From the NCBI RefSeq assembly GCF_036014215.1, contig NZ_CP107921.1, forward strand, positions 5,649,501 through 5,713,500: DNA of 64,000 bases, read 5' to 3'. A program made the position numbers and the translations under genes. The stretch comes from Streptomyces sp. NBC_00440. Its GTDB lineage: Bacteria > Actinomycetota > Actinomycetes > Streptomycetales > Streptomycetaceae. The notes under the pieces are model-generated. The model had not been told where the DNA came from. It saw nothing but the letters and a program-made list of their open reading frames with translations, and searched no databases. The stretch's first letter is position 1. The number at the start of each line of letters is the position of its first letter. Shown here piece by piece: positions 1 through 64,000 of the stretch.

Positions 1-648
1 TGACAGGGTCGAGTACGCGTTCGCGGATTCCAGGCCCTCCAGGACCTCTTCCTCCGAGATGCCCAGCCGCTCCGCCAGCTCATGGACCGTGGGAGCCCGT
101 CCGTGCTGCTGGGAGAGCTCCGCGGTGGCCGTGGTCAGCGAGAGCCGCAACTCCTGGAGGCGGCGCGGCACCCGGACCGCCCAGCCCTTGTCGCGGAAGT
201 GCCGCTTGATCTCGCCGACCACCGTCGGTGTCGCGTACGTGGAGAACTCCACCCCGCGGTCCGGGTCGAACCGGTCCACCGACTTGATCAGACCGATCGT
301 GGCGACCTGGGTCAGATCGTCCAGCGGCTCTCCGCGGTTACGGAAGCGGCGGGCCAGATGCTCGACCAGCGGCAGATGCATCCGCACCAGCCTGTTGCGC
401 AGTTCGGCCTTCGCGGGCGAACCGTCCGGGAGCTCGCGCAGCTCGATGAAGAGCGCCCGCGCCCCGCTGCGGTCCCGCGGGTTGTGCTGCTCGTGGTGCT
501 CGTGATGCTCGCTCATGAGGCCCGCCTGATCCGCCGACTCCAAAAGGCCTTCCACCGGATGCGGCCGGGCCTGTTGCTCCGGGATGTCCCCCGTGCCCAG
601 CGCCCGCGCGCCGCGCTCGTCGTCCCGCACCGGTCCGTCCCCGTTCAC
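1..648 (-). CDS. sigH: SigB/SigF-family RNA polymerase sigma factor (3' end outside window)
   Basis: Alternative sigma factor of the SigB/SigF stress group, truncated by the left window edge. Region 2 is clear: DDLTQVATIGLIKSVDRFDP, then a GEIKRHFRDKGW stretch and the start of region 3 (ELSQQHGRAPTVHELAERLG). The GTG at 648 overlaps the TGA of the upstream anti-sigma gene by four bases (GTGA), which suggests translational coupling and adds a 44-residue leader. An internal ATG at 516, followed by a His-rich MSEHHEHHEQ stretch, could give a shorter form. Pairing with a kinase-type anti-sigma factor and a nearby Na+/H+ antiporter matches the osmotic-stress sigH locus of Streptomyces. The family call is secure; the sigH name rests on remembered gene order. 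Confidence 0.88.
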   Translation of the reverse strand, partial: MNGDGPVRDDERGARALGTGDIPEQQARPHPVEGLLESADQAGLMSEHHEHHEQHNPRDRSGARALFIELRELPDGSPAKAELRNRLVRMHLPLVEHLARRFRNRGEPLDDLTQVATIGLIKSVDRFDPDRGVEFSTYATPTVVGEIKRHFRDKGWAVRVPRRLQELRLSLTTATAELSQQHGRAPTVHELAERLGISEEEVLEGLESANAYSTLS

Positions 649-1058
649 GCCGGTCCAGGTCCAGCGCCGCGCTGTTTGTACAGACTGATGCTGACCGTAC
701 GGTCGTCGGCCACCGTCGACTCGACCTTGCCCGCCAGCGCCGAGAGCACTGTCCAGGCGAAGGTGTCGCGCTCCGGTGCGCGGCCGTCCGTGGTGGGTGC
801 GGACACCGTCACTTCGAGGGAGTCCTCGACGAGGCGGAACACGCAGCTCAGTACGGAGCCCGGCACGGCCTGCTGAAGCAGGATCGCGCAGGCCTCATCG
901 ACCGCGATGCGCAGATCCTCGATCTCGTCGAGGGTGAAGTCCAAACGTGCTGCGAGGCCGGCCGTGGCCGTACGCAGCACAGACAGGTAGGCACCCGCAG
1001 CGGGCAGCCGGACTTCCACGAAGTCCTGGGTCCCGGGCTCGCCTGCGATCTGGGACAC
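645..1058 (-). CDS. RsbW-like anti-sigma factor (HATPase_c), SigH antagonist
   Basis: About 137 residues with the histidine-kinase-like ATPase fold of the RsbW/SpoIIAB anti-sigma group. The N-box region reads LRIAVDEACAILLQQAV; the late motifs are weak, as is usual in this group. It should bind and hold the sigma factor encoded immediately downstream, whose start codon overlaps its stop. The open frame begins with a TTG at 1070, but GGAGG lies inside that extension five bases before a GTG at 1058, so GTG 1058 (protein beginning SQIAGEPGTQDF) is preferred. It corresponds to the proteins called UshX or PrsH in S. coelicolor, by recall. Confidence 0.88.
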   Translation of the reverse strand: MSQIAGEPGTQDFVEVRLPAAGAYLSVLRTATAGLAARLDFTLDEIEDLRIAVDEACAILLQQAVPGSVLSCVFRLVEDSLEVTVSAPTTDGRAPERDTFAWTVLSALAGKVESTVADDRTVSISLYKQRGAGPGPA

Positions 1059-1357
1059 CCTCACCTCCAAGGTGGCACAAGCTCGTTCATGGTCGGGGAA
1101 ATTCTGCTCCCGCGACCGTGCGTGACATGGTCGCTTCCTGACGCCGTGACGCTATCGCGATCCAAGGTTCCCTGTCGCCAGGACCCCCACCCCACGACTG
1201 TCACTCATGGTAAGCCCATGAGTACATACGGTCGCCAGGGGTGTGCACATCCGATTACGGGCGCTGTGATTCTCCGGAATGTCCGGCGGCTCCGCGGGGT
1301 TCCCGGGGTGCTTCGGCCAACTGGAAAGACGCAGCGAACGGTTGACGTACCCAGAGC
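1059..1357. promoter_or_regulatory. sigma-operon upstream region with an 8-bp inverted repeat
   Basis: Roughly 300 non-coding bases between the anti-sigma gene and the 3' end of the UBP gene, both on the minus strand. An inverted repeat ACTCATGG / CCATGAGT with a five-base spacer lies at 1203-1223. The promoters of the anti-sigma/sigma operon must be here, but I could not pick a -10/-35 pair with confidence. The dyad may be an operator or a short hairpin in the leader. Confidence 0.5.
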
Positions 1358-1618
1358 TCAGACGATCGAACCGTCGACAAAGCACCACCGCCAGCTCTCT
1401 CCCGGCTCGAAACTCCGCATCACCGCGTGCCCGGTCTCCTTGAAGTGCCCGGTGGCGTGCTGGTACGGGGACGAGTCGCAGCAGCCCACATGCCCGCACT
1501 CCAGGCACAGGCGCAGCTGTACGGGATGGCTCCCGATGGCCAGGCACTCGGGACAGGTGTCACTCGACGGGACCGGCTGGGGGCGCGGCAGTTCTGCAAC
1601 ATGCTGGCACTCGCTCAT
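1358..1618 (-). CDS. UBP-type zinc finger domain protein
   Basis: An 86-residue protein consisting almost entirely of a ubiquitin-protease-type zinc finger. Metal ligands are visible in DTCPECLAIG, LCLECGHVGCCDSSP and the following HATGHFKETGH run. Bacterial UBP-finger proteins of this size are small stand-alone proteins of unproven function. The start is ATG 1618 (MSECQHVAEL); the longer open frame to 1789 is Pro/Arg-rich and overlaps the divergent antiporter, so it was not used. Only 44 bases separate it from that divergent gene, so the two promoters must overlap or reach into coding sequence. Confidence 0.8.
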   Translation of the reverse strand: MSECQHVAELPRPQPVPSSDTCPECLAIGSHPVQLRLCLECGHVGCCDSSPYQHATGHFKETGHAVMRSFEPGESWRWCFVDGSIV

Positions 1619-1662
1619 GATTGCCAGGTTACGACGGACCGGGACCGAGGGCGGGGAGACCC

Positions 1663-3261
1663 ATGGACGCATTGCCGCTGGTGGCACTGGTGGCGGGCAG
1701 CGCGGCGGTGGCGGGCATCGCACGCCGGACACCGGTGGCGGCGCCGCTGCTGCTGGTCGCGGTCGGGCTCGGCGCCGCGTATCTGCCATGGGTGCCCGAG
1801 TACACGCTGGATCCCGGGGTCGTCCTGCCGCTGGTGCTGCCGCCGCTGCTCCACACCGCGGCCGTCGACTCCTCGTACCTGGATCTGCGGGCCAATCTGC
1901 GGCCCGTCGCGCTGCTCTCGGTCGGCTATGTGCTGTTCGCGACCGTGGTGGTGGGCTGGCTCGCCTATCTGATCGTGCCGGATCTCTCGCTCACCGCGGC
2001 CCTGGTGCTCGGTGCGGTGGTCGCGCCGCCCGACGCGGTGGCGGCCACCGCCATCGCCCGGCGCCTCGGGCTGCCCTCCCGGCTCACGACGATCCTGCAG
2101 GGCGAATCGCTCGTCAACGACGCGACCGCGATCACCGCCTACAAGGTGGCGCTGGCGGCCGCGGTCGGCGCCGGGGTCTCCTGGGCGGAGGGGCTCGGCG
2201 AATTCGCTCTGGCGTCGGTCGGCGGAATCGGTGTCGGCCTGGTCCTGATGGTGCCGCTGCACTGGCTGCGCACCCACCTCAAGGAAGCGCTGCTGCAGAA
2301 CACCCTCTCGCTGCTCATTCCCTTCGTCGCCTATGCGGCGGCGGAGCGGGTGCACGCTTCGGGGGTGCTCGCCGTGGTGGTCGTCGCGCTCTATCTGGGA
2401 CACCGTTCCTGGCAGGTCGACTTCGCCACCAGGCTCCAGGAGGAGGCCGTTTGGAAAATGGTTTCCTTCATTCTGGAATCGACGGTCTTCGCGCTGATCG
2501 GCCTGCAATTGCCCTTTGTGCTCCGGAGACTCGGCGCTTACGGTGCAGGGGAGGCCGCCTGGTATGCGGCGGTCGTTTTCGTGATCGTCGTGGTGGTGCG
2601 CTTCGTCTGGGTCTTTCCCGCCACTTTCCTGCCGCGCATGCTCTTCAGCGGGATCCGGGAACGCGAACCCGATACGGACTGGACCGCGCCGGTCGTCATC
2701 GGCTGGGCGGGAATGCGCGGCGTGGTCTCGCTCGCCATCGCTTTCTCGATCCCGCTGACCGCGCACGGCGCACCCTTCCCGTCCCGGAACCTGGTGCTCT
2801 TCCTGACCTTCACGACGGTGATCGCGACCCTGGTCGTCCAGGGGCTCTCCCTGCCGCCGCTGATCCGGCTGCTGAAGATCCCGGGCCGTGACGCGCACGC
2901 CGAGACGCTCGCCGAGGCCGAGGCGCAGAACGAGGCGTCGCAGGCGGCCGAGAACCTGCTGAACTCGATGCTCGCCGAAGAGGACAACGGCCTCCCGGAA
3001 CCGCTCGCCGACCGGTTGCGCACCGTGATGGCGCGGCGTAGGAACGCGGTCTGGGAACGGCTCGGCACGGTGAACGAGCACACCGGCGAGAGCGCCGACG
3101 ACACCTACCGGCGGCTCGCACGGGCGATGATCGGCGCCGAGCGCGAGGTCTTCGTCGAACTGCGCGACCGGAGGAGCATCGACGACGAACTCCTCAGGAC
3201 GCTGCTGCGCAGGCTGGATCTGGAGGAGGCGGCCGCCTACCGCGAGGAGGAGACGGGCTGA
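1663..3261 (+). CDS. Na+/H+ antiporter, CPA1/NhaP type
   Basis: A 532-residue integral membrane cation/proton antiporter. The first ~400 residues form about a dozen hydrophobic segments, including the conserved PPDAVAATAIARRLGLPSR and LVNDATAITAYKVAL helices with the membrane Asp residues of the transport site. A hydrophilic C-terminal tail of ~130 residues (EAEAQNEASQAAENLLNSML onward) is probably a cytosolic regulatory region. The start is ATG 1663 behind GGGGAG. The ORF's upstream TTG at 1621 would abut the divergent UBP gene. Its position beside an osmotic-stress sigma operon suggests a role in salt or pH homeostasis. Its 3' end overlaps the convergent gene by 25 bases. Confidence 0.9.
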   Translation: MDALPLVALVAGSAAVAGIARRTPVAAPLLLVAVGLGAAYLPWVPEYTLDPGVVLPLVLPPLLHTAAVDSSYLDLRANLRPVALLSVGYVLFATVVVGWLAYLIVPDLSLTAALVLGAVVAPPDAVAATAIARRLGLPSRLTTILQGESLVNDATAITAYKVALAAAVGAGVSWAEGLGEFALASVGGIGVGLVLMVPLHWLRTHLKEALLQNTLSLLIPFVAYAAAERVHASGVLAVVVVALYLGHRSWQVDFATRLQEEAVWKMVSFILESTVFALIGLQLPFVLRRLGAYGAGEAAWYAAVVFVIVVVVRFVWVFPATFLPRMLFSGIREREPDTDWTAPVVIGWAGMRGVVSLAIAFSIPLTAHGAPFPSRNLVLFLTFTTVIATLVVQGLSLPPLIRLLKIPGRDAHAETLAEAEAQNEASQAAENLLNSMLAEEDNGLPEPLADRLRTVMARRRNAVWERLGTVNEHTGESADDTYRRLARAMIGAEREVFVELRDRRSIDDELLRTLLRRLDLEEAAAYREEETG

Positions 3262-4130
3262 CCTGTGATGACGGCGGCCACCCGGGTGCCCGGCGGGAAG
3301 GCGCCGTCGGCGGCCAGCTCCGTCAGCCCGTACAGCATCTTGGCGACGTAGACCCGCTCGACGGGGACTCCGTGCCGCTCCTCGAATCCGATGGCGAAGG
3401 CTTCGAGTTCCGGTGGCGTGCGGGCGTAACCGCCGAAGTGGAACCGGTCGTCCAGCCGCCAGTCACCGGTCCGGGCCCCGAAAGTGGCCTGCTGGAGCGT
3501 CGCGACCTCAGTGGGGAGGAAGCCGCCCTTCAGGACGGGGAAACCGATGGCGCGCTGGTCCGCCGTGAGGCCGGCCGCCAGTCCCGCGAGTGTGCCGCCC
3601 GTGCCTACGGCCACCGCGACGGTGTCGGCGAGCCCGTGCAGTTCCCGGCCGAGCGCGCCGCAGCCGTGCACAGCCGCGGTGTTGCTGCCGCCCTCGGGTA
3701 TGACGTACATCCCGGTGGTGTCGAGACCGGCCGGGACCGCCTTGGCCCGGTAGGCCGTGCGGTCCACGAAGTGCAGCCGCATACCGTCGGCCGCGCACTG
3801 CGCGAGGGACGGGTTGAGCGGGCGGTGGGCCAGCTCGTCCCCGCGTACGACACCGACGGTCGGGAAGCCGAGCAGCCGGCCCGCGGCGGCGGTGGCCCGC
3901 AGATGGTTGGAGTACGCGCCACCGAACGTCAGCACGGTCCGCCCGGCTGCTGCCGTCAGATTGGGTGCGAGTTTCCGCCATTTGTTGCCCGGCAGATCGG
4001 GGTGGATCAGGTCGTCACGTTTGAGCAGCAGCTGTACGCCGTGCCGGGCGAAGCGCTCGTCGTCGAGCGGCTCCAGCGGCGACGGCAGCAGCGGTCGCAG
4101 CCGGTCGTGGCCGGGGTCTCCAGGGGGCAT
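3237..4130 (-). CDS. PLP-dependent ACC deaminase / D-cysteine desulfhydrase family enzyme
   Basis: A 297-residue fold-type II PLP enzyme. The Schiff-base lysine lies in LPGNKWRKL near residue 50, the phosphate-binding loop is GTGGTLAGLAAGL, and a typical TFGGAYSNHLRATAAAG follows the lysine. Family members deaminate 1-aminocyclopropane-1-carboxylate or cleave D-cysteine to pyruvate, sulfide and ammonia. The sequence alone does not decide between them. It starts at ATG 4130. The last 25 bases overlap the end of the antiporter gene, a tail-to-tail arrangement. Confidence 0.83.
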   Translation of the reverse strand: MPPGDPGHDRLRPLLPSPLEPLDDERFARHGVQLLLKRDDLIHPDLPGNKWRKLAPNLTAAAGRTVLTFGGAYSNHLRATAAAGRLLGFPTVGVVRGDELAHRPLNPSLAQCAADGMRLHFVDRTAYRAKAVPAGLDTTGMYVIPEGGSNTAAVHGCGALGRELHGLADTVAVAVGTGGTLAGLAAGLTADQRAIGFPVLKGGFLPTEVATLQQATFGARTGDWRLDDRFHFGGYARTPPELEAFAIGFEERHGVPVERVYVAKMLYGLTELAADGAFPPGTRVAAVITGQPVSSSR

Positions 4131-4170
4131 GGGCCCATTGTCCGCCCCGGGGGTCCGGCGCGCGGGGCCG

Positions 4171-4197
4171 GTCCGTCCGGTCCGTCCGGTCCGTCCG
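4171..4197. repeat. 9-bp tandem repeat, three copies
   Basis: Three perfect copies of GTCCGTCCG end one base before the stop codon of the flavohaemoprotein gene. It is a short GC-rich microsatellite in the 68-base gap between two minus-strand genes, with no evident function. Confidence 0.7.
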
Positions 4198-5436
4198 TCA
4201 GCTCGCGGCGAGCCAGAGGTCCGGGCCGAACACCTCGTAGTGGATGTCGGCGGCCCGCACGCCGCCGGCCAGCAGCTGGGCCCGCACGGAGCGCATGAAG
4301 GGCAGCGGCCCGCAGAGGTACGCGTGGGTCCCGGGCGCGAAGGGGAGGCCGCTCAGATCGACCAGACCGGTGCGGTCGGCCGGGTGCTCCGGCCCGGGGT
4401 GCTCATACCAGAAGTGCGCGGCGGCGTCCGGCAGCTTCTCGGCGAGGAGGGCGTGTTCGGCGCGCAGGGCGTGGTCCGCCGGGGTGCGGTCGCCGTGCAC
4501 GACGGTGACCGGGGCGGGGTGTCCGGCGCCCGCGAGGTGTTCCAGCATCGCCAGCATCGGGGTGCAGCCGATTCCGGCCGATGCGAGCACGAGCGGGGCG
4601 TCCGCCGCGTCCGGGCCGATGACGAGGTCGCCGTACGGGAGGGAGACCCGGAGCCGGTCGCCGGTCCGCACGTGTGCGTGGAGGTGGTGCGAGACCTCGC
4701 CGTCCGGGGAAGCGCTGCGGCTGTGGGGAGAAGCGCCGTCCGGGGAAGCGTCGTCGCTCACGCGCTTCACGGTGATCGAGTGGAGCTGTCCGCCGGGGGC
4801 GCCGGAGAGGCTGTACTGGCGGATCTGGCGGGCCCCGTCGGGGAGCCGGGCCTGGACGGAGACGTACTGGCCGGGCCGGAAGCCGGGGGCGGGCGAGCCG
4901 TCGGCGGGGCGGAGCCGGAAGGTGGCGGTGTCGGCGGTCTCCTCGGTCCTGGACACCACGTCCCACTCGCGCCAGACGTCGCCCGCGACGGCCTCCCGCT
5001 CCGCGTAGAGCCGGGCCTCCAGGGCGATCAGGGCGTTGGCCATCAGCCAGTAGACCTCGTCCCAGGCGGCGGCGACCTCCGGGGTGACCGCGTCGCCCAG
5101 CACCTCGGCGACGGCGGCGAAGAGATGGGTGTGCACGACGCCGTACTGGTCGGGGGTGATCCCGAGTGAGGCGTGCTTGTGGGCGATACGGCCGAGCATG
5201 ACGTCGGGGCGGGTGTCCGGGTGCTCCACCAGCTGGGTGGCGAAGGCGGCGATGGAGCCGGCGAGTGCCTGCCGCTGGGCGCCGGATGCCTGGTTGCCAC
5301 GGTTGAAGAGGTCGCGCAGCAGCTCCGGGTGGGCGTCGAACAGCTTGCGGTAGAAGAGATCGGCGATGTCCCCGATGGCCGCGCCGACGGCGGGGAGAGT
5401 GGCTCGGACGGTGGCGGTCGACGGCTCGCTGAGCAT
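4198..5436 (-). CDS. hmpA: flavohaemoprotein, nitric oxide dioxygenase
   Basis: A 412-residue cytosolic NO dioxygenase converting NO and O2 to nitrate with NAD(P)H. The N-terminal globin domain (1-~140) has the proximal haem His at ~88 in AHKHASLGI. The ferredoxin-reductase half follows: FAD-binding RQYSLS, NAD(P)-binding GIGCTPMLAML, and the C-terminal signature YEVFGPDLW. An extra acidic/serine loop near residues 230-248 contains the duplication ASPDG...ASPDG, encoded by a 16-bp direct repeat. RBS AGGAG precedes ATG 5436. An NsrR-type operator lies upstream at 5511-5533 and the nsrR gene is next door, so NO-induced derepression is expected. Confidence 0.95.
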   Translation of the reverse strand: MLSEPSTATVRATLPAVGAAIGDIADLFYRKLFDAHPELLRDLFNRGNQASGAQRQALAGSIAAFATQLVEHPDTRPDVMLGRIAHKHASLGITPDQYGVVHTHLFAAVAEVLGDAVTPEVAAAWDEVYWLMANALIALEARLYAEREAVAGDVWREWDVVSRTEETADTATFRLRPADGSPAPGFRPGQYVSVQARLPDGARQIRQYSLSGAPGGQLHSITVKRVSDDASPDGASPHSRSASPDGEVSHHLHAHVRTGDRLRVSLPYGDLVIGPDAADAPLVLASAGIGCTPMLAMLEHLAGAGHPAPVTVVHGDRTPADHALRAEHALLAEKLPDAAAHFWYEHPGPEHPADRTGLVDLSGLPFAPGTHAYLCGPLPFMRSVRAQLLAGGVRAADIHYEVFGPDLWLAAS

Positions 5437-5445
5437 CGGGGACTC

Positions 5446-5506
5446 CTGGTTCCTGCTCTGGTTCCTGCTCTGGTTTCTGGCTCTGGGTCCTGCTCTGGGT
5501 GTCGCT
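5446..5506. repeat. degenerate 12-bp tandem repeat in the hmpA leader
   Basis: Five head-to-tail copies related to CTGGTTCCTGCT (one of 13 bp) fill the stretch between the hmpA start and its upstream NsrR box. The first two copies are identical; later ones diverge. In the transcript it would be a purine-rich repeat leader next to the ribosome-binding site. Confidence 0.75.
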
Positions 5507-5510
5507 CTTG

Positions 5511-5533
5511 AATTGGTATGTGAGATGCGTATT
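5511..5533. promoter_or_regulatory. probable NsrR operator of hmpA
   Basis: An imperfect dyad AATTGGTAT-GTGAG-ATGCGTATT with the same 9-5-9 layout as the perfect palindrome in front of nsrR. The innermost AT/GCAT-type bases and the outer AATT/ATT ends agree. It sits 75 bases upstream of the hmpA start codon, in promoter position. Assignment is by similarity to the neighbouring site and by the known NsrR-hmpA relationship in Streptomyces. Confidence 0.65.
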
Positions 5534-5631
5534 TTTGGCTACGAACGACGTATGAGTGGCTGCGCGGCTGTACCGGTGAGTGGTGGTCCAGGGTTGCGGA
5601 GTTGGTGCGGTGCGGTGCGGTGCCGGCGCGG

Positions 5632-6078
5632 TCAGCCGTCGTCGGGGCGGCTGCCGATACCGATCAGCAGCGGTCCGGTGGGGGAGGCGACCAGGTCGGT
5701 CACGGTCAGCGGGTCCAGTGACGCGTAGAACGCCTCCTGTGCCCGGCTCAGAGCGCCCCGCAGCAGGCAGGCCGAACGGAGCGGGCACGGGGTGGCACCC
5801 TCGCACTCCACGACGTCGCCGGGTCCTTCGAGTTCACGGACCAGCCCGCCGATGGAGGCGGAGCGGCCTGTTCCGGTGAGACTGAGGCCGCCGCCGCGAC
5901 CCCGGCGCGCCTCGACCAGGCCGAGGTGCTGGAGGCGGGCGACGATCTTCGCGGTGTGGCTGTACGGCACGCGCATGGCCGCCGCGACCTCCCGGGTCGC
6001 CGGCGCCTCGCCGTCCTCCGTGACGGCGAGGCGCATCAGTACGCGCAGTGCCACGTCGGTGAATCTGGTCAGCCGCAT
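5632..6078 (-). CDS. nsrR: NsrR, Rrf2-family NO-sensing repressor
   Basis: A 148-residue Rrf2-family regulator: winged-helix DNA-binding domain at residues 1-~70 (MRLTRFTDVALRVLMRLAV, HTAKIVARLQHLGLVEARRG) and three cysteines at 92, 98 and 104 in ECEGATPCPLRSACLL. The C-x5-C-x5-C spacing matches the [4Fe-4S] cluster ligands of S. coelicolor NsrR. NO destroys the cluster and releases DNA. ATG 6078 is preferred over the upstream alternative at 6153 because it gives the family N-terminus and leaves the palindrome at 6093-6119 outside the gene. Adjacent to hmpA, its expected main target. Confidence 0.93.
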   Translation of the reverse strand: MRLTRFTDVALRVLMRLAVTEDGEAPATREVAAAMRVPYSHTAKIVARLQHLGLVEARRGRGGGLSLTGTGRSASIGGLVRELEGPGDVVECEGATPCPLRSACLLRGALSRAQEAFYASLDPLTVTDLVASPTGPLLIGIGSRPDDG

Positions 6079-6092
6079 GGGCGTCACGGTAG

Positions 6093-6119
6093 ATAACTTG
6101 CATAGAGGATGCAAGTTAT
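6093..6119. promoter_or_regulatory. perfect 11-5-11 palindrome, NsrR autoregulatory operator
   Basis: Arms ATAACTTGCAT and ATGCAAGTTAT around AGAGG form a perfect inverted repeat 15 bases upstream of the nsrR start. The AACTTGCAT half-site is typical of NsrR-type operators. It should mediate autorepression. Confidence 0.85.
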
Positions 6120-6171
6120 GACCGTCCTGGGCAACGAACGACCCTGTGCCCACCTCAAAGCCCTATTAGTC

Positions 6172-6185
6172 ACACTCTTTTGTGT
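6172..6185. promoter_or_regulatory. small AT-rich dyad upstream of the encapsulin gene
   Basis: ACAC-TCTTTT-GTGT, a 4-6-4 inverted repeat with matching outer bases, sits about 70 bases upstream of the encapsulin start in the AT-richest part of this intergenic region. It could be an operator or chance; no regulator is assigned. Confidence 0.3.
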
Positions 6186-6255
6186 AATGGCGCGCCGCCG
6201 GTCTCCGCTGAAAGGCTCTTCAACGCACGTCAGTCGATGATTGAAGGGGCGTCAG

Positions 6256-7662
6256 ATGTCCGTTGGTGAAGAGGTTCGCGACACGCAGGCACCGCCGCAG
6301 CAGAGTCTGGGCACGGCAGCTGCGCGGAACCTCGCAACGACCACCAAGTCCGCGCCGCAGATGCAGGAGATCACCTCACGGTGGCTGCTGAAGATGCTCC
6401 CGTGGGTCCAGGTCCAGGGTGGTACGTACCGGGTGAACCGGCGGCTGAGCTACTCGGTCGGTGACGGCCGCGTGACGTTCGTGCAGACCGGCGACCGTGT
6501 CCAGGTCATCCCGGCCGAGCTCGGTGAGCTGCCCGCCCTGCGGGACTACGCGGACGAGGCGGCCCTGGCCGAGCTGGCGCAGCGCTGCACTCAGCGGGAG
6601 TTCGCGGAGGGCGATGTGCTGGCCGCCGAGGGCGACACGGCGGACCGGGTGTTCCTGCTGGCCCACGGCCGGGTCCAGAAGGTCGGCACGGGGCCCTACG
6701 GGGAGGAGACCGTCCTCGGTTCGCTGGCCGACGGTGCGTACTTCGGCGACCAGGCGCTGCTGGACGAGGATGCGACCTGGGACTACACGGCCCGCGCCGA
6801 CACCGCGTGCGTCGCACTTGAACTGACCAGGGCGGACGTGCTGAACCTCGCGGAGCGCGCCGACTCGCTGCGCGACCATCTCGCCGGGCTGGCCTCGCTG
6901 CCCGCACAGCGCACCAACAGCTACGGCGAAGCGGCGATCGACCTCTCCGCGGACCACCGCGGTGAGGCGGTCCTCCCGCACACGTACGTCGACTACGAGG
7001 GCGCGCCCCGCGAGTACGAACTGAGCGTCGCCCAGACCGTGCTGAAGGTCCACAGCAGGGTCGCCGACCTCTACAACCAGCCGATGAACCAGACCGAGCA
7101 CCAGTTGCGGCTCACCGTCGAGGCGCTGCGGGAGCGCCAGGAGCACGAGCTCGTCAACAACCGCGAGTTCGGCCTGCTCAACAACTGCGACTACGGCCAG
7201 CGGATCCAGCCGCACGACGGAGTGCCCAGCCCGGACGACATGGACGAACTCCTCTCGCGCCGACGCGGATCGAAGCTCTTCCTCGCCCACCCGAAGGCCA
7301 TCGCCGCGTTCGGCCGCGAGTGCAACAAGCGCGGCCTCGTACCGGAGAGCGTCGACATGGGGGGCCACCAGGTGCCCGCCTGGCGCGGGGTGCCGATCTT
7401 CCCGTGCAACAAGATCCCGGTCAGCGACGCCCGCACCACATCGATCATCTGCATGAGGACCGGCGAGTCCGAACAGGGCGTCATCGGACTCCAGCAGAGC
7501 GGCATCCCCGACGAGATCGAGCCGAGCCTGTCGGTCCGCTTCATGGGCATCGACGAGAAGGCGATCATCTCCTACCTGGTGACGGCCTACTACTCCGCTG
7601 CCGTGCTGGTACCCGACGCCCTGGGAGTGCTGGAGAACGTCGAAGTCAGCCGCTGGCGGTGA
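6256..7662 (+). CDS. eshA: family 2B encapsulin shell protein with cNMP-binding-like insertion (EshA type)
   Basis: A 468-residue protein of the EshA group, now classed as family 2B encapsulins: HK97-fold shell proteins that assemble into cargo-loaded compartments. The extended N-terminal arm covers residues 1-~45. A cyclic-nucleotide-binding-like domain lies at about 95-215 ([20 protein letters not shown] ... [18 protein letters not shown]), followed by the HK97-like body. In the insert the phosphate cassette reads [18 protein letters not shown], lacking the Glu and Arg that hold cAMP phosphate in CRP, so classical cAMP binding is doubtful. ATG 6256 follows AAGGGG. The next gene encodes a polyprenyl synthase, a cargo class known for family 2 encapsulins. 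Confidence 0.9.
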
Positions 7663-7773
7663 GGTGACGCCCCGGACGGCCGGCCCGGACGGCGGCCAGA
7701 CCGCTGCGGGGACCGGTGCGTCCGGGGCGCTCGTGGCGACCGAGCCGTACGCACGCCGCAGAGGAAGCGAACC

Positions 7774-8814
7774 ATGACCATGACCAGAACGGACGCTGCG
7801 ACCGGAGGGCATGAGGCCGCAGCGCTCCTGGAACACACCCGCACCGTCGTCGACCCGGAACTCCGCTCGGCGCTGGAGTCCCTGCCCGGCCCCATGCGGA
7901 ACATCGGGATGTACCACTTCGGTTGGGAGCAGTCGGACGGCTCGCCGGCCGCGGGGCAGGCGGGCAAGGCGATCCGACCCGCGCTCGTCCTGGCCGCTGT
8001 CCAGGCGCTGAACGGAGACATCCCGCAGGCGGTACGGGCGGCCACCGCCGTGGAGCTGGTGCACAACTTCACCCTGCTGCACGACGACGTCATCGACCGG
8101 GATGCCACCCGGAGGCATAGGGCGACCGCCTGGACCGTCTTCGGCATACCCGACGCGGTCATAGCTGGGGACGCGATGCAGGCACTGGCCCTGCGGTTGC
8201 TCGCGGAGGACCCGCACCCCGCGGCGAAGGCGGCCAGCGGCCGGCTCACGGCCTGCGTCATCGAGCTCTGCGCGGGACAGCAGGCGGACTGCGCCTTCGA
8301 GACCCGTGCGGAGGTCACCCTGGACGAATGCCTGAGCATGGCCGAGGCCAAGACCGGGGCACTGCTCGGCTGCGCCTGCGCGATGGGTGCGCTCTACGCG
8401 GGCGCCGGACCCGAAGCAGCGGCGGCGATGGACGCGTTCGGCCGGGAGGCCGGGCTCGCCTTCCAGCTGATCGACGACCTGATCGGCATCTGGGGCGAGC
8501 CGTCCCACACCGGCAAGCCGGCCGGTGCGGATCTCGCCGCCCACAAGAAGTCGCTGCCGGTGGTGGCCGCGCTGAGCTCGGGCACCGCGGCGGCGGCGGA
8601 GCTGGCTGAGCTGTACGGCGGCCCGCTCGACGCGGACGGCATCAGACGGGCCGCCGACGCCGTCGACCGGGCCGGCGGCCGGGACTGGGCGCAGACCGAG
8701 GCGGCCGACCGGATGGCCAGAGCCGTCGGCCATCTCTCCCGCGCGGTTCCCGATCTCGCGGCGGCGGGAGGCCTGCTCTCCCTCGCGGAGTATGTGACGC
8801 GGCGCAGCCGCTGA
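7774..8814 (+). CDS. polyprenyl diphosphate synthase, likely encapsulin cargo
   Basis: A 346-residue all-alpha trans-prenyltransferase condensing isopentenyl diphosphate with an allylic diphosphate. The first Asp-rich motif is intact (LLHDDVIDRD, Asp 104/105/108) and the substrate motif GKAIRPAL is at 65-72. The second motif reads QLIDDLIGIWG, with Gly 238 where many homologues have the last Asp of DDxxD. The downstream HKKSLPVV lysine region is normal. The N-terminal ~25 residues look flexible and could be the shell-targeting segment. RBS GAGGAAG precedes ATG 7774. The gene follows the encapsulin by 111 bases on the same strand. Product chain length cannot be read from sequence by eye. Confidence 0.88.
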   Translation: MTMTRTDAATGGHEAAALLEHTRTVVDPELRSALESLPGPMRNIGMYHFGWEQSDGSPAAGQAGKAIRPALVLAAVQALNGDIPQAVRAATAVELVHNFTLLHDDVIDRDATRRHRATAWTVFGIPDAVIAGDAMQALALRLLAEDPHPAAKAASGRLTACVIELCAGQQADCAFETRAEVTLDECLSMAEAKTGALLGCACAMGALYAGAGPEAAAAMDAFGREAGLAFQLIDDLIGIWGEPSHTGKPAGADLAAHKKSLPVVAALSSGTAAAAELAELYGGPLDADGIRRAADAVDRAGGRDWAQTEAADRMARAVGHLSRAVPDLAAAGGLLSLAEYVTRRSR

Positions 8815-8928
8815 TCCGTACCGCTGTGCCGCTGTGCCGCTGTACGCCCATGGTCCGGTCCGGCCAACTCTAGGATCACGTCTGCGAGTTATCGAGCGAC
8901 GTGAACGGCGAGAGAAGAGGACCGGACC

Positions 8929-9522
8929 ATGGGCGTGGCGATACGACAGGCGGGCGAGGCCGACCGCGAGGTGCTCGTACGGCTTCTTGACGACTCCTTC
9001 ATGCGGGACCCGGTGAGCAAATGGGTGTTCCCGGAGGAAGCCCACCGCAGGGAGGTGCACGGCAAGTTCCTCGGGGTCTTCATCGACGTGGCTCTCGCCG
9101 AGGGCCGGGTCGACCTCGCCGAGGACCACACGGCGATGGCGCTCTGGCTCGACATTCCCGCCGGCGTACCGGAGGAGGAGGACGACACACCCGCCCGGAT
9201 GCGGGAGGCCGCCGACCCGGAGAACGAACGGGCCGAACTGGTGGGGCGGTTGACGGGCGAACTCCATCCGCACGACCGGGCGCACGTCTACCTGCTGATG
9301 ATCGGTGTGACGCCGGAACGGCAGGGTGAGGGACTGGGGACCGCACTGATGGCGCCCGTACTGGAGCGCTGCGACCGGGAAGGTGTTCCGGCGTATCTGG
9401 AGGCGAGCAGCGCGCGCAGCCGCGGGCTCTACGAGCGGCTCGGGTTCGTGTTCATGGGTACCGCGGTCCAGCTGCCCGACGGTCCGCAGATGTGGCCGAT
9501 GTGGCGCGAGCCGCGCGGCTGA
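8929..9522 (+). CDS. GNAT-family N-acetyltransferase
   Basis: A 197-residue GCN5-type acyltransferase. The acetyl-CoA loop is VTPERQGEGLGTALM at about 129-143, followed by the GLYERLGF helix near the C-terminus. The N-terminal half carries an acidic insert (VPEEEDDTPARM). It starts at ATG 8929 with GAGGACC upstream and sits 114 bases after the prenyl synthase gene on the same strand. It may belong to that transcription unit, though this is not certain. The substrate is unknown. Confidence 0.82.
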   Translation: MGVAIRQAGEADREVLVRLLDDSFMRDPVSKWVFPEEAHRREVHGKFLGVFIDVALAEGRVDLAEDHTAMALWLDIPAGVPEEEDDTPARMREAADPENERAELVGRLTGELHPHDRAHVYLLMIGVTPERQGEGLGTALMAPVLERCDREGVPAYLEASSARSRGLYERLGFVFMGTAVQLPDGPQMWPMWREPRG

Positions 9523-9764
9523 TCCACGGGGCAGGGCGAGGGGGTGCGGCGACCGTGGTGGTGGCTCACCTGTTCGGTGGTCCGGCCGGTCACTCGTATG
9601 TGCGCTCGTACGTGCGCTCGTCGGGTGGTGCGGGCGGGTACGTTACAGGACCTTTCGGCCCGTCAGGAAAGGGATGCCGGGCGCGAAGTGCACCAGGAAC
9701 CAGTAATTCCGGACTTGATCACTCTTGGTGACGCCGAGCTGGTGGCGGCGCTACAGTCGCGCTC

Positions 9765-10190
9765 ATGACACCACAGTCATGGGCCGGCTGGTACCGGGAC
9801 AGCCATGGATCAGATGCCCTAGTGATCAGCGCCGTAGAGCGTCAACTCCGCACCCGGATCAGGGGAGTCGACTACGCCGGAGCTTCGTTCGACTCGTTCG
9901 AGCCGGTGGGTGAAGTGCCTGAGGGGGCCGAGCCGTTGAGTGACTGCGTCCTGGAGTGGGACATGCCGTTGCCGGTCGTCGCCGGCGACAGTACGGCCCA
10001 GCAGGCCACGCTGAGCTGCCTGCTGGCTTTGCGCCGCCCGGCCACCGATCTCGGCGTCACACTGCACTACGGCGGCACGAGTTACGTATCGGGCAACGAC
10101 CAGGGCGACTTCGGCGCCGCGGTCGCCCTGATCCAGGAGCAACTTCCGCCCGGTTCCACCCTCCAGGCACCCTTCTCCGCAGCCGTCTAG
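9765..10190 (+). CDS. conserved actinobacterial hypothetical protein
   Basis: A 141-residue soluble protein beginning TPQSWAGWYRDSHGSDAL, with no signal peptide, membrane segment or catalytic motif I recognise. It resembles small Streptomyces proteins filed under DUF6304, from memory only. It stands alone, with ~240 bases of apparently empty sequence before it (a 12-bp repeat CTCGTAnGTGCG occurs twice near 9594-9617) and a hairpin after it. ATG 9765 is assumed; ATG 9780 is also possible. Confidence 0.55.
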   Translation: MTPQSWAGWYRDSHGSDALVISAVERQLRTRIRGVDYAGASFDSFEPVGEVPEGAEPLSDCVLEWDMPLPVVAGDSTAQQATLSCLLALRRPATDLGVTLHYGGTSYVSGNDQGDFGAAVALIQEQLPPGSTLQAPFSAAV

Positions 10191-10234
10191 GGTCTTTCAG
10201 CTCCGGCCGGCTCCCGTCCGTTCCCGGTAAGCGA

Positions 10235-10277
10235 CCCCTCATCGGCACACATGCTCACCTCATGTGCCGGCGAGGGG
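10235..10277. terminator. hairpin terminator after the 9765-10190 gene
   Basis: CCCCTC-at-CGGCACA pairs with TGTGCCG-gc-GAGGGG around a 13-base loop: a stem of 13 pairs interrupted by a two-base internal mismatch. It lies 45 bases past the stop codon. Confidence 0.6.
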
Positions 10278-10366
10278 CCGCTGCCCTGTGACGACTGTGC
10301 CCACTGCGCTGTCACCTCGCCTCGCCCCATTCCCGTCGCCCCTCCTCTTGACGGTCCCGTCGGCGC

Positions 10367-10391
10367 ATTATTCTACTTGCATGCGAACAAT
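10367..10391. promoter_or_regulatory. dyad in the DUF1648-gntR promoter region
   Basis: ATTATTC and GAACAAT, a near-perfect 7-bp inverted repeat with an 11-base spacer, just upstream of AGGAGG and the operon start. A TTGACG at 10348-10353 could be the -35 element. AT-rich dyads of this kind are what YtrA-type GntR repressors bind, and the operon encodes such a regulator, so autoregulation is plausible. Confidence 0.45.
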
Positions 10392-10414
10392 AGGAGGAAC
10401 GGGGGAATGCGGGA

Positions 10415-11380
10415 ATGATGGAGAACACCACAGGGGCCGCGATGGGGTCCGGCCGTCGATCCGGCCGTATCCGGCGCGCGACAGTCGCCGGGATGCCCTT
10501 CCTGCTCGCCTACGCCGTCGATCTTGCGGTCTTCAGTCAGCTCCGTAACCGGCTGCCGCACCGCCTGGCGAGCCACTTCGGGAGCGGCGGCCGGCCGGAC
10601 GACATGGCGGGGCACCTGGAGTACGTACTCGTCACCACCGGGCTCCTGATCGGCCTCGGGGCGATCTGGATGCTGATCGCCCGCGGGGCGCGGGGTCTGA
10701 TCGTCACGGGCTGGGCGCTCGCCGGCTTCATCGGCGCACTCATGGCCGAGATCCTGTACGCCAACCTGCACACCCCCGTCGACTTCCCGTTCTGGCGGGT
10801 CGCGGCCGCCGTCGGGGTGGCGGTCCTGGCGGGCGGGGCCGGCTGGTGGCTGGCCCGTTTCGTACCGTCCGTGCTGCCGCCGCCCGCCGAAGGGCCCGTC
10901 GAGCGGATCGACCTCGCGGCAGGCGAGACCGCCGGCTGGGCGCGCCACGCGGGCGCCCGCCCGCTTCTGGTGCTCGCGGTGACCGTCGTCGTCGCCGGAG
11001 CCGTCGCGCTGACCGTCTCGGGCCCCCAGGCCGCCGTGGCGCCTGTCGTGGTCGGCCTGGTGCTGATGGCCTTTGCCAGGCCGTACGTCACCGTGGACCG
11101 CCGGGGCCTGACCATCTCCACCGGGTGGCTGCCGTGGCCGCGTATCCGGGTGCCGCTGGACCAGGTCGAGCAGGCCACCAGCCGCGACATAGACGCCCTG
11201 AAGGACTTCGGCGGCTGGGGCTATCGGTTCCGCGCGGGCCGCTCCGGGCTCATCCTCCGCTCGGGGGAGGCCATCGTGGTCCGGCGCACGAACGGCCGCG
11301 ACTTCGCCGTCACCATCGACGGCTCGTCCGACGCCGCCGCGCTGCTCAACACCCTGGCCGAGCGGCAGGCGAACGGCTGA
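10415..11380 (+). CDS. DUF1648-type membrane protein
   Basis: A 321-residue membrane protein. Hydrophobic segments lie near 26-45, 80-100, 105-125, 135-155 and in a paired stretch around 195-225. The N-terminal part (LRNRLPHRLASHFGSGGRPD) is the signature of DUF1648, whose members accompany YtrA-type GntR regulators. The C-terminal half looks like a soluble PH-like region. It starts at ATG 10415. The stop overlaps the next start as TGATG, so the two genes are translationally coupled. Function unknown; possibly a membrane stress or transport accessory. Confidence 0.75.
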   Translation: MMENTTGAAMGSGRRSGRIRRATVAGMPFLLAYAVDLAVFSQLRNRLPHRLASHFGSGGRPDDMAGHLEYVLVTTGLLIGLGAIWMLIARGARGLIVTGWALAGFIGALMAEILYANLHTPVDFPFWRVAAAVGVAVLAGGAGWWLARFVPSVLPPPAEGPVERIDLAAGETAGWARHAGARPLLVLAVTVVVAGAVALTVSGPQAAVAPVVVGLVLMAFARPYVTVDRRGLTISTGWLPWPRIRVPLDQVEQATSRDIDALKDFGGWGYRFRAGRSGLILRSGEAIVVRRTNGRDFAVTIDGSSDAAALLNTLAERQANG

Positions 11381-11730
11381 TGCTCTTCCGGATCGACCCG
11401 TCATCAGCGATCCCGCTCGCGGACCAGATCGCCGCGTGCGTCAGGGGCGCCGTCGCGGACGGCCGGGTGGACGCGGGCGAGCGGCTGCCCGCCGCCCGCG
11501 TCCTCGCGGACTCGCTCGGGGTCAACGTCCATACGGTGCTGCGCGGTTACCAGCGGCTGCGGGAAGAGGGCCTGATCGAACTGCGCAGGGGGAGGGGCGC
11601 GGTGGTCGTCGGCGGGCCCTCCCGGGCGCGGGCGCGACTGCTCGTACGGGTACGGGAACTCGCTGCGGAGGCAAGGGAGCTGGGCCTCACGGACGAAGCC
11701 GTACTGGCCCTCGTACGCGAGGCTCTCTGA
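11380..11730 (+). CDS. GntR-family transcriptional regulator, YtrA subfamily
   Basis: A 116-residue short GntR regulator. The winged helix covers residues 1-~75 (PLADQIAACVRGAVADG, LPAARVLADSLGVNVHTVLR) and a compact helical tail follows, without a large ligand domain, as in the YtrA subfamily. Its ATG at 11380 shares its A with the preceding TGA stop. It probably represses its own operon through the dyad at 10367-10391. Confidence 0.88.
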   Translation: MLFRIDPSSAIPLADQIAACVRGAVADGRVDAGERLPAARVLADSLGVNVHTVLRGYQRLREEGLIELRRGRGAVVVGGPSRARARLLVRVRELAAEARELGLTDEAVLALVREAL

Positions 11731-11762
11731 GGCTGCGCGGCGGCGACCACCACCCCTGCCGC

Positions 11763-11804
11763 GCCGTACACCCGCTGCCGTACACCCACTGCCGTCTGCC
11801 CGTC
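11763..11804. repeat. 14-bp tandem repeat, two good copies and one degenerate
   Basis: GCCGTACACCCGCT and GCCGTACACCCACT, followed by GCCGTCTGCCCGTC, head to tail just after the gntR stop. It shares the CGTACAC core with the array at 11891-11963. Confidence 0.65.
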
Positions 11805-11890
11805 CCGCACATTCTGTCCGGCCCCGGCGGGGTCCCGTACAAGGCCCACCATTTACCGTCTCTCTACGAACGGCGAATGTTCAACCACCT

Positions 11891-11963
11891 TGTACGGCCG
11901 ACCCGTACGGCCATCTCGTACGGTCACCCCGTTCGCGTCCACCCGTACACCTACTTCGTACGG
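11891..11963. repeat. array of six ~13-bp iterons with CGTACGG cores
   Basis: Copies begin near 11891, 11904, 11917, 11930, 11944 and 11957, a nearly exact 13-base period. Four carry GTACGG, one CGTACAC and one a degenerate CGTTCGC. The array ends ~50 bases before the carboxymuconolactone-decarboxylase-like gene and fills most of its promoter region. Cores such as CGTACG are self-complementary, so each unit could be a half-site for a cooperative DNA-binding protein. Confidence 0.7.
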
Positions 11964-12015
11964 TCACTTTGCGCGGCTGCCCGATACCCGACGGGCAGTC
12001 CGGAACGGAGCAGCC

Positions 12016-12546
12016 ATGAGTACCCCGAGCGATCCGGCCACCCCGGAGGCCGCCACGGCACTCTCGTCCGACACCGTTGCCGAGACCCGGCAGGACCGTC
12101 TGCAGCGGGGGATGGGGATGCTCGACCGCGTCGTCGGTGAGGGCGGCCGGCAGGTGATCGACTCCCTGGCCGACATCTCGCCCGACCTGGGGCATCACAT
12201 CGTCGCCTGGGCCTTCGGCGACATCTACACCAGGCCCCAGCTGGCGCTGCGCGACCGGCAGTTGGTCACCCTGGGGATGCTCACCGCCCTCGGCGGCTGC
12301 GAACCGCAGCTCGACGTCCACATCAACGCCGCGCTCAACGTCGGTCTCAGTGCGGAGGAGATCGTCGAGGCGCTGCTGCACTCCGCGGTCTACTGCGGGA
12401 TGCCCAAGGCGCTCAACGCCACCGCCGTGGCGAAGAAGGTCTTCGCCGAACACGGTCTGCTCACCGACCCGGAGAAGCCGGGCGGGTCGGCGCACGGCGT
12501 TCCGGAGCAGCGTTTCCCCGGCCGGGGCGTTCCCGGGCAGGCATAG
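12016..12546 (+). CDS. carboxymuconolactone decarboxylase / AhpD-like family protein
   Basis: A 176-residue all-helical CMD-family protein. The core signature is EPQLDVHINAALNVGLSAEE followed by IVEALLHSAVYCGMPKALNA. It has no CxxC pair as in AhpD, and only a single Cys precedes the Glu-His stretch, so a peroxidase-type disulfide mechanism is unlikely. It resembles the gamma-carboxymuconolactone decarboxylase branch. No protocatechuate genes lie next to it. ATG 12016 is the start. The 13-bp repeat array lies directly upstream. Confidence 0.82.
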   Translation: MSTPSDPATPEAATALSSDTVAETRQDRLQRGMGMLDRVVGEGGRQVIDSLADISPDLGHHIVAWAFGDIYTRPQLALRDRQLVTLGMLTALGGCEPQLDVHINAALNVGLSAEEIVEALLHSAVYCGMPKALNATAVAKKVFAEHGLLTDPEKPGGSAHGVPEQRFPGRGVPGQA

Positions 12547-12555
12547 CGTTGGACC

Positions 12556-13479
12556 ATGACGGAACTGCTGCACATCACCGAGCGCTCCCTGTGGGAGGCG
12601 GCCCGCGCGGCCGGCACGTACGAGATGTCGACCCGCGGCCGCACCCTCCAGGAGGAGGGCTTCATCCACTGCTCGACGCGCGGCCAGCTCATCGCGGTCG
12701 CCGACTTCCTCTACGGGGGCGGGGGCGGGACGGGGAGCGACAGGGGCCACGGTGAGCTGGTCGTGCTCGTCATCGACAGCGAGCTGCTCTCCGTACCGCT
12801 GCGCTACGAGGTCCCCGCGCCCGGCGCCGACGCCTTCCCGCACATCTACGGGCCGCTCCCGGTGGACGCGGTCACCAAAGTCGTTCCCTGGCAGGACGGT
12901 TACGCGCTCGACTGGTCGGACGGGACCTGGCTCAACCCGCCCGCACACGCCACGACGGACGGCGCGGAGCTGGTGGTGACCACCCGCGACAGGACCGACT
13001 TCTGGCGTACGACCAGCTACGGCTTCGTCCGTGACGACGGACACGCGCTGCTGACCGAGCTGAGTGCGGGATCGGCGGTCGAGGTGACCTTCCTGGCCGA
13101 TTTCGACACGCTCTACGACCAGGCGGGCGTCCTGATCCGCACCGACGAGGAGAACTGGATCAAGGCGGGCGTCGAGATGACGGACGGCGCACCGCAGGTC
13201 GGCGCGGTGGCCACCCGCGGTGTGTCGGACTGGTCCATGGCGCCGGTCCCGGAGTGGTCGGGCCGGCCGGTCACGGTCCGGGCCAGCCGCTCGGGTGACG
13301 CGGTGACGGTACGGGCGCGCGCCGACGGCGACCCGTGGCGGATGATCCGGCTGACGCCGCTCGACCCCGCAGCGAAGGCGTCGGCGGGCCCGTACTGCTG
13401 CTCACCGCAGCGTGCGGGACTGCGGGTCCGCTTCACCCGGTTCGCGGTCGGCCCCGCCGACCGGCGGCTGCACGGCTGA
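12556..13479 (+). CDS. DUF952-DUF1349 two-domain protein
   Basis: A 307-residue protein joining two domains usually seen as separate small proteins. Residues 1-~105 are DUF952-like (LLHITERSLWEAARAAGTY, EEGFIHCSTRGQL, HIYGPLPVDAVTKVVPW). Residues ~120-300 are DUF1349-like, a concanavalin-type beta sandwich (DFWRTTSYGFVRDDGHALL, YDQAGVLIRTDEENWIKAG, CCSPQRAGLRVRF). A glycine run (YGGGGGGTGS) sits in the DUF952 part. No export signal. It starts ten bases after the preceding gene. The last 47 bases overlap the broken MFS frame on the other strand. Neither domain has a firm biochemical role. Confidence 0.78.
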   Translation: MTELLHITERSLWEAARAAGTYEMSTRGRTLQEEGFIHCSTRGQLIAVADFLYGGGGGTGSDRGHGELVVLVIDSELLSVPLRYEVPAPGADAFPHIYGPLPVDAVTKVVPWQDGYALDWSDGTWLNPPAHATTDGAELVVTTRDRTDFWRTTSYGFVRDDGHALLTELSAGSAVEVTFLADFDTLYDQAGVLIRTDEENWIKAGVEMTDGAPQVGAVATRGVSDWSMAPVPEWSGRPVTVRASRSGDAVTVRARADGDPWRMIRLTPLDPAAKASAGPYCCSPQRAGLRVRFTRFAVGPADRRLHG

Positions 13480-14218
13480 CGGGGCCGCTGACCGAGGCGG
13501 CTGAAGGCTGTCGGCGCGAGCAGGACGTGCGGGATGCGCGGGACGTGCGGGACATACGGCAGGACGTATTCTCCCGCAGGTAGCGCAGACCGGCCCGGAA
13601 GTCCTGCCGGGCGGTCGTGCGGCCGGGCCCGGCCGGGGCGTGCGGCACCGGGCGTACGCGTACGGCGATGAGCAGCACCAGCGACCCGCAGAAGAGCAGC
13701 CCCGACGCCCCGAAGGCACCGGCCGCACCACCGGCGGCCAGCACCAGGGCGCCGGCCATCGGCCCCACGGCGTTGCTGAACCGGATGGACAGGCTGCGCA
13801 TACCCTGCACCCGGGCGAGCTGGTCCGGCCCTGTGAGCTGCGGCGGCAGTGCCCCGACAGCGGGCATGAACAGCGCGTCCACGGTGCCGAAGACGACCGC
13901 CAGGACGTAGAGCAGCCAGAGCTGGGCGCCCGCGAGCCAGATGAACGCGGCGGCGGTGAGGATGACCGCGCACCGCACCAGATCGCTGACGACGACCACA
14001 CGGCGCGCCCCGAACCGGTCGGCGACGACACCGCCGCCGAGCATCAGGAGAGCCCGCGGCACAGCTCCGGCGGCCAGCACCGCACCGGCCTGCGCGGGGC
14101 CGGCGGTACGGGTCGCGGCCCAGGTCAGGGCGAGGAAGTAGGTCACGTCTCCGGTCACGGACGCGGTGTAGGCCCCCAGCCAGCGCAGGACGTTGGCGTC
14201 CCGCTGGGCGGCGGTCAT
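13433..14218 (-). pseudogene. truncated MFS transporter (N-terminal half only)
   Basis: The first ~215 residues are a good major-facilitator N-terminal half: six hydrophobic segments, the loop VVADRFGARRVVVVSD between helices 2 and 3, and DFRAGLRYL at the start of the central loop. The normal second six-helix half is then missing. The frame runs into an Arg/Ser-rich tail with no similarity to transporters and stops inside the neighbouring DUF1349 gene. Family members are usually ~400 residues, so a deletion has probably removed the 3' half at about 13580. The gene is coupled to the upstream ArsR gene (TGATG). It is probably non-functional. Confidence 0.75.
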
Positions 14219-14901
14219 CAGCGGTCGAGCAGCGGGAACGACTGCAACTGGACCGAGACGGGGGTGGGGACGGGGCCGCCAGTGCCTTCCGTACCGTCCG
14301 CGCTGTCCGTGCTGTTCTTGCTGTCCGCGCCGCGCTGCGGCCTGTCGTGACCGAGCTCCCGGTAGCGTCCGACGACGTCCGCCAACTCGGCTTTCATCGC
14401 ATTGAGTTCATCCGGCGTCAGAAGCAGCGTGTAGTCGCTGAAGACCGAGGCGGCGTACCAGTCGTCGGGCAGCAGCGGCACTGTACCCGCCAGCCTGCGC
14501 AGCTGGTCGCTGTAGGCGAGCAGCAGTGCCTGGGCGTAGGCGCGGCTGTCCGCCTGCTCCGACGGTCTGTTGGTGCCGGGATCGTGGAAGGAGGTCCGGT
14601 GCCGCGCCTGCCACCAGCGGTCCCGGCGGGTGCCGCGGCCGGAGTCCTCCTCGATCAGCCCGCCCGCAGCCAGGCGGCGCAGATGGTAGCTGGCCGACCC
14701 TGGGTCGAGCGCGAAGTGCGCGGCGAGCTGCCGGGCGGTGGCGGGCCCGTACTGCCGCAGCCGGCTCAGCAGGTTGAGCCGCACCGGGTGGGCGAGAACC
14801 CGCAGGGCGGCGGCGTCGAGCGTGACGTCGTGCGCGGGATCGGGTGCGAGGGGGTCGGGTGCCGGCAGCTCGGATGCAGGCGGGGCGGGTGCTTCGGCCA
14901 T
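14218..14901 (-). CDS. ArsR-type winged-helix regulator
   Basis: A 227-residue regulator. The winged helix lies at ~28-100 (AALRVLAHPVRLNLLSRLRQ, ATARQLAAHFALDPGSASYH, LRRLAAGGLIEEDSGRGTRR). A helical effector region follows (YSDQLRRLAGTVPLLPDDWY) and an Asp/Ser/Thr-rich tail. Proline/alanine repeats fill residues 1-25. It overlaps the start of the MFS gene, which it presumably controlled. A 28-bp palindrome sits 18 bases upstream of its start and is the likely operator. Confidence 0.83.
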   Translation of the reverse strand: MAEAPAPPASELPAPDPLAPDPAHDVTLDAAALRVLAHPVRLNLLSRLRQYGPATARQLAAHFALDPGSASYHLRRLAAGGLIEEDSGRGTRRDRWWQARHRTSFHDPGTNRPSEQADSRAYAQALLLAYSDQLRRLAGTVPLLPDDWYAASVFSDYTLLLTPDELNAMKAELADVVGRYRELGHDRPQRGADSKNSTDSADGTEGTGGPVPTPVSVQLQSFPLLDR

Positions 14902-14918
14902 GACGACACCGTAGAACC

Positions 14919-14946
14919 AGAAGAGTTGTTCCGGAAGAGTTCTTCT
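14919..14946. promoter_or_regulatory. 28-bp palindrome, probable ArsR-type operator
   Basis: AGAAGA-n4-TTCCGGAA-n4-TCTTCT: the outer six bases and the central eight bases are perfectly symmetric, and only the two 4-base spacers are not. It lies in the ~140-base region between the ArsR-type gene and the divergent phosphatase gene, so it may control both. AAGAGTTnTT also occurs twice as a direct repeat. Confidence 0.6.
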
Positions 14947-14971
14947 GCTTCTGCTTCTGCTTCTGCTTCTG
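14942..14971. repeat. (CTTCTG)5 hexamer microsatellite
   Basis: Five uninterrupted CTTCTG units overlap the right arm of the palindrome at 14919-14946 and extend toward the phosphatase gene. Copy number could vary between strains and alter spacing in this divergent promoter region. Confidence 0.8.
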
Positions 14972-15044
14972 GTTCCGGTTCGCGTTCCGCTCGACTGGCG
15001 GCCGCCGCGCCCGTCCCGTGGTCCACGGCATAGGCTGCCGCGCT

Positions 15045-15800
15045 ATGAACGCACCCCTGCCTTTCCAGCGGCTGCACAACTTCCGTGACCTGGGCGGCTG
15101 TTCGGCCGACGGAGGCAGCACTGTACGCACGGGGAGGCTGTTCCGTGCCGACTCGCTGGCCAAGCTCGGCGGCGCGGACTGGGAACGCTTCCTCACCCTG
15201 GACATCGGTACCGTCATCGACCTGCGCTACTCCTGGGAGATCGACGCCAAGGGCCGCGTCCCCGAGCACCCGTCGTTCACCTACCACCACCTCAGCGTCG
15301 AGCACCGCCCCTACGACCAGCCGAGCCTCGGCCCGGACATCGCGACCGGCCCGTACCTCGCCGAGCGGTACCTGGAGGTCGCTCATGACGGCGTCAGGGA
15401 ACTGAGCCGGGCCATCGAGGTGATCGCCGCCGGGGACCGGCCCGCCGTCTTCCACTGCACATCGGGGAAGGACCGCACCGGCCTGCTGGCGGCGCTCGTG
15501 CTGACGCTCCTGGGGGTCTCCGAGGCCGACATCGTCGAGGACTTCACCCTCACCGGACTGGCCAGCGAGCGCCTGCTCGCCGACTGGCGGGCCGAACACC
15601 CCGGCCGGGGACCGATCTGGCCCGGCTACGGCCGCGCGCCCGAGGACGTGATGCGCCTCTTCCTGGCCGCCCTGACCGAGCGGTACGGGTCCGTGCGCGG
15701 CTACATCGCGGACCAACTGGACATCCAGGACGAGGTGGTTGCCGCGCTGCGGCGGAACCTGCTGGAACCGGCCCCAGGGCCGGAGCGCATGCCCGCTTGA
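15045..15800 (+). CDS. tyrosine/serine protein phosphatase, MptpB type
   Basis: A 251-residue Cys-based phosphatase. The catalytic P-loop HCTSGKDRTG has the C-x5-R pattern with the extra Lys/Asp of the MptpB-like family, which can act on phosphotyrosine, phosphoserine or phosphoinositides. The N-terminus NFRDLGGCSADGGSTVRTG is the conserved family motif. ATG 15045 is used. No signal peptide, so it acts in the cytosol. Divergent from the ArsR-type gene. A strong terminator follows. Confidence 0.88.
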   Translation: MNAPLPFQRLHNFRDLGGCSADGGSTVRTGRLFRADSLAKLGGADWERFLTLDIGTVIDLRYSWEIDAKGRVPEHPSFTYHHLSVEHRPYDQPSLGPDIATGPYLAERYLEVAHDGVRELSRAIEVIAAGDRPAVFHCTSGKDRTGLLAALVLTLLGVSEADIVEDFTLTGLASERLLADWRAEHPGRGPIWPGYGRAPEDVMRLFLAALTERYGSVRGYIADQLDIQDEVVAALRRNLLEPAPGPERMPA

Positions 15801-15817
15801 GCGGGATCCTGAACGAC

Positions 15818-15854
15818 CGTGGGGCCCGACCGGTCGCGCCGGTCGGGCCCCACG
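15818..15854. terminator. bidirectional terminator between the phosphatase gene and sodN
   Basis: A perfect 16-bp stem (CGTGGGGCCCGACCGG with its complement) around TCGCG. It can serve both converging genes. On the minus strand it is the end of the sodN transcript. Confidence 0.9.
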
Positions 15855-15903
15855 GATTTCTGCTCCGGTCCGCATTGCGGACCGTCGGGTGCGAACACCG
15901 CGA
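15818..15903 (-). ncRNA. sodN 3' UTR with two hairpins, candidate s-SodF-like RNA
   Basis: After the sodN stop the minus strand holds a short 9-bp hairpin (15866-15884, CGGTCCGCA paired with TGCGGACCG), a 12-base single strand GGAGCAGAAATC, and then the terminator. In S. coelicolor the sodN 3' UTR is processed to a ~90-base RNA that represses the iron superoxide dismutase gene sodF when nickel is available. This 86-base segment has the right place and size. The sodF target is not in the window, so complementarity could not be tested. Confidence 0.4.
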
Positions 15904-16299
15904 TCAGGCCTTCTTGGTCTCCCAGAAGATCTTGTCGATCTGGGCGATGTAGTCAAGCGCCTTCTGGCCCGTGGCCGGGTCCGTCGAGCCCTTGGCAGCC
16001 GACAGCGCCTTGAGGGTGTCATTGACGAGCTGGTGGAGCTCGGGGTACTTCTCGAAGTGCGGCGGCTTGAAGTAGTCGCTCCACAGCACCGACACGTGGT
16101 GCTTGGCGAGCTCCGCGCGCTCTTCCTTGATGACCGTGGCGCGGGCCCGGAAGTGCGGGTCCTCGTTGGCCTGGTACTTCTCCTGTACGGCCTTGACCGA
16201 CTCGGCCTCGATGCGGGCCTGGGCCGGGTCGTACACGCCGCAGGGGAGGTCGCAGTGGGCGCTGACCTTCACCTTGGGGGCAAACAGGCGGGAAAGCAT
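15904..16299 (-). CDS. sodN: nickel superoxide dismutase precursor
   Basis: A 131-residue precursor. The nickel hook HCDLPCGVY begins at residue 15. Removal of the first 14 residues exposes His1, with Cys2 and Cys6 as ligands. The rest is a four-helix subunit (AESVKAVQEKYQANEDPHF, HHVSVLWSDYFKPPHFEKYP) that forms a hexamer disproportionating superoxide. Start ATG 16299. It is divergent from sodX, the presumed propeptide-cleaving protease. Nickel-responsive control by Nur is known for Streptomyces sodN, but I did not identify the site. Confidence 0.97.
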   Translation of the reverse strand: MLSRLFAPKVKVSAHCDLPCGVYDPAQARIEAESVKAVQEKYQANEDPHFRARATVIKEERAELAKHHVSVLWSDYFKPPHFEKYPELHQLVNDTLKALSAAKGSTDPATGQKALDYIAQIDKIFWETKKA

Positions 16300-16441
16300 G
16301 GAGCTGTCCTTCCTCGTGATCGTCTTCTCGGGTGGGACATTACTCCGTGAGAGGCCCGATTTCGCGAGTGCCCCCTGGGGCTTAGGACAAAAGTCCAGGG
16401 TCAGTATGGGACTGGTGGACGATCGGACCGGGAGGTGCCGG

Positions 16442-16867
16442 ATGACGGATCAGGGGCGGGAGACGCGGGCTCCGTTGGGTGTGGCGGAGGTGACGGGGCC
16501 GTCCATGGTGCCCACCCTGCTCCACGGTGACCAGCTGCTGGTGCATTACGGCGCCGGGCTCAGGCCGGGCGACGTGGCTGTGCTGCGCCATCCGCTGCAG
16601 CAGGATCTGCTGATCGTGAAGCGGCTGATCGAGCGGCGTGAGGGCGGCTGGTGGGTGCTGGGGGACAACACGCACGCCGAGGGCGTGGACAGCCGCGCGT
16701 TCGGCACCGTACCGGAGGAGTTGCTGCTCGGGAGGGTGCGGGCCAGGTACCGGCCCATCATGCCGGGCCGTCAGCGCTCGGCCGCTGTGCTGCTCTCCTG
16801 GCTGGCGTCGGCGGTGCGGCCGGTGCTGGCGGACCGTGACGTCTCCAGGCGCTTGCGCGCGCGGTAG
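16442..16867 (+). CDS. sodX: nickel-type superoxide dismutase maturation protease
   Basis: A 141-residue S26 signal-peptidase-like protein. Catalytic Ser 21 lies in GPSMVPTL and Lys 60 in LLIVKRLIER, with the WVLGDNTHAEGVDSRAFG box following. It lacks a membrane anchor, consistent with cytosolic removal of the SodN propeptide. GGAGG lies eight bases before ATG 16442. It is divergent from sodN across 142 bases. The last 97 bases overlap the convergent CGNR gene, an unusually long antisense overlap. Confidence 0.92.
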   Translation: MTDQGRETRAPLGVAEVTGPSMVPTLLHGDQLLVHYGAGLRPGDVAVLRHPLQQDLLIVKRLIERREGGWWVLGDNTHAEGVDSRAFGTVPEELLLGRVRARYRPIMPGRQRSAAVLLSWLASAVRPVLADRDVSRRLRAR

Positions 16868-17400
16868 GCGGCCACGTTGGCGCGGGTCGCGCAGCGGTCC
16901 GAGCAGTAGCGCCGGGATCGGTTTGTCGATGTGTCGAGATAGGCGTTGCGGCACGGCGCTGCCTCGCACAGGCCGAGCCGGTCCACCCCGTACTCGGTGA
17001 GATGGAAGGCGAGCCCCATCGAGGCGATGGCGGCGTAGCCGGATGTCGCGTTGGACGGGTGGTCGGCCAGGTGCATGTGCCACAGCGGCCGGTCGTCGTC
17101 GTCCCGGTGGTCGTGGCCCGAGATCTGCGGTGAGACCGGGAACTCCAGCAGCAGTGAGTTCAGCAGGTCCACCGCGAGTGTCTCGTCCCCTTCGTCCGCC
17201 GCCTTGAACACGGCGCGCAGCCTGCCCCTTACCGAGCGGAAGCGGGTGACGTCGGCGTCCGTGGCGCGCCGGGCCGCGGACGAGTTCGCGCCGAAGAGCT
17301 CGCGTACCGCTTCGACCGAGGTGAGGGAGTCCCTGTTGCGGGCCGGCTCCTCGGTGTTCACCAGGCGCACGGCGTAGTCCGAGTAATAGGCCAGTTCCAC
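16771..17400 (-). CDS. ABATE / CGNR zinc-finger domain protein
   Basis: A 209-residue protein: N-terminal stress-related ABATE-type region (1-~130) and a C-terminal zinc finger with LCEAAPCRNAYLDTS and RRYCSDRCATRANVAAYRAR. The canonical CGNR tetrad appears here as CRNA. Family members are predicted stress-linked transcription regulators. It starts at GTG 17400 with AAGGA upstream. A Ser/Thr-rich tail of ~25 residues overlaps the 3' end of sodX on the other strand. Confidence 0.82.
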   Translation of the reverse strand: MELAYYSDYAVRLVNTEEPARNRDSLTSVEAVRELFGANSSAARRATDADVTRFRSVRGRLRAVFKAADEGDETLAVDLLNSLLLEFPVSPQISGHDHRDDDDRPLWHMHLADHPSNATSGYAAIASMGLAFHLTEYGVDRLGLCEAAPCRNAYLDTSTNRSRRYCSDRCATRANVAAYRARKRLETSRSASTGRTADASQESSTAAER

Positions 17401-17535
17401 TTGTAGTCCTTACGGAGGCGGTCTAGTGTCGACGAGCGGGCGGCCGTAATGGCTGCTCATCCTTCGAGGGTATTACCTGGGTACCTGAGTGGTGCTGTGG
17501 ACGGGTTCGCAGCGGTCGGATCAGTTTTCGGATCA

Positions 17536-18261
17536 GTGGAGGAAGCGGTGGCGGAGTCGGTGGCGGGTACGGACTGGCAGTCCTGGCAGGAGAGCTGGGA
17601 CCGGCAGCAGGAGTGGTACATGCCCGACCGCGAGGAGCGGTTCCGGGTCATGCTGGATGGGGGTCCCCCCATGCCCTTAAGGCCATGGGGGAGGTCGAGG
17701 CGCTGGTGGGACCTGCTCCCCGGGTGCTGGATCTCGCATGCGGTACGGGAAGTATCACGGATCGGCTGCTGAAGCGGTTCCCCGGAGCCACCAGTACGGG
17801 CGTGGATCTCGATCCTGCGCTGCTCGCCATCGCGGAGGGCTGCTTCGCCGGTGACGACCGCGACCGCGCTGCACTGGCTGCACACCGAGCCGCTCGCCGC
17901 GCTCTACGGGCAGATCGGCTCCCTCGTCGTGGACGGCGGCGTGTACATGAACGCCGACCACATGACCCGACGACGGGACGCCGCGGATCAACACGGCCGA
18001 GCGTGCCCACCGGCACGCCGCCATGGACCGCGCCAGGGCCGCGGGCGCCCTCGACTGGGCGGACTGGTGGGCCCTCGCCGCCAAGGACCCCGTCCTCGCG
18101 GGACCGACCGCCGAGCGGTACCGGATCTACGGCGAGCACGCGGAGGGGGACACGCCGTCCGCCCGGTGGCACGCGGACACCCGGCGCGCGGCGGGCTTCG
18201 CGGAGGCGCGGCCTGTCTGGGGGCCTCCCCGTCCGACACCCTGGTGCTCGCCGTGAAGTAG
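17536..18261 (+). pseudogene. SAM-dependent methyltransferase, multiply frameshifted
   Basis: Pieces of one class I methyltransferase lie in order but in changing frames. The N-terminus (TDWQSWQESWDRQQEWYMPD, frame of 17449) ends at a palindromic insertion. Motif I (RVLDLACGTGSITDRLLKRF) continues in the frame of 17613 to about 17855. Sequence between motif I and the central motif is then missing, and ATALHWLHTEPLAALYGQIG resumes in the frame of 17851. TPRINTAERAHRHAAMDRAR onward is in the frame of 18023, and the last residues SPSDTLVLAVK return to the 17851 frame. At least four lesions make it a decayed gene. Confidence 0.85.
17659..17691. repeat. palindromic GC-rich element inside the broken methyltransferase
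   Basis: GGGGGTCCCCC runs directly into CCCCCATG ... CATGGGGG flanking CCCTTAAGGC, a near-perfect 26-bp palindrome. It sits at the first frame break, between the two N-terminal pieces of the methyltransferase. It looks like a small inserted palindromic unit of the kind scattered in Streptomyces genomes. Confidence 0.65.
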
Positions 18262-18302
18262 CCGGGAACCGGAGGCTCCGACGGTCCCCGACGGCCCGGC
18301 GG

Positions 18303-18374
18303 GCGTGCGGAAGGCCCGGCGTGCGTCCGGTACGCGTGCGGAAGGCCCCGCGTGCGTCCGGCGGGCGTGCGGAA
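18303..18374. repeat. 31-bp tandem repeat, 2.3 copies
   Basis: Two 31-bp units starting GCGTGCGGAAGGCCC (18303-18333, 18334-18364) and a partial third (18365-18374), with few mismatches. They lie between the dead methyltransferase and the ABC-transporter terminator. Confidence 0.75.
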
Positions 18375-18418
18375 CGTGAAGGGGGGTACGGGCCGACGCG
18401 CCCGTACCCCCCTTCACG
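18375..18418. terminator. strong terminator of the amino-acid ABC operon
   Basis: A perfect 18-bp stem (CGTGAAGGGGGGTACGGG with its complement) and an 8-base loop, 18 bases downstream of the ATPase gene stop on the minus strand. Confidence 0.9.
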
Positions 18419-18436
18419 TACGCCTGGTGCGACCGC

Positions 18437-19222
18437 TCACAGCACCTTCGACAGGAACGACTTCGTCCGCTCGTGCTGCGGGTCGGTCAGGACGTCCCGC
18501 GGGTGGCCCGACTCGACCACCACGCCGTCGTCCATGAAGACCAGCGCATCGCCGACCTCCCGGGCGAAGCCCATCTCGTGGGTCACGACGATCATCGTCA
18601 TGCCGTCGTCCGCGAGGCCGCGCATCACGTCCAGTACGTCACCCACCAGCTCCGGGTCGAGCGCCGACGTCGGCTCGTCGAAGAGCATCAGCTTCGGCTC
18701 CATCGCCAGCGCGCGGGCGATGGCCACCCGCTGCTGCTGACCGCCGGAGAGTTGCGTCGGATAGCTGCCGGCCTTGTCGGAGAGCCCGACCCGGTCCAGC
18801 AGCCGCTCGGCGCGGGCGCGCGCGACGGCCTTGGCCTCACCGCGCACCTGGACCGGTGCCTCCATCACGTTCTCGATGGCGGTCATGTGCGGGAAGAGGT
18901 TGAAGCGCTGGAAGACCATGCCGATGTCCCGGCGCTTCAGAGCGACTTCGCTGTCCTTCAGCTCGTAGAGCTTCTCGCCCTTCTGGCGGTAGCCGACCAG
19001 GTCCCCGTCGACGTACAGCCGTCCGGCGTTGACCTTCTCCAGGTGGTTGATGCACCGCAGGAACGTCGACTTGCCGGAGCCCGACGGGCCGATGAGGCAG
19101 AACACCTCGCGCGGGGCGACCTCCAGGTCGATCCCCTTGAGCACCTGAGTCGGTCCGAAGGACTTGTGGACGCCCTCGGCCTTCACCATCGCCGTCTTCC
19201 CGGCCTTCACCGTCGCCGTCAT
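18437..19222 (-). CDS. polar amino-acid ABC transporter, ATP-binding protein
   Basis: A 261-residue ATPase of the GlnQ/ArtP type. Walker [10 protein letters not shown], signature [15 protein letters not shown], Walker [14 protein letters not shown] and the switch His in [12 protein letters not shown] are all present. It starts at ATG 19222, overlapping the permease stop as ATGA. The longer frame to 19831 is a read-through shadow of the permease. With the permease and lipoprotein it forms an importer for a polar or charged amino acid. Confidence 0.95.
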
Positions 19223-20157
19223 GCGGACACCCCCGAGCGGTTGCTGAAGGAAGCCAGGTTCGCCCTGACCCGCTGGAACGGGGTCAGCGGCAGGCTGCGG
19301 CTGGAGCCGCGCGCGTAGTAGCGCTCCAGGTAGAACTGGCCGATGGAGAAGATCGTCGTGAGCACCAGATACCAGGCGGCGGCCAGGAACAGCATCTCCA
19401 CCGCGGCCCCGGACGTCTGCCCGATGTCCTGGGCCGTCCGCAGCAGTTCGTAGAACTGCACCGCGGCCACCAGAGAGGTGGTCTTCAGCATGTTGATGAC
19501 CTCGTTGCCGGTCGGCGGCACGATGACCCGCATCGCCTGCGGGACCACGATGCGCCGCAGCGTCCTGGCATGGCTCATGCCGAGCGCGTGAGCGGCCTCC
19601 GTCTGGCCCTCGTCGACCGCGAGCAGCCCGGCCCGGCAGATCTCCGCCATGTACGCGGCCTCGTTCAGGCCGAGACCGAGCAGCGCCGTCAGCAGCGGCG
19701 TCATAAAGCTCGACCAGTAGTCCTTGTAGATCGGACCGAGGTTGATGTACGTGAAGACCAGGCCCAGGTTGAACCAGACCATCAGCTGGACCAGGACCGG
19801 AGTGCCCCGGAAGAACCAGATGTAGAACCACGCGATCGACGAGGTCACCGGGTTCTTCGACAGCCGCATCACCGCGAGGATGATGCCCCCGACGATGCCG
19901 ATCGCCATGGAGAGCACGGTGAGCAGCAGCGTCTGGCCCACACCGTGGATGATCCGGTGGTCGAAGAAGTAGTCCGGGATCGCACCCCAGTTGATCTTGC
20001 CCTGGGAGAACGCGTAGACGATCGAGGCCAGCAGGGCCACGGCCACCACCGCGGCGACGTACCGTCCGAAGTGCCTGACCGGGATGGCCCTGATGGCCTG
20101 CGGTCCGGTGGGCGGCGCGTCGACCGCGCCGCTCACCTTTTCCATGTCAGCAGTCAT
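19219..20157 (-). CDS. polar amino-acid ABC transporter, permease
   Basis: A 312-residue HisM/GlnP-type permease. The leading cytosolic segment (1-30) is followed by a lone N-terminal helix, then the permease core beginning [20 protein letters not shown]. The EAA coupling loop reads [20 protein letters not shown]. It probably works as a homodimer, since only one permease gene is present. Coupled to the ATPase gene by ATGA; 29 bases separate it from the upstream lipoprotein gene. Confidence 0.93.
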
Positions 20158-20186
20158 AGGTGATACCTCTCAGCGCCGGCGTCCGG

Positions 20187-21137
20187 TCAGGATCCGCCGT
20201 TGACCTTGGCCGCGGTGATCGCGCCCTGCTCGGCGCCCCACTTGGCCAGGATCTTGTCGTACGTGCCGTTCTTGATGATGGCGTCCAACGCCTGCTGGAG
20301 GGCCTTGGTGAGCTGGTCGTTCCCCTTGGCGACCGCGATGCCGTACGGGGCGGCCTGGACCGTCGGGCCGACGATCTGGAAGTCCTTGCCGCCGCCCGAG
20401 GTCTTCACCGCGTACGCGGCGATGGGGGAGTCGGCGGAACCGGCGTCGGCGCCGCCCGAGCGCAGCCGGGTCTGGGCCTGCTGGTCGTCGTCGAAGGCCT
20501 GGATGGTCAGCTTCTTGCCGGCCGGACACTTCTTCGCCTGGGCCTTGGCGAGGTCGTTGGAGACCGTGCCGCGCTCCATGACGATCGTCTTGCCGCAGAG
20601 GTCGGCCCAGTTCTTGATGCCCTCGTCCTTGCCCTTCCGCGTGTAGATCGACACACCGGCGGAGTAGTAGTCGACGAAGTCGACGCCGGTGCCGACCTTC
20701 TTGCCGTTCTCCACACCGTTCTGCCGGTCCTTGGTGTCCGTCATCGCGGACATCGCGATGTCGTAGCGCTTGGCCCGCAGGCCGGTGACCAGGGTGTCGA
20801 ACGTGCCGTTCTCGAACTGGAACGTCACCCCGAGCTCCTTGCCGAGCGCCGCGCCCAGGTCGGGGTCGATCCCGGCGACCTTGCCCGAACTGTCCTTGAA
20901 CTCGACGGGCGCGTACGCGATGTCGGAGCCGACCTTGATGGTGCCCTGGGACCGGACGGCCTGCGGCAGCAGATGCGCGAGCGGTGCGGAGCCCGAACCC
21001 GTGCCGTCGCTCTTGGGCCCGTTCTTGGTCTGGTCGCCGCAGCCGGTCAGCAGCAGTGCGCCGGCGACCGCGATCGCGCCGACCGCGGCTGTCCGGGACT
21101 TCATTGCGGCCGTGCGGCGCGTGGAGCGTGCGGTCAT
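20187..21137 (-). CDS. amino-acid ABC transporter substrate-binding lipoprotein
   Basis: A 316-residue family 3 solute-binding protein. The signal peptide ends in a lipobox, ALLLTGCGDQ, so the mature protein is lipid-anchored on the outer face of the membrane. Binding-domain motifs IKVGSDIAYAPVEFKDSSG and GIDPDLGAALGKELGV are typical. ATG 21137 is used because GGAGG lies nine bases upstream; ATG 21104 is a possible alternative. First gene of the three-gene operon. Confidence 0.92.
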   Translation of the reverse strand: MTARSTRRTAAMKSRTAAVGAIAVAGALLLTGCGDQTKNGPKSDGTGSGSAPLAHLLPQAVRSQGTIKVGSDIAYAPVEFKDSSGKVAGIDPDLGAALGKELGVTFQFENGTFDTLVTGLRAKRYDIAMSAMTDTKDRQNGVENGKKVGTGVDFVDYYSAGVSIYTRKGKDEGIKNWADLCGKTIVMERGTVSNDLAKAQAKKCPAGKKLTIQAFDDDQQAQTRLRSGGADAGSADSPIAAYAVKTSGGGKDFQIVGPTVQAAPYGIAVAKGNDQLTKALQQALDAIIKNGTYDKILAKWGAEQGAITAAKVNGGS

Positions 21138-21695
21138 GGTGGTGGTCCTCCGGCGGATCGGACAGCTGAATGCTGGCGCCGCGGCACACGGTGTTCCGGT
21201 GCCACGACCATGTGTGGATGACGGCATCTTGCCAGCCGGACTGGTCCAAACAGGCGGCTGGGCATGTCAAAATCGGGTAACGGGTCACCCCCGTTCTCCA
21301 CTTGGCCGGTACGGCACGACCGGACCATCTGCTGGCAAACGCACCTTCCGCCGGAGGATCTCCGGTCCGCCCCGCGCCGTTCCGGGGCGCGTCTCGAAGG
21401 ATGGACTCGAATCGCGGTACCGGGCTCACCTGCCCGGATATCCCGCTATGAGCCATCTCACCGTGTCGGTGCGGACTCGATATGGACTCGTCCGATGTGC
21501 GGTCCATCCGGTAGAACAGACGGTTACACCCCTCATCCGGGGCTCAGGGCGCGTGTGCGGCGCGCCCGCGCGTATGTACCTCCCCCCGCCCGCCGGGCCA
21601 ACCGGCCGGGCGGGGCACATACGCGGTGCCCGCCCACCCCTCCTCAACCAGGAGTGGCCACCCTCAACTGATGAAGACTTAAGGGGTAACAACCA
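21138..21695. promoter_or_regulatory. 558-bp divergent intergenic region (ABC operon / malic enzyme)
   Basis: No convincing coding frame. It must hold the promoters of the minus-strand ABC operon and the plus-strand malic enzyme. The only structured part I can support is the long hairpin at 21571-21623. The middle (21300-21540) shows nothing recognisable. Confidence 0.5.
21571..21623 (+). promoter_or_regulatory. long stem in the malic-enzyme leader
   Basis: CGTATGT (21571-21577) pairs with ACATACG (21617-21623), and CCCCGCCCG (21584-21592) with CGGGCGGGG (21607-21615). The centre contains two CCGG units that can also pair. It lies 73 bases upstream of the malic enzyme start. It could be an attenuator, a promoter-proximal operator or the terminator of an unseen short transcript. 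Confidence 0.5.
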
Positions 21696-22910
21696 ATGGC
21701 AGCGGAGATCGTCAATCCTCGCAGCGAAAGTTTCAGCACGCCCTCGCAGGACGAGGACACCTTCGACCCGGTGTTCGCGCTGCACCGCGGTGGCAAGATG
21801 GCCGTCCAGGCCACGGTGCCGGTGCGCGACCGGGACGACCTGTCCCTCGCGTACACGCCCGGCGTCGCGAAGGTGTGCAGCGCCATCGCCGAGAAGCCGG
21901 AGCTGGTCCACGACTACACCTGGAAGTCGCAGGTCGTGGCCGTCGTGACGGACGGTACGGCAGTGCTGGGGCTGGGTGACATCGGCCCGGAGGCGTCCCT
22001 TCCGGTGATGGAGGGCAAAGCGATCCTCTTCAAGCAGTTCGGCGGCGTCGACGCCGTTCCGATCGCGCTGGCGACCACCGACACGGACGAGATCATCGAG
22101 ACCGTCGTGCGGCTCGCCCCGTCCTTCGGCGGCGTGAACCTGGAGGACATCTCGGCACCGCGCTGCTTCGAGATCGAGCGCAGGCTCCAGGAGCAGCTCG
22201 ACATCCCGGTCTTCCACGACGACCAGCACGGCACCGCCGTCGTCACCCTGGCGGCCCTGCGGAACGCGGCCACCCTCACCGGACGCTCGCTGGGGCAGCT
22301 GCGCGCGGTCATCTCGGGTGCGGGCGCGGCGGGTGTCGCCATCGCGAAGATCCTCATCGAGGCCGGAATCGGCGATGTCGCGGTGTGCGACCGCAAGGGC
22401 ATCGTCTCGGCGGACCGCGAGGACCTGACCGAGATCAAGCGGGAGGTCGCGGGCTTCACCAACAAGGCGGGCCTGACCGGTTCGCTGGAGACCGCGATGT
22501 CCGGTGCGGACGTCTTCATCGGGGTTTCGGGCGGTACGGTCCCCGAGCCCGCGGTCGCCTCGATGGCCGAGGGCTCGTTCATCTTCGCGATGGCCAACCC
22601 GAACCCGGAGATCCACCCCACGGTCGCCGCCAAGTACGCGGCGGTCGTCGCCACCGGGCGCAGCGACTTCCCGAACCAGATCAACAACGTGCTGGCGTTC
22701 CCGGGGATCTTCGCCGGGGCGCTCCAGGTGCGGGCCTCGCGGGTCACGGAGGGCATGAAGCTCGCCGCGGCCGAGGCGCTGGCGGCCGTGGTGGCCGATG
22801 AGCTGAGCGCGGACTGTGTGATCCCGTCGCCGTTCGACGAGCGGGTCGCTCCGGCGGTCACCGCGGCCGTGGCCGCCGCGGCCCGCGCGGAGGGCGTGGC
22901 CAGGCGCTGA
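21696..22910 (+). CDS. NAD(P)-dependent malic enzyme
   Basis: A 404-residue short-form malic enzyme that oxidatively decarboxylates malate to pyruvate, linking the TCA cycle to acetyl-CoA and triacylglycerol supply. Conserved features are the Tyr in LSLAYTPGVAKVCSAI, the metal-site VFHDDQHGTAVVTLAALRNA, the dinucleotide loop SGAGAAGVAIAKI, and FPNQINNVLAFPGIFAGAL. AAGGGG precedes ATG 21696. Cofactor preference is not assigned from sequence. Confidence 0.95.
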   Translation: MAAEIVNPRSESFSTPSQDEDTFDPVFALHRGGKMAVQATVPVRDRDDLSLAYTPGVAKVCSAIAEKPELVHDYTWKSQVVAVVTDGTAVLGLGDIGPEASLPVMEGKAILFKQFGGVDAVPIALATTDTDEIIETVVRLAPSFGGVNLEDISAPRCFEIERRLQEQLDIPVFHDDQHGTAVVTLAALRNAATLTGRSLGQLRAVISGAGAAGVAIAKILIEAGIGDVAVCDRKGIVSADREDLTEIKREVAGFTNKAGLTGSLETAMSGADVFIGVSGGTVPEPAVASMAEGSFIFAMANPNPEIHPTVAAKYAAVVATGRSDFPNQINNVLAFPGIFAGALQVRASRVTEGMKLAAAEALAAVVADELSADCVIPSPFDERVAPAVTAAVAAAARAEGVARR

Positions 22911-22926
22911 GGCCTCCCCGGGGAGT

Positions 22927-22947
22927 GAGGGGCCGGCGAGGCCCCTC
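22927..22947. terminator. terminator of the malic enzyme gene
   Basis: GAGGGGCC-ggcga-GGCCCCTC, an 8-bp perfect stem 17 bases after the stop codon. Confidence 0.75.
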
Positions 22948-22978
22948 CGCCCCGGCCAGTGCAGGCAGCGTCACACCT

Positions 22979-23006
22979 GTGGCCGGTTCCGTACGGAACC
23001 GGCCAC
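22979..23006. promoter_or_regulatory. perfect 28-bp palindrome before the oxidoreductase gene
   Basis: GTGGCCGGTTCCGT and its exact reverse complement abut without spacer, centred on GTAC, and end 15 bases before the start codon at 23022. With zero spacer it resembles a regulator-binding site more than an RNA hairpin, although it could also close a cruciform or act as a second terminator. Confidence 0.55.
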
Positions 23007-23021
23007 GCCTATGGTCGGGGC

Positions 23022-23990
23022 ATGTTCGCCGCCTACGCAGCCCGCATCGACCGCGACCACCCTCTCAACGGCCTTGAACTGGGGGAGCGTCCGGCCCCCG
23101 AGGCCCGGCCGGGCTGGACGACGGTCGACGTCAGAGCCGCCTCCCTCAACCACCACGATCTCTGGTCGCTCCGCGGCGTGGGGCTCACCGCCGACAAGCT
23201 GCCGATGATCCTCGGCTGCGACGCCGCCGGGACCGACCAGGACGGCAACGAGGTCGTCCTGCACTCCGTCATCGGGCAGACCGGGTACGGGGTCGGTCCG
23301 AAGGAGGGGCGGTCCATCCTGACGGAGAAGTACCAGGGCACGTTCGCCGAGCGGGTCACCGTCCCCGAGTGGAACGTGCTCCGCAAGCCGAAGGAGCTGA
23401 GCTTCGAGGAGGCCGCCTGTCTGCCGACCGCCTGGCTCACGGCGTACCGGATGCTCTTCACCAACGCCGGTGTGCGGCCCGGTGACTCCGTACTCGTCCA
23501 GGGAGCGGGCGGCGGTGTGGCGACGGCCGCCATCGTGCTCGGGAAGGCGGCGGGCCTGCGCGTCTACGCCACCAGCCGGGACGAGGCCAAGCGCCGACGG
23601 GCCGTCGAACTCGGCGCGGTGGACGCCTTCGAGCCGGGTGCTCGGCTGCCCCAGCGGGTGGACGCCGTCATCGAGACGGTGGGGGCCGCCACCTGGTCAC
23701 ACTCCGTCAAGTCGCTCAAGCCGGGCGGCACTCTGGTGATCTCGGGTGCCACCAGCGGCTCCGATCCGGTGTCGGCCGAGCTCACCCGGATCTTCTTCCT
23801 GGAGCTGAAGGTCGTCGGCTCGACCATGGGGTCCAAGGACGAGCTGGAGGACCTGCTCTCGTTCTGCGCGGCCACCGGGGTGCGGCCGGTCATCGACGAG
23901 GTACTGCCGCTCGACCGGGCCCGCGAGGGCTTCGAGAAGATGGCGTCGGGCGAACTCTTCGGCAAGATCGTGCTGACCGCCGGCTCCTGA
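23022..23990 (+). CDS. zinc-type alcohol dehydrogenase / quinone-oxidoreductase family protein
   Basis: A 322-residue MDR-superfamily reductase. The GroES-like N-terminal domain (SLNHHDLWSLRGVGL, ILGCDAAGTDQDGNEVV) precedes a Rossmann domain with the nucleotide loop VLVQGAGGGVATAAIVLGKA. The catalytic-zinc Cys/His set of classical alcohol dehydrogenases is incomplete, so a zinc-independent quinone-reductase-like reaction is more likely. ATG 23022 is the start, directly after the 28-bp palindrome. A strong terminator follows the stop. Confidence 0.85.
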   Translation: MFAAYAARIDRDHPLNGLELGERPAPEARPGWTTVDVRAASLNHHDLWSLRGVGLTADKLPMILGCDAAGTDQDGNEVVLHSVIGQTGYGVGPKEGRSILTEKYQGTFAERVTVPEWNVLRKPKELSFEEAACLPTAWLTAYRMLFTNAGVRPGDSVLVQGAGGGVATAAIVLGKAAGLRVYATSRDEAKRRRAVELGAVDAFEPGARLPQRVDAVIETVGAATWSHSVKSLKPGGTLVISGATSGSDPVSAELTRIFFLELKVVGSTMGSKDELEDLLSFCAATGVRPVIDEVLPLDRAREGFEKMASGELFGKIVLTAGS

Positions 23991-24033
23991 CTCCGGCCCG
24001 GCCCCGCTCCGGACCGGCGCCGGGTTGGGTCCT

Positions 24034-24060
24034 ACCCGCTCCTGACCGTCAGGAGCGGGT
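24034..24060. terminator. terminator after the oxidoreductase gene
   Basis: ACCCGCTCCTGA-ccg-TCAGGAGCGGGT, a perfect 12-bp stem. It also contains the stop codon of the metallo-hydrolase remnant on the other strand. Confidence 0.85.
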
Positions 24061-24311
24061 GACCACGATGAACTCGCCCTGGGGGCTGTCCGTCCGTCCT
24101 CCGAAGCGCCGGTGTCCAGAAGCAGCGCCCTCTCGTCCCCGAACAGCGGGAAGCGGGAGGGCGCTTCGACGTGCACGGACTTGTTCTGCCGCAGGAGCAG
24201 GGTGTGTTCGGTACAGGCGTGGACCCGGGTGTCCGGTGCGAGGTCGTGTTCCGGGGAGGGCCGGCCGCGGTGCCGGTCGGCATCGAGGCTGCCGGGGACC
24301 GGGGGCTCCAC
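24049..24311 (-). pseudogene. remnant of an MBL-fold-like protein
   Basis: From a GTG at 24311 the minus strand reads a plausible N-terminus of a metallo-hydrolase-type protein, including APDTRVHACTEHTLLLRQNK and PLFGDERALLLDTGAS. The homology then stops, and a short C-terminal piece PQGEFIVVTRS with a proper stop is found in another frame. The HxHxD metal motif of the family is absent, so an internal deletion with frameshift is the best reading. The rest of 23991-24440 holds only the terminator and the promoter at 24393-24440. Confidence 0.45.
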
Positions 24312-24392
24312 CGGGGCAGTCGATCACGGCGGCGCCGTAGCCCCGTTCGTCGTTGGGGCGCTGTGCGTTTCTGCGCGGCCCGCCTCCGTACC

Positions 24393-24440
24393 TGTCAATG
24401 AAGGTTGACAGTGGATGCGGCGTCAACGTAAATTGACACC
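24393..24440 (+). promoter_or_regulatory. promoter with two TTGAC-type inverted repeats, probably leaderless
   Basis: TGTCAA-tgaagg-TTGACA (24393-24410) and GTCAA-cgtaaa-TTGAC (24422-24437) are two inverted repeats of the same half-site with 6-base spacers. TTGACA at 24405-24410 followed by 17 bases and GTAAAT at 24428-24433 makes a near-consensus housekeeping promoter. That puts transcription start at about 24440, so the mRNA for the gene starting at ATG 24441 would be leaderless. The inverted repeats overlap -35 and -10, as expected for a repressor site. Confidence 0.65.
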
Positions 24441-24650
24441 ATGACCGAGGCAACGGAACTCGCCGCCCGGGCGAGCGACAGTGACCCGCGAGTCGGGCTG
24501 CGGGCGGTGGCCGCGCTGCGGCGGCTGCTCGAACGGCTCGAATCCGTACAGGTGCGCAGTGCCCGCAATCAGGGCTGGTCGTGGCAGGACATCGCCGCGG
24601 AGCTCGGTGTCAGCAGGCAGGCGGTCCACAAGAAGCACGGGAGGCAGTGA
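24441..24650 (+). CDS. small helix-turn-helix protein
   Basis: A 69-residue protein. The C-terminal half is a clear helix-turn-helix (GWSWQDIAAELGVSRQAVHK) and the N-terminal half is a helix rich in Arg/Leu. It is coupled to the next gene by TGATG. Small HTH proteins paired with Clp-N-domain proteins recur in actinobacteria. It probably binds the repeated TTGAC sites in its own promoter and regulates the pair. Confidence 0.8.
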   Translation: MTEATELAARASDSDPRVGLRAVAALRRLLERLESVQVRSARNQGWSWQDIAAELGVSRQAVHKKHGRQ

Positions 24651-25222
24651 TGTTCGAACGCTTCACCCAGGGGGCCAGGGACGTGGTCAGCGGCGCGGCG
24701 GGGTACGCCGGGAGCGCGGGCGACCCCCGGATCACCGAGGAACACCTGCTGATGGCGCTGCTCGACGCGCGCGGCACGAAGGCGTCCTTCGTGCTCTCCT
24801 CGCTCGGTGTCACCGGCCGGCGCGAGCAGCTGACCGGGGCGCTGGCCGACGCCCGGCGCCGGGGCGGGATGTCGCAGGCGGACACGGACGCGCTGGCGGG
24901 TCTGGGGATCGACGTCGACGAGATCGTCGGGCGGATCGAGGAGGAGCACGGCCGCGGCGCGCTGGCGGCGGGCGGCGCCACGGTCAGGACACTGCGCCGG
25001 ACGCTCACGCCCGGCGCGAAGGAGACGCTGCGGATCGCCCTGCGGACCGCGGTGGCGCACCGGGAGCGCCATCTCGGCGACGAGCACCTGTTGCTGGCCC
25101 TCATCGAGCGGCGCGGGGTGGCCGCGGACACGCTGGCGGCGTGCGGGGTGTCGTACGAGGGCGTGGAGCGCGTACTGAGGGGGAGCGGGCGGCGGGGCGA
25201 CGGTTTGCCGGGCGCCGTGTGA
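24650..25222 (+). CDS. Clp N-terminal-domain protein without ATPase
   Basis: A 190-residue protein made of two Clp-N (double helical repeat) units: the first around PRITEEHLLMALLDARGTKA, the second around HLGDEHLLLALIERRGVAAD. The AAA+ modules of ClpA/ClpC are absent. It could be a free-standing adaptor or substrate-recognition protein for a Clp machine. Its start overlaps the HTH gene's stop, so the two are made together. Confidence 0.85.
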   Translation: MFERFTQGARDVVSGAAGYAGSAGDPRITEEHLLMALLDARGTKASFVLSSLGVTGRREQLTGALADARRRGGMSQADTDALAGLGIDVDEIVGRIEEEHGRGALAAGGATVRTLRRTLTPGAKETLRIALRTAVAHRERHLGDEHLLLALIERRGVAADTLAACGVSYEGVERVLRGSGRRGDGLPGAV

Positions 25223-25295
25223 CGGGAGCGCGCCCGCCCCTCCGGCGGTTGCCGGGGGAGCGGGCGCGGGCCTGGGGCCTCTCGTCCCGGGGCCG

Positions 25296-26510
25296 TTACG
25301 CCCCGGGGTCGCGCAGTGCGGCGCCGATGTGGGCTGCCGCAGCCGACAGATGCCGCCTGGCGTCCCGGAGCTGGCTGTCCGTGACTCCGTGATCGCGTGC
25401 CGCGTCCCGGATGTCGTCGCGGAAACGGTCGAGCAGCCGGTCCAGGTCGCGGGCCGGATTGCCGGAAGGCTCCTCGTGTGCCCACTCCGGCTCGGGCGCC
25501 GGGCGGCCGTCCCCCTTGCCCAGGTCGACGGGGGCCGTGGTGTCCGTGCCGGCGGTCGTCTCCGTACCGGAACCGGGGGCTGTGCCCGTACCGGAACCGG
25601 GAGCTGTGCCGGAATCGTGATCCGTGCCGGAACCGGGTTCTGTGCCGGCCGTCGTGCGCGCGCCGGAATCCGTGTCCGTACGGCTTCCCGCCCCCGGCTC
25701 CGCGGCCCGTCCGAAACGGCCCAGTTCCCGGGTGAATTCGGCGAGACCCTCGCGCACTCCGGCGGGCCAGTCACCACGTGCGAAGTGGTCCTGGACCTGC
25801 TCGGCGACCCGCTGCATCTGCTCGCGGGCGTAGTCCTGGGCCTCCCTGGCCTGGCGGCGCGCCTGCTGGGCGTCCTCGCGGGCGCGGCGCGACTCGTCCT
25901 TCGCCCGGCGCGCCTGCTCCTTCCACTCCTGCTTGGCGCGCTTGAAGTCCTCCTTGGCCTGGCGCCAGCCCTCCTTGTCGGTCCAGTTCCCGTCGAAGAA
26001 GTCGGAGGCGTCCGGGAATCCGGGGAACGGCTTCCCCGAGCCGGAACCCGAACCCGAACCCGAACCGCTGTCCGGACCCGCGTCGGCCGTCCGTCCGCCG
26101 TCCGCCGCACCGGCCGACGTCCTGCGTGCCTCCTTCGCCGCCTGGCGGATCTCGCGCCGCAGGTCGTTCGCCGAGCCGCTGACGTCGGCCCGGATCTCCG
26201 CGGCGAGTTCGGAGACCGACTCGCGGATCTCCATCTCCAGGTCGGCCAGTTCACCGCTGCGGCCCGCCAGTTCGGCGCGGCCGGCCTCGGTGATCGAGTA
26301 CACCTTCCGGCCGCCCTCCGAAGCGTGGGTGACCAGTCCCTCCGCCTCCAGCTTGGCCAGGCGCGGATACACGGTGCCCGCGCTCGGTGCGTACAGCCCC
26401 TGGAAGCGCTCCTCCAGGAGCCTGATCACCTCGTAGCCGTGGCGCGGCGCCTCGTCCAGAAGCTTGAGGAGGTAGAGCCGCAGTCGGCCGTGTGCGAAAA
26501 CGGGGGCCAT
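25296..26510 (-). CDS. PadR-family regulator with long disordered C-terminal extension
   Basis: A 404-residue protein. Residues 1-~95 are a PadR winged helix (LRLYLLKLLDEAPRHGYEVI, GTVYPRLAKLEAEGLVTHAS). The remainder is unusually long: a helical, charged coiled-coil stretch near 170-225 (EDFKRAKQEWKEQARRAKDE), flanked by low-complexity Gly/Ser and Thr/Gly/Pro repeats, and a final helical segment (LDRLLDRFRDDIRDAARDHG). Typical PadR proteins are 110-180 residues. It starts one base after the DUF4097 gene's stop. It probably represses that operon through sites at 27398-27431. Confidence 0.85.
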   Translation of the reverse strand: MAPVFAHGRLRLYLLKLLDEAPRHGYEVIRLLEERFQGLYAPSAGTVYPRLAKLEAEGLVTHASEGGRKVYSITEAGRAELAGRSGELADLEMEIRESVSELAAEIRADVSGSANDLRREIRQAAKEARRTSAGAADGGRTADAGPDSGSGSGSGSGSGKPFPGFPDASDFFDGNWTDKEGWRQAKEDFKRAKQEWKEQARRAKDESRRAREDAQQARRQAREAQDYAREQMQRVAEQVQDHFARGDWPAGVREGLAEFTRELGRFGRAAEPGAGSRTDTDSGARTTAGTEPGSGTDHDSGTAPGSGTGTAPGSGTETTAGTDTTAPVDLGKGDGRPAPEPEWAHEEPSGNPARDLDRLLDRFRDDIRDAARDHGVTDSQLRDARRHLSAAAAHIGAALRDPGA

Positions 26511-26511
26511 G

Positions 26512-27363
26512 TCAGAGCACCTTCTCGGCGATGTCGTCCTGTGCGGGCCTGCGCAGCAGGGCGATGGCCCCGCTCACGGTGGTCGCCCGGAGGCTGCCGG
26601 TGCCCGCGCCGAGGGTACCGGTGATCTTCTTGGCACCCCACTGGCCGCTGACCCGCAGATCCTCGAAGGCGTTCGACACGGCGCCGCTCGTGGTGTTCGC
26701 GCTGACCTCGGCGTCCGTCAGCTGGGCCAGCCGGATGGCGACCTCGCCGGAGACGGTGGTGAGCGCGATGTCGGTCGGCCCGCCGGTCGCGTCGAGGTCG
26801 ACGACCATGTCGCCGCTGACCGATTCTCCCCGTACGGACGAGCCGGTCCCCTCGATCACGGTGAGGTCCCCGGAGACCGAGTGGAAGCGCAGATCGCCGC
26901 TGACGGCCTGAGCCTCCACGTTCCCCGACACGGTCCCGGCGAGAACGGTGCCGGAGAGGCCGACCAGGGTGGTGTCACCGGAGACCCCGCGCACCTCCGT
27001 ACGCCCCCGGATCCCGGAGACCACCGCGCCCGCGCCGACCACGCCGACCTCGACCCGCGCCGACGCGGGCACCGCGACCGAGACGACGGCGTTGCGGTGC
27101 CAGCCCCTGCGGTCCAGCCACTTCAGGAAGCCCTTCCAGGGCAGGTCCTCGTAGGCCACGGTCAGCGTGCCGTTCTCCAGCGTCACGACCAGCGGCGGCC
27201 CGTCGATCCCGGAGATCTCCAGCCGGGCGCCGCCCTGCTCGTTCAGTACGGCGTCGTCGGTGCCCACGACATTGACCGTGCCGTTGACGATGCGCACGTT
27301 CAGCGCCGTCACGGGTTCGTCGAAGGAGAGTTTCTGTGGCTCCGACACTGACCTCTCGGACAT
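26512..27363 (-). CDS. DUF4097 beta-helix protein
   Basis: A 283-residue protein of repeated short beta strands with VSGD/VSGN motifs (GVSGDTTLVGLSGTVLAGTV, AVSGDLRFHSVSGDLTVIEG), the signature of DUF4097, a right-handed beta-helix-like adhesin fold. No signal peptide or membrane segment. It starts at ATG 27363 behind GGAGG; the extension to 27420 is not used. It forms an operon with the PadR regulator downstream. Such pairs are widespread in actinobacteria and of unknown function. Confidence 0.85.
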   Translation of the reverse strand: MSERSVSEPQKLSFDEPVTALNVRIVNGTVNVVGTDDAVLNEQGGARLEISGIDGPPLVVTLENGTLTVAYEDLPWKGFLKWLDRRGWHRNAVVSVAVPASARVEVGVVGAGAVVSGIRGRTEVRGVSGDTTLVGLSGTVLAGTVSGNVEAQAVSGDLRFHSVSGDLTVIEGTGSSVRGESVSGDMVVDLDATGGPTDIALTTVSGEVAIRLAQLTDAEVSANTTSGAVSNAFEDLRVSGQWGAKKITGTLGAGTGSLRATTVSGAIALLRRPAQDDIAEKVL

Positions 27364-27397
27364 GGAACTGACCTCCACCGGTCGGCTACAACGCAAC

Positions 27398-27431
27398 ATA
27401 TCGCGTCTTCTGAAGAACACGATATATCGCG
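27398..27431. promoter_or_regulatory. PadR-type operator, repeated ATATCGCG boxes
   Basis: ATATCGCG occurs at 27398-27405 and 27424-27431, the second overlapping a perfect palindrome CGATATATCG (27420-27429). The AT-rich boxes stand out in this GC-rich background and sit 35-68 bases upstream of the DUF4097 start. They are the likely autoregulatory target of the PadR protein. Confidence 0.6.
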
Positions 27432-27487
27432 GATCGGTGAAGTCAAGCGCGCGGGTGGAATGCGTGGATCTGTCCTAGCGTGGGGCC

Positions 27488-28294
27488 ATGTCAGAGAACG
27501 CCACAGGCGCCTTGCTGCTCTGCCGGGCTGACCCGGCCGCCGTACGGACCGCGGCCCGGGTGCTGGGGGAGCAGCTGCTTCTCGCACCGGCGGGGGAGCG
27601 GTGGAGCGTGCTCGTCCCCGATGCGAAGCCCTGGCTGCACACGGAGGAACCGGTCGACCGGGTGGCCGGCGGCTGGGTCACCACGCTCGCGGTCGCGTCG
27701 GACTGGCCGGTGCTCGCCCTCTGGTGGGACCACGACCGGTCGGGTCTCACGCTGGCCTCCGGCTTCCGGCGGCCGGTCGGCTATGTGTGGCGCGCGGACG
27801 GCACGCCGGTCGGTGAGGACGGGGCGATGCGCACGTTCGGCGCACGGCTGCGGCTCGATCCCGTACTGGACCTCCAGGCGCTGACCGAGCTCACCCTCCC
27901 GGACCCGCTCGCCGACTCACGCTCCCGGCTGACCGGACTCACCGCTGTCCTCGCCCGGGCCGGCCTCGCCCTGCCCACCGGCCTCACCCCCGGTGACCCC
28001 GCCGACCGGCTGCGCGAGGTGGCCAGGGTCCACCCCGCCACCGGGCGGATCGACCCGACGGGCCTGCGGGAGGCCGTGCGGGCGGAACTCGCCGCCTTCG
28101 AGGACGGCACGCTCGGCCCCTGGCTGCGCGGCCCGCGGGCCCGCGCACTCGGCGCGGCGCAGCTGGCCGCCGGTGTCCCGCTCGCGCTCTGGGGCTTCAG
28201 CCGCCGCAGGGGAGGCTGGACGGTGGCGGCCGCCCTGCTGATGGCGCACGGGGTGCTGGGCCTCGCGTACGACCGGATGCGGGCGGGCGCCTGA
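27488..28294 (+). CDS. actinobacterial hypothetical protein
   Basis: A 268-residue protein I do not recognise. The first ~130 residues look like an alpha/beta domain (RWSVLVPDAKPWLHTEEPVD, LALWWDHDRSGLTLASGFRR). The middle is helical, and a hydrophobic C-terminal segment (GGWTVAAALLMAHGVLGLAY) could anchor it in the membrane. Divergent from the DUF4097 operon, so its promoter shares the region with the PadR boxes. Confidence 0.6.
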   Translation: MSENATGALLLCRADPAAVRTAARVLGEQLLLAPAGERWSVLVPDAKPWLHTEEPVDRVAGGWVTTLAVASDWPVLALWWDHDRSGLTLASGFRRPVGYVWRADGTPVGEDGAMRTFGARLRLDPVLDLQALTELTLPDPLADSRSRLTGLTAVLARAGLALPTGLTPGDPADRLREVARVHPATGRIDPTGLREAVRAELAAFEDGTLGPWLRGPRARALGAAQLAAGVPLALWGFSRRRGGWTVAAALLMAHGVLGLAYDRMRAGA

Positions 28295-28334
28295 GCCGGC
28301 GCCCGGCTCCCGCGTTCCTGCCGCCCCCTACGCG

Positions 28335-28520
28335 TCAGTCGTCGTCCTCGTCCTCGTCGTCCAGCCGGGCCAGCCAGGTCGCCAGGCGCTCGACCGGAAC
28401 CTCGAAGTCCGGGTTCAGGTCGACGAAGGTACGCAGCTGCTCGGCGAGCCACTCGAAGGTGACCTCCTCCTCGCCCCGCCGCTTCTCCAGTTCCTCGATG
28501 CCGCGGTCGGTGAAGTACAC
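28335..28520 (-). CDS. small acidic DUF6104 family protein
   Basis: A 61-residue, highly charged protein (MYFTDRGIEELEKRRGEEEV ... DDEDEDDD) strongly conserved in streptomycetes. It has no catalytic motif and is probably a small cytosolic binding protein. It starts at ATG 28520 and is convergent with the preceding gene. Confidence 0.75.
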   Translation of the reverse strand: MYFTDRGIEELEKRRGEEEVTFEWLAEQLRTFVDLNPDFEVPVERLATWLARLDDEDEDDD

Positions 28521-28560
28521 GTGTCGCTCCTGATGCGTTCCGGATGGTCCCTTTCAGATT

Positions 28561-28633
28561 AGACCGACCGGTAATTGCGAGGTGCGTGCCCCAGCCCCGC
28601 TCCTTCACCCGCCCCCCAATTGCCGGTCGGTCT
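28561..28633. repeat. 17-bp inverted repeat with 39-base loop
   Basis: AGACCGACCGGTAATTG (28561-28577) and its reverse complement with one mismatch (28617-28633). It lies between the DUF6104 gene and the divergent conflict operon. The arms share GACCGACCGG and an AATTG end. It could be a pair of operator sites, a cruciform, or the remnant ends of a small mobile element. Confidence 0.65.
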
Positions 28634-28715
28634 TGAGCGCGGCGCAGGACCGGCCGCTGAGTGGCGGGTTCCGGCCTCCTCCGCAACCGGCCGGGCCAGT
28701 ACCCTCGTCATGGTC

Positions 28716-28742
28716 CAAGTAACCTGTACGTGAGGTGACTTG
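28716..28742. promoter_or_regulatory. operator-like dyad before the Trypco1 operon
   Basis: CAAGTAACCT-gtacgtg-AGGTGACTTG: 10-bp arms with one mismatched pair and a 7-base spacer, ending 17 bases before the first start codon of the seven-gene block. The position fits a repressor or activator site, or a 5' leader hairpin next to the ribosome-binding site. No matching regulator gene is adjacent. Confidence 0.6.
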
Positions 28743-28759
28743 AGCGATACGGGGGAGTC

Positions 28760-29170
28760 ATGGCGGCCGAGGTACAGGAAATCGTCCTGCCGGGAGGTGC
28801 GGTCGTGCACGCCCGGCTGACCACATCCGGCGCGCACGGCGACGGCTACGAGGACGTCGGCGTCGCGGAGGTGCTGCAGAACCGGGTGGACGATCTGCGG
28901 CGGGTGATCGCCGGCGTCGGAGGCTCCGTGCTGGACGCGGCGCGCGCCGCCTGTCCCGACGAGGCCACCGTCACCTTCGGCCTTGAGTTCAGCGTCAAGG
29001 AGGGGAAGGTCATCTCCGTCCTGGCGGGGGCCGAGGCGAAGACTGCCCTCCAGGTGTCCCTCACCTGGAAACTCGCCGAGAACGCCGCGCAGCAGCCCGC
29101 CGCAGCCGCGCCCCTCGCGCCTCCGCCCGCCACGCCTCCGCCCGCCGTGCCCCAGCCCGCCGATGAATGA
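28760..29170 (+). CDS. Trypco1-domain (CU044_2847 family) protein
   Basis: A 136-residue protein. The ~105-residue N-terminal part is a Trypsin-co-occurring domain 1, with VLPGGAVVHARLTT, RVDDLRRVIAGVGGSVLDAA, ATVTFGLEFSVKEGKVISVL and ALQVSLTWK. An Ala/Pro-rich tail follows. Such proteins are encoded beside trypsin-like protease genes in predicted biological-conflict loci, where they may be sensors or protease substrates. It is the first gene of the block, and its last eight bases overlap the start of the protease gene. Confidence 0.85.
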   Translation: MAAEVQEIVLPGGAVVHARLTTSGAHGDGYEDVGVAEVLQNRVDDLRRVIAGVGGSVLDAARAACPDEATVTFGLEFSVKEGKVISVLAGAEAKTALQVSLTWKLAENAAQQPAAAAPLAPPPATPPPAVPQPADE

Positions 29171-31154
29171 GCCCGACCCCGTCGTCAACTCCCTCACGGC
29201 TGCCGCGACCGTCCACCTGCTGCCCGCCGGCGGGGCCGCCGCTGACTTCTGGGGCAGCGGCTTCTTCATCGCCCCCGGCTGGGTGCTGACCTGCGCCCAT
29301 GTGCTGCGCCCGCATCTGCCGGCCGGGCCCGGCGGGCACCTCGCGGTACGCGGCGACGACTTCAACGACGGGATCCCCGTCCCCGCCGAGGTGGTGGCCT
29401 GGCAGCTGGCCGAGAAGGAGGGGGCCGCGATCCCGCCGGAGCGGGACCTCGCCCTCGTCCGGCTGCTGGACCCGGAGGCGGAGCACGAATGCGTCTGGTT
29501 CACCGACCGTGACGTACGGCCGATGCACACGGTCGTCGTGCACGGCTACCGCCCCGAACCCCAGGCGGCGCCCGGGGGCGGCCCGGTGTCCTTCACGGCA
29601 AGGGCCGGTATCAACGTGCTCAGCGGAGACCACGGACTGCTGATCGAGCCCGGTGCCGAATACCCCAAGGGCGTGTCCGGCGGCCCGCTCCTCGACCCGC
29701 TCACCGGCGAGGTCGTCGGCATCATCAAGTCCCGCAGGAAGGACAAGGAAGGTGGCCTCGCCGTCGCGGCCGGGGCGCTGCGCGGATTCGGCGACCGCTA
29801 CCGGGAGGTGATGGCCGCACACGACCGCTGGCACGCCGCACGGAAGGGACACCACACCTGGACCGCCAGACAACCGGTGGCGGCCTCCGCAGGGCCCGGC
29901 GGAGGCGGCGACTGGACGCCGCGCGACCGGCGCGATGCGCTGGCGCTCCTCGCCGAACTGCCCGGCCCCGCCACCGGAGCGCCCGTCGCGGTTCTCGCGC
30001 GCAAGGCCGCCCGCGATCTGCTGCCTCCGACCAGGGCCGTACTGCGCGGCTGGCGGGACGGTCACGGCCTGCTGTACGACGGCGAGCAGCCGCTCGGCCC
30101 GCTCGTCCAGCTCAGCTACCTCCGGCTGGCCGCCCAGTACGTCGGCGCGCGCGGCGGCGCGACGGGCCCGCTCTCCGACTGGATCGACCGCAGACTGGAG
30201 CAGGTGACGGACCCGCTCCTGCACGAGCTGGTCACCGGGATCGGGCTGCCCTCCGCGCTGCTCCCCGACCCCGTACGTCCGGAACGCATCGTCCTGCCGT
30301 ACCCGGGCCCCAAGGAGGGGCCGGTGGTCACGGTCGTGATGGATCCGCTGCACGACGACCCCGCGCTCTTCGAGTGGACGATCCACCTCTTCAGCGGAGA
30401 AGGGGGCAGCGAGCAGATCGGCGCGTACGAGGGGCCGGCCCCTCGTACGCAGGGCGGCGACGCGGTCTGGCACAACCACCAGACGCTGCGGCGCAGGCTC
30501 CATGAGGTGCTGCACGCCGAGGACCCCGACGGGGACCGTCCGGTGCCGGTGGAGATCGCCCTGCCGCTCGGCCGGTTCGACACCCCCGTCCACCGCTGGC
30601 AGCTCCAGGACGCCCCGCCGATGGACGGGCTCACCCACCTGGGGGCGCAGCGACGTCTGGTGGTGCGCGATCTCGGGCGCCGCGGCCAGTGGCACGACGA
30701 GGCCGGGCGGGACACCCGCTGGCAGGCCGCCGCCGGGGCCCAGCGGCTGACCGTGGCGCGGATCCCGGAACCGGGCACCGCCCAGCGGCCCGCGTACTAC
30801 GAGTCGCTTCCGCCCGGCGCCGTCCCCGTGCTGTGCCGCCCCGCGGGCCGGGGCGCCGGAGCCGCCGCCATGGAACTGACGCTGCGGGCCGGCCACGGCA
30901 TCGCGCTGTGGCACATCGGCCGTGGTGCCGGGCACAGTTGCGGAGAGGACTGCGCCGAACTGCGGGCGCGGGTACAGAAGTTGTTCGACGCGGCCGGCGG
31001 AACGGCGGAACTCCCGGACCGGCTGCGCCATCTGCGGGAGGACATCGACCGCCGGCGCCCCGAGACCCACTGGCCGGAACCGCTGATGCTGCTGTACGAC
31101 GACCCGGGGCGGCCCCTGCCCACCGATGACGAACACACCCTGGACTCCCCGTGA
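29163..31154 (+). CDS. trypsin-like protease fused to a VMAP-type region
   Basis: A 663-residue two-part protein. Residues ~10-210 are a chymotrypsin-fold protease with His 46 (VLTCAHVL), Asp 95 (ERDLALVRLLD) and Ser 172 (GVSGGPLLD), so the triad is complete. No signal peptide, so it is cytosolic. The remainder matches vWA-MoxR-associated proteins: a helical middle (DRRDALALLAELPGP...YLRLAAQYVGA) and a C-terminal domain with EIALPLGRFDTPVHRWQL. ATG 29163 overlaps the Trypco1 stop. By analogy the VMAP part senses or couples to the ATPase/vWA pair downstream and the protease acts as an effector. Confidence 0.85.
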   Translation: MNEPDPVVNSLTAAATVHLLPAGGAAADFWGSGFFIAPGWVLTCAHVLRPHLPAGPGGHLAVRGDDFNDGIPVPAEVVAWQLAEKEGAAIPPERDLALVRLLDPEAEHECVWFTDRDVRPMHTVVVHGYRPEPQAAPGGGPVSFTARAGINVLSGDHGLLIEPGAEYPKGVSGGPLLDPLTGEVVGIIKSRRKDKEGGLAVAAGALRGFGDRYREVMAAHDRWHAARKGHHTWTARQPVAASAGPGGGGDWTPRDRRDALALLAELPGPATGAPVAVLARKAARDLLPPTRAVLRGWRDGHGLLYDGEQPLGPLVQLSYLRLAAQYVGARGGATGPLSDWIDRRLEQVTDPLLHELVTGIGLPSALLPDPVRPERIVLPYPGPKEGPVVTVVMDPLHDDPALFEWTIHLFSGEGGSEQIGAYEGPAPRTQGGDAVWHNHQTLRRRLHEVLHAEDPDGDRPVPVEIALPLGRFDTPVHRWQLQDAPPMDGLTHLGAQRRLVVRDLGRRGQWHDEAGRDTRWQAAAGAQRLTVARIPEPGTAQRPAYYESLPPGAVPVLCRPAGRGAGAAAMELTLRAGHGIALWHIGRGAGHSCGEDCAELRARVQKLFDAAGGTAELPDRLRHLREDIDRRRPETHWPEPLMLLYDDPGRPLPTDDEHTLDSP

Positions 31155-31263
31155 CCGGGACCCCGCGGACCGTTCCACGGCAATGGCCTGAAAACGACTT
31201 TGACGATGCGCCGGACGGGTACGTATCCCGGAACGCCCGGCGCCGATGAGGAGCGAACCAGCG

Positions 31264-32319
31264 ATGAGCGAATGGTTCATCTACCGCGGCACCGGCGACC
31301 CCGATCCGGAGCGTATCGACCGCAGGCCCGCGCCACCGCCCTGGCGTGACTTCGGCGCCCCGCCCATCGACTACCGGGTGCCGGAAGCCGACTCCGCGAC
31401 CACGCGGCGGCTGGGTACCCGGGCCGTCCCCCTCGCGGTGCCCGGCAGCGAGGCGCTGCGGCTCATCAACGCCGCGCTGTATCTGCGCCGCCCGCTGCTG
31501 ATCACCGGAGAGCCGGGCTCGGGCAAGAGCACGCTCGCCCACGACCTCGCCTTCGAACTCGGCCTCGGCCGCGTCCTCCAGTGGCCGGTCGTCAGCCGCA
31601 GCGAACTCCGCGACGGCCTCTACTCCTACGACGCCATCGGCCGCCTCCAGGACGCCCAGCTCGCCCGGCTGGAGGACGGCGAGGGCGGCGGGAACGGCGG
31701 GAACGGTCCGGCCGGCGGACCGCACCCGGCCGGGGACATTGGGCGCTATCTGCGGCTGGGCCCGCTCGGCACCGCGCTGCTCGCCGCCGAGCGGCCCCGG
31801 GTGCTGCTCATCGACGAGCTGGACAAGAGCGACATCGACCTCCCCAACGACCTGCTGAACGTGCTGGAGGAGGGCGAGTTCACCCTGCCCGAACTGGAGC
31901 GGGTCGCCGACCGGCCGGGGCAGCAGACCGTCCAGGTCCTCACCGACGACGGGCTGCGCGCCCCCGTCACCGGCGGCCGGGTGCGCTGCCGGGCCTTCCC
32001 GGTGGTCGTCATGACCAGCAACCGCGAGCGGGACTTCCCCGCCCCCCTGCTGCGCCGGTGCATCCACCTCGACCTGGCGGCGCCCCGGGACGAACGGCTC
32101 GCCGCCATGGTCCAGGCGCACTTCGGCGCCGGATCCTACGACGAGTACATAGGCCTCGTCGACCGGTTCGTCCGTACCGAGGCGGACGGCGGAGTGCGCC
32201 CGACCGACCAGCTGCTGAACGCGATCTACCTCGTCCAGCACACCGCGGGCCGCCACCCCGCGGACCAGGAGGCCGTCGCCGATCTCCTGATGCGGCCCCT
32301 CGACAACGGGCCCAGGTGA
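31264..32319 (+). CDS. MoxR-family AAA+ ATPase
   Basis: A 351-residue AAA+ protein. Walker A GEPGSGKST at 82-90, Walker B VLLIDELDKSDIDLPNDLLN at ~180, sensor-type MTSNRERDFPAPLLRRC. A glycine-rich loop (EGGGNGGNGPAGGPH) interrupts the domain near 140-155. ATG 31264 is preferred: the earlier ATG at 31246 contains the GAGGAGC ribosome-binding site. MoxR ATPases remodel client complexes together with vWA proteins; the partner is encoded four bases downstream. 109 bases separate it from the protease gene. Confidence 0.9.
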   Translation: MSEWFIYRGTGDPDPERIDRRPAPPPWRDFGAPPIDYRVPEADSATTRRLGTRAVPLAVPGSEALRLINAALYLRRPLLITGEPGSGKSTLAHDLAFELGLGRVLQWPVVSRSELRDGLYSYDAIGRLQDAQLARLEDGEGGGNGGNGPAGGPHPAGDIGRYLRLGPLGTALLAAERPRVLLIDELDKSDIDLPNDLLNVLEEGEFTLPELERVADRPGQQTVQVLTDDGLRAPVTGGRVRCRAFPVVVMTSNRERDFPAPLLRRCIHLDLAAPRDERLAAMVQAHFGAGSYDEYIGLVDRFVRTEADGGVRPTDQLLNAIYLVQHTAGRHPADQEAVADLLMRPLDNGPR

Positions 32320-32323
32320 CCCG

Positions 32324-35300
32324 GTGGGCGACGGGCGGGACGAGAGCGGCCGGGGTGTGGCACTGACCACTCTGGTCGCCCGGCTGCGGGAGTCCGGCCG
32401 CGATGTCGACGCGCGGGAACTCGCGGACGCGCTGTGGCTGGCCGCCCGCACCGGAGCCCCCGCCCCCGCCGGGCCCGGCCTTCCGGCCGGTCTCCCGCAG
32501 GAGACCCCCGCCGCTCCGCCGGCCGCCCCCACCCGCCCCGTCGAGCCGCCCGGGGACACGCCCGGCGCGCCCGCCGCCCTGCTGACCGCGCCGGACCCGG
32601 AAGGCGCGCCCGCCGCCGTGGAGGCTTCGCCGGTCCTGGTGCCCGCGGCGCCCGCGCTCGCCGATCCGCACGCGCTCCAGCGCGCGTTACGGCCGCTGAG
32701 CCGCTACCGGTCACCGGCCATCCCGCCGGGCCGCAGGCTCGACGAGGAGGCCACCGCCGGCCGGGCGGCCGACACCGGACTGGTCATTCCGGTACTGCGC
32801 GCGGCGCGCCGGCAGAAGGCGCGGCTGCTGCTCCTCATGGACGTCTCCACGTCGACGGTCGCCTGGGAGAGCGCACTGGAGGAGCTGGCCGGCATCTGCG
32901 CCGGCGCCGGAGTCTTCCAGGACGTCCAGCTGCGCTATCTGCACCCGGACGGCGAATCGGGCGCCGGATACGCGGCCGGACGCGTCCCGGCGGGACCGCT
33001 GCGCCGCGCAGCCCAGCTCGGCGACCCCACCGGCCGCCGGATCATCCTGCTGCTCTCGGACTGCTCAGGACCCATGTGGCGGTCCGGTGTCCTGCAGCGG
33101 CTGCTGTACCACTGGTCGGCCACCACCCCGGTCGCAGTCGTCCAGCCGCTGCCGCAGCGGCTGTGGCGGCGGACCCATCTGCCCGCGTACGGAGGGGTGC
33201 TGCGGCGGCACGAAGGCCCCCTGGGGCGGCTGGAGTTCAGCGCAGTGCCGCACGGCTCCGACCCGCGCGACGGCAGACCGGTCCCGGTGCTCGCGCTGCG
33301 GCGCACCTCCGTGGAGGGCTGGGCCGGGCTGGTCTCGGGCGGCACCGGCCAGTCGGTGTCCACCGCGGCCGCCTGGGTGCGCCGTGACCAACCGCCCTCC
33401 CGCGCACCGGTACGGGCCGAGGCCGCGCTCACCGGGCAGGAGCGGGTCGGCGCGTTCCGGCGGACCGCGTCCCCCACCGCGCAGCGGCTTGCCGAGTATC
33501 TGACGGCGGTGCCGCTGGTGCTGCCGGTGATGCGGCTCGTCCAGCACACGATGCTGGCGGGCACCGGCCCCGAGGCGCTGGCCGAGGTGCTGCTCGGCGG
33601 CATCGTACGGCGCGCCGAGCGGCCCGACATCGGCCCCTCCGACGGTCCGTACTACGAATTCCTCGACGGGGTGAAGGTGTTGCTCGCCGCCCGGCTCGAC
33701 CGGGGGGACGAGCGGCTCGTGCTGCGGCACAGTTCGAGCTATGTCCAGCGGCGCTTCGGCCGCAGCGCGCGCAACTTCCCCGCCATGGCCGCCGTCGCGC
33801 TCGGCGAGCGGCTGCCCGTCCCGGCGGGCGGCGGTGCGATGCCCGCCGGGCTGCGCGTCTTCGCCGAGGTCGCGGCGGACACCATCAGACGCCGCGGCGG
33901 GCCTCCCGTCGCGCCGCCCGGCCCCGGCACCCCGGGCGAACTCACCGCGCAGGCGGACGAGTTCATCCAGCGGTACGAGCGGTACGGCGGCGTACGGGAC
34001 CTCGACAGCGCGATCGGGCTGCTGCGCCTGGCCGCGGCAGGGGAGCGGCGCCGTGAGTCGGTGCCGGCCCGCAGGGCGGAGCTGTCCCGGGCGCTGCTGC
34101 TGCGCTGGCGGCTGCGTGCGCTGGACGAGGACCTGGCGGAGGCCTGGGAATCCGCGAAGTCCTCCGACGGGTTCGCGGCCGCCGAGGTGCTGCACGCCAT
34201 GGCGGTGGCGGCCGATGAAGGGCAACTCGGCCAGGAGCTGGCCGGGAAGGTACTGCGCGAGGTCCGCGGCCCGTACCCCGGCGACGCCCCTCTCGATGAC
34301 GCGGACACCGCGGCCGAGCTGCTGTCCGCGGCGTCCGACCGGCTCCGCGGGGTGACGGAGGCCGTACGGCCGTCGGAGGAGTGGCAGGCGGCCGCCGCAC
34401 TCCACATCGAGGTGCTGCGGCGGCTGTCCAGGGCGGGCGGGCCGGCGGTGGACACCACGCCCCTGTACGCGGCGGCGGCGCTCGCCGAGCGGCTGGCGGA
34501 CGCGGCGGACGGGGTCGGGGCGCGGGTGCTGCACGGCACCCTGGAACTGGATCTGGCCCGCCACGTGGTGAGTGACGACGTCGTACGGCACTACGCCCTG
34601 CGTGCGCTCCGGGCGCTGCGCCCCGCCGCCGAGGCCACCGGGGGCGCCGAACGGGCCGACATCTGGCTGAAGATCGCCAGTGCGCTGGAGCTGGCCCACC
34701 TGGAGGGCGGCGACGCGTCGTGGCGGCGGGAGGTGCTGGACGCGCTCGCCGCGGCCCTGACGGCCGCCGATGACGACGCCGTACGCCACCACTGCCACCT
34801 GCGCATGGGGGACGTGCACTGGCAGGGGCACATCGACCCCGCTGCTCCCGCTCTCCCGGCGGCCGCCCGCCCGGACAGTGTCCATTTGGAGAGCGCCCAT
34901 CCGGACAGCGTTCATCCGGAGAGCGCCCGCCCGGAGGGCAGCCGGGGGGAGAGCGCCCGCCCGGACAGCGCCCACGGGGGCGCCCCCGGACACGGCCAGG
35001 GGCCGGCCCCCCGGCCCGGCACACATCTGGACGGTGCCATCGAGCACTGGGCCGCCGCCCTCGCCACCGGGACCCCGGACCGGCCGGCCAGGCTCCTCAC
35101 CCGGCTGGGCCGGGCGCTGGGACACCGTGCGGCGCGGGACGGCGCGCCCGGCGATCTCGACGCCGCCGTACGCCGGCTGCGCGAGGCCGTCGACGAGACG
35201 GCCGAGTCGGACCGCGAACTGGCCGCGCGCCGGGCGCTGCTCGGGGCGCTGTATCTGGCGCGCTACCGGGCCACCGGCGGGCTCACCGACCTCTACGAGG

Positions 35301-35662
35301 CCGACTGGGCCCAAGGAGCCGCCGCGCGCGGGGCCCCCGACCCGTACGCGGCCTCGCGCGCCTGGCAGGCCCGGGGCGACATCGCGGTGCTCCTCGCCCG
35401 GCACACCGGCACCCCCGACCGGCTCCAGCAGGCCGCCGAGCACTATCTGCGCGCCACCGACGTGGACGACGACGGGCGGGCCGGTGCGGCGCGGGCGGCG
35501 CGCGCCGCTGTGCTGGAGGAGCTCGCGGGCCCGCCGGAAGCCCTCCGCGAGTACCGGGCGGCCCTGGCGCTGCTGGAGTCCGCCGGGCCCGCAGGGGACA
35601 GTGCCGCGGCCGGTGTCCGGGACGCCGTCGCCCGGCTGACGGACGGGGCGGCCGGCCGTTGA
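32324..35662 (+). CDS. SAV_2336-type protein with vWA domain and TPR-like repeats
   Basis: A 1112-residue protein, from GTG 32324 (a GTG at 32357, giving ALTTLVARLRESG, is also possible). The N-terminal helical domain is followed by a Pro/Ala linker. A vWA-like domain has the MIDAS motif D173-V-S175-T-S177 in LLLLMDVSTSTVAW. A helical region follows (VMRLVQHTMLAGTGPEALAE), then ~500 residues of TPR-like helices. A repeat-rich insert (codons covering 34876-34990) contains recurring SA(H/R)P(D/E)S units. Codon 122 (32687-32689) is TTA, the rare bldA-dependent leucine codon. Four bases after the MoxR gene; its stop overlaps the peptide gene as TTGA. Confidence 0.85.
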   Translation: MGDGRDESGRGVALTTLVARLRESGRDVDARELADALWLAARTGAPAPAGPGLPAGLPQETPAAPPAAPTRPVEPPGDTPGAPAALLTAPDPEGAPAAVEASPVLVPAAPALADPHALQRALRPLSRYRSPAIPPGRRLDEEATAGRAADTGLVIPVLRAARRQKARLLLLMDVSTSTVAWESALEELAGICAGAGVFQDVQLRYLHPDGESGAGYAAGRVPAGPLRRAAQLGDPTGRRIILLLSDCSGPMWRSGVLQRLLYHWSATTPVAVVQPLPQRLWRRTHLPAYGGVLRRHEGPLGRLEFSAVPHGSDPRDGRPVPVLALRRTSVEGWAGLVSGGTGQSVSTAAAWVRRDQPPSRAPVRAEAALTGQERVGAFRRTASPTAQRLAEYLTAVPLVLPVMRLVQHTMLAGTGPEALAEVLLGGIVRRAERPDIGPSDGPYYEFLDGVKVLLAARLDRGDERLVLRHSSSYVQRRFGRSARNFPAMAAVALGERLPVPAGGGAMPAGLRVFAEVAADTIRRRGGPPVAPPGPGTPGELTAQADEFIQRYERYGGVRDLDSAIGLLRLAAAGERRRESVPARRAELSRALLLRWRLRALDEDLAEAWESAKSSDGFAAAEVLHAMAVAADEGQLGQELAGKVLREVRGPYPGDAPLDDADTAAELLSAASDRLRGVTEAVRPSEEWQAAAALHIEVLRRLSRAGGPAVDTTPLYAAAALAERLADAADGVGARVLHGTLELDLARHVVSDDVVRHYALRALRALRPAAEATGGAERADIWLKIASALELAHLEGGDASWRREVLDALAAALTAADDDAVRHHCHLRMGDVHWQGHIDPAAPALPAAARPDSVHLESAHPDSVHPESARPEGSRGESARPDSAHGGAPGHGQGPAPRPGTHLDGAIEHWAAALATGTPDRPARLLTRLGRALGHRAARDGAPGDLDAAVRRLREAVDETAESDRELAARRALLGALYLARYRATGGLTDLYEADWAQGAAARGAPDPYAASRAWQARGDIAVLLARHTGTPDRLQQAAEHYLRATDVDDDGRAGAARAARAAVLEELAGPPEALREYRAALALLESAGPAGDSAAAGVRDAVARLTDGAAGR

Positions 35663-35814
35663 CCCACGACACAGAAGCACTGCCCGGCGACCCGCTGCCC
35701 CGGCTGACCCCGCCGTGGGACACCGGCCACCCGGTGCTCGCCGCCGTACTCGCCGAGACCCGGCAGCGCGATCCGCACGAACCGCTCATCGCCTACTACG
35801 AGGACGCGCCATGA
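35659..35814 (+). CDS. candidate RiPP precursor peptide ending YxDxx-COOH (FxsA-like)
   Basis: A 51-residue peptide in a frame that starts TTG at 35659 (overlapping the vWA stop as TTGA) and ends overlapping the radical SAM start as ATGA. The leader-like part is TEALPGDPLPRLTPPWDTGH then PVLAAVLAETRQRDP; the C-terminus is EPLIAYYEDAP. The last five residues Y47-E-D49-A-P51 occupy the F-x-S-x-x-COOH positions of classical FxsA precursors, with an aromatic-x-Asp pair that three-residue-cyclophane-forming enzymes can cross-link. There is no upstream Shine-Dalgarno beyond GC-rich GGACGGGG, so translation probably depends on coupling. Function is inferred from position and motif only. Confidence 0.65.
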   Translation: MTHDTEALPGDPLPRLTPPWDTGHPVLAAVLAETRQRDPHEPLIAYYEDAP

Positions 35815-36992
35815 CCCCCGCGGTCCGCGACCGGCCCGTCGCTCAACACCCCGTGCCGTTCCGGCAGTTCGTCCTGAAGGTGCACAGCCGCTGCAACCTG
35901 GGCTGCTCCTACTGCTACGTCTACCGCGGCCAGGACAGCAGCTGGCGGGAGCGCCCGCGCCGCGCCACCGGCGAGACCGTCCGCAGGACCGCGGCGCGGA
36001 TCGCCGAGCACGTCACCGCGCACCGGCTCCCGCGTATCCGGATCGAACTGCACGGCGGCGAACCGCTACTGTCCGGGCCGGGCCCGGTGATCGAGTACGC
36101 CCGCGCCGTACGGGACGCGGTGCCCGCGGGGTGCGAGGTCACCGCGACCGTGCAGACCAACGGGACCCTGCTGACCGCCCGTACGCTCGACGCGCTCGCC
36201 GCCGCCCGGATCCGCGTCGGGCTCTCCCTCGACGGCGGCACCGCGGCGCTCAACTCCCGCCGCAGGGACCACGCGGGCCGGCCCTCCTGGCCCGCCGCCC
36301 ACCGGGCCGCCCGGCTGCTCGCCGCGTGCCGGCACCCCGGCACGTACGCCGGGATCCTCTGCACCATCGACCTCGCGGCCGACCCGGTCGAGGTGTACGA
36401 CAGCCTGCGCGCGCTGCGCCCGCCGGGGCTCGACCTGCTGCTGCCGCACGGCAACTGGTCCGTGCCGCCACCGGGGACCGAGCCGGGGGAACCGGGCCGG
36501 CACCGGCCGCGCCCCACCCCGTACGGCCACTGGCTCGCCACCGTCTTCGACCGCTGGTGGGACGGCGGTCCCGGCCAGCCGCGCATCCGGCTCTTCCACA
36601 CCCTCGTCGCCCTGCTGTTCGGCGAACCGGCCGCGGCCGAGGCGGTGGGGCTGGCCCCGCTGGCCGTCGTCGTCGTGGACACCGACGGCGCCATCGAGCA
36701 GGTCGACGCGCTCAAGTCCGCCTACGAGGGAGCCCCTTCGACCGGCCTCGACGTCTTCAGCGACCCCTTCGACACCGCGCTCGCACACCCCGGGATCGCC
36801 GCCAGACAACTCGGTGAGAAGGCGCTCCCCGGAGTCTGCCTGCGCTGCCCGGTGCTCCGGGTGTGCGGCGGCGGCAACTACGTCCACCGGTACGCGGCCG
36901 GGGCCGGCTTCCGGCACCCCAGCGTCTACTGCGCCGATTTGGAGTACCTCATCCGGTATATCGCCCACCGGCTGAGCGCTTTCGTCACGTGA
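35811..36992 (+). CDS. fxsB: FxsB-family radical SAM/SPASM peptide maturase
   Basis: A 393-residue radical SAM enzyme. The SAM-cluster cysteines are C28, C32 and C35 in RCNLGCSYCYVYRGQDSSW, a run typical of the FxsB family. The barrel follows (IRIELHGGEPLLSGPGPVIE, TVQTNGTLL, GLSLDGG), then a C-terminal SPASM-like region with auxiliary-cluster cysteines (CLRCPVLRVCGGGNYVHRY, SVYCADLEYL). FxsB enzymes cross-link an aromatic side chain to a residue two positions on. ATG 35811 overlaps the peptide stop, so enzyme and substrate are co-translated. A 12-bp palindrome CGTCACGTGACG (36983-36994) spans the stop codon. Confidence 0.92.
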   Translation: MTPAVRDRPVAQHPVPFRQFVLKVHSRCNLGCSYCYVYRGQDSSWRERPRRATGETVRRTAARIAEHVTAHRLPRIRIELHGGEPLLSGPGPVIEYARAVRDAVPAGCEVTATVQTNGTLLTARTLDALAAARIRVGLSLDGGTAALNSRRRDHAGRPSWPAAHRAARLLAACRHPGTYAGILCTIDLAADPVEVYDSLRALRPPGLDLLLPHGNWSVPPPGTEPGEPGRHRPRPTPYGHWLATVFDRWWDGGPGQPRIRLFHTLVALLFGEPAAAEAVGLAPLAVVVVDTDGAIEQVDALKSAYEGAPSTGLDVFSDPFDTALAHPGIAARQLGEKALPGVCLRCPVLRVCGGGNYVHRYAAGAGFRHPSVYCADLEYLIRYIAHRLSAFVT

Positions 36993-37088
36993 CGTATCGT
37001 GGCGCCGACTGGCCGTCAACATGGCGACTTCTGTTCACACTTGAGTGGTAGGTGCACGACAGTGACGCAACTGGTTGAGGGAGTGACG

Positions 37089-40055
37089 ATGGCGGAGCCG
37101 ACTCCCCACGTCACGGTGGTCTTCGCCGGGCAGAGCGAGCCCTGGGCCCACTGGATGGCCCGGCAGCTCACGGAGGTGGGGACCGCCACCGCCCTGGTCC
37201 GCTGGAACCCGGCCCGGAGCTCGCCGACCGCCGACGCCCTCACCGGAATGCTGACCGCACCCGGGCGGGTCCTGCTCGTCATCGACGACTGGTTCGAGCG
37301 GTTCGACGACGGCCTCCGCACGGCGTGGGCCGACGCGCTGCGCCAGATGCTCGCCGACCACCCCGAACGGATCGCCGGAGTCAGCGTCACCACCCGCCCG
37401 CTGCCCGAGGCCATCATCGCCCTGGGGCCGGTCGCGCTGCGCGGCCTGAGCGCCGACGCGGCCCGCAGGCGGGTGCTCGAAGTCGCCGGCGCACCGGACG
37501 GCGCGGTCCGCCCGGTCACCCTGGACCGCGTCCCGCGGTTCCCCGACGACCCGCCGGACATCCAGAACGTACCGCGCCGCAACCGCAGGTTCACCGGCCG
37601 CGGAACCCTGCTCGACCACATCCACGACACCTTCGCCGCCGGCCGCGGCGAGGGTGCGGTACTCGCGCTGTGCGGGCCGGGCGGGATCGGCAAGACCCAG
37701 ATCGCGCTGGAGTACGTCCACCGCTTCAAGGGCGAGTACGACATCGTCTGGTGGCTGGACGCGACCACCACCGGCACCGCCCGTGAGCAGTTCGGCACGC
37801 TCGCCGAAGCCCTCGGCGCAGGAGTCGGCAGCAAGCTCGACCAGTCCATAGCCGCGGCCGCCGGAAAGCTGCGCGCCACCGGCGACAGCTGGCTGATCGT
37901 CCTCGACGGCGCCGGAGACCCCGAGAAGCTGGCCGCCCTGCTGCCCGAAGGGGCGGGCGACATCCTGGTCACCACCAACCACCAGGAGTGGTCGGCCCTG
38001 GCCGAGCTGTTCCAGGTGGGGCACTTCGAGCGGGAGGAGTCCGTGGCCTTCGCGGGCCGCCGCTCCCAGCGGCTCTCCCCGTACGAGGCCGGGCTGCTCG
38101 CCGAAGCCGTCGAGGACCTGCCGCTGCTGCTCGACCAGACGGCGGCCTGGCTCGACATCAACCCCACCGTCGACATCCCCGAGTACATCAGGGAGCTGAC
38201 GGAGAGCAACCCCGACCGCTTCGGGGTGCTGGCCTCCCAGGACTACCCGGTGTCCTTCCAGATTGCCTGGGCCAGGACCCTCGGCAGCCTGCGCGAACAG
38301 GACCCGGGCGCCTGGAAACTGCTCAATCTGCTCGCCCGCTTCTCCCCGGGGATGCTGCCGCTGCGGCTGCTCCAGTCGGCGCGCGCCACCGACCTCCCCA
38401 AACCCCTGGACCGGGTCGTCCCGGAACCGAGCAGCTGGAACTCCGCCCTGCGCCGGCTCTCCGAAGTGACCTCCATGCGGCTGGAGTACGACCCCGTCCC
38501 GCGGATGGGCGGCTCCGTCACCGTCGCCGCCCTGCGGATGCACCGGATCTTTCACTCCTTCGTACGGCACGCCCAGACACCCGGTGAGCGGGCGGAGCTG
38601 ACCGAGGCCGCGCTCAAGGTGCTCGTCACCGCCGACCCGAGGGACCCGGCGTCGTCCCGCAACTGGTCCCGCTACGCCGAACTGATTCCGCATCTGGAGA
38701 TCGCGGGCGCCCTGGAGTCGGCCGACGAGGACGTGCGCAGGCTGGTGCTCAACTGCATCGAGTACCTGCGGATGCGCGGCGAGTACGAGGAGGGCGGGCG
38801 GCTCAGCCGGGCGGCCGTCGAGCACTGGGAGCGGGTGTCCGGCGCCACCAGCACTTCCGTCCTGGTCGCCGTCCACCAGCGCGCCAACATGGAGCGCAGG
38901 CTGGGCCGTTACGCCGAGGCCGAGGCGGTCGGACGTGAGGTGCTCGAACGGCTGCTGAGCAGCCCCGGAGCCGAACCCATCGAAGTGATCAGGGCCAGGG
39001 ACGGGCTCGGCGGCACCCTGCTGGCGCTCGGCCGCTACGACGAGGCCAGGACGCTCTTCGAGCAGGCGGACCGGGAGGCCGTCACCTCGCTGGGCGACGC
39101 CGAGGTGCCGCGCACCCTGTCCATACGGAACAACCTGGCCGAGGCGATGGGCCTCCAGGGGAAGTACCAGGCGTCGCTGGACCTGCACCGGGACATCCTG
39201 ACCGCGCGGGTCGCCCTGCTCGGCGGGCGCAATCCGCTCACCCTGCACTCGGCGCTGCGCACCGCGACCATGCTGCGGCTGCTCGGGCGCTACCGGGAGG
39301 CCCTGGAGATCCAGCAGCACAACTCGCGGCTGCACGGCCAGGAGCTGGACCGCAACCACGGGCAGACCCTGAACGCCGACCACAACCTCGCCCTGTGCCT
39401 GCGCCGCGACGGGAAGCTCCTCCAGGCCAGAGCGCTGCTGCTCAGCGTCCGCAAACGCCGGGTCGCCCGGCGCGGCCGCCGCCACCCCGACACCCTGCGG
39501 GCGGGCGCCGACTTCGCGATGCTGCTGCGCGAGGCGGGCGAGTTCCGTGAGGCCTACGACCTCGCGGACGAGACGGCCTCGCTGTACGCGCTGCAACTCG
39601 GCGAGCTGCACCCGTACGCGGTGGGCACCCGGGCGAACCTGGCACTGCTGCAGGGCGACGCGGGAGACCACGACGGCGCCCTGGAACTCGCCGAACAGAC
39701 CCTGGAGCAGATGACGGACGCGGTGGGCGCTGACCACCCGTGGACGCTGGGCTGCGCCTTCAACACCGCGACGGCACGGCAGCGGGCGGGAGACGCCGAA
39801 GGCGCCGTACGGCTGGGACACGACCTGCTGGACCGGTCCGTGCGGTCGCTCGGCCCGGGACACCCGCTGACCACCACCGCCCAGACCGCGCTCGCCCGTG
39901 ATCTGCGGGCGGCCGGCGATACGGCGCTCGCCGGCCGGCTGCACGCGGAGGCGCTGGCCCGGATCACCGAACTGCTCGGGGACGACCACCAGCACACCCG
40001 GAGCATCCGGGACGGCGCGGTGCGGTACTGGGACTTCGAGCCGCAGTTCGTCTGA
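37089..40055 (+). CDS. fxsT: FxsT-like NB-ARC/TPR protein with TIR-like N-terminal domain
   Basis: A 988-residue STAND-type ATPase. Residues ~5-125 look TIR-like (HVTVVFAGQSEPWAHWMARQ, GRVLLVIDDWFERFDD). The NB-ARC core has P-loop GPGGIGKT at 196-203, after the family sequence NVPRRNRRFTGRG, and a Walker B-like SWLIVLDGAGDPEKL. About ten TPR units follow ([34 protein letters not shown] and similar), ending YWDFEPQFV, as in FxSxx-COOH-system TPR proteins. ATG 37089 follows GAGGGAG; GTG 37062 is possible. It is 96 bases after the maturase. The architecture is that of an NLR-like sensor with a potential NAD-related effector domain. Confidence 0.88.
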   Translation: MAEPTPHVTVVFAGQSEPWAHWMARQLTEVGTATALVRWNPARSSPTADALTGMLTAPGRVLLVIDDWFERFDDGLRTAWADALRQMLADHPERIAGVSVTTRPLPEAIIALGPVALRGLSADAARRRVLEVAGAPDGAVRPVTLDRVPRFPDDPPDIQNVPRRNRRFTGRGTLLDHIHDTFAAGRGEGAVLALCGPGGIGKTQIALEYVHRFKGEYDIVWWLDATTTGTAREQFGTLAEALGAGVGSKLDQSIAAAAGKLRATGDSWLIVLDGAGDPEKLAALLPEGAGDILVTTNHQEWSALAELFQVGHFEREESVAFAGRRSQRLSPYEAGLLAEAVEDLPLLLDQTAAWLDINPTVDIPEYIRELTESNPDRFGVLASQDYPVSFQIAWARTLGSLREQDPGAWKLLNLLARFSPGMLPLRLLQSARATDLPKPLDRVVPEPSSWNSALRRLSEVTSMRLEYDPVPRMGGSVTVAALRMHRIFHSFVRHAQTPGERAELTEAALKVLVTADPRDPASSRNWSRYAELIPHLEIAGALESADEDVRRLVLNCIEYLRMRGEYEEGGRLSRAAVEHWERVSGATSTSVLVAVHQRANMERRLGRYAEAEAVGREVLERLLSSPGAEPIEVIRARDGLGGTLLALGRYDEARTLFEQADREAVTSLGDAEVPRTLSIRNNLAEAMGLQGKYQASLDLHRDILTARVALLGGRNPLTLHSALRTATMLRLLGRYREALEIQQHNSRLHGQELDRNHGQTLNADHNLALCLRRDGKLLQARALLLSVRKRRVARRGRRHPDTLRAGADFAMLLREAGEFREAYDLADETASLYALQLGELHPYAVGTRANLALLQGDAGDHDGALELAEQTLEQMTDAVGADHPWTLGCAFNTATARQRAGDAEGAVRLGHDLLDRSVRSLGPGHPLTTTAQTALARDLRAAGDTALAGRLHAEALARITELLGDDHQHTRSIRDGAVRYWDFEPQFV

Positions 40056-40103
40056 GCCACGGGGCCGGCCGCGGTCCGGTCGTGAGCCGGCCGCGGTACG
40101 CCG

Positions 40104-40141
40104 TGGGGCCCGTACGCATCACACGATGCGTACGGGCCCCA
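40104..40141. terminator. bidirectional terminator between fxsT and kgd
   Basis: A perfect 17-bp stem (TGGGGCCCGTACGCATC with its complement) around ACAC, 48 bases after the fxsT stop and 22 bases past the kgd stop on the other strand. Confidence 0.92.
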
Positions 40142-40163
40142 GGGATGAACCTGCCGGTACTGC

Positions 40164-43100
40164 CTAGGCCTCGAAGACCTCGGCGACCAGCTGGGCCTGC
40201 TCGGCCTGGTGGCGCTTGGCGGAGCCGACCGCGGGCGACGAGCCGTGCGGCCGCGAGATGCGGCGCAGGCGCTCACCGTGCGGGACGTCGGCGCCGACCG
40301 CCAGGTCCAGGTGGTCGATCAGGTTGAGCGCGATGAATGGCCACGCACCCTGGTTCGCCGGCTCCTCCTGCGCCCAGAGGTACTTCTCGGCGTTCGGGAA
40401 CTTGGCGATCTCCGCCTGGAGTTCGGCACCCGGCAGCGGGTACAGGCGCTCAAGACGGATGATCGCGGTGTCCGTGACGCCGCGCTTGGTGCGCTCCGCG
40501 TCCAGGTCGTAGTAGACCTTGCCGGCCGTGAAGACGACCTTGCGCACGGCGCTCGGGTCGACACTGTCGTCCCCGATGACCGGACGGAAGCCGCCCGTGG
40601 TGAACTCCTCCGCCTTCGACGCGGCCGCCTTGAGGCGGAGCATCGACTTCGGGGTGAAGACGACCAGCGGCTTGTGGTGCGGGTTGTGCACCTGCCACCG
40701 CAGGAGGTGGAAGTAGTTCGACGGGAGCGTCGGCATGGCGACCGTCATGTTGTTCTGCGCGCACAGCTGGAGGAAGCGCTCCGGGCGGGCGGACGAGTGG
40801 TCCGGGCCCTGGCCCTCGTAGCCGTGCGGGAGGAGCAGGGTGACGCCGGACGTCTGGCCCCACTTCTGCTCGGCGGCCGAGATGTACTCGTCCACCACGG
40901 TCTGCGCGCCGTTGACGAAGTCACCGAACTGCGCTTCCCACATGACCAGCGACTCCGGGCGGGCCAGCGAGTAGCCGTACTCGAAGCCCATCACCGCGTA
41001 CTCGCTGAGCAGCGAGTCGTAGACGTTGTAACGCGCCTGGTCGTCGGAGAGGTAGAGCAGCGGGGTGAAGTCCTCGCCGGTCTTGCGGTCGATGAGCACC
41101 GCGTGCCGCTGGCCGAAGGTCCCGCGGCGCGAGTCCTGGCCGGAGAGGCGGACCGGGGTGCCCTCCAGGAGCAGCGAGCCGATGGCGAGGGTCTCGCCCA
41201 TCGCCCAGTCGATCGTGCCCTCGTCGATCATCGCGGCCCGGCGCTGCACCTGCGGCAGCAGCCGCGGGTGCACGGTGATCCGGTCCGGGATGTTGACCTG
41301 CGACTCGGCGATCCGCTTCACGACCTCCTGGGAGATCGAGGTGTCCACGGCGACCGGGAACTCGGCCTGCGGGACCGGCACCGTGGCCTCGGCGGGCTCC
41401 GCCGTGGCCTCGCGGACCTCCGCGAAGACCTTCTCCAGCTGGCCCTGGAAGTCCTGGAGCGCCTGCTCCGCCTCTTCCAGCGTGATGTCGCCGCGACCGA
41501 TGAGGGACTCGGTGTAGAGCTTGCGCACCGAGCGCTTCTTGTCGATCAGGTCGTACATCAGCGGCTGCGTGAACGAGGGGTTGTCGGCCTCGTTGTGACC
41601 GCGGCGGCGGTAGCAGATCAGGTCGATGACGACGTCCTTGTTGAACGCCTGGCGGAACTCGAAGGCGAGGCGCGCGACACGCACCACGGCCTCCGGGTCG
41701 TCGCCGTTCACATGGAAGATCGGCGCCTCGATCATGCGGGCCACATCGGTGGCGTACATCGACGAGCGCGACGACTCCGGAGCGGCGGTGAAGCCGACCT
41801 GGTTGTTGATCACGATGTGCACGGTGCCGCCGGTGCGGTAGCCGCGCAGTTGCGACATGTTGAGCGTCTCGGCGACGACGCCCTGGCCCGCGAAGGCCGC
41901 GTCGCCGTGCAGCGCCACCGGCAGCACGGTGAAGTCCGTGCCGCCCTTGTTGATGATGTCCTGCTTGGCGCGCGCGATGCCCTCGACGACCGGGTCGACG
42001 GTCTCCAGGTGGGACGGGTTGGCGGCCAGCGAGACCTTGATCTGCTCGCCGTCCAGACCGGTGAAGGTGCCCTCGGAGCCGAGGTGGTACTTCACGTCGC
42101 CCGAACCGTGCATCGACTTCGGGTCGAGGTTGCCCTCGAACTCGCGGAAGATCTGCGCGTACGACTTGCCGACGATGTTGGCCAGCACGTTGAGACGGCC
42201 GCGGTGGGCCATCCCGATGACGACCTCGTCGAGGCGCGACTCGGCGGCCGAGTCGATGACCGCGTCGAGCAGCGGGATGACGGACTCGCCGCCTTCGAGC
42301 GAGAAGCGCTTCTGGCCGACGTACTTGGTCTGCAGGAAGGTCTCGAACGCCTCCGCCGAGTTCAGCCGGCGCAGGATGCGCAGCTGCTCCTCGCGCTCGG
42401 GCTTGGCGTGCGCGCCGCGCTCGATGCGGTCCTGGATCCACTTGCGCTGCTTGGGGTCCTGGATGTGCATGAACTCGACGCCGGTGGTGCGGCAGTACGA
42501 GTCGCGCAGCACGCCCAGGATGTCGCGCAGCTTCATCATCGACTTGCCGGCGAAGCCGCCGACGGCGAACTCGCGCTCCAGGTCCCAGAGGGTGAGCCCG
42601 TGCTCGATGATGTCCAGATCGGGGTGCTTGCGCTGCTTGTACTCCAGCGGGTCGGTGTCGGCCATGACATGGCCGCGGACCCGGTAGGAGTGGATCAGCT
42701 CGAAGACGCGGGCGGCCTTGGTGACGTCATTGTCGTGCGAGACGTCGATGTCCTTGAGCCAGCGGACCGGCTCGTACGGGATGCGCAGCGCCTCGAACAG
42801 GTCGTCGTAGAAGCCGTTCTCGCCGAGCAGCAGGTTGGCGAGGATCCGCAGGAACTCGCCGGAGGCGGCACCCTGGATGACCCGGTGGTCGTAGGTCGAG
42901 GTCAGGGTCATGACCTTCGAGATGCCCAGCTTGTTCAGGGTGTCCTGCGAGGTGCCCTGGAACTCGGCCGGGTAGTCCATCGCGCCGACACCCATGATGA
43001 GGCCCTGGCCGGGCATCAGACGGGGCACGGAGTGGACGGTGCCGATACCGCCGGGGTTGGTGAGCGACGCGGTGACCCCGGTGAAGTCGTCCATCGTCAG

Positions 43101-44006
43101 CTTGTTCGCGCGGGCGCGGCGGACGATGTCCTCGTAGGCCTGCCAGAACTCGAAGAAGTTGAGCGTCTCGGCCTTCTTGATGGCCGCGACGACGAGCTGG
43201 CGGTCGCCGTTCGGCTTCACCAGGTCGATGGCGAGGCCGAGGTTCACGTGCGCCGGCTTGACCAGCGTCGGCTTGCCGTCCTTCACCGCGAAGGAGTGGT
43301 TCATCGACGGCATGGCCTTGAGGGCCTGCACCATCGCGAAGCCGATGAGGTGGGTGAAGGAGACCTTCCCGCCCCTGGCGCGCTTCAGGTGGTTGTTGAT
43401 GACGATGCGGTTGTCGAAGAGCAGCTTCACCGGGACCGCGCGGACGGACGTGGCCGTCGGCAGTTCGAGGGAGGCGTTCATGTTCTTCGCGACCGCGGCG
43501 GACGGGCCGCGCAGTGTGACCAGCTCGGGGCCGGCGGGCGCCTCGGGCTCGGCGGCGGGCTCGGCCTTCGCAGCGGCCTTGGCGGCCGGTGCGGGCTTCG
43601 CGGCGGCCGCGGGCTTCGCGGCGGCAGGCGCGGCCGGAGCCGGGGCCTGCGGCGCTGCGGGCGCGGCAGCCGGGGGAGTACTGGGAGTGGCGGGCGCGGC
43701 CGTGGTGGGAGCAGCCCCCGCGGCTGCGCCACCCTGCGCGGTGGCCGTCCGGCCGCTCACGCCCGACTGGTGGGGAGGATTCGGGCTCACCGGGTCCGCA
43801 CCCGCGGTGGGAGCACCGGCAGAACCTGGCTTGTAGTCGGCGAAGAAGTCCCACCAGGCACGGTCAACCGAATTCGGGTCCTGGAGGTACTGCTGGTAGA
43901 TCTCGTCGACGAGCCACTCATTGGGACCAAAAGCGTCAGCAGGACTCTTGTCCTGCCCCTCCTGGTCGGTCGAGATGCTCGAATTACTGGGGGACTGAGA
44001 CGACAC
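40164..44006 (-). CDS. kgd: multifunctional 2-oxoglutarate decarboxylase/dehydrogenase E1-E2
   Basis: A ~1280-residue actinobacterial fusion enzyme. A short E1-type N-terminus ([20 protein letters not shown]) is followed by a long Ala/Pro linker. The E2 acyltransferase domain comes next ([20 protein letters not shown], with the His/Asp in [16 protein letters not shown]), then the thiamine-dependent E1 domain ([60 protein letters not shown]). It oxidatively decarboxylates 2-oxoglutarate in the TCA cycle and in relatives is controlled by an FHA protein. GTG 44006 (SSQSPSNSS) is preferred to GTG 44033 because GAGGGCGG lies just upstream of it. Confidence 0.96.
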
Positions 44007-44275
44007 GGCGTTAACCGCCCTCTTCCGCTTCACAAGGTGATGGACAGCGGAAATAAAGGCTACGCCTCCCTGGCCTGGAGGCGCAGGCTGGGCGGTCCAA
44101 CGTCGTGTAAGTCACACTCGAAAGCTGGTTTCGGGGCTTGAAATGGCGGGAAACAAGCGTGGTTCCGCGTTATGCGGGTATGGCGCATCACGGCTGCCGC
44201 CCCTTGGCCGACACCCTCTGACGCGCTTACCCGCGTGTTCGGTACGGAACGCGGGCTTCCGCTGGAGACTTTACG
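44007..44275. promoter_or_regulatory. kgd upstream region
   Basis: About 270 bases between the histidine-kinase stop and the kgd start, all genes on the minus strand. The kgd promoter should be here. I see AT-richer patches (around 44110-44170 and 44265-44295) but no repeat or promoter pair I would defend. Confidence 0.4.
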
Positions 44276-45454
44276 TCAACTTGGTGTTTTGGATACGCCC
44301 GGAAGAGTGACGCGTATCCGGCAGCCACGGGACGATTCGGCCACCCCGATCCGCCCGCCGTGCAGATCGACCGCCCAGCGGGCGATGGCCAGACCGAGCC
44401 CGGTGCCGCCGTCGCTGCCCGGACCGTGCGGGGACGGGGCGCGGCCCCGGTTGAAGCGCTCGAAGACCCGGTGCCGCTCGGACTCGGGGATCCCCGGGCC
44501 CTCGTCCGTGACCTCCAGGTCCAGCGACTCCGGCTGCTGGCCGCGCCGGGCCTGCACGGTGACCCGGCCGTGCGGCGGGGAGTGTTTGACCGCGTTGTCG
44601 ATCAGGTTTGCGACCACCTGGTGGAGCCGCTCGGCGTCCGCGTGCGCCGTCAGCTCGGGCGGCGAGACATCCAGATGGAGATGGACGTCCGTCCGGGTGT
44701 GCTGGCCGCCGGAGCCCGAGGCGCCCGCGCGCTGAGCGGCTGCGAGATTCGCCTCCTTCAGCACGCCCGAGAGGTACGGCCACACCTCGAAACGGGCCGC
44801 CTTGAGCGGCACCACCCCGTTGTCGAGGCGGGAGAGGTCGAGCAGCGTCTCGACGAGCCGGCCCAGCCGCTCGGTCTGCTTGAGCGCGGTGCGCATCGTC
44901 TCGGGGTCGGCGGCCGACACCCCGTCCACGACGTTCTCCAGCACCGCCCGCAGGGCCGCGATCGGGGTCCGCAGCTCATGGGAGACGTTCGCGACCAGTT
45001 CCTTGCGGTGCCGGTCCACCGCCTCCAGGTCCTCGGCCATCCGGTTGATGGTCGTGGCCAGGTCGCCCAGCTCGTCCCTGCGGTCGGCGCCGCTGACCCG
45101 CCGGGTGTAGTCACCGTGCGAGATCGACCGGGCGACGGTGTTCATCTCGTCCAGCGGCGAGGTCAGGCTGTGCGCCACGAACTGGGTGATCAGCATCGAG
45201 GCGATCACCGAGAACACCGTGATGAACCGCAGCTCCGTCTTGGTGCGCAGCGCCACCAGGAGCAGCCCCGTGGTGATGAAGACCGACACCACCACGAGCG
45301 TGCCCAGCTTGGCCTTGATCGAGACCGGGAAGGGGCGCTGCCGGTTCCACGGCCGGGGCCGGGTCAGCAGCCGGCTCAGATCCCGGCCCAGCTCCCGCCC
45401 CAGGTCCCGGGGCCGGACACCGCTCCAGGTCCGCCGGCACCGCGGACGGGTCAT
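44276..45454 (-). CDS. sensor histidine kinase
   Basis: A 392-residue membrane kinase. An Arg-rich N-terminus is followed by transmembrane segments around 50-70 and 76-98 with almost no extracellular loop, then HAMP (LTSPLDEMNTVARSISHGDY). The phospho-acceptor His 159 lies in NVSHELRTPIAALRAVLENV, with N-box NLIDNAVKHSPPHGRV, DEGPGIPESE and GTGLGLAIARW. The lack of a periplasmic domain suggests membrane or cytosolic signals. ATGA overlap with the response-regulator stop. Confidence 0.94.
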   Translation of the reverse strand: MTRPRCRRTWSGVRPRDLGRELGRDLSRLLTRPRPWNRQRPFPVSIKAKLGTLVVVSVFITTGLLLVALRTKTELRFITVFSVIASMLITQFVAHSLTSPLDEMNTVARSISHGDYTRRVSGADRRDELGDLATTINRMAEDLEAVDRHRKELVANVSHELRTPIAALRAVLENVVDGVSAADPETMRTALKQTERLGRLVETLLDLSRLDNGVVPLKAARFEVWPYLSGVLKEANLAAAQRAGASGSGGQHTRTDVHLHLDVSPPELTAHADAERLHQVVANLIDNAVKHSPPHGRVTVQARRGQQPESLDLEVTDEGPGIPESERHRVFERFNRGRAPSPHGPGSDGGTGLGLAIARWAVDLHGGRIGVAESSRGCRIRVTLPGVSKTPS

Positions 45455-46188
45455 GGTGCCGGGGTCTCCAGCGCGTACCCGACACCGTGCACCGTACGGA
45501 TGCGCTCCGCGCCGATCTTCCTGCGGAGTGCCTTGATGTGGCTGTCCACGGTCCGGGTGCCGGACGCGTCGGCCCAGTCCCAGACCTCGGCGAGCAGCTG
45601 CTCGCGCGAGAGGACGGCACGCGGGGTGTTCGCCAGGCAGACCAGCAGATCGAACTCGGTGGGCGTCAGATGCACGTCCTCGTTGCGCACCCGCACCCGC
45701 CGCTGCGCGTGGTCGATCTCCAGCTCGCCGAGGCGCAGGATGCCGCTGCGCGGTGTCGAGGCGGCAATGGTCGCCCGCTCCACCCGCCGCAGCAGGACAT
45801 GGACGCGCGCCGCCAGCTCGCGCATCGAGAACGGCTTGGTCATGTAGTCGTCGGCGCCGACACCGAGTCCGACCAGCATGTCGGTCTCGTCGTCGCGTGC
45901 CGTCAGCATCAGGACCGGTACCGGCCGCTGCGCCTGGACGCGGCGGCAGACCTCAAGGCCGTCGAAGCCGGGCAGCATCACGTCGAGGACCATCAGGTCC
46001 GGCTGCCAGCCCTGGGCCGCGTCCACCGCGGCCGGCCCGTCCGTTGCCGTCTGCACCTGAAAACCCTCGGCCCGCAGCCGTGCGGCGATGGCGTCGACGA
46101 TTGTCGGGTCGTCCTCGACGACCAGCACCCGGCGCTGGGCGCCCGGGGTGGCCGCGACGCCGTTGTGGGTGGTGTGTGTCTGCTCCAT
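45451..46188 (-). CDS. OmpR-family response regulator
   Basis: A 245-residue regulator. Phospho-acceptor Asp 69 lies in PDLMVLDVMLPGFDG, the acidic pocket in VLVVEDDPTI, and the conserved Lys in DDYMTKPFSMREL. The C-terminal winged helix ends HIKALRRKIGAERIRTVHGV. First gene of a two-gene operon with the kinase. Target genes are not evident from the window. Confidence 0.95.
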   Translation of the reverse strand: MEQTHTTHNGVAATPGAQRRVLVVEDDPTIVDAIAARLRAEGFQVQTATDGPAAVDAAQGWQPDLMVLDVMLPGFDGLEVCRRVQAQRPVPVLMLTARDDETDMLVGLGVGADDYMTKPFSMRELAARVHVLLRRVERATIAASTPRSGILRLGELEIDHAQRRVRVRNEDVHLTPTEFDLLVCLANTPRAVLSREQLLAEVWDWADASGTRTVDSHIKALRRKIGAERIRTVHGVGYALETPAP

Positions 46189-46320
46189 CGCCCGCCCCTG
46201 GAAGTGCGCTGTTGATCTGCGTTCTGCTGCGTACGCGGCTGTGTCCCAGCTGCGCTCTTGGACAAGGCGTCCAGATCTCGTCTGCCGGTCAGCAGACTAG
46301 ATGCCCGGACGCCGTCCCGG

Positions 46321-47121
46321 CTACGCAGGGCGAACACCGAGATGGACCACGTCGGGAACGCCCCGGGCAACTGGGATCTCTTCGGTCCTTACCCCGATGA
46401 ATCCGGCATTCCGCAAGGCTTCCTCAAAAGTCGCCGATGGCTGAGCCGACCAGACGGCCAGGATTCCTCCCGGTTTGAGCCGTTCCATACAGGCTGCGAG
46501 CCCGTCGGCGGTGTAGAGCCCGCCGTTGTCGTCGGTGACCGTCCACCCCGGTCCGTTGTCGATGTCCAGGCACAAAGCGTCATATGCCGATGAGGATCCG
46601 TGCATGTGTGCGACCAGATCGGTGGGCAGGATCACAGTCCGGGGATCGGCGAGCGCTGCGCCGGAGATCCGGGCGAGCGGGCCCTCCAGGTGCCAGTCGA
46701 TGACGGCCTGCTCGCGCTCGACGACCGTGATCCGGCCCCAGCGGGGGTCCGTCGCGGCGTGTGCGAGTGAGAATCCGACGCCGAGTCCGCCGATGAGTAC
46801 GGAGGGACGGTCGCGGCCGGGCGGCAGCGCAGCCAGGGCCGCGTCGATCAGCAGCCGCTCCGAGCGGCCGTCCGACGTGTCCATCAGGAAGCAGCCGTTG
46901 GCGATGATCTCGAAGTGCTCCCCGCGCTCGCGCAGTACGACCTCGCCGTACGGCCCCTCGCGCCTGTCGAGCGTGCGTACGTCCCCGGTGCCGGTACCGG
47001 GGACGGGGACGGGGACGGTCTCGGTGTCGCCGGTGTGCTCGGTGTCGATGGGGGTTCTCCTCCCGGGTCGCCCCCGGACGCCGCGGGGGGTGCGGGGGTT
47101 GCTTCGTGTGGTGGATGTCAT
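46321..47121 (-). CDS. spermidine-synthase-like SAM-binding protein
   Basis: A 266-residue protein of the spermidine synthase superfamily: Rossmann motif SVLIGGLGVGFSLAHAATD, acidic loop ITVVEREQAVIDWHL, and YDALCLDIDNGPGWTVTDDN in place of the usual catalytic Asp region. Active-site residues for putrescine are not clear, so it may be a methyltransferase relative. The N-terminal ~55 residues contain a low-complexity VPVPVPGTGTG repeat. Divergent from the rhomboid-like gene by 86 bases. Confidence 0.72.
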   Translation of the reverse strand: MTSTTRSNPRTPRGVRGRPGRRTPIDTEHTGDTETVPVPVPGTGTGDVRTLDRREGPYGEVVLRERGEHFEIIANGCFLMDTSDGRSERLLIDAALAALPPGRDRPSVLIGGLGVGFSLAHAATDPRWGRITVVEREQAVIDWHLEGPLARISGAALADPRTVILPTDLVAHMHGSSSAYDALCLDIDNGPGWTVTDDNGGLYTADGLAACMERLKPGGILAVWSAQPSATFEEALRNAGFIGVRTEEIPVARGVPDVVHLGVRPA

Positions 47122-47207
47122 AGGCGCGGTCGGAGGCTATCCCGGAGAGTGAACGTTGGGGGAAGTGGAGTCGAACGGGAAGACCGACGGCCGACGGGAC
47201 AGACAGA

Positions 47208-48005
47208 GTGCACCACACGCAGCGGACACGACGCCCGGCCGGTGGCACCGGCCGTACCTTGCTGCCCCTGCTGCGCCTGCTGCCCACCCCCACCGGAACG
47301 CCCTTCACGTTCGCCTACGTCCTGGTGCTGGTCGCCACCTCGCTCTTCGCCGAGCACGCCGACCCGCACACCGTCACCGCCGTACTGCGCGGCTCCAGTA
47401 CCGACATGGCGCATCTGGCCCGTACCCCGCTGCTCGTCCTGGTGGGCAGCGCCCTGTGGATAGCCGGCGGCCTGCTCTCGGTGTCCTCGGCCGGCTTCCT
47501 GCTCGTCCTCACCGCCCTGGAGCGCCGAATAGGCGCGCTGCGCACCGGCGCGGTGTTCCTGGCGGGGCACGTCCTGGCGACGCTGGCCACCGAGATCCCG
47601 GTCGGTGTCGCGGTCGCCACGGGCCATCTCCCCGACTCCTCGCTCCACCGTTTGGACTACGGCATCAGCTTCGGACTGATGGCCGGTGTCGGGGCCCTGG
47701 CCGGACTGCTCCCGCCGCTGCTGCGCTGGCCCCTCCTGGCGGCCGTCGCCACGGCGCTCGTACAGGCGCTGCTGACCCTCGACGACCCCCTCACCGACTG
47801 GGGTCATCCGATCTCGCTCGCCATCGGGGTGGCCTGCTGGCCGCTGGTGCGCCGCTGGGAAGCCGCCAGGACCGGCCGTGCCCCTCAGGCACCCGGGCCG
47901 CCCCTATCGCCCGTACCGGCGAACTCAGCCACCGCGACCCCCTCGGCGAGCGCGTCCGCGACCTCTCCCGACAGCTCCGCCGACGCCTCCACGACGGCCT
48001 TCTGA
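47208..48005 (+). CDS. rhomboid-like membrane protein
   Basis: A 265-residue protein with six hydrophobic segments in the pattern of actinobacterial rhomboid-like proteins (FTFAYVLVLVATSLFAEHAD, RIGALRTGAVFLAGHVLATL, DYGISFGLMAGVGALAGLLP, DWGHPISLAIGVACWPLVRR). The catalytic GxSG of active rhomboids reads GISFGLMAG, and a His is present in the last helix, so activity is uncertain and it may be a pseudoprotease. A Ser/Ala/Thr-rich tail of ~35 residues follows. Start GTG 47208. Confidence 0.65.
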   Translation: MHHTQRTRRPAGGTGRTLLPLLRLLPTPTGTPFTFAYVLVLVATSLFAEHADPHTVTAVLRGSSTDMAHLARTPLLVLVGSALWIAGGLLSVSSAGFLLVLTALERRIGALRTGAVFLAGHVLATLATEIPVGVAVATGHLPDSSLHRLDYGISFGLMAGVGALAGLLPPLLRWPLLAAVATALVQALLTLDDPLTDWGHPISLAIGVACWPLVRRWEAARTGRAPQAPGPPLSPVPANSATATPSASASATSPDSSADASTTAF

Positions 48006-48070
48006 CCTGGTGGCGGGTCCGATCGCTGAGAGCGAACGGCCGCCCGGGAACACCAGCACCTCTCCTGGCA

Positions 48071-48089
48071 TTGAGTGTGCATAGCTCAA
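48071..48089. promoter_or_regulatory. HAIR element, HspR operator of lon
   Basis: TTGAG-n9-CTCAA matches the inner bases of the HAIR inverted repeat (CTTGAGT-n7-ACTCAAG) bound by the heat-shock repressor HspR. It lies 22 bases before the lon start. Control of lon by HspR through such a site is established in Streptomyces lividans. Confidence 0.85.
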
Positions 48090-48111
48090 CTTCACTGCCT
48101 AAGGGGAGATC

Positions 48112-50514
48112 ATGGCTGACACGTCCACACCGCTCACCCTGCCCGTGCTGCCGCTCGACGACGAGGTCGTGCTGCCCGGAATGGTGGTGCCGCTGGACCT
48201 TTCCGACGCGGACGTAAGCGCCGCCGTGGAGGCCGCCCAGGCGTCCCCCGCCCGCTCCAGCGGCAACAAGCCGCTGGTCCTGCTCGTTCCCCGGCTCGAC
48301 GGCAGCTACGCGAGCACCGGTGTCCTCGGCACCGTCGAACAGGTCGGCAGACTCTCCGACGGAGACCCAGGAGCCCTGGTCCGCGGCCGCGGCCGGGTCC
48401 GTATCGGGGCCGGCACCACCGGCCCGGGCACCGCGCTCTGGGTCGAGGGCATCCATGTCGACGAGACCGACCCCGAGCCGCTGCCCGGCGCGGTCACCGC
48501 GCTGGTCAAGGAGTACAAGGCGCTCGCCACCGACTGGCTGAAGAAGCGCGGGGCCTGGCAGGTCGTCGACCGCGTCCAGCAGATCGAGGGCGTGTCGGCC
48601 CTCGCGGACAACTCCGGCTACTCACCGTTCCTCACCCTCGCCCAGAAGACCGAGCTGCTGGAGACCGCCGACCCGGTGGCCCGGCTGAAGCTCGCCGTCC
48701 AGTGGCTGGGCGAGCACCTCGCCGAGCAGGACGTCGCCGAGTCCATCGCCAAGGACGTCCAGGAGGGCGTCGACAAGCAGCAGCGCGAGTTCCTGCTCCG
48801 CCGCCAGCTGGAGGCCGTCCGCAAGGAGCTCTCCGAGCTCAACGGCGAGGCGGACGACGAGTCCGACGACTACCGGTCCCGCGTCGAGGCCGCCGCCCTC
48901 CCCGGGTACGTCAGGGAGGCCGCGCTCAAGGAGGTCGAGAAGCTGGAGCGCTCGTCCGACCAGAGCCCCGAGGGCTCCTGGATCCGGACCTGGCTGGACA
49001 CCGTCCTCGAACTGCCGTGGAACGAACGCACCGAGGACGAGTACGACATCAGGGGCGCCAAGGCAGTCCTGGACGCGGAGCACTCGGGCCTGGAGGACGT
49101 GAAGGAGCGCATCACCGAGTACCTGGCCGTGCGCAAGCGCCGTGCCGACCGCGGCATGGGCATCGTCGGCGGCCGCCGCGGCGGCGCCGTGCTGGCGCTC
49201 GTCGGGCCGCCCGGGGTCGGAAAGACCTCGCTCGGCGAGGGAGTGGCGCACGCGATGGGCCGCAAGTTCGTCCGCGTCGCGCTCGGCGGCGTACGGGACG
49301 AGGCCGAGATCCGCGGACACCGGCGTACATACGTCGGCGCGCTGCCCGGACGGATCGTGCGGGCGATCAAGGAGGCCGGCTCGATGAACCCGGTCGTCCT
49401 GCTCGACGAGATCGACAAGGTCGGCTCGGACTTCCGGGGAGACCCGGCGGCCGCCCTGCTCGAAGTGCTCGACCCGGCCCAGAACCACACCTTCCGGGAC
49501 CACTACCTGGAGGTCGAGCTCGACCTGTCCGATGTGGTGTTCCTGGCCACCGCGAACGTGCTCGAAGCCATCCCGGAGGCGCTGCTCGACCGGATGGAGC
49601 TGGTCAGGCTCGACGGCTACACCGAGGACGAGAAGGTCGTCATCGCCCGCGACCACCTGCTGCCCAGGCAGCTGGAGCGCGCGGGTCTTGAGCCCGGCGA
49701 GGTGACGCTCGACGACTCCGCGCTGCGCAAGCTGGCGGGGGAGTACACCCGCGAGGCGGGCGTCCGGAATCTGGAGCGGGCCGTCGCCAGACTGCTGCGG
49801 AAGGTCGCCGCCCAGCACGAGCTGGGCGAGCAGGAGCTGCCGCTCACCGTCACCGACGCCGAGCTGCGGCCGCTGATCGGGCGGCCCCACCATGTGCCGG
49901 AGTCCGCCCAGGACCCGGCGGAGCGCCGTACGGCGGTGCCCGGTGTGGCCACCGGCCTCGCGGTGACCGGCGCGGGCGGCGACGTCCTCTTCGTCGAGGC
50001 GTCGCTGGCCGACCCCGAGACCGGCGCGGCGGGGCTGACCCTGACCGGCCAGCTCGGCGACGTCATGAAGGAGTCGGCACAGATCGCGCTCTCCTTCCTG
50101 CGCTCGCGCGGTGCCGAACTGGAGCTGCCCGTCGCGGACCTGAAGGAGCGCGGGGTGCACATCCACTTCCCGGCGGGCTCGGTGCCCAAGGACGGCCCGA
50201 GCGCGGGCATCACGATGACGACGGCGCTGGCGTCGCTGCTCTCCGGCCGGCAGGTCCGAACGGACGTGGCCATGACCGGCGAGGTGTCGCTGACCGGACG
50301 GGTGCTGCCGATCGGCGGTCTGAAGCAGAAGCTGCTGGCCGCGCACCGGGCGGGCATCACGACCGTGGTGATCCCCAAGCGGAACGAGGCCGATCTGGAC
50401 GATGTGCCCGCCGAGGTGCTCGACACGCTTGAGGTGCACCCGGTGACGGACGTACGCCAGGTCCTGGAGATCGCGCTGTCCCCGGCGGAGGTACGGGTTC
50501 CGGCGGCCGCCTGA
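48112..50514 (+). CDS. lon: ATP-dependent protease Lon
   Basis: An 800-residue LonA protease. The N-terminal substrate-binding domain covers ~1-200 (LPVLPLDDEVVLPGMVVPLD). In the AAA+ module, Walker A is GPPGVGKT at 365-372 and Walker B is VVLLDEIDKVGSDFRGDPAA. The C-terminal protease domain has catalytic Ser 697 (PKDGPSAGITM) and Lys 740 (GGLKQKLLAAHRAG). Length is normal for the family. AAGGGGAG precedes ATG 48112 and the HAIR site lies directly upstream, so heat-shock induction is expected. Confidence 0.97.
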   Translation: MADTSTPLTLPVLPLDDEVVLPGMVVPLDLSDADVSAAVEAAQASPARSSGNKPLVLLVPRLDGSYASTGVLGTVEQVGRLSDGDPGALVRGRGRVRIGAGTTGPGTALWVEGIHVDETDPEPLPGAVTALVKEYKALATDWLKKRGAWQVVDRVQQIEGVSALADNSGYSPFLTLAQKTELLETADPVARLKLAVQWLGEHLAEQDVAESIAKDVQEGVDKQQREFLLRRQLEAVRKELSELNGEADDESDDYRSRVEAAALPGYVREAALKEVEKLERSSDQSPEGSWIRTWLDTVLELPWNERTEDEYDIRGAKAVLDAEHSGLEDVKERITEYLAVRKRRADRGMGIVGGRRGGAVLALVGPPGVGKTSLGEGVAHAMGRKFVRVALGGVRDEAEIRGHRRTYVGALPGRIVRAIKEAGSMNPVVLLDEIDKVGSDFRGDPAAALLEVLDPAQNHTFRDHYLEVELDLSDVVFLATANVLEAIPEALLDRMELVRLDGYTEDEKVVIARDHLLPRQLERAGLEPGEVTLDDSALRKLAGEYTREAGVRNLERAVARLLRKVAAQHELGEQELPLTVTDAELRPLIGRPHHVPESAQDPAERRTAVPGVATGLAVTGAGGDVLFVEASLADPETGAAGLTLTGQLGDVMKESAQIALSFLRSRGAELELPVADLKERGVHIHFPAGSVPKDGPSAGITMTTALASLLSGRQVRTDVAMTGEVSLTGRVLPIGGLKQKLLAAHRAGITTVVIPKRNEADLDDVPAEVLDTLEVHPVTDVRQVLEIALSPAEVRVPAAA

Positions 50515-50547
50515 CCGCCCGGTGCCGTACAGGACCTACAGGCACAC

Positions 50548-50580
50548 GCAGGGCCCCCGACGGCACGCCGGGGGCCCTGC
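50548..50580. terminator. terminator of lon, shared with the convergent lysozyme gene
   Basis: GCAGGGCCCCCG pairs perfectly with CGGGGGCCCTGC around a 9-base loop, 34 bases after the lon stop. A 12-bp unit GCAGTCCGCGGT is repeated just beyond it. Confidence 0.88.
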
Positions 50581-50641
50581 GCAGTCCGCGGTGCAGTCCG
50601 CGGTGAAGTTCTCCGTGCGGTACGCGGTGCAGTTCGCGGCG

Positions 50642-51469
50642 TCAGCCGTTGGCGAGTGCCTGCACCCGGTCCAGTGCGCCGTTGAACTTGTCGTGGTCGC
50701 CGACCGTCGGTCCGGTCGAGGTGTACTGCCACATCGTCTGGAAGCCCCACCCGGCGGGCAGCGCGCCCGGCGCCGAGTCGTAGCGGGCGATCCAGAGCGG
50801 GTTGGTGGCCCCGAAGCTGCTGTTGTTCCCCGTGCACTGCGTCCACCAGCTGGTCGCGGTGTAGATGACCGCGTCACGCCCGGTGAGCGACTTGTAGGTG
50901 TTGGCGAAGTCGTGGATCCAGGCGACCATCGATGCCGCGCTCAGGCCGTAGCAGGCGTCACCGTACGGATTCCACTCGATGTCCAGCACACCGGGCAGGG
51001 TCTTGCCGTCGCGGGACCAGCCGCCGCCGTGGCTGACGAAGTAGTTCGCCTGGTTCGCACCGCTGGAGTCGTTCGGGGTCGCGAAGTGGTACGCGCCGCG
51101 GATCATCCCGACGTTGTACGAGCCGTTGTACTGCTGGGTGAAGGAGGGGTTCGTGTAGTAGTTGCCCTCGGTGGCCTTGGTGTAGGCCCACCGCACGCCG
51201 CTGCCCCACAGCGTCGCCCAGTTGACGTTGCCCTGGTAGCCGGAGACGTCGACGCCTTCGGTCTGGACCGCCGAGGGGGTGTTGCGAGGGCTGCCGCCCT
51301 GGCCGTCGTGCGCGATGACACCCATCCCCATGGTGGCCGTGCCGCGCGCGGGGGTGTCGGCCGCGGAGGCCGCGCCGGGCAGGGCCAGCAGGGAGGTGAG
51401 AAAGGCGAGAAGGATCCCGACTGCGGCGGTGCGTCCGCGTCGGGCCGTTCCGGATCTGAGCACGGGCAT
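50642..51469 (-). CDS. secreted GH25 lysozyme (N,O-diacetylmuramidase type)
   Basis: A 275-residue exported muramidase. The Sec signal peptide has an Arg-rich start, hydrophobic core GILLAFLTSLLALPG and AxA-type cleavage (AASAAD). The GH25 domain begins GVDVSGYQGNVNWATLWGSG. The catalytic acidic pair lies in GVLDIEWNPYG, with RWAYTKATEGNYYTNPSF and WQYTSTGPTVGDHDKFNGAL also typical. ATG 51469 is chosen because GGAGG lies seven bases upstream. It degrades peptidoglycan outside the cell, for self-remodelling or against competitors. Confidence 0.94.
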   Translation of the reverse strand: MPVLRSGTARRGRTAAVGILLAFLTSLLALPGAASAADTPARGTATMGMGVIAHDGQGGSPRNTPSAVQTEGVDVSGYQGNVNWATLWGSGVRWAYTKATEGNYYTNPSFTQQYNGSYNVGMIRGAYHFATPNDSSGANQANYFVSHGGGWSRDGKTLPGVLDIEWNPYGDACYGLSAASMVAWIHDFANTYKSLTGRDAVIYTATSWWTQCTGNNSSFGATNPLWIARYDSAPGALPAGWGFQTMWQYTSTGPTVGDHDKFNGALDRVQALANG

Positions 51470-51504
51470 GTGCGTGCCTCCGAAAGGCTCGGTGGGGGGA
51501 GCTG

Positions 51505-51530
51505 GGCGTACTCCGTCGTCGGAGTACGCC
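51505..51530. promoter_or_regulatory. perfect 11-4-11 inverted repeat upstream of the lysozyme gene
   Basis: GGCGTACTCCG-tcgt-CGGAGTACGCC, 36 bases before the lysozyme start. It could be an operator or a stable 5' leader hairpin affecting translation or mRNA stability. Confidence 0.6.
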
Positions 51531-51670
51531 GTCATCACCGACATGGTGTGGTGTGGACATGTCAGCAATGACGACGCTACGCACGTAGACCCGTACGGCG
51601 GAAGGGGGCCTGGGTGCTGCCGTTGGTCTACTCCTGCGAAATACTGGCCCAGCTGCGGCGATGGCAGACG

Positions 51671-51687
51671 CTGAAAGAAACTTTCAG
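51671..51687. promoter_or_regulatory. operator-like palindrome upstream of the MarR gene
   Basis: CTGAAAG-aaa-CTTTCAG, a perfect 7-3-7 palindrome 29 bases before the MarR start. AT-rich and promoter-placed, it is the likely autoregulatory site. Confidence 0.65.
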
Positions 51688-51716
51688 GATCGGGAAAGCT
51701 CGTAAGGGGTGCTGAC

Positions 51717-52199
51717 GTGCACGACAGCGGTACTGGAAGTGAACTCCCCGTCCCGCCCGAAAGTGGTGTGGACCATGAATTCCTCGCGCTGGAACGTGAG
51801 TTGGCCGTCTTCCTGCGCCGCGCGCGGGCCTCGTCCGGCGAGATGTCGCGCGCCGTCCACCCCGATCTGGAGGCCGCCGCCTACGGGCTGCTGGTCTGTC
51901 TCGACGAGTGGGGCGGGCAGCGGGCCACCGACCTGGCCGCCTACATCGGAGTCGGCCGGGCGACCATAAGCCGTCAACTGCGCTCCCTCGAAGTCCTCGG
52001 ACTGGTCACCCGTGAGCAGGACCCCGGCGACGGGCGCGCCTTCCTGGTGCAGCTCACCGTCGAGGGGCGCGAACGGATGCGCCGGGTGCGGGACGCGCGC
52101 CGGGCCGAGTACGTACGCAGGCTGGACGGCTGGGACCGGGCCGAGGTCGCGGAACTGGCCCGTCTGCTGCACCACTTGAACGCCCGGTCGGAGGACTGA
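51717..52199 (+). CDS. MarR-family transcriptional regulator
   Basis: A 160-residue MarR regulator. Helix-turn-helix TDLAAYIGVGRATISRQLRS is followed by the wing LVTREQDPGDGRAFLVQLT. GTG 51717 is used, with AAGGGG upstream. It diverges from the lysozyme gene across 247 bases and could also act there. Confidence 0.88.
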   Translation: MHDSGTGSELPVPPESGVDHEFLALERELAVFLRRARASSGEMSRAVHPDLEAAAYGLLVCLDEWGGQRATDLAAYIGVGRATISRQLRSLEVLGLVTREQDPGDGRAFLVQLTVEGRERMRRVRDARRAEYVRRLDGWDRAEVAELARLLHHLNARSED

Positions 52200-52209
52200 G
52201 CCGAGGAAC

Positions 52210-52231
52210 AGGGGGCCGGCGCCGGCCCCCT
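52210..52231. terminator. 22-bp palindromic terminator between the MarR and PP2C-like genes
   Basis: AGGGGGCCGGC and its exact complement abut, ending within the stop codon of the minus-strand PP2C-like gene. It can terminate both convergent transcripts. Confidence 0.75.
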
Positions 52232-53012
52232 ACAGCTCCACCAGCACGGCCGACGCATCGTCGTGCGTCTTACTGTTCCGCAGGAACGCACGGTCGGTGT
52301 CCGCGTCCTCCAGCGCCCGGACCCGCCCGATCAGCGCCTGCGGACCCTCCTTGCGCAGCACCGCCAGGCACTCCGCCCAGTCGCCCTCGCGGAAGACCTC
52401 CACCCAGCGGCTCGCGCCGTCGCTGAGCGCGGCCAGCGCCCGTACCTCCGCCAGGGGCGTGCGCCCGGTCACCGCGCGCGCCGCCACCGCCGGATCGGCG
52501 GCCGCGGTGAAGAACCCGCCCTCCTGGTTCCGTGCCGCGTCGGCCGTCGCCTCGGTCGCCAGCACCTCGCGCGGCAGCCGGTCCAGGCGGTCGTCCAGTA
52601 CCGCCCGTACCGCCCCCGAGGCGTCCTCGACCAGCAGGGCCGAGTCGGAAAGCACCAGGTGTTCGACGGTCTCGGCGGACCAGCGCGCCATGACAACGGT
52701 TGCCTGCGGGGTACGCACGTGAGAAAGGTCACAGATTGAGCCGTGCGCTTCAGCGGTAAGGCGAATCGCCTCCGCGAGCACCTCACGCAGGCTCATATCC
52801 CGGCGCGAACCGGACAGTTCGACCAGAGAGCCGCCGAGTCGCGTGGTGAACCACGGCACGCCGTGCACACATCCGTCGTTCCCCGCGGGCGGAGTCACGC
52901 CGTCGAGCAGTACGAGCAGTCCACCCCCTCCCGAGGCAGGCAGGACGGCACCGGTCCAGTCCTCGTTGGGGCGTTCGGGGGTGCCGGGGGTGGAGGCGAG
53001 TTCGATCCGCAT
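52230..53012 (-). CDS. PP2C-like phosphatase-domain protein
   Basis: A 260-residue protein resembling a minimal PP2C (PPM) phosphatase. It starts RIELASTPGTPERPNEDWTG with the Asn-Glu-Asp typical of the first metal motif, followed by LLVLLDGVTPPAGNDGCVHG (DG motif), VVMARWSAETVEHLVLSDSA, and AALSDGASRWVEVF and KTHDDASAVLVEL as the last DD metal site. The family is metal-dependent Ser/Thr phosphatases; a regulatory role beside the conservon is a guess. ATG 53012 is preferred over the longer frame to 53441. Confidence 0.7.
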   Translation of the reverse strand: MRIELASTPGTPERPNEDWTGAVLPASGGGGLLVLLDGVTPPAGNDGCVHGVPWFTTRLGGSLVELSGSRRDMSLREVLAEAIRLTAEAHGSICDLSHVRTPQATVVMARWSAETVEHLVLSDSALLVEDASGAVRAVLDDRLDRLPREVLATEATADAARNQEGGFFTAAADPAVAARAVTGRTPLAEVRALAALSDGASRWVEVFREGDWAECLAVLRKEGPQALIGRVRALEDADTDRAFLRNSKTHDDASAVLVEL

Positions 53013-53388
53013 ACCGGTCAGTCTGCCCGATGCCTTCACGGGGGGCGCACAGGCACGGGCGAAAGGTACGGACCGCCGTGCGGGCCGGGGAACTTGGCAC
53101 GGAATGTACGACTCCGTAACTCTGTCGGCCCGCTGCGGGCGCGCATCCTGCCAAAGCCGGTCCGGAAGTTCCAACCGGCGCCCCGTGCGCGCCCCGCGTG
53201 CGCGGGTCGCAGAGTTGTTCGCCAACTTGCTGTTGATGTTCACTCGTTCAGGTGGCTGACCTGGTGATGCACACTCCCCTCCCAAAACCACTGGAATGGT
53301 CAGAAGCCGTACCAGAGGTGGGAGTGCATCCTCGTGATCAGTCATCATCTCGGCGTCATGCGTGGACGAGTCAAGATTGTGAGCACCG
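53013..53388. promoter_or_regulatory. 376-bp divergent region upstream of the conservon
   Basis: It contains the start regions of the PP2C-like gene and cvnA. The one clear structure is an imperfect inverted repeat: GATGCACACTCCC at 53266-53278 against GGGAGTGCATC at 53320-53330, one extra base in the left arm and a 41-base loop. No coding frame is convincing. Confidence 0.5.
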
Positions 53389-55977
53389 GTGCAGAACAAG
53401 CGGCTTCGGGGCAACAGAGGCGTGCCACCCGAGCGCACCACCCGGGTACGCAGGCGCCTGGTCGCCGGTGTGGCCGTCGTCGGCCTCGCCGTGCTCGCGG
53501 CCAGTGCCCCTTCGGTCTACAGCGCGTCGGCCGAACTGACCGACGCCCAGCGGCTGGTCACCCTCTCCGACCTGGACCAGCAGACCGTCTCGCTGGCGCA
53601 CGACCTCGCGGACGAGCGGGACGACGTCACGGTCTACATCGCGGGCGGACGCGCCAAGAAGGACAAACTGGCAGCCGACCGGGCCACCCGTGTCGACAGC
53701 GACATCGAGGAGATCGGCGCCTCCGCACCGGCCGATCTCCGGCATGACCTCGCCACCCTGCCCTCCGTCCGCAGGACGGCCCTGACCGACAAGAGCAGCG
53801 CGCTCGAAGCCAACAAGGCGTACTCCGACCTGATCGAGAAGGTCCAGGAGACCTCGGGCCAACTCGCCGACCGCACACCGCCCGAGGACGCGGCCGCCAC
53901 CCGCGCAGCGGCCGACCTCGGCCACGCGGTCGGGGAGGCCTCGCAGACCCGCGGGCTGCTGCTCGGCGCGCTGGCCGTCCCGCGCCCCGTCACGACCTCC
54001 GTGTACGACCCGGTGACCGGCACCTACGTGCAGAAGTCGGCTGACACCGGCGGCGCGGACGGCCGCACCCGGGACGCGCTGAGCGCGGCGGCCCAGCAGG
54101 CCAGGGTCCGCGAACTCGCCGCCCTCGCCGACTTCGACCAGGCCGCGGACCCCGCCGACCAGGAGTCGCTCGCCTCCACGGTCTCCGGCCCGGAGGTCAG
54201 CACCGCCGAGGGCTATCTCTCACGCCTGGCCGACCAGCCCACGCTCTCCGCGGCCGACCTCAAGACCAACCCGGCCAAGGCGGGCGCCGCGCTCGCGGCG
54301 CGCACCGACCAGATGCGCGGCGTCGAGGCCTCGCTCGCCACCCGGCAGGCCAAACGGATCGCCGCGCTCCGCGACGACGCCGTGACCGCCCTCGAACTGC
54401 GGATCGCCCTCGCCGGATTCCTGCTGCTCCTCACCATCGGGGTCGGCGCCGCCGTCGCCCGTACGCTCACCCGCCCGCTCGCGGTGCTCCGGATCGGCGC
54501 CGCGCGCCTGGCCGGCGCCCCCGAGTCGGAGGAGCCGATCGTCTTCACCGGCCGCAACGACGAGTTCGCCCAGGTCGTACGGTCCATCAACGCCCTGCAC
54601 ACCAGGGTGCTGACCGCGGACGCCCGCGCCGAAGCCCTCGCACGCGACCAGCGCGATCTGCGCGGCGGCCGGGACCGGTTCGACGCCGAGCGCGCCATGC
54701 TGGAGGCGGACACCGCCGAGGTCACCGCCCGCCTCGACCGGCTGCACCACACCGTCCGCGCGACCTTCGTCAACCTCTCGCTCCGCTCCCTCGGCCTGGT
54801 CGAGCGTCAGCTCACCGTCATCGAGGGCCTGGAGGAGCGCGAACAGGACCCCGAGGCGCTCGCCACCCTCTTCAAGCTCGACCACATGGCGACCGTGCTG
54901 CGCCGCCACAGCGAGAACCTGCTGGTTCTCGCGGGCACCGAGCACGGCCACGGACAGGGCTCGGGGCCGGTACCCCTGGTGGACGTGCTGCGTGCCTCGG
55001 TCAGTGAGATCGAGCGGTACGAACGCGTCGCCATCCAGTCCCTGCCGCCGCACGCCCAGATCGCGGGCTTCGCCGCCGACGACATCAGCCACCTCGTGGC
55101 CGAGCTGCTGGAGAACGCCACCGCGTTCTCGCCGCCGGAAGCCCATGTCCAGCTCTCCGGCTGGCTCCTGGAGAGCGGCGAGGTGATGCTCTCCGTGCAG
55201 GACGAGGGCATCGGCATGTCGCCCGGCCGGCGCACCGAACTCAACGCGCTGCTCGCCGACCCCGACGCGTCCCGTCCGGGCGCACCCGGCGACGAGCAGT
55301 CCGGACTCGGACTCCACGTGGCCTCGCTGCTGGCCAAGCGGCACGGCGTACGGGTCGAGCTGCGCGAGCAGAAGCAGGGCGGAGTGGCCGCCGTCGTCGT
55401 GCTGCCCGGCGCGCTGCTGCCGGACGGACCGCCGGTCGCACCGTCGCACTTCGTCCCCGACCCCGGCGCGGCACCCGTCATCAGCCTGCCGGGCTCGATG
55501 GCCGAGGCCAACTCCAACACGATCCCGACCAGGTCGCGTTACGAGATAGAGCCCGAAGCCCACGAGCGGACCCCCGACGAGGTGGACGAGCCGACCTTCA
55601 CGATGCGGCGCCCCGTACCGGAGCCGGAGCCCGTACCCGGACCGGAGCCCGTGGCCGAGCCCGCGTACCGGCCCGGCCCGGCGGCCGCGGAACCCGACCC
55701 GGAGCCCGCCGCCGGCGGTATCCCGGAGCAGGGGGCCGGGCGCATCACCGACAAGGGCCTGCCCAAGCGCGTTCCCAAGGTCACCAAGCCCGCCGGCACG
55801 GCCCCGAAGCAGCGCACCGGCAGTGTGGACGCCGCTGCCCTGCGCAGTAGGCTCGGCGGCTTCCACCAAGGAGCGAAGGACGGCCGCAAGGACGTCGAAA
55901 CGGAGATCTCGGAGCAGAGATCGGATGTTGTACCTACCGATGACGCGGGGGACAGTGTCGAGGAGGCACGCAGTTGA
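53389..55977 (+). CDS. cvnA: CvnA, conservon sensor kinase-like protein
   Basis: An 862-residue membrane protein. A first transmembrane helix lies at ~24-44, then a ~290-residue extracytoplasmic region rich in Asp/Ala helices (nitrate-sensor-like). A second helix at ~338-360 (FLLLLTIGVGAAVARTLTRP) is followed by HAMP, and an ATPase domain has HLVAELLENATAFSPPEAHV, VQDEGIGMSPG and SGLGLHVASLLAKRHGVRV. The His dimerisation box is degenerate, as in conservons. A Pro/Glu-rich tail of ~200 residues ends the protein. The GTG start at 53389 is uncertain. Coupled to cvnB by overlap. Confidence 0.92.
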   Translation: MQNKRLRGNRGVPPERTTRVRRRLVAGVAVVGLAVLAASAPSVYSASAELTDAQRLVTLSDLDQQTVSLAHDLADERDDVTVYIAGGRAKKDKLAADRATRVDSDIEEIGASAPADLRHDLATLPSVRRTALTDKSSALEANKAYSDLIEKVQETSGQLADRTPPEDAAATRAAADLGHAVGEASQTRGLLLGALAVPRPVTTSVYDPVTGTYVQKSADTGGADGRTRDALSAAAQQARVRELAALADFDQAADPADQESLASTVSGPEVSTAEGYLSRLADQPTLSAADLKTNPAKAGAALAARTDQMRGVEASLATRQAKRIAALRDDAVTALELRIALAGFLLLLTIGVGAAVARTLTRPLAVLRIGAARLAGAPESEEPIVFTGRNDEFAQVVRSINALHTRVLTADARAEALARDQRDLRGGRDRFDAERAMLEADTAEVTARLDRLHHTVRATFVNLSLRSLGLVERQLTVIEGLEEREQDPEALATLFKLDHMATVLRRHSENLLVLAGTEHGHGQGSGPVPLVDVLRASVSEIERYERVAIQSLPPHAQIAGFAADDISHLVAELLENATAFSPPEAHVQLSGWLLESGEVMLSVQDEGIGMSPGRRTELNALLADPDASRPGAPGDEQSGLGLHVASLLAKRHGVRVELREQKQGGVAAVVVLPGALLPDGPPVAPSHFVPDPGAAPVISLPGSMAEANSNTIPTRSRYEIEPEAHERTPDEVDEPTFTMRRPVPEPEPVPGPEPVAEPAYRPGPAAAEPDPEPAAGGIPEQGAGRITDKGLPKRVPKVTKPAGTAPKQRTGSVDAAALRSRLGGFHQGAKDGRKDVETEISEQRSDVVPTDDAGDSVEEARS

Positions 55978-56459
55978 CTGCGCCCAGCACATTCGGACTC
56001 AGCAGTGAAGCCCGGAACCTGCACTGGCTGTTGAAGAATCTCGTGGAGGAGGTCCCGGGGCTCCGTTCCATCGCCGTCGTCTCGTCCGACGGGCTGATGC
56101 TGCTCTCGTCGGACCCCGAGGTCTCGGCAGCCGGTCAGGCCCGGCCCGTCCGGCAGAGCGGCCCCAAGGGGTCGTCCGCCGACCTGGCCACGATCGTCTC
56201 CGGCATCGGCAGCCTCACCATCGGCGCCGCCAAGCTGATGGACGGCGGAGGCGTCAAGCAGACGATGGTCGCGATGGAGGAGGGCAGCGTCTTCGTGATG
56301 TCCATCAGCGACGGATCGCTGCTGGGCGTCCACGCCACACCGGACTGCGACATGAGCGTCGTCGCGTACCACATGGCGCTCTTCGTCGGCCGTGCCGGTC
56401 ATGTCCTCACCCCCGAACTCCGCAGCGAGCTGCGCAAATCGATGGAGAGCGCCCAGTGA
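55974..56459 (+). CDS. cvnB: CvnB, roadblock/LC7-domain protein
   Basis: A 161-residue roadblock/LC7 protein (LHWLLKNLVEEVPGLRSIAV, VVSSDGLMLLSS, MSISDGSLLGVHATPDCDMS), a presumed GTPase-activating or scaffold subunit for CvnD at the membrane. It starts TTG 55974, seven bases after GGAGG, overlapping the cvnA stop. Its stop overlaps cvnC as GTGA. Confidence 0.94.
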   Translation: MTAPSTFGLSSEARNLHWLLKNLVEEVPGLRSIAVVSSDGLMLLSSDPEVSAAGQARPVRQSGPKGSSADLATIVSGIGSLTIGAAKLMDGGGVKQTMVAMEEGSVFVMSISDGSLLGVHATPDCDMSVVAYHMALFVGRAGHVLTPELRSELRKSMESAQ

Positions 56460-56845
56460 CCCCGGCCCTCCCGGTCCGTAACCCGGACCGCCGCCCCGCG
56501 CGAGTGCGCCCGTACTCGCTCACCGGCGGCCGCACCAAATTCGGCCACATCCTCTTCGTGGAGACCTTCGTGGCCGCGATCGAAGCGTCCCCGGAGCGCC
56601 CGGAGCTGGCCAACGGCCCCGCGCGCCTCATGCCGGAGATGCGCGCCATCGTCGAGATCTGCCGCCGGATGCGCACCGTCGCGGAGATCTCGGCGCTGCT
56701 CAAGATGCCGCTGGGCGTCGTCCGCGTCCTGCTCAGCGACCTCGCAGACCAGGGAAAGATCCGTGTGTACGGTACCGGGCACGGCGAAGGCCAGCCCGAC
56801 CGCGCCTTGCTGGAAAGGGTGCTGAGTGGACTCCGCCGTCTCTGA
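56456..56845 (+). CDS. cvnC: CvnC, DUF742 protein
   Basis: A 129-residue DUF742 protein with a winged-helix-like centre (EICRRMRTVAEISALLKMPL, GVVRVLLSDLADQGKIRVY), opening with RPARVRPYSLTGGRTKFGH. GTG start at 56456 in a GTGA overlap. The last 20 bases overlap cvnD. Conservon proteins form a membrane-associated, G-protein-like complex. Confidence 0.93.
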   Translation: MTPALPVRNPDRRPARVRPYSLTGGRTKFGHILFVETFVAAIEASPERPELANGPARLMPEMRAIVEICRRMRTVAEISALLKMPLGVVRVLLSDLADQGKIRVYGTGHGEGQPDRALLERVLSGLRRL

Positions 56846-57452
56846 GACGCTGATCCCCGCCGAGGCCAATGAGTCCGTCCAGGCCTGGCAGAACGACCGC
56901 ACCCGGGCCCCCATATCCACCAAGATCGTGGTGGCGGGCGGCTTCGGCGTGGGAAAGACGACCTTCGTCACCTCTGTCTCGGAGATCACCCCGCTCCAGA
57001 CCGAGGCCCTGATGACCCAGGCGAGCGAGGAGACCGACGACCTCAGCGCCACGCCGGACAAGCTGACCACCACGGTCGCGATGGACTTCGGGCGGCTGAC
57101 GCTCGACGACGACCTGGTGCTGTACGTGTTCGGCACACCGGGGCAGCAGCGCTTCTGGTTCATGTGGGACGACCTGGTGCGCGGGGCGATCGGCGCGATA
57201 GTGCTCGCGGACACCCGCAGGCTCGCCGACTGCTTCCCCGCGCTCGACTACTTCGAGAGCTGCGGGCTCCCCTACATCGTCTCGGTCAACCACTTCGAAG
57301 GCACACCCGGCTTCGAGGCGCAGGACGTGCGGGAGGCTCTGACGATTCCCCCGCACGTGCCTGTACTGATCATGGACGCGCGTAACAGAATGACGGTGGT
57401 CGAGTCACTGCTTGCCCTGGTGGGGCACGCACTCGACACCACCCCCGAATAG
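56826..57452 (+). CDS. cvnD: CvnD, Ras-like GTPase
   Basis: A 208-residue small GTPase. P-loop GGFGVGKTT at 38-46, switch region TTTVAMDFGRLTL, G3 variant FGTPGQQRFWFMWDDLVRGA, and base-recognition region SVNHFEG in place of the canonical NKxD, as in conservon GTPases. GTG start at 56826. It should cycle with CvnB/CvnA and pass a signal to downstream targets. Confidence 0.94.
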   Translation: MDSAVSETLIPAEANESVQAWQNDRTRAPISTKIVVAGGFGVGKTTFVTSVSEITPLQTEALMTQASEETDDLSATPDKLTTTVAMDFGRLTLDDDLVLYVFGTPGQQRFWFMWDDLVRGAIGAIVLADTRRLADCFPALDYFESCGLPYIVSVNHFEGTPGFEAQDVREALTIPPHVPVLIMDARNRMTVVESLLALVGHALDTTPE

Positions 57453-57466
57453 GAGAACAACCCGCC

Positions 57467-58702
57467 ATGCGGAAGATACTCATCGTCGGAGCCGGCCAGT
57501 CCGGGCTCCAGCTGGCTCTTGGCCTCCAGACCCAGGGCTACGAAGTCACGCTCATGTCCAACCGCACGTCCGATGAGATCCGCTCCGGCAGGGTCATGTC
57601 CACGCAGTGCATGTTCCACACGGCGCTCCAGCACGAGCGCGACCTCCAGCTCAACTTCTGGGAGTCCCAGGCGCCGAAGATCGAGGGCCTCGGCGTCTCG
57701 GTGGCCGCCCCGGACTCCTCCCGCGCGATCGACTGGGTCGGCAAGCTCGACGGCTACGCCCAGTCCGTCGACCAGCGCGTGAAGATGGCCGGCTGGATGG
57801 AGTCCTTCGCACAGCGCGGCGGCCGGCTGGTCATCCACGGTGCGGCAGTCTCCGACCTGGACTTCTTCGCCCGGACGTACGACCTGGTGATGGTCTCGGC
57901 GGGTAAGGGCGAGCTGGTCTCGATGTTCGGCCGGGACGCGGCGCGCTCGCCGTTCAGCGTGCCGCAGCGGGCGCTTGCGGTGTCGTATGTGCACGGCATG
58001 GGCGTACGCCCCGAGCACCCCGAATTCGACGCGGTGCGCTGCAACTTGGTCCCGGGCGTCGGCGAGCTCTTCGTGATGCCCACCCTCACCAACAGCGGCC
58101 GCGCGGACATCCTCTTCTGGGAGGGCGTGCCCGGCGGCCCGCTGGACGCCTTCCAGGGCATCAAGGACCCCTCCGAGCACCTGGCCCTCACGCTCGAACT
58201 CATGGAGAAGTTCACGCCCTGGGAGTACGCGCGGGCCACCAAGGTCGAACTGACCGACGCGGGCGGCACCCTCTCCGGCCGGTACGCCCCCACGGTCCGC
58301 AATCCCATCGGGCGGCTGCCCGGCGGCGGCCTGGTCCTCGGCGTCGCCGACGTGGTCGTGGCCAACGACCCGATCACCGGCCAGGGTTCCAACTCGGCGT
58401 CGAAGTGCGCGGCCGCCTACCTCTCCTCCATCGTCGAGCGGGGCGACCAGCCGTTCGACGAGGCGTGGATGCAGCAGACGTTCGACCGTTACTGGGAGAC
58501 GGCGCAGCACGTCACCAAGTGGACGAACGCGATGCTGGGCGTCCCCCCGGAGCACGTGCTGAACCTCATCGGGGCGGCGGGCCAGCTCCAGCCGGTGGCG
58601 GACCGTTTCGCCAACGGGTTCAACAACCCGGCCGACTTCGAGAACTTCTTCTTCGACCCGGAGAAGACGAACGCGTATCTCGCCTCGGTCGCGGGGGCCT
58701 GA
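57467..58702 (+). CDS. styrene monooxygenase/indole epoxidase-like flavoprotein
   Basis: A 411-residue FAD-binding protein of the StyA group: ILIVGAGQSGLQLALGLQTQ dinucleotide motif, SDEIRSGRVMSTQCMFHTAL near the flavin, and a C-terminal GLVLGVADVVVANDPITGQG. Such enzymes epoxidise aromatic alkenes or indole with reduced FAD supplied by a separate reductase, which is not encoded nearby. AGGAG precedes ATG 57467, 14 bases after cvnD, so it is probably the fifth gene of the conservon operon, where cytochromes P450 appear in some others. Confidence 0.88.
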   Translation: MRKILIVGAGQSGLQLALGLQTQGYEVTLMSNRTSDEIRSGRVMSTQCMFHTALQHERDLQLNFWESQAPKIEGLGVSVAAPDSSRAIDWVGKLDGYAQSVDQRVKMAGWMESFAQRGGRLVIHGAAVSDLDFFARTYDLVMVSAGKGELVSMFGRDAARSPFSVPQRALAVSYVHGMGVRPEHPEFDAVRCNLVPGVGELFVMPTLTNSGRADILFWEGVPGGPLDAFQGIKDPSEHLALTLELMEKFTPWEYARATKVELTDAGGTLSGRYAPTVRNPIGRLPGGGLVLGVADVVVANDPITGQGSNSASKCAAAYLSSIVERGDQPFDEAWMQQTFDRYWETAQHVTKWTNAMLGVPPEHVLNLIGAAGQLQPVADRFANGFNNPADFENFFFDPEKTNAYLASVAGA

Positions 58703-58833
58703 CAGCCGGAACGCCGGGAATGCCGGGAACGCCGTAACGCGTGGCCGTCTGACCGCAGTTGGGCCCGGCGCCGGTGCACCGTCCCGGTGCACCGCCCCGG
58801 CCTCGCGCGCTCCCGTGCAGGCGGTCCGGCGTT

Positions 58834-60114
58834 TCAGGCGTCAGGGCGGACCGCGCCGAGGATCGGGTTCGACGCGATCGGCGAGACCTTCACGTCGGCG
58901 CCGGGGCGGGGTGCCTGGACGACCTTGCCGCCGCCGATGTACAGCGCGACATGGGTGGCCCCCGGGAAGTAGACGATCAGGTCGCCGGGGCGCAGCGATC
59001 GCAGCGAGACCCTGGGCAGCCGGCGCCACTGCTGCTGGCTGGTCCGGGGAATCGTGCGCCCGGCGTGCGCCCAGGCACGCCAGGTCAGCCCCGAGCAGTC
59101 GAAGGAGCGGGGACCCTCGGCGCCCCAGAGGTACGGCTTGCCGACCTGGGCGAGTCCGTACGCCACGGCCCGGGCGCCGCGCGTCGACGCCGAAGCCTGC
59201 GGTCCGCTCAGCGCCCCGGAGGCGTCCAGCGCGCCCTGGGCGGCGGTCGTATCGGCGTCGTCCTGCGCCTGTACGTCGGACGCTTCGCCGGGGGAGAGCC
59301 CGGCGAGCAGTGCTTCCGCCTCGCGCAGACGGGCCTGGGCCGTCTTGTACTGCTGCTTCTGCCGGGCGACGAGTGCCTGCTTCTTCTGCAGTGCGGCACG
59401 TGACGCGGTGTCGAGTTTCCCGGCATGCGCCTCGGCCTTCTGGAGCCGGCGGGCCTTGGCCATCAGATCGGCCGATGCCCGCTGGATCTGGTGGCCCGCG
59501 TCGAGAGCCTGCTGGGGGTCGCCGCCCAGCATCAGGCTGATATAGGGGGACAGCCCGGACTGTTCCTGATACTGCTCGCGCGCCAGCCGGCCGGCGGCGT
59601 TCCGGCTCTGGGCGAGCTCCATCCGCGCCTTCACCAGTCCGGCGCCGACGCTGTTCGCCTTGGCCTGCTGGCGCTTGAGTGCCTCCGTGGTGGCGCGGTA
59701 GGTCTGCCCGGCCTGCTCGGACTGCTGGTAGAGGGTCCGGAGCCGGGTCAGGGTGGCCTCGGCCGGGGTACGGGGAGCGGCGGGCGCGACTCCGGGCGCG
59801 CCGGGGGCCGGGTCGGTCACTCCGGGGCCGGACAGGCCTGGTTCGCCCAGGCCCGGATCGGCCGCGGCGTCACCCGGGGCGGCCGGGCTACCGGTGCCGG
59901 TGGCCCCGGTCCGGCCGTCGGCGGCGCCGGGAGCGGCTGGTGCGGCGGGAGTGGCTGGAGTGGCGGGACCGGTGGGGGCGGGCGAGGCTGCCGGGCCCGG
60001 TTCCGGGACGGGGCTGCCGAGGCCGACCGGAACGGCGAGTGCGGGGGTCGCACCGACGACCACCGTGGCCAGTGCCGTCGTACAGATGAACCGCAGCAGT
60101 CTTCCTGACACCAC
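58834..60114 (-). CDS. secreted NlpC/P60 peptidoglycan hydrolase
   Basis: A 426-residue exported protein. The signal peptide (FICTTALATVVVGATPALAV) is followed by a Pro/Ala/Gly-rich stretch to ~120. A coiled-coil region (~115-280) rich in Gln/Lys/Ala comes next, then the NlpC/P60 domain from ~300 with Cys in RSFDCSGLTWRAWAHAG, His in GATHVALYIGGGKVVQAPRP, and RPGDLIVYF. It cleaves peptide cross-links in the wall. GTG 60114 is the start, with GAGGTGAT upstream. The coiled coil probably controls or positions the hydrolase. Confidence 0.93.
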   Translation of the reverse strand: MVSGRLLRFICTTALATVVVGATPALAVPVGLGSPVPEPGPAASPAPTGPATPATPAAPAAPGAADGRTGATGTGSPAAPGDAAADPGLGEPGLSGPGVTDPAPGAPGVAPAAPRTPAEATLTRLRTLYQQSEQAGQTYRATTEALKRQQAKANSVGAGLVKARMELAQSRNAAGRLAREQYQEQSGLSPYISLMLGGDPQQALDAGHQIQRASADLMAKARRLQKAEAHAGKLDTASRAALQKKQALVARQKQQYKTAQARLREAEALLAGLSPGEASDVQAQDDADTTAAQGALDASGALSGPQASASTRGARAVAYGLAQVGKPYLWGAEGPRSFDCSGLTWRAWAHAGRTIPRTSQQQWRRLPRVSLRSLRPGDLIVYFPGATHVALYIGGGKVVQAPRPGADVKVSPIASNPILGAVRPDA

Positions 60115-60274
60115 ATCACCTCTGCTTCCGGAGTGGACCGTCCACCCCGGACCGAGCCTGCGGTGAAGCCGGCAGTGTCACCTCACGGGTGGGCGAATCG
60201 GCCCAATCCGGTCACCCGGACAGGTTGGATCCGGTTGCGGGGACCGGCCCGATACCACCCGGCGGGCCGCCGGC

Positions 60275-60664
60275 TCACCCGGAACCGCTGCCCGGCCCAC
60301 CGCCTGACTCGGCATCAGCATCAGGCCCCTCGTCCGGCTTCCTGTCCGGCGTCCTGTCCGATGTCCTGTCCGGTTTCACGTCGGGCTTCACGTCCGGTTG
60401 CACGTCCGGTTTCGACCAGGGCCACTTCAGCGTGCGGGGCCGGCCGTCCGGTGCGTACGCGTACTTCCAGCCGCGCTGAATCCCGAGACGCCTGGTATGG
60501 CCGGCCGGGGTGCGGACATAGACGAGTACGGTCGGCGGCCCGCCCCCGGCGTCCGGGACGGGAACCTCGTACACCTTGGGCGGCTGACCGGTCGGGCCGA
60601 GCAGGACGGGCAGGATCCGCCCGTCCAGCGGACCGCCCTCGAACAGGGTCTCTTCGCTCTTCAC
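60275..60664 (-). CDS. hypothetical protein with charged repeat tail
   Basis: A ~129-residue protein. The first ~80 residues form a small beta-rich domain ([59 protein letters not shown]). The tail is an imperfect Lys/Pro/Asp repeat ([16 protein letters not shown] and similar) from a 12-bp-type DNA repeat at ~60340-60415. GTG 60664 gives the domain a natural start; the frame to 60793 runs through repeats. Function unknown. Confidence 0.5.
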
Positions 60665-60702
60665 CGGGCCAGTCTGACGCAGCACCCCGGCAGCCCCGCG
60701 AC

Positions 60703-60745
60703 GGACAGCCGTAGCGGAAGGACAGCCGTAGCGGAAGGACAGCGG
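60703..60745. repeat. 17-bp tandem repeat, 2.5 copies
   Basis: GGACAGCCGTAGCGGAA twice in a row plus a partial GGACAGCGG, upstream of the 60664 start. It is the most recent-looking duplication in the window, as the two full copies are identical. Confidence 0.85.
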
Positions 60746-60845
60746 TCGCGGACGGCGGCCCGGCCGCCACTGAAGCAGAGCCCCGGCCGCCACGGACGGC
60801 GCCCGCCTCTTCGCTGAGGCGCCCCCTGCTGACGCGGTGCCCGCG

Positions 60846-61577
60846 TCAGGCGTCGCCCAGCAGCCGCGCGGCCTCGTCCACCACGGGTAGCAGCCGGTTG
60901 GCCAGGACTCCGACCGCGCCTTCGGGCCGCTCGTCGGCCAGCGCGGTCCTGACGGCCGCCGCGGCCTGAGGGTCCGTCCCGGCCGTCGCCGCCAGCAGCG
61001 CGATGAGATGGTCGATCAGCCAGTCGCGCAGCTCACCGACGGGCGGCTGCTTCTCCTCGTCCAGCCAGATCAGCGAGGCGGCCTCGACGGCGGCGATCCA
61101 GGTCCGCACCATCATGCGCAGCCGCGGACCCGGTGCGCCGACCCCGAGGTGGACGAGGATCTGCTCGGCCGCGGCCCGCCGCACCTCGTCCACGATCGCC
61201 CCGGTGCGGGACGTCTCGGCGACGCTGCCGCCCTGGAGCAGCGCCGAGAACCCGGCGTCGTGCTCGTCCACGAAGGCGAGATAGCGGTCGAGCACCCGTG
61301 CCAGCCGTACGGTGAGCGGGCCGGTCTGCGGCTCGGCGAAGCAGAGTTCGAGCTGGTCGGCCGCCGAGCGCAGCGCCTTCTCGTACAACTGCTGCTTGCC
61401 GCCGGGGAAGTAGCGGTAGACGAGCGGCCGGGAGACCCCGGCCGCCTCGGCGACGTCGTCGAGCGAGACCTCGTCGGGCGCCCGGTGCGCGAAGAGCGAC
61501 AGGGCCGCGTCGAGGAGCTGGACACGGCGCTCCTCGACGCTGAGGCGTCGGTACGCGGGGATCGCTGCGGGGGTCAT
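60846..61577 (-). CDS. TetR-family transcriptional regulator
   Basis: A 243-residue TetR regulator. N-terminal [23 protein letters not shown] then [20 protein letters not shown]. The C-terminal ligand domain is helical ([20 protein letters not shown]). ATG 61577 is chosen over 61613 because it leaves a 161-base divergent region before the hydroxylase gene. It probably regulates that gene or itself. Confidence 0.88.
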
Positions 61578-61738
61578 GACCGCAGCGTAATCCCGGTGTT
61601 CACGGCGGGGCACGTTCCGGGGAGCGCCCCGGATCCGGCCGCCGCGGCGCCACCGCCATACTGCGAGTGATCGTTCCGCGATTCCGGCCGGCGTTCGCCC
61701 GGTCTCCGGCCCCGCCCCGAACCGAAGGGAACCCCCAC

Positions 61739-62965
61739 GTGTCCTCGGCTCTTCCCGTCCTCACGCACACCTCCGTCGTCATCATCGGGGCCGGTCCCGC
61801 CGGGCTCGTGGTGGCGAACCGGCTGCACGACAGCGGCGTGGACTGCGTGCTGCTGGAAGCGGAGAGCAGAGATTTCATCGAGCGCCGGCCGCGTGCCGGG
61901 TTCATGGAGGAGTGGGCGGTACGGGCGCTCGCCGAGCACGGCCTCGCGGAGCGGATAGCCGTCCAGGCCGAGACCCAGGGCGAGTTCGAGTTCCGGTTCG
62001 GCGGCGAGCGGCACACCGTGCCGACGGCCGAGCTGTCCGGCCGGCGGCATTTCGTCTATCCGCAGCCGCGGCTGGTGACCGATCTGATCGCCTCGTACGC
62101 GGACAAGGGAGCGGGCGACGCCCGCTTCGGCGTCCGGGACGTACGTCTTGACGGCATCGGCGGCGACCGGCCCGTGGTCTCGTACACCGACCCGCTGACC
62201 GGCTCGCGGCACCGCGTCGTGTGCGACTACGTGGCGGGCTGCGACGGCGCACGGGGAGTCGCGCGGGCCGCGATACCCGAGGGCCGGGTCACGGTCAGCC
62301 GCCGCGACGACGGGGTCGCCTGGCTGGCGCTGCTCGCCCAGGCACCGCCGTCCGCGGACGGCGTGGTCTTCGGCATCCACGAGCGCGGGTTCGGCGCCCA
62401 TATGGCCCGCGGCCCCGAGGTCACCCGGTACTACCTCCAGGTCCCGCCCGGCGACACCCCGGACGACTGGCCGCACGAGCGCGTCTGGCACGAACTGCAC
62501 ACCCGCCTCGCCGCGGACGGGGCCCGTCCGCTCACGGAGGGAACGCTCGTGGAGAAGGTGGTCCTGGACATGCACAACTACGTGGTGGAGCCGATGTCCC
62601 ACGGCCGTCTCCATCTCGCGGGCGACGCGGCACATCTGGTCGCACCGATCGCGGCGAAGGGGATGAACCTCGCGATCCACGACGCGCTGCTGCTCGCGGA
62701 CGCGCTGATCGCGGCCACCCCGGGCGGCGACTCCGACGACGATGACAACGGCGCCGGGCTCGCCGGGTACTCGGAGGCGGCTCTGCGGCGCGTCTGGCAG
62801 TACCAGGAGTTCTCGCAGTGGCTCTCGGACGTACTGCACGGGGCATCGTCGGGCGACCGCTTCCGTGCGGGCACGGCGCGGGCCCGGCTGGGGCGAATCC
62901 TGGAATCCGGAACCGCGGCCAGGGCGTTCGCGGGGCAGTACATGGGGGAGGAAGGCGGGCGGTGA
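61739..62965 (+). CDS. PobA-like FAD-dependent aromatic hydroxylase
   Basis: A 408-residue class A flavoprotein monooxygenase resembling 4-hydroxybenzoate 3-hydroxylase. It has GAGPAGLVVANRLHDSGVDC, the RPRAGFMEEWAVRAL loop, the DG motif DYVAGCDGARGVARAAIP, and HGRLHLAGDAAHLVAPIAAK. Near the substrate carboxylate the equivalent of Arg 214 is present (GFGAHMARGPEVTRYY) but the partner Ser appears as Met, so the substrate may differ. GTG 61739, eight bases after AAGGGA, is the start. An acidic insert (GGDSDDDDNGAG) lies near 345. Confidence 0.82.
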   Translation: MSSALPVLTHTSVVIIGAGPAGLVVANRLHDSGVDCVLLEAESRDFIERRPRAGFMEEWAVRALAEHGLAERIAVQAETQGEFEFRFGGERHTVPTAELSGRRHFVYPQPRLVTDLIASYADKGAGDARFGVRDVRLDGIGGDRPVVSYTDPLTGSRHRVVCDYVAGCDGARGVARAAIPEGRVTVSRRDDGVAWLALLAQAPPSADGVVFGIHERGFGAHMARGPEVTRYYLQVPPGDTPDDWPHERVWHELHTRLAADGARPLTEGTLVEKVVLDMHNYVVEPMSHGRLHLAGDAAHLVAPIAAKGMNLAIHDALLLADALIAATPGGDSDDDDNGAGLAGYSEAALRRVWQYQEFSQWLSDVLHGASSGDRFRAGTARARLGRILESGTAARAFAGQYMGEEGGR

Positions 62966-63047
62966 CCGCGGATGGCCGGCGCAGTCACGGTACGAGGTAG
63001 GTCTCTGCCCACACCACCTTGCGGGGGACGGGCCCCAGGACCACGCC

Positions 63048-63450
63048 TCAGCGGTCGGCGAGCGCTTCGACGATCAGCAGACCACGCCCGGACTCGGAGT
63101 CGTCGGCTGGCGGGGCGGTGTTGCCGGGCCCGACGGGCGGAAGGCGGTCACCCCGGGTGTCGGTCAGCTCGATCCGCAGAAGCGTGTCGCCGTGCACGGC
63201 CAGGCCCAGCCGGAAGTCCCTGCCCCGTACCCGGCCGTGGACGACGGCGTTGGTGGCCGGCTCGGCAACAATGTGCGCGGCAGACTCCGACGGCAGCCCC
63301 CAGGCGCGCAGATGAGCGACGGCGAGCAGCCGGGCGAGCCTCGCGCTCCGGCGGGTGGGGGGGAGGCGGGTCAGCCGATGGAACGGAGATCCGGAGTGCT
63401 TCCCTCCGATCCGCCGGCCGCCTTCAGCCGGGTCTACAGCTCCTGGTCTC
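63048..63450 (-). pseudogene. anti-sigma-type HATPase reading frame without a usable start
   Basis: The minus strand reads a typical Streptomyces RsbW-like ATPase: RRSARLARLLAVAHLRAWGL, AAHIVAEPATNAVVHGRVRG (N-box), GLAVHGDTLLRIELTDTRGD, then SESGRGLLIVEALADR and TGA at 63048. No in-frame ATG, GTG or TTG lies upstream of the domain; the frame stays open into the next gene. Either it starts with CTG, is read by frameshift from the upstream gene, or has lost its 5' end. The right boundary is approximate. Confidence 0.55.
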
Positions 63451-64000
63451 CTTGCCAGGTGACTGACCTCAGCGCCGCTGGGCCACCATTCGCCAGGCCC
63501 TTGTAGGTCACGGTCCGTTCGGGGCCGAGCTCGTGCGCGACCTGTTGTGCCAGGTCATGTCCCTCGCGGAACAGCCGCTGCCACTCGTCGTCGTACTTGC
63601 CTTCCTCCCGGTCCCGCAGGTCCAGGTTCAACGTGGTGTCGATGTTCTTCGCCCACGTGTACAGACCGGCGACGAGATCGTCGGACAGGGCCAGCGCGGC
63701 GGCGGGATCGTCGGGGGCGAAGTCACCGAATCCCTCGGCGCGCAGCGGACCGAATTTGAACTCGCCCTCGACCGTGATGTGCACGGGAGGTGGCGGTGGT
63801 CTGCCGTGGCTGTCGCGCTCCCAGTGGAGACGGTCGCAGCTCCAGCACACCCACTTCGAGGTCTTGTGGCGCTCGTCCCAGTAGCACACGGCGCGCGACG
63901 GCCCTAGATGTCCGGCCAGGCGCCGGGCTGCTGTCAGGCCCTGTTTGACGTGCTTGCGCAGTTCGGGACGGGAGGTAAAGCCCTCCGGCGGCCGGGAAAG
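63434..64000 (-). CDS. hypothetical Cys-containing protein (5' end beyond window)
   Basis: At least 188 residues, open to the right edge. It contains HVKQGLTAARRLAGHLGPSR, then AVCYWDERHKTSKWVCWSCD with Cys residues that could bind metal, RLHWERDSHG, a Pro run, and a C-terminal helical part (DLVAGLYTWAKNIDTTLNLD, HDLAQQVAHELGPERTVTYK). The GTG at 63889 is internal to a longer conserved-looking frame, so it is not taken as the start. It runs into the HATPase frame downstream. Function unknown. Confidence 0.6.
   Translation of the reverse strand, partial: LSRPPEGFTSRPELRKHVKQGLTAARRLAGHLGPSRAVCYWDERHKTSKWVCWSCDRLHWERDSHGRPPPPPVHITVEGEFKFGPLRAEGFGDFAPDDPAAALALSDDLVAGLYTWAKNIDTTLNLDLRDREEGKYDDEWQRLFREGHDLAQQVAHELGPERTVTYKGLANGGPAALRSVTWQGDQEL

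Follow-up and report, generated by a model that had tools for sequence, protein, structure and literature searches.

The seven genes at positions 28760..40055 of the window (the whole stretch of 64,000 nucleotides analysed, from Streptomyces sp. NBC_00440) make up a single, allele-like cassette occupying a fixed chromosomal site 3' of sucA, where in relatives the block is present, differs, or is missing. Profile searches combined with reading of the open reading frames recovered each gene of the complete, single-direction block proposed in the initial annotation, all on the + strand and with overlapping or short junctions. In order, the genes encode a Trypco1 protein (trypsin-co-occurring domain 1; 28760..29170; PF19493, 51.5 bits, cut-off 24.6), a trypsin-like protease fused to VMAP-C (29163..31154; PF13365 (Trypsin_2), 58.6 bits; PF20028, 116 bits), a MoxR-type AAA+ ATPase with readable Walker A and B motifs (31246..32319; PF07728 (AAA_5), 33.7 bits), a vWA protein of 1112 aa with a SAV_2336-type N-terminal half (32324..35662; NF041121, 410 bits), a 51-aa precursor peptide with a TTG start (35659..35814), a 393-aa FxsB-family radical SAM/SPASM cyclophane maturase (35811..36992), and FxsT, which combines a TIR-like domain, a CED-4/plant-NLR-like NB-ARC domain and TPRs (37089..40055; NF040586, 739 bits). 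The successive junctions are an 8 bp overlap, gaps of 91 and 4 bp, two overlaps of 4 bp each, and a 96 bp gap. The fxsT frame is open from 36999, with the ATG at 37089 being the likelier start, and the MoxR frame has a second in-frame ATG at 31264. A scan of the sequence for promoter-like and terminator-like sites returned 0 and 2, respectively (0.2 and 1.4 expected), which is not above shuffled sequences. Upstream of the Trypco1 gene, an inverted repeat (28561..28633; 28-nt arms, 82% complementary, 17 nt apart) is a possible operator or terminator.

The same parts in the same order and on one strand were found in 52 of 79 loci (the window, its near-copy L007 and 77 others), and this conservation is far beyond chance. 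The sample is biased toward near kin because it was retrieved via relatives of the radical SAM enzyme, and the flank was too short to judge in 15 loci, leaving 64 informative. The surroundings are shared as well. On the left, a PadR-family regulator (25296..26510, - strand; PF03551, 76.5 bits) was matched by tblastn in 44 of the 51 loci that, besides the window, carry the full block, and up268, a 268-aa reading frame ahead of the inverted repeat and lacking a Pfam or NCBIfam match (27488..28294, + strand), in 22 loci, of which 21 have the full block. On the right, sucA for the 2-oxoglutarate dehydrogenase E1 component (40164..44033, - strand; PF00676, PF16870 and others) was matched in 48 of these 51 loci. 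A 1310-aa reading frame antisense to sucA (40209-44141, + strand) has no Pfam match. In a survey of this slot in 121 Streptomyces genomes, one per species, the block was cleanly present or absent at the one chromosomal site: 39 slots were empty and 63 held a cassette of class A (radical SAM enzyme only, 16 slots), class B (radical SAM plus HExxH enzyme, 27) or class C (HExxH only, 20), with the HExxH call made at a threshold of 150 bits. Half-cassettes also occur in the slot; VMAP was absent in four cases in which the left boundary was reached, and three slots had VMAP only, the peptide enzymes not being found. Another 13 slots were classed as 'other', and seven proteins from four of them (L127, L128, L131, L163) were looked into. 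An integrating element or a tRNA target was also considered. The window contains no tRNA and the stretches flanking the block share no direct word of more than 10 bases; thus, there is no sign of site-specific integration.

Inside the slot the two halves of the cassette vary together. Pairwise distances of the NB-ARC protein correlate with those of VMAP (r = 0.888) and of MoxR (r = 0.945), and the MoxR/NB-ARC correlation is r = 0.959 given a host gene. Independent phylogenies, named in the initial annotation as an argument against a single system, were not seen within the slot. There the block behaves as one unit, given the joint presence and absence and the co-varying halves. Both halves also occur apart elsewhere in the same genome, however: L115 is an FxSxx set at a distance from all VMAP-C matches, and L116, likewise remote from FxsB matches, consists of a trypsin-VMAP protein, an AAA protein and a third protein of 1147 aa lacking a Pfam match. 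In the 121-genome sample, 46 short-FxsB genes scored at least 541 bits, a set that mixes classes A and B. Three of these lie at contig ends, and for 35 of the remaining 43 a hand count gives a same-strand VMAP-C no more than about 7 kb away (the others being G259 twice, G279 twice, G242:C5, G261, G205 and G295). Much of the clustering published for VMAP systems, at about 33% from the Streptomyces chromosome ends, may also stem from this slot. The median folded position of sucA is 0.322 (55 genomes), and 19 of the 30 VMAP-C places in that zone, among the matches listed (75 hand-copied places on large contigs; 195 matches in all), lie in the sucA slot, which offers a simple explanation of the clustering.

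The block had been described as FxSxx-type, which does not fit its peptide. The tail reads AYYEDAP, in which YED is a YxD motif; the match to the FxSxx profile is far below its cut-off (TIGR04268, 14.8 vs 28 bits), and the match to the YxD profile, too, stays below threshold (NF041709, 36.9 vs 55 bits). Of 51 class A loci, all but L051 have a [YFH]xD motif among the final 25-30 residues (50 loci), 43 of these tails having a confident profile match and 7 being recognized by regular expression only. The maturase exceeds the FxsB family cut-off (TIGR04269, 420.7 vs 370 bits), lacks the FxsBH extension, and retains a CxxxCxxC motif that is invariant in 15 alignment rows; it probably makes a cross-linked peptide. 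An HExxH gene is missing from the window's slot, where only a 39-bit match devoid of the HExxH motif was found, and in 51 of 52 full-block loci none was detected in a span reaching from 0.5 kb ahead of the maturase to 3.5 kb beyond it. This family bears the NCBIfam name aKG-HExxH-type peptide beta-hydroxylase. Tail type goes with the enzyme set, that is, with cassette class. The radical SAM enzyme and the peptide are also encountered by themselves (L053, L063) or with SLATT/TIR genes in the absence of trypsin-VMAP (L057); thus, the peptide does not need such a protease.

In the protease half, MoxR AAA+, vWA and VMAP-C proteins are encoded together as in VMAP-ternary systems, and the trypsin-like VMAP is accompanied by Trypco1 (PF19493 beside Trypsin_2-VMAP-C). 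The trypsin domain has an HtrA/DegS-like protease fold, and all 18 aligned proteins retain its triad H46/D95/S172. The residue six positions before the catalytic serine is not conserved in the alignment as read by eye. Hence cleavage of the peptide by this domain cannot be argued, and a role as leader peptidase with Arg/Lys specificity is unsupported. The vWA assignment of the 1112-residue protein stands on its family profile, Pfam's own vWA match being weak (21.4 bits vs a cut-off of 26.4), whereas a Pfam search at E 0.05 found none of the TPRs also ascribed to it. Its C-terminal half is the more variable one, with a median pairwise identity of 0.30 vs 0.50 in the N-terminal half (52 loci).

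FxsT has an NB-ARC fold with an intact P-loop, as in STAND/NLR ATPases. Its TIR_2 match lies just under the Pfam cut-off (27.9 vs 28 bits), alternating strands and helices are predicted for the TIR-like domain, and residues 2-552 aligned to the plant NLR RPP1, but with an rmsd of 15. A sequence search of this domain against solved structures gave weak SEFIR matches (E 0.07) that stop short of the glutamate column. This column, directly before an invariant tryptophan, is presumably that of the catalytic glutamate, to go by its EW motif. It holds alanine in the window and glutamate in 23 of 52 full-block loci; in the slot survey, glutamate is found in 6/16 class A, 24/27 class B and 19/20 class C cassettes. 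The TIR-like domain of the window thus probably lacks its catalytic glutamate and is a doubtful effector, so that the proposal of two possible effectors, this domain and the protease, is not supported. In a class-wide search, 49 of 197 genomes had FxSxx_TPR family matches above the cut-off.

We tentatively favor, at slightly less than even confidence, a single immune-like conflict cassette that is gained, lost and swapped whole: a YxD variant of the VMAP-ternary and AP-ATPase systems, acting as a peptide-linked NLR/chaperone switch on a protease. The radical SAM enzyme would cross-link Tyr to Asp in the YED tail, and the modified C-terminus would serve as ligand or tag, to be recognized by the TPRs of FxsT and by the vWA protein through its variable C-terminal half. 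The complex may be kept off, and its threshold set, by MoxR-vWA and the NB-ARC ATPase until an intruder or a wrong peptide disturbs it. The NB-ARC protein might then assemble into a ring of the CED-4/Apaf-1 kind, and target proteins would be cut by the VMAP-fused trypsin domain together with Trypco1, which would stop or kill the hyphal compartment. In the window variant, the effector is likely the protease; for the TIR-like domain, a role as adaptor is more likely. Gene content, conservation, joint gain and loss, co-variation of the halves, the matching of tail and enzyme, and the intact triad are observations, and the role of the peptide as ligand, the trigger and the outcome are inferred. 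Counted against it are the peptide's occurrence without trypsin-VMAP, the half-cassettes, and PADLOC, none of whose models matches the block beyond generic domain matches.

An ordinary anti-phage abortive-infection cassette at a defense hotspot, in which infection would release the peptide as an amplifier or toxin, in line with the suggestion of Kaur et al. (PMC7159879, in the text available), is a less likely alternative. It can draw on that published prediction, on the architecture of NLR/STAND protein plus protease, and on the patchy presence and turnover of the cassettes, whereas the missing PADLOC match speaks against it, as do five proteins read in two of the 'other' slots, which are biosynthetic (NRPS-like, epimerase, SnoaL-like) and not related to defense.

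Somewhat less probable is a self/non-self allotype locus, in which class and peptide tail mark the strain and a foreign peptide, or the absence of the own one, fires the NB-ARC/protease switch upon fusion or exchange between unlike hyphae, comparable to fungal het loci. A fixed site that is either empty or taken by one of several old classes would suit such a function. On host trees derived from flanking genes (66 rows; one or two flanking proteins, quick method; the reading frame of the left marker up280 is conserved and runs antisense to the likely gene), 23 changes are needed for the A/B/C/empty labels vs a shuffled mean of 26.9, whereas the A/B/C classes change only 4 times on the NB-ARC tree and twice on the MoxR tree. 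Class can differ between genomes that are 96-97.5% identical in a flanking protein, and the tail follows class. However, there is weak clustering of class along the host tree (a count this low arose in only 4 of 300 shuffles), all four pairs with at least 98% flanking-protein identity share their class and make no case for fast turnover, defense islands are likewise swapped at fixed sites, and 39 of the 121 slots are empty. We know of no fusion phenotype of such cassettes.

A broader form of this idea is more speculative still. The interval 3' of sucA could be an allotype-like Streptomyces locus, with few ancient classes kept across species and swapped whole, whose marked tail (a YxD cyclophane, an FxSxx cyclophane with HExxH-type modification, or an HExxH-modified tryptophan tail, depending on class) would be a tag checked by the NB-ARC/TPR and vWA proteins, with the protease as executioner. 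It would then be a counterpart of fungal het loci and of plant or animal NLR incompatibility, or else a guarded immune locus. If the peptide is a recognized tag, bacteria would possess a self-peptide, marked post-translationally, that an NLR-like protein reads. The fixed slot, the three interchangeable classes of peptide chemistry and the natural empty state make the purpose of the cassette testable in isogenic strains, the interval being about 12 kb.

A VMAP protease system with an independent RiPP/NB-ARC neighbor that merely shares the slot is improbable: one-half slots and the separate halves in the same genome (L115, L116) would fit, yet the MoxR/NB-ARC correlations, the joint insertion and the 4 bp overlap of the vWA and peptide genes across the boundary of the halves do not. 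Plain RiPP biosynthesis of an exported bioactive peptide, with the remaining genes serving immunity or regulation, is very improbable: triceptide enzymes are indeed RiPP maturases and solitary pairs exist (L053, L063), but the seven genes include no exporter and the tail is conserved rather than diversified across species.

Compared with known systems, the preferred single-cassette reading comes closest to those predicted by Kaur et al. (2020; PMC7159879), who described, in the text available, a VMAP-ternary system with a peptide-processing subsystem and a separate TIR-AP-ATPase. Their FxSxx type has the same layout of Trypco and trypsin-VMAP, MoxR, vWA, peptide, radical SAM/SPASM enzyme and a downstream TIR-NB-ARC-TPR protein, and there the vWA protein has TPRs only, with the TIR-AP-ATPase encoded separately downstream; the window, too, has a separate downstream gene, and Pfam showed no TPRs in its vWA protein. 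The architecture is therefore not new, and the joining of protease and cyclophane branches, regarded as special to this locus in the initial annotation, was already part of that description. Differences lie in the YxD tail, which is not among the types named in the available text (FxSxx, RxD, acidic, FtsH-associated; PMC7159879), and in the core zincin-like gene of that paper, here equated with the HExxH gene and absent from the window's slot, so that processing of the peptide by its product is inapplicable. In the main text, 'sucA' and 'oxoglutarate' occur 0 times (PMC7159879), and the open-licence literature yielded no assignment of trigger, effector or peptide role for systems of this kind. 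The FxSxx-COOH system (FxsBH/FxsC/FxsT), represented by L115, shares an FxsB-family maturase and an FxsT homologue with the window but differs by the FxsBH extension, by FxsC and by an FxsT that carries a MinD/ParA-like ATPase domain, and no VMAP-C match lies nearby. Compared with CED-4/Apaf-1 and the plant NLR resistosomes, the window's FxsT has a probably inactive N-terminal TIR-like domain, and TPRs instead of WD40 or LRR repeats. As in the YxD triceptides (YxdB, Sugiyama et al., 2022; PMC11002830, in the text available; NF041709), a Y-x-D motif near the C-terminus is paired with an adjoining SPASM radical SAM enzyme; in the window, however, the profile score is below cut-off, the C3(Tyr)-Cbeta(Asp) cross-link of this group is predicted, and the pair is embedded in a VMAP/NLR cassette.

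The window (G000:C1:5649501-5713500, part of an 8.68 Mb genome) bears out the seven-gene block proposed in the initial annotation. All seven genes were found on one strand (+) at 28760-40055, in the order Trypco1, trypsin-VMAP-C, MoxR-like AAA+, vWA protein, 51-aa peptide, radical SAM/SPASM maturase, and TIR-like/NB-ARC/TPR protein. Trypco1 and trypsin-VMAP-C overlap by 8 bp, and the vWA/peptide and peptide/maturase junctions are overlaps of 4 bp each; gaps of 91, 4, and 96 bp separate trypsin-VMAP-C from MoxR, MoxR from vWA, and the maturase from the last gene, respectively. For the latter, a start at ATG 37089 is more likely than at GTG 36999, because the alignable region starts at that point and GGAG lies upstream. 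A large + strand ORF downstream of the block is antisense to sucA. Between the flanking ORF up268 and Trypco1, a near-palindromic inverted repeat with 28-nt arms (28561-28633) is a candidate operator.

An alignment of 15 maturases retrieved 78 loci, which were drawn from the best 80 of 212 confirmed stretches and thus represent the nearest kin; the closest named record among these stretches is Streptomyces sp. NBC_01306 (L007; maturase identity 100%). Every part is present, in the same order and on a single strand, in 52 of the 79 loci (window included). Flanks were long enough for a judgment in 64 of the 79, and 12 of these 64 are not full-block, among them the more distant relatives L079-L082. 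L053 and L063 (S. monomycini and S. rimosus) contain a solitary YxD peptide and maturase without recognised conflict genes; in L053 they lie beside proteins of the 2'-5' RNA ligase-like and AadA_C types. In another group (L056, L057, L058, L064, L068) MoxR lies downstream, and L057, which was scanned, encodes MoxR, DUF4231-SLATT and TIR proteins, plus a 1630-aa protein whose C-terminal part carries TIR-NB-ARC-TPR. L032 has MoxR and vWA and gave no Trypco/VMAP hit. Paired FxsB-type maturase genes approximately 4.6 kb apart occur in L032, L041, L067, L074, L075, and L076, and in genomes G259 and G279.

The full-block loci share a genomic site. Within 10 kb flanks of the 51 besides the window, sucA was found in 48, and of the markers on the padR side, up280 was found in 47 and padR itself in 44. 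In the genus sample sucA was placed in all 121 genomes, and its 3' side was read up to 19.7 kb, with HExxH counted at 150 bits or more. The slot is empty in 39 genomes, with a median distance of 533 bp between the marker and the end of the region. Elsewhere it holds VMAP, radical SAM, and NB-ARC, as in the window (13 including the window, plus one); VMAP, radical SAM, HExxH, and NB-ARC (14, and six with the left marker not reached); VMAP, HExxH, and NB-ARC (15); radical SAM, HExxH, and NB-ARC without VMAP (four, and three with the left marker not reached); VMAP only (three); contig-limited fragments with HExxH (five), radical SAM (two), or NB-ARC only (one); other content (13); or is unknown (two). 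Merged by enzyme set, 16 slots are class A (radical SAM without HExxH), 27 class B (radical SAM plus HExxH), 20 class C (HExxH only), and three VMAP-only, with one unresolved, 39 empty, 13 other, and two unknown. At least two class C slots on short contigs, L231 and L232, may be truncated B cassettes; on the NB-ARC tree they cluster with class B. The scanned slots of L128 and L163 hold instead an AMP-binding/PP-binding/thioesterase protein and an epimerase, with a SnoaL-like protein in L163; L134 and L164 resemble them by gene sizes. In L133 a long ORF (15103-19602, +) with AAA_16, Trypsin_2, and VMAP-C adjoins sucA, a second trypsin/VMAP within that slot.

The initial annotation had called for a comparison of whole-block gain and loss between genomes, and among five slot pairs compared there are clean cases of the cassette being present or absent at the slot. 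The flanks of L155 (class B) and L224 (empty) are common up to L155:5860 = L224:19118 and resume at L155:19153 = L224:19118, a difference of 13.3 kb present or absent at a single point. L140/L220 (12.7 kb versus 51 bp) and L145/L117 (11.4 kb versus 123 bp) are similar; the boundary is less sharp in L174/L183 (11.1 kb versus 808 bp), and the fifth pair, L177/L214, is A versus C.

Inside the slot the two halves of the block co-vary. Pairwise MoxR and NB-ARC distances correlate with r 0.945 (51 slots) and VMAP and NB-ARC distances with r 0.888 (49 slots; Mantel p 0.0002 for both), and the MoxR-NB-ARC partial correlation given the flanking gene adh is 0.959. Correlations with adh are low across classes (0.32 for MoxR, 0.29 for NB-ARC; 29 slots) and reach 0.65-0.92 inside classes (8 to 13 slots per class). 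The values for padR are 0.15 and 0.36-0.81 (class B not significant, p 0.06), and the flanking proteins have possibly recombined as well (adh versus padR, r 0.60). Classes A, B, and C require four changes on the NB-ARC tree and two on the MoxR tree. With a tree built from a pair of flanking proteins they require 11 (29 rows; mean of shuffles 13.4, with 16 of 300 reaching a value this low), or 23 once empty slots are included (66 rows; mean of shuffles 26.9, with 4 of 300 this low). Class A occupies one side of an NB-ARC-tree branch with 100% SH-aLRT, where, however, long branches meet and caution is needed. At adh identities of at least 98% all four pairs share a class, and at 96-98% 44% of 39 pairs do. 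Class history is thus inherited inside the cassette and has moved between hosts, with weak host clustering. The claim that the block behaves as a single unit is supported within the slot; elsewhere in the window's genome both halves occur apart. There, L115 is an FxSxx set (FxsBH with an inactivated hydroxylase extension, FxsC, and FxsT with a MinD/ParA-like domain) with no VMAP-C match nearby, and L116 comprises trypsin-VMAP, an AAA protein, and an 1147-aa protein without Pfam match, with no FxsB match nearby. The parts are therefore separable in evolution, yet not independent in the sucA slot. A protein with a weak HtrA-type serine protease match (L115:5669-6874, -; 25 bits) adjoins the FxSxx set.

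The label "FxSxx-type" did not survive for the block itself: its peptide ends in AYYEDAP, a YxD tail, and scores 14.8 bits against TIGR04268 (FxSxx) and 36.9 bits, below the cut-off of 55, against NF041709 (YxD; both NCBIfam). A [Y/F/H]-x-D tail, a loose pattern allowed anywhere in the final 25-30 residues, occurs in 50 of 51 class A loci (43 confident profile hits, plus seven in which a candidate ORF matched a regular expression); L051 is the one that lacks it. The precursors in L029 (~9621-9962) and L038 (~2851-3237) have a duplicated core (AYFSDAP ... AYFADAP). According to a passage in a review (PMC11002830), YxdB forms a C3(Tyr)-Cbeta(Asp) link. Among 21 class B and C slots inspected, candidate peptides were found in seven of nine B slots, with FxSxx or near tails (FNSAF, FNSAC, FDSGV; FNNAF in L129 and L136), and in seven of 12 C slots, with tryptophan/acidic tails such as SWPEDAFVD behind a similar leader. 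The extra gene of these classes matches TIGR04267, an aKG-HExxH-type peptide beta-hydroxylase, in both proteins scanned (one B, one C). In a crude pattern count, whose misses include contig-limited rows, FxSxx-like tails appeared in 19 of the 27 B slots and YxD tails in 11 of the 16 A slots; all 20 C slots had neither. Tail type goes with the enzyme set of the cassette.

Three features point to a protease that would be governed in an NLR-like manner. A different genome has, in its sucA slot, a single protein (L127:255-3536, +) that combines Trypsin_2, NB-ARC, and TPRs; a CHAT protease is encoded in L129, a slot without VMAP, and in L075, whose left side is cut off; and the trypsin triad is kept in 18 of 18 aligned proteins, whereas the presumed catalytic TIR Glu is not kept. 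The L127 gene runs in the opposite direction to the usual cassettes. Divergence across 52 loci is greatest in the C-terminal half of the vWA protein (median identity 0.30, versus 0.37 for VMAP-C, 0.39 for trypsin, 0.64 for MoxR, and 0.67 for the maturase), as would be expected of a part facing changing partners. The peptide tail may be the ligand of the repeat proteins. In the trypsin-VMAP alignment C593 and C597 are invariant (18 rows) and H588 nearly so; this VMAP-C His/Cys cluster is a candidate metal site.

The architecture of the block is already known. In their account of VMAP-ternary systems with Trypco-trypsin and peptide-processing genes, Kaur et al. (2020; PMC7159879) describe for FxSxx peptides a vWA protein with TPRs only and a separate TIR-AP-ATPase gene downstream, the same layout as here; a zincin-like gene is, however, core to the peptide part as described there, and the window's block has none. 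The same account finds that VMAP systems of 141 Streptomycetales lie preferentially ~33% from either end of the chromosome, and ties this preference to chromosome-arm recombination. The folded position of sucA is 0.322 (quartiles 0.295-0.352) across the 55 genomes whose sucA contig is chromosome-sized. Among the matches listed, 25 of 75 VMAP-C places lie in the slot, and 19 of 30 do so within the 0.30-0.40 zone, which suggests that the published peak is largely the sucA slot. As far as the open-licence literature was searched, this explanation of the peak is new, as are the sucA slot with its interchangeable classes and empty state, and the YxD variant without HExxH inside a VMAP/NLR architecture.
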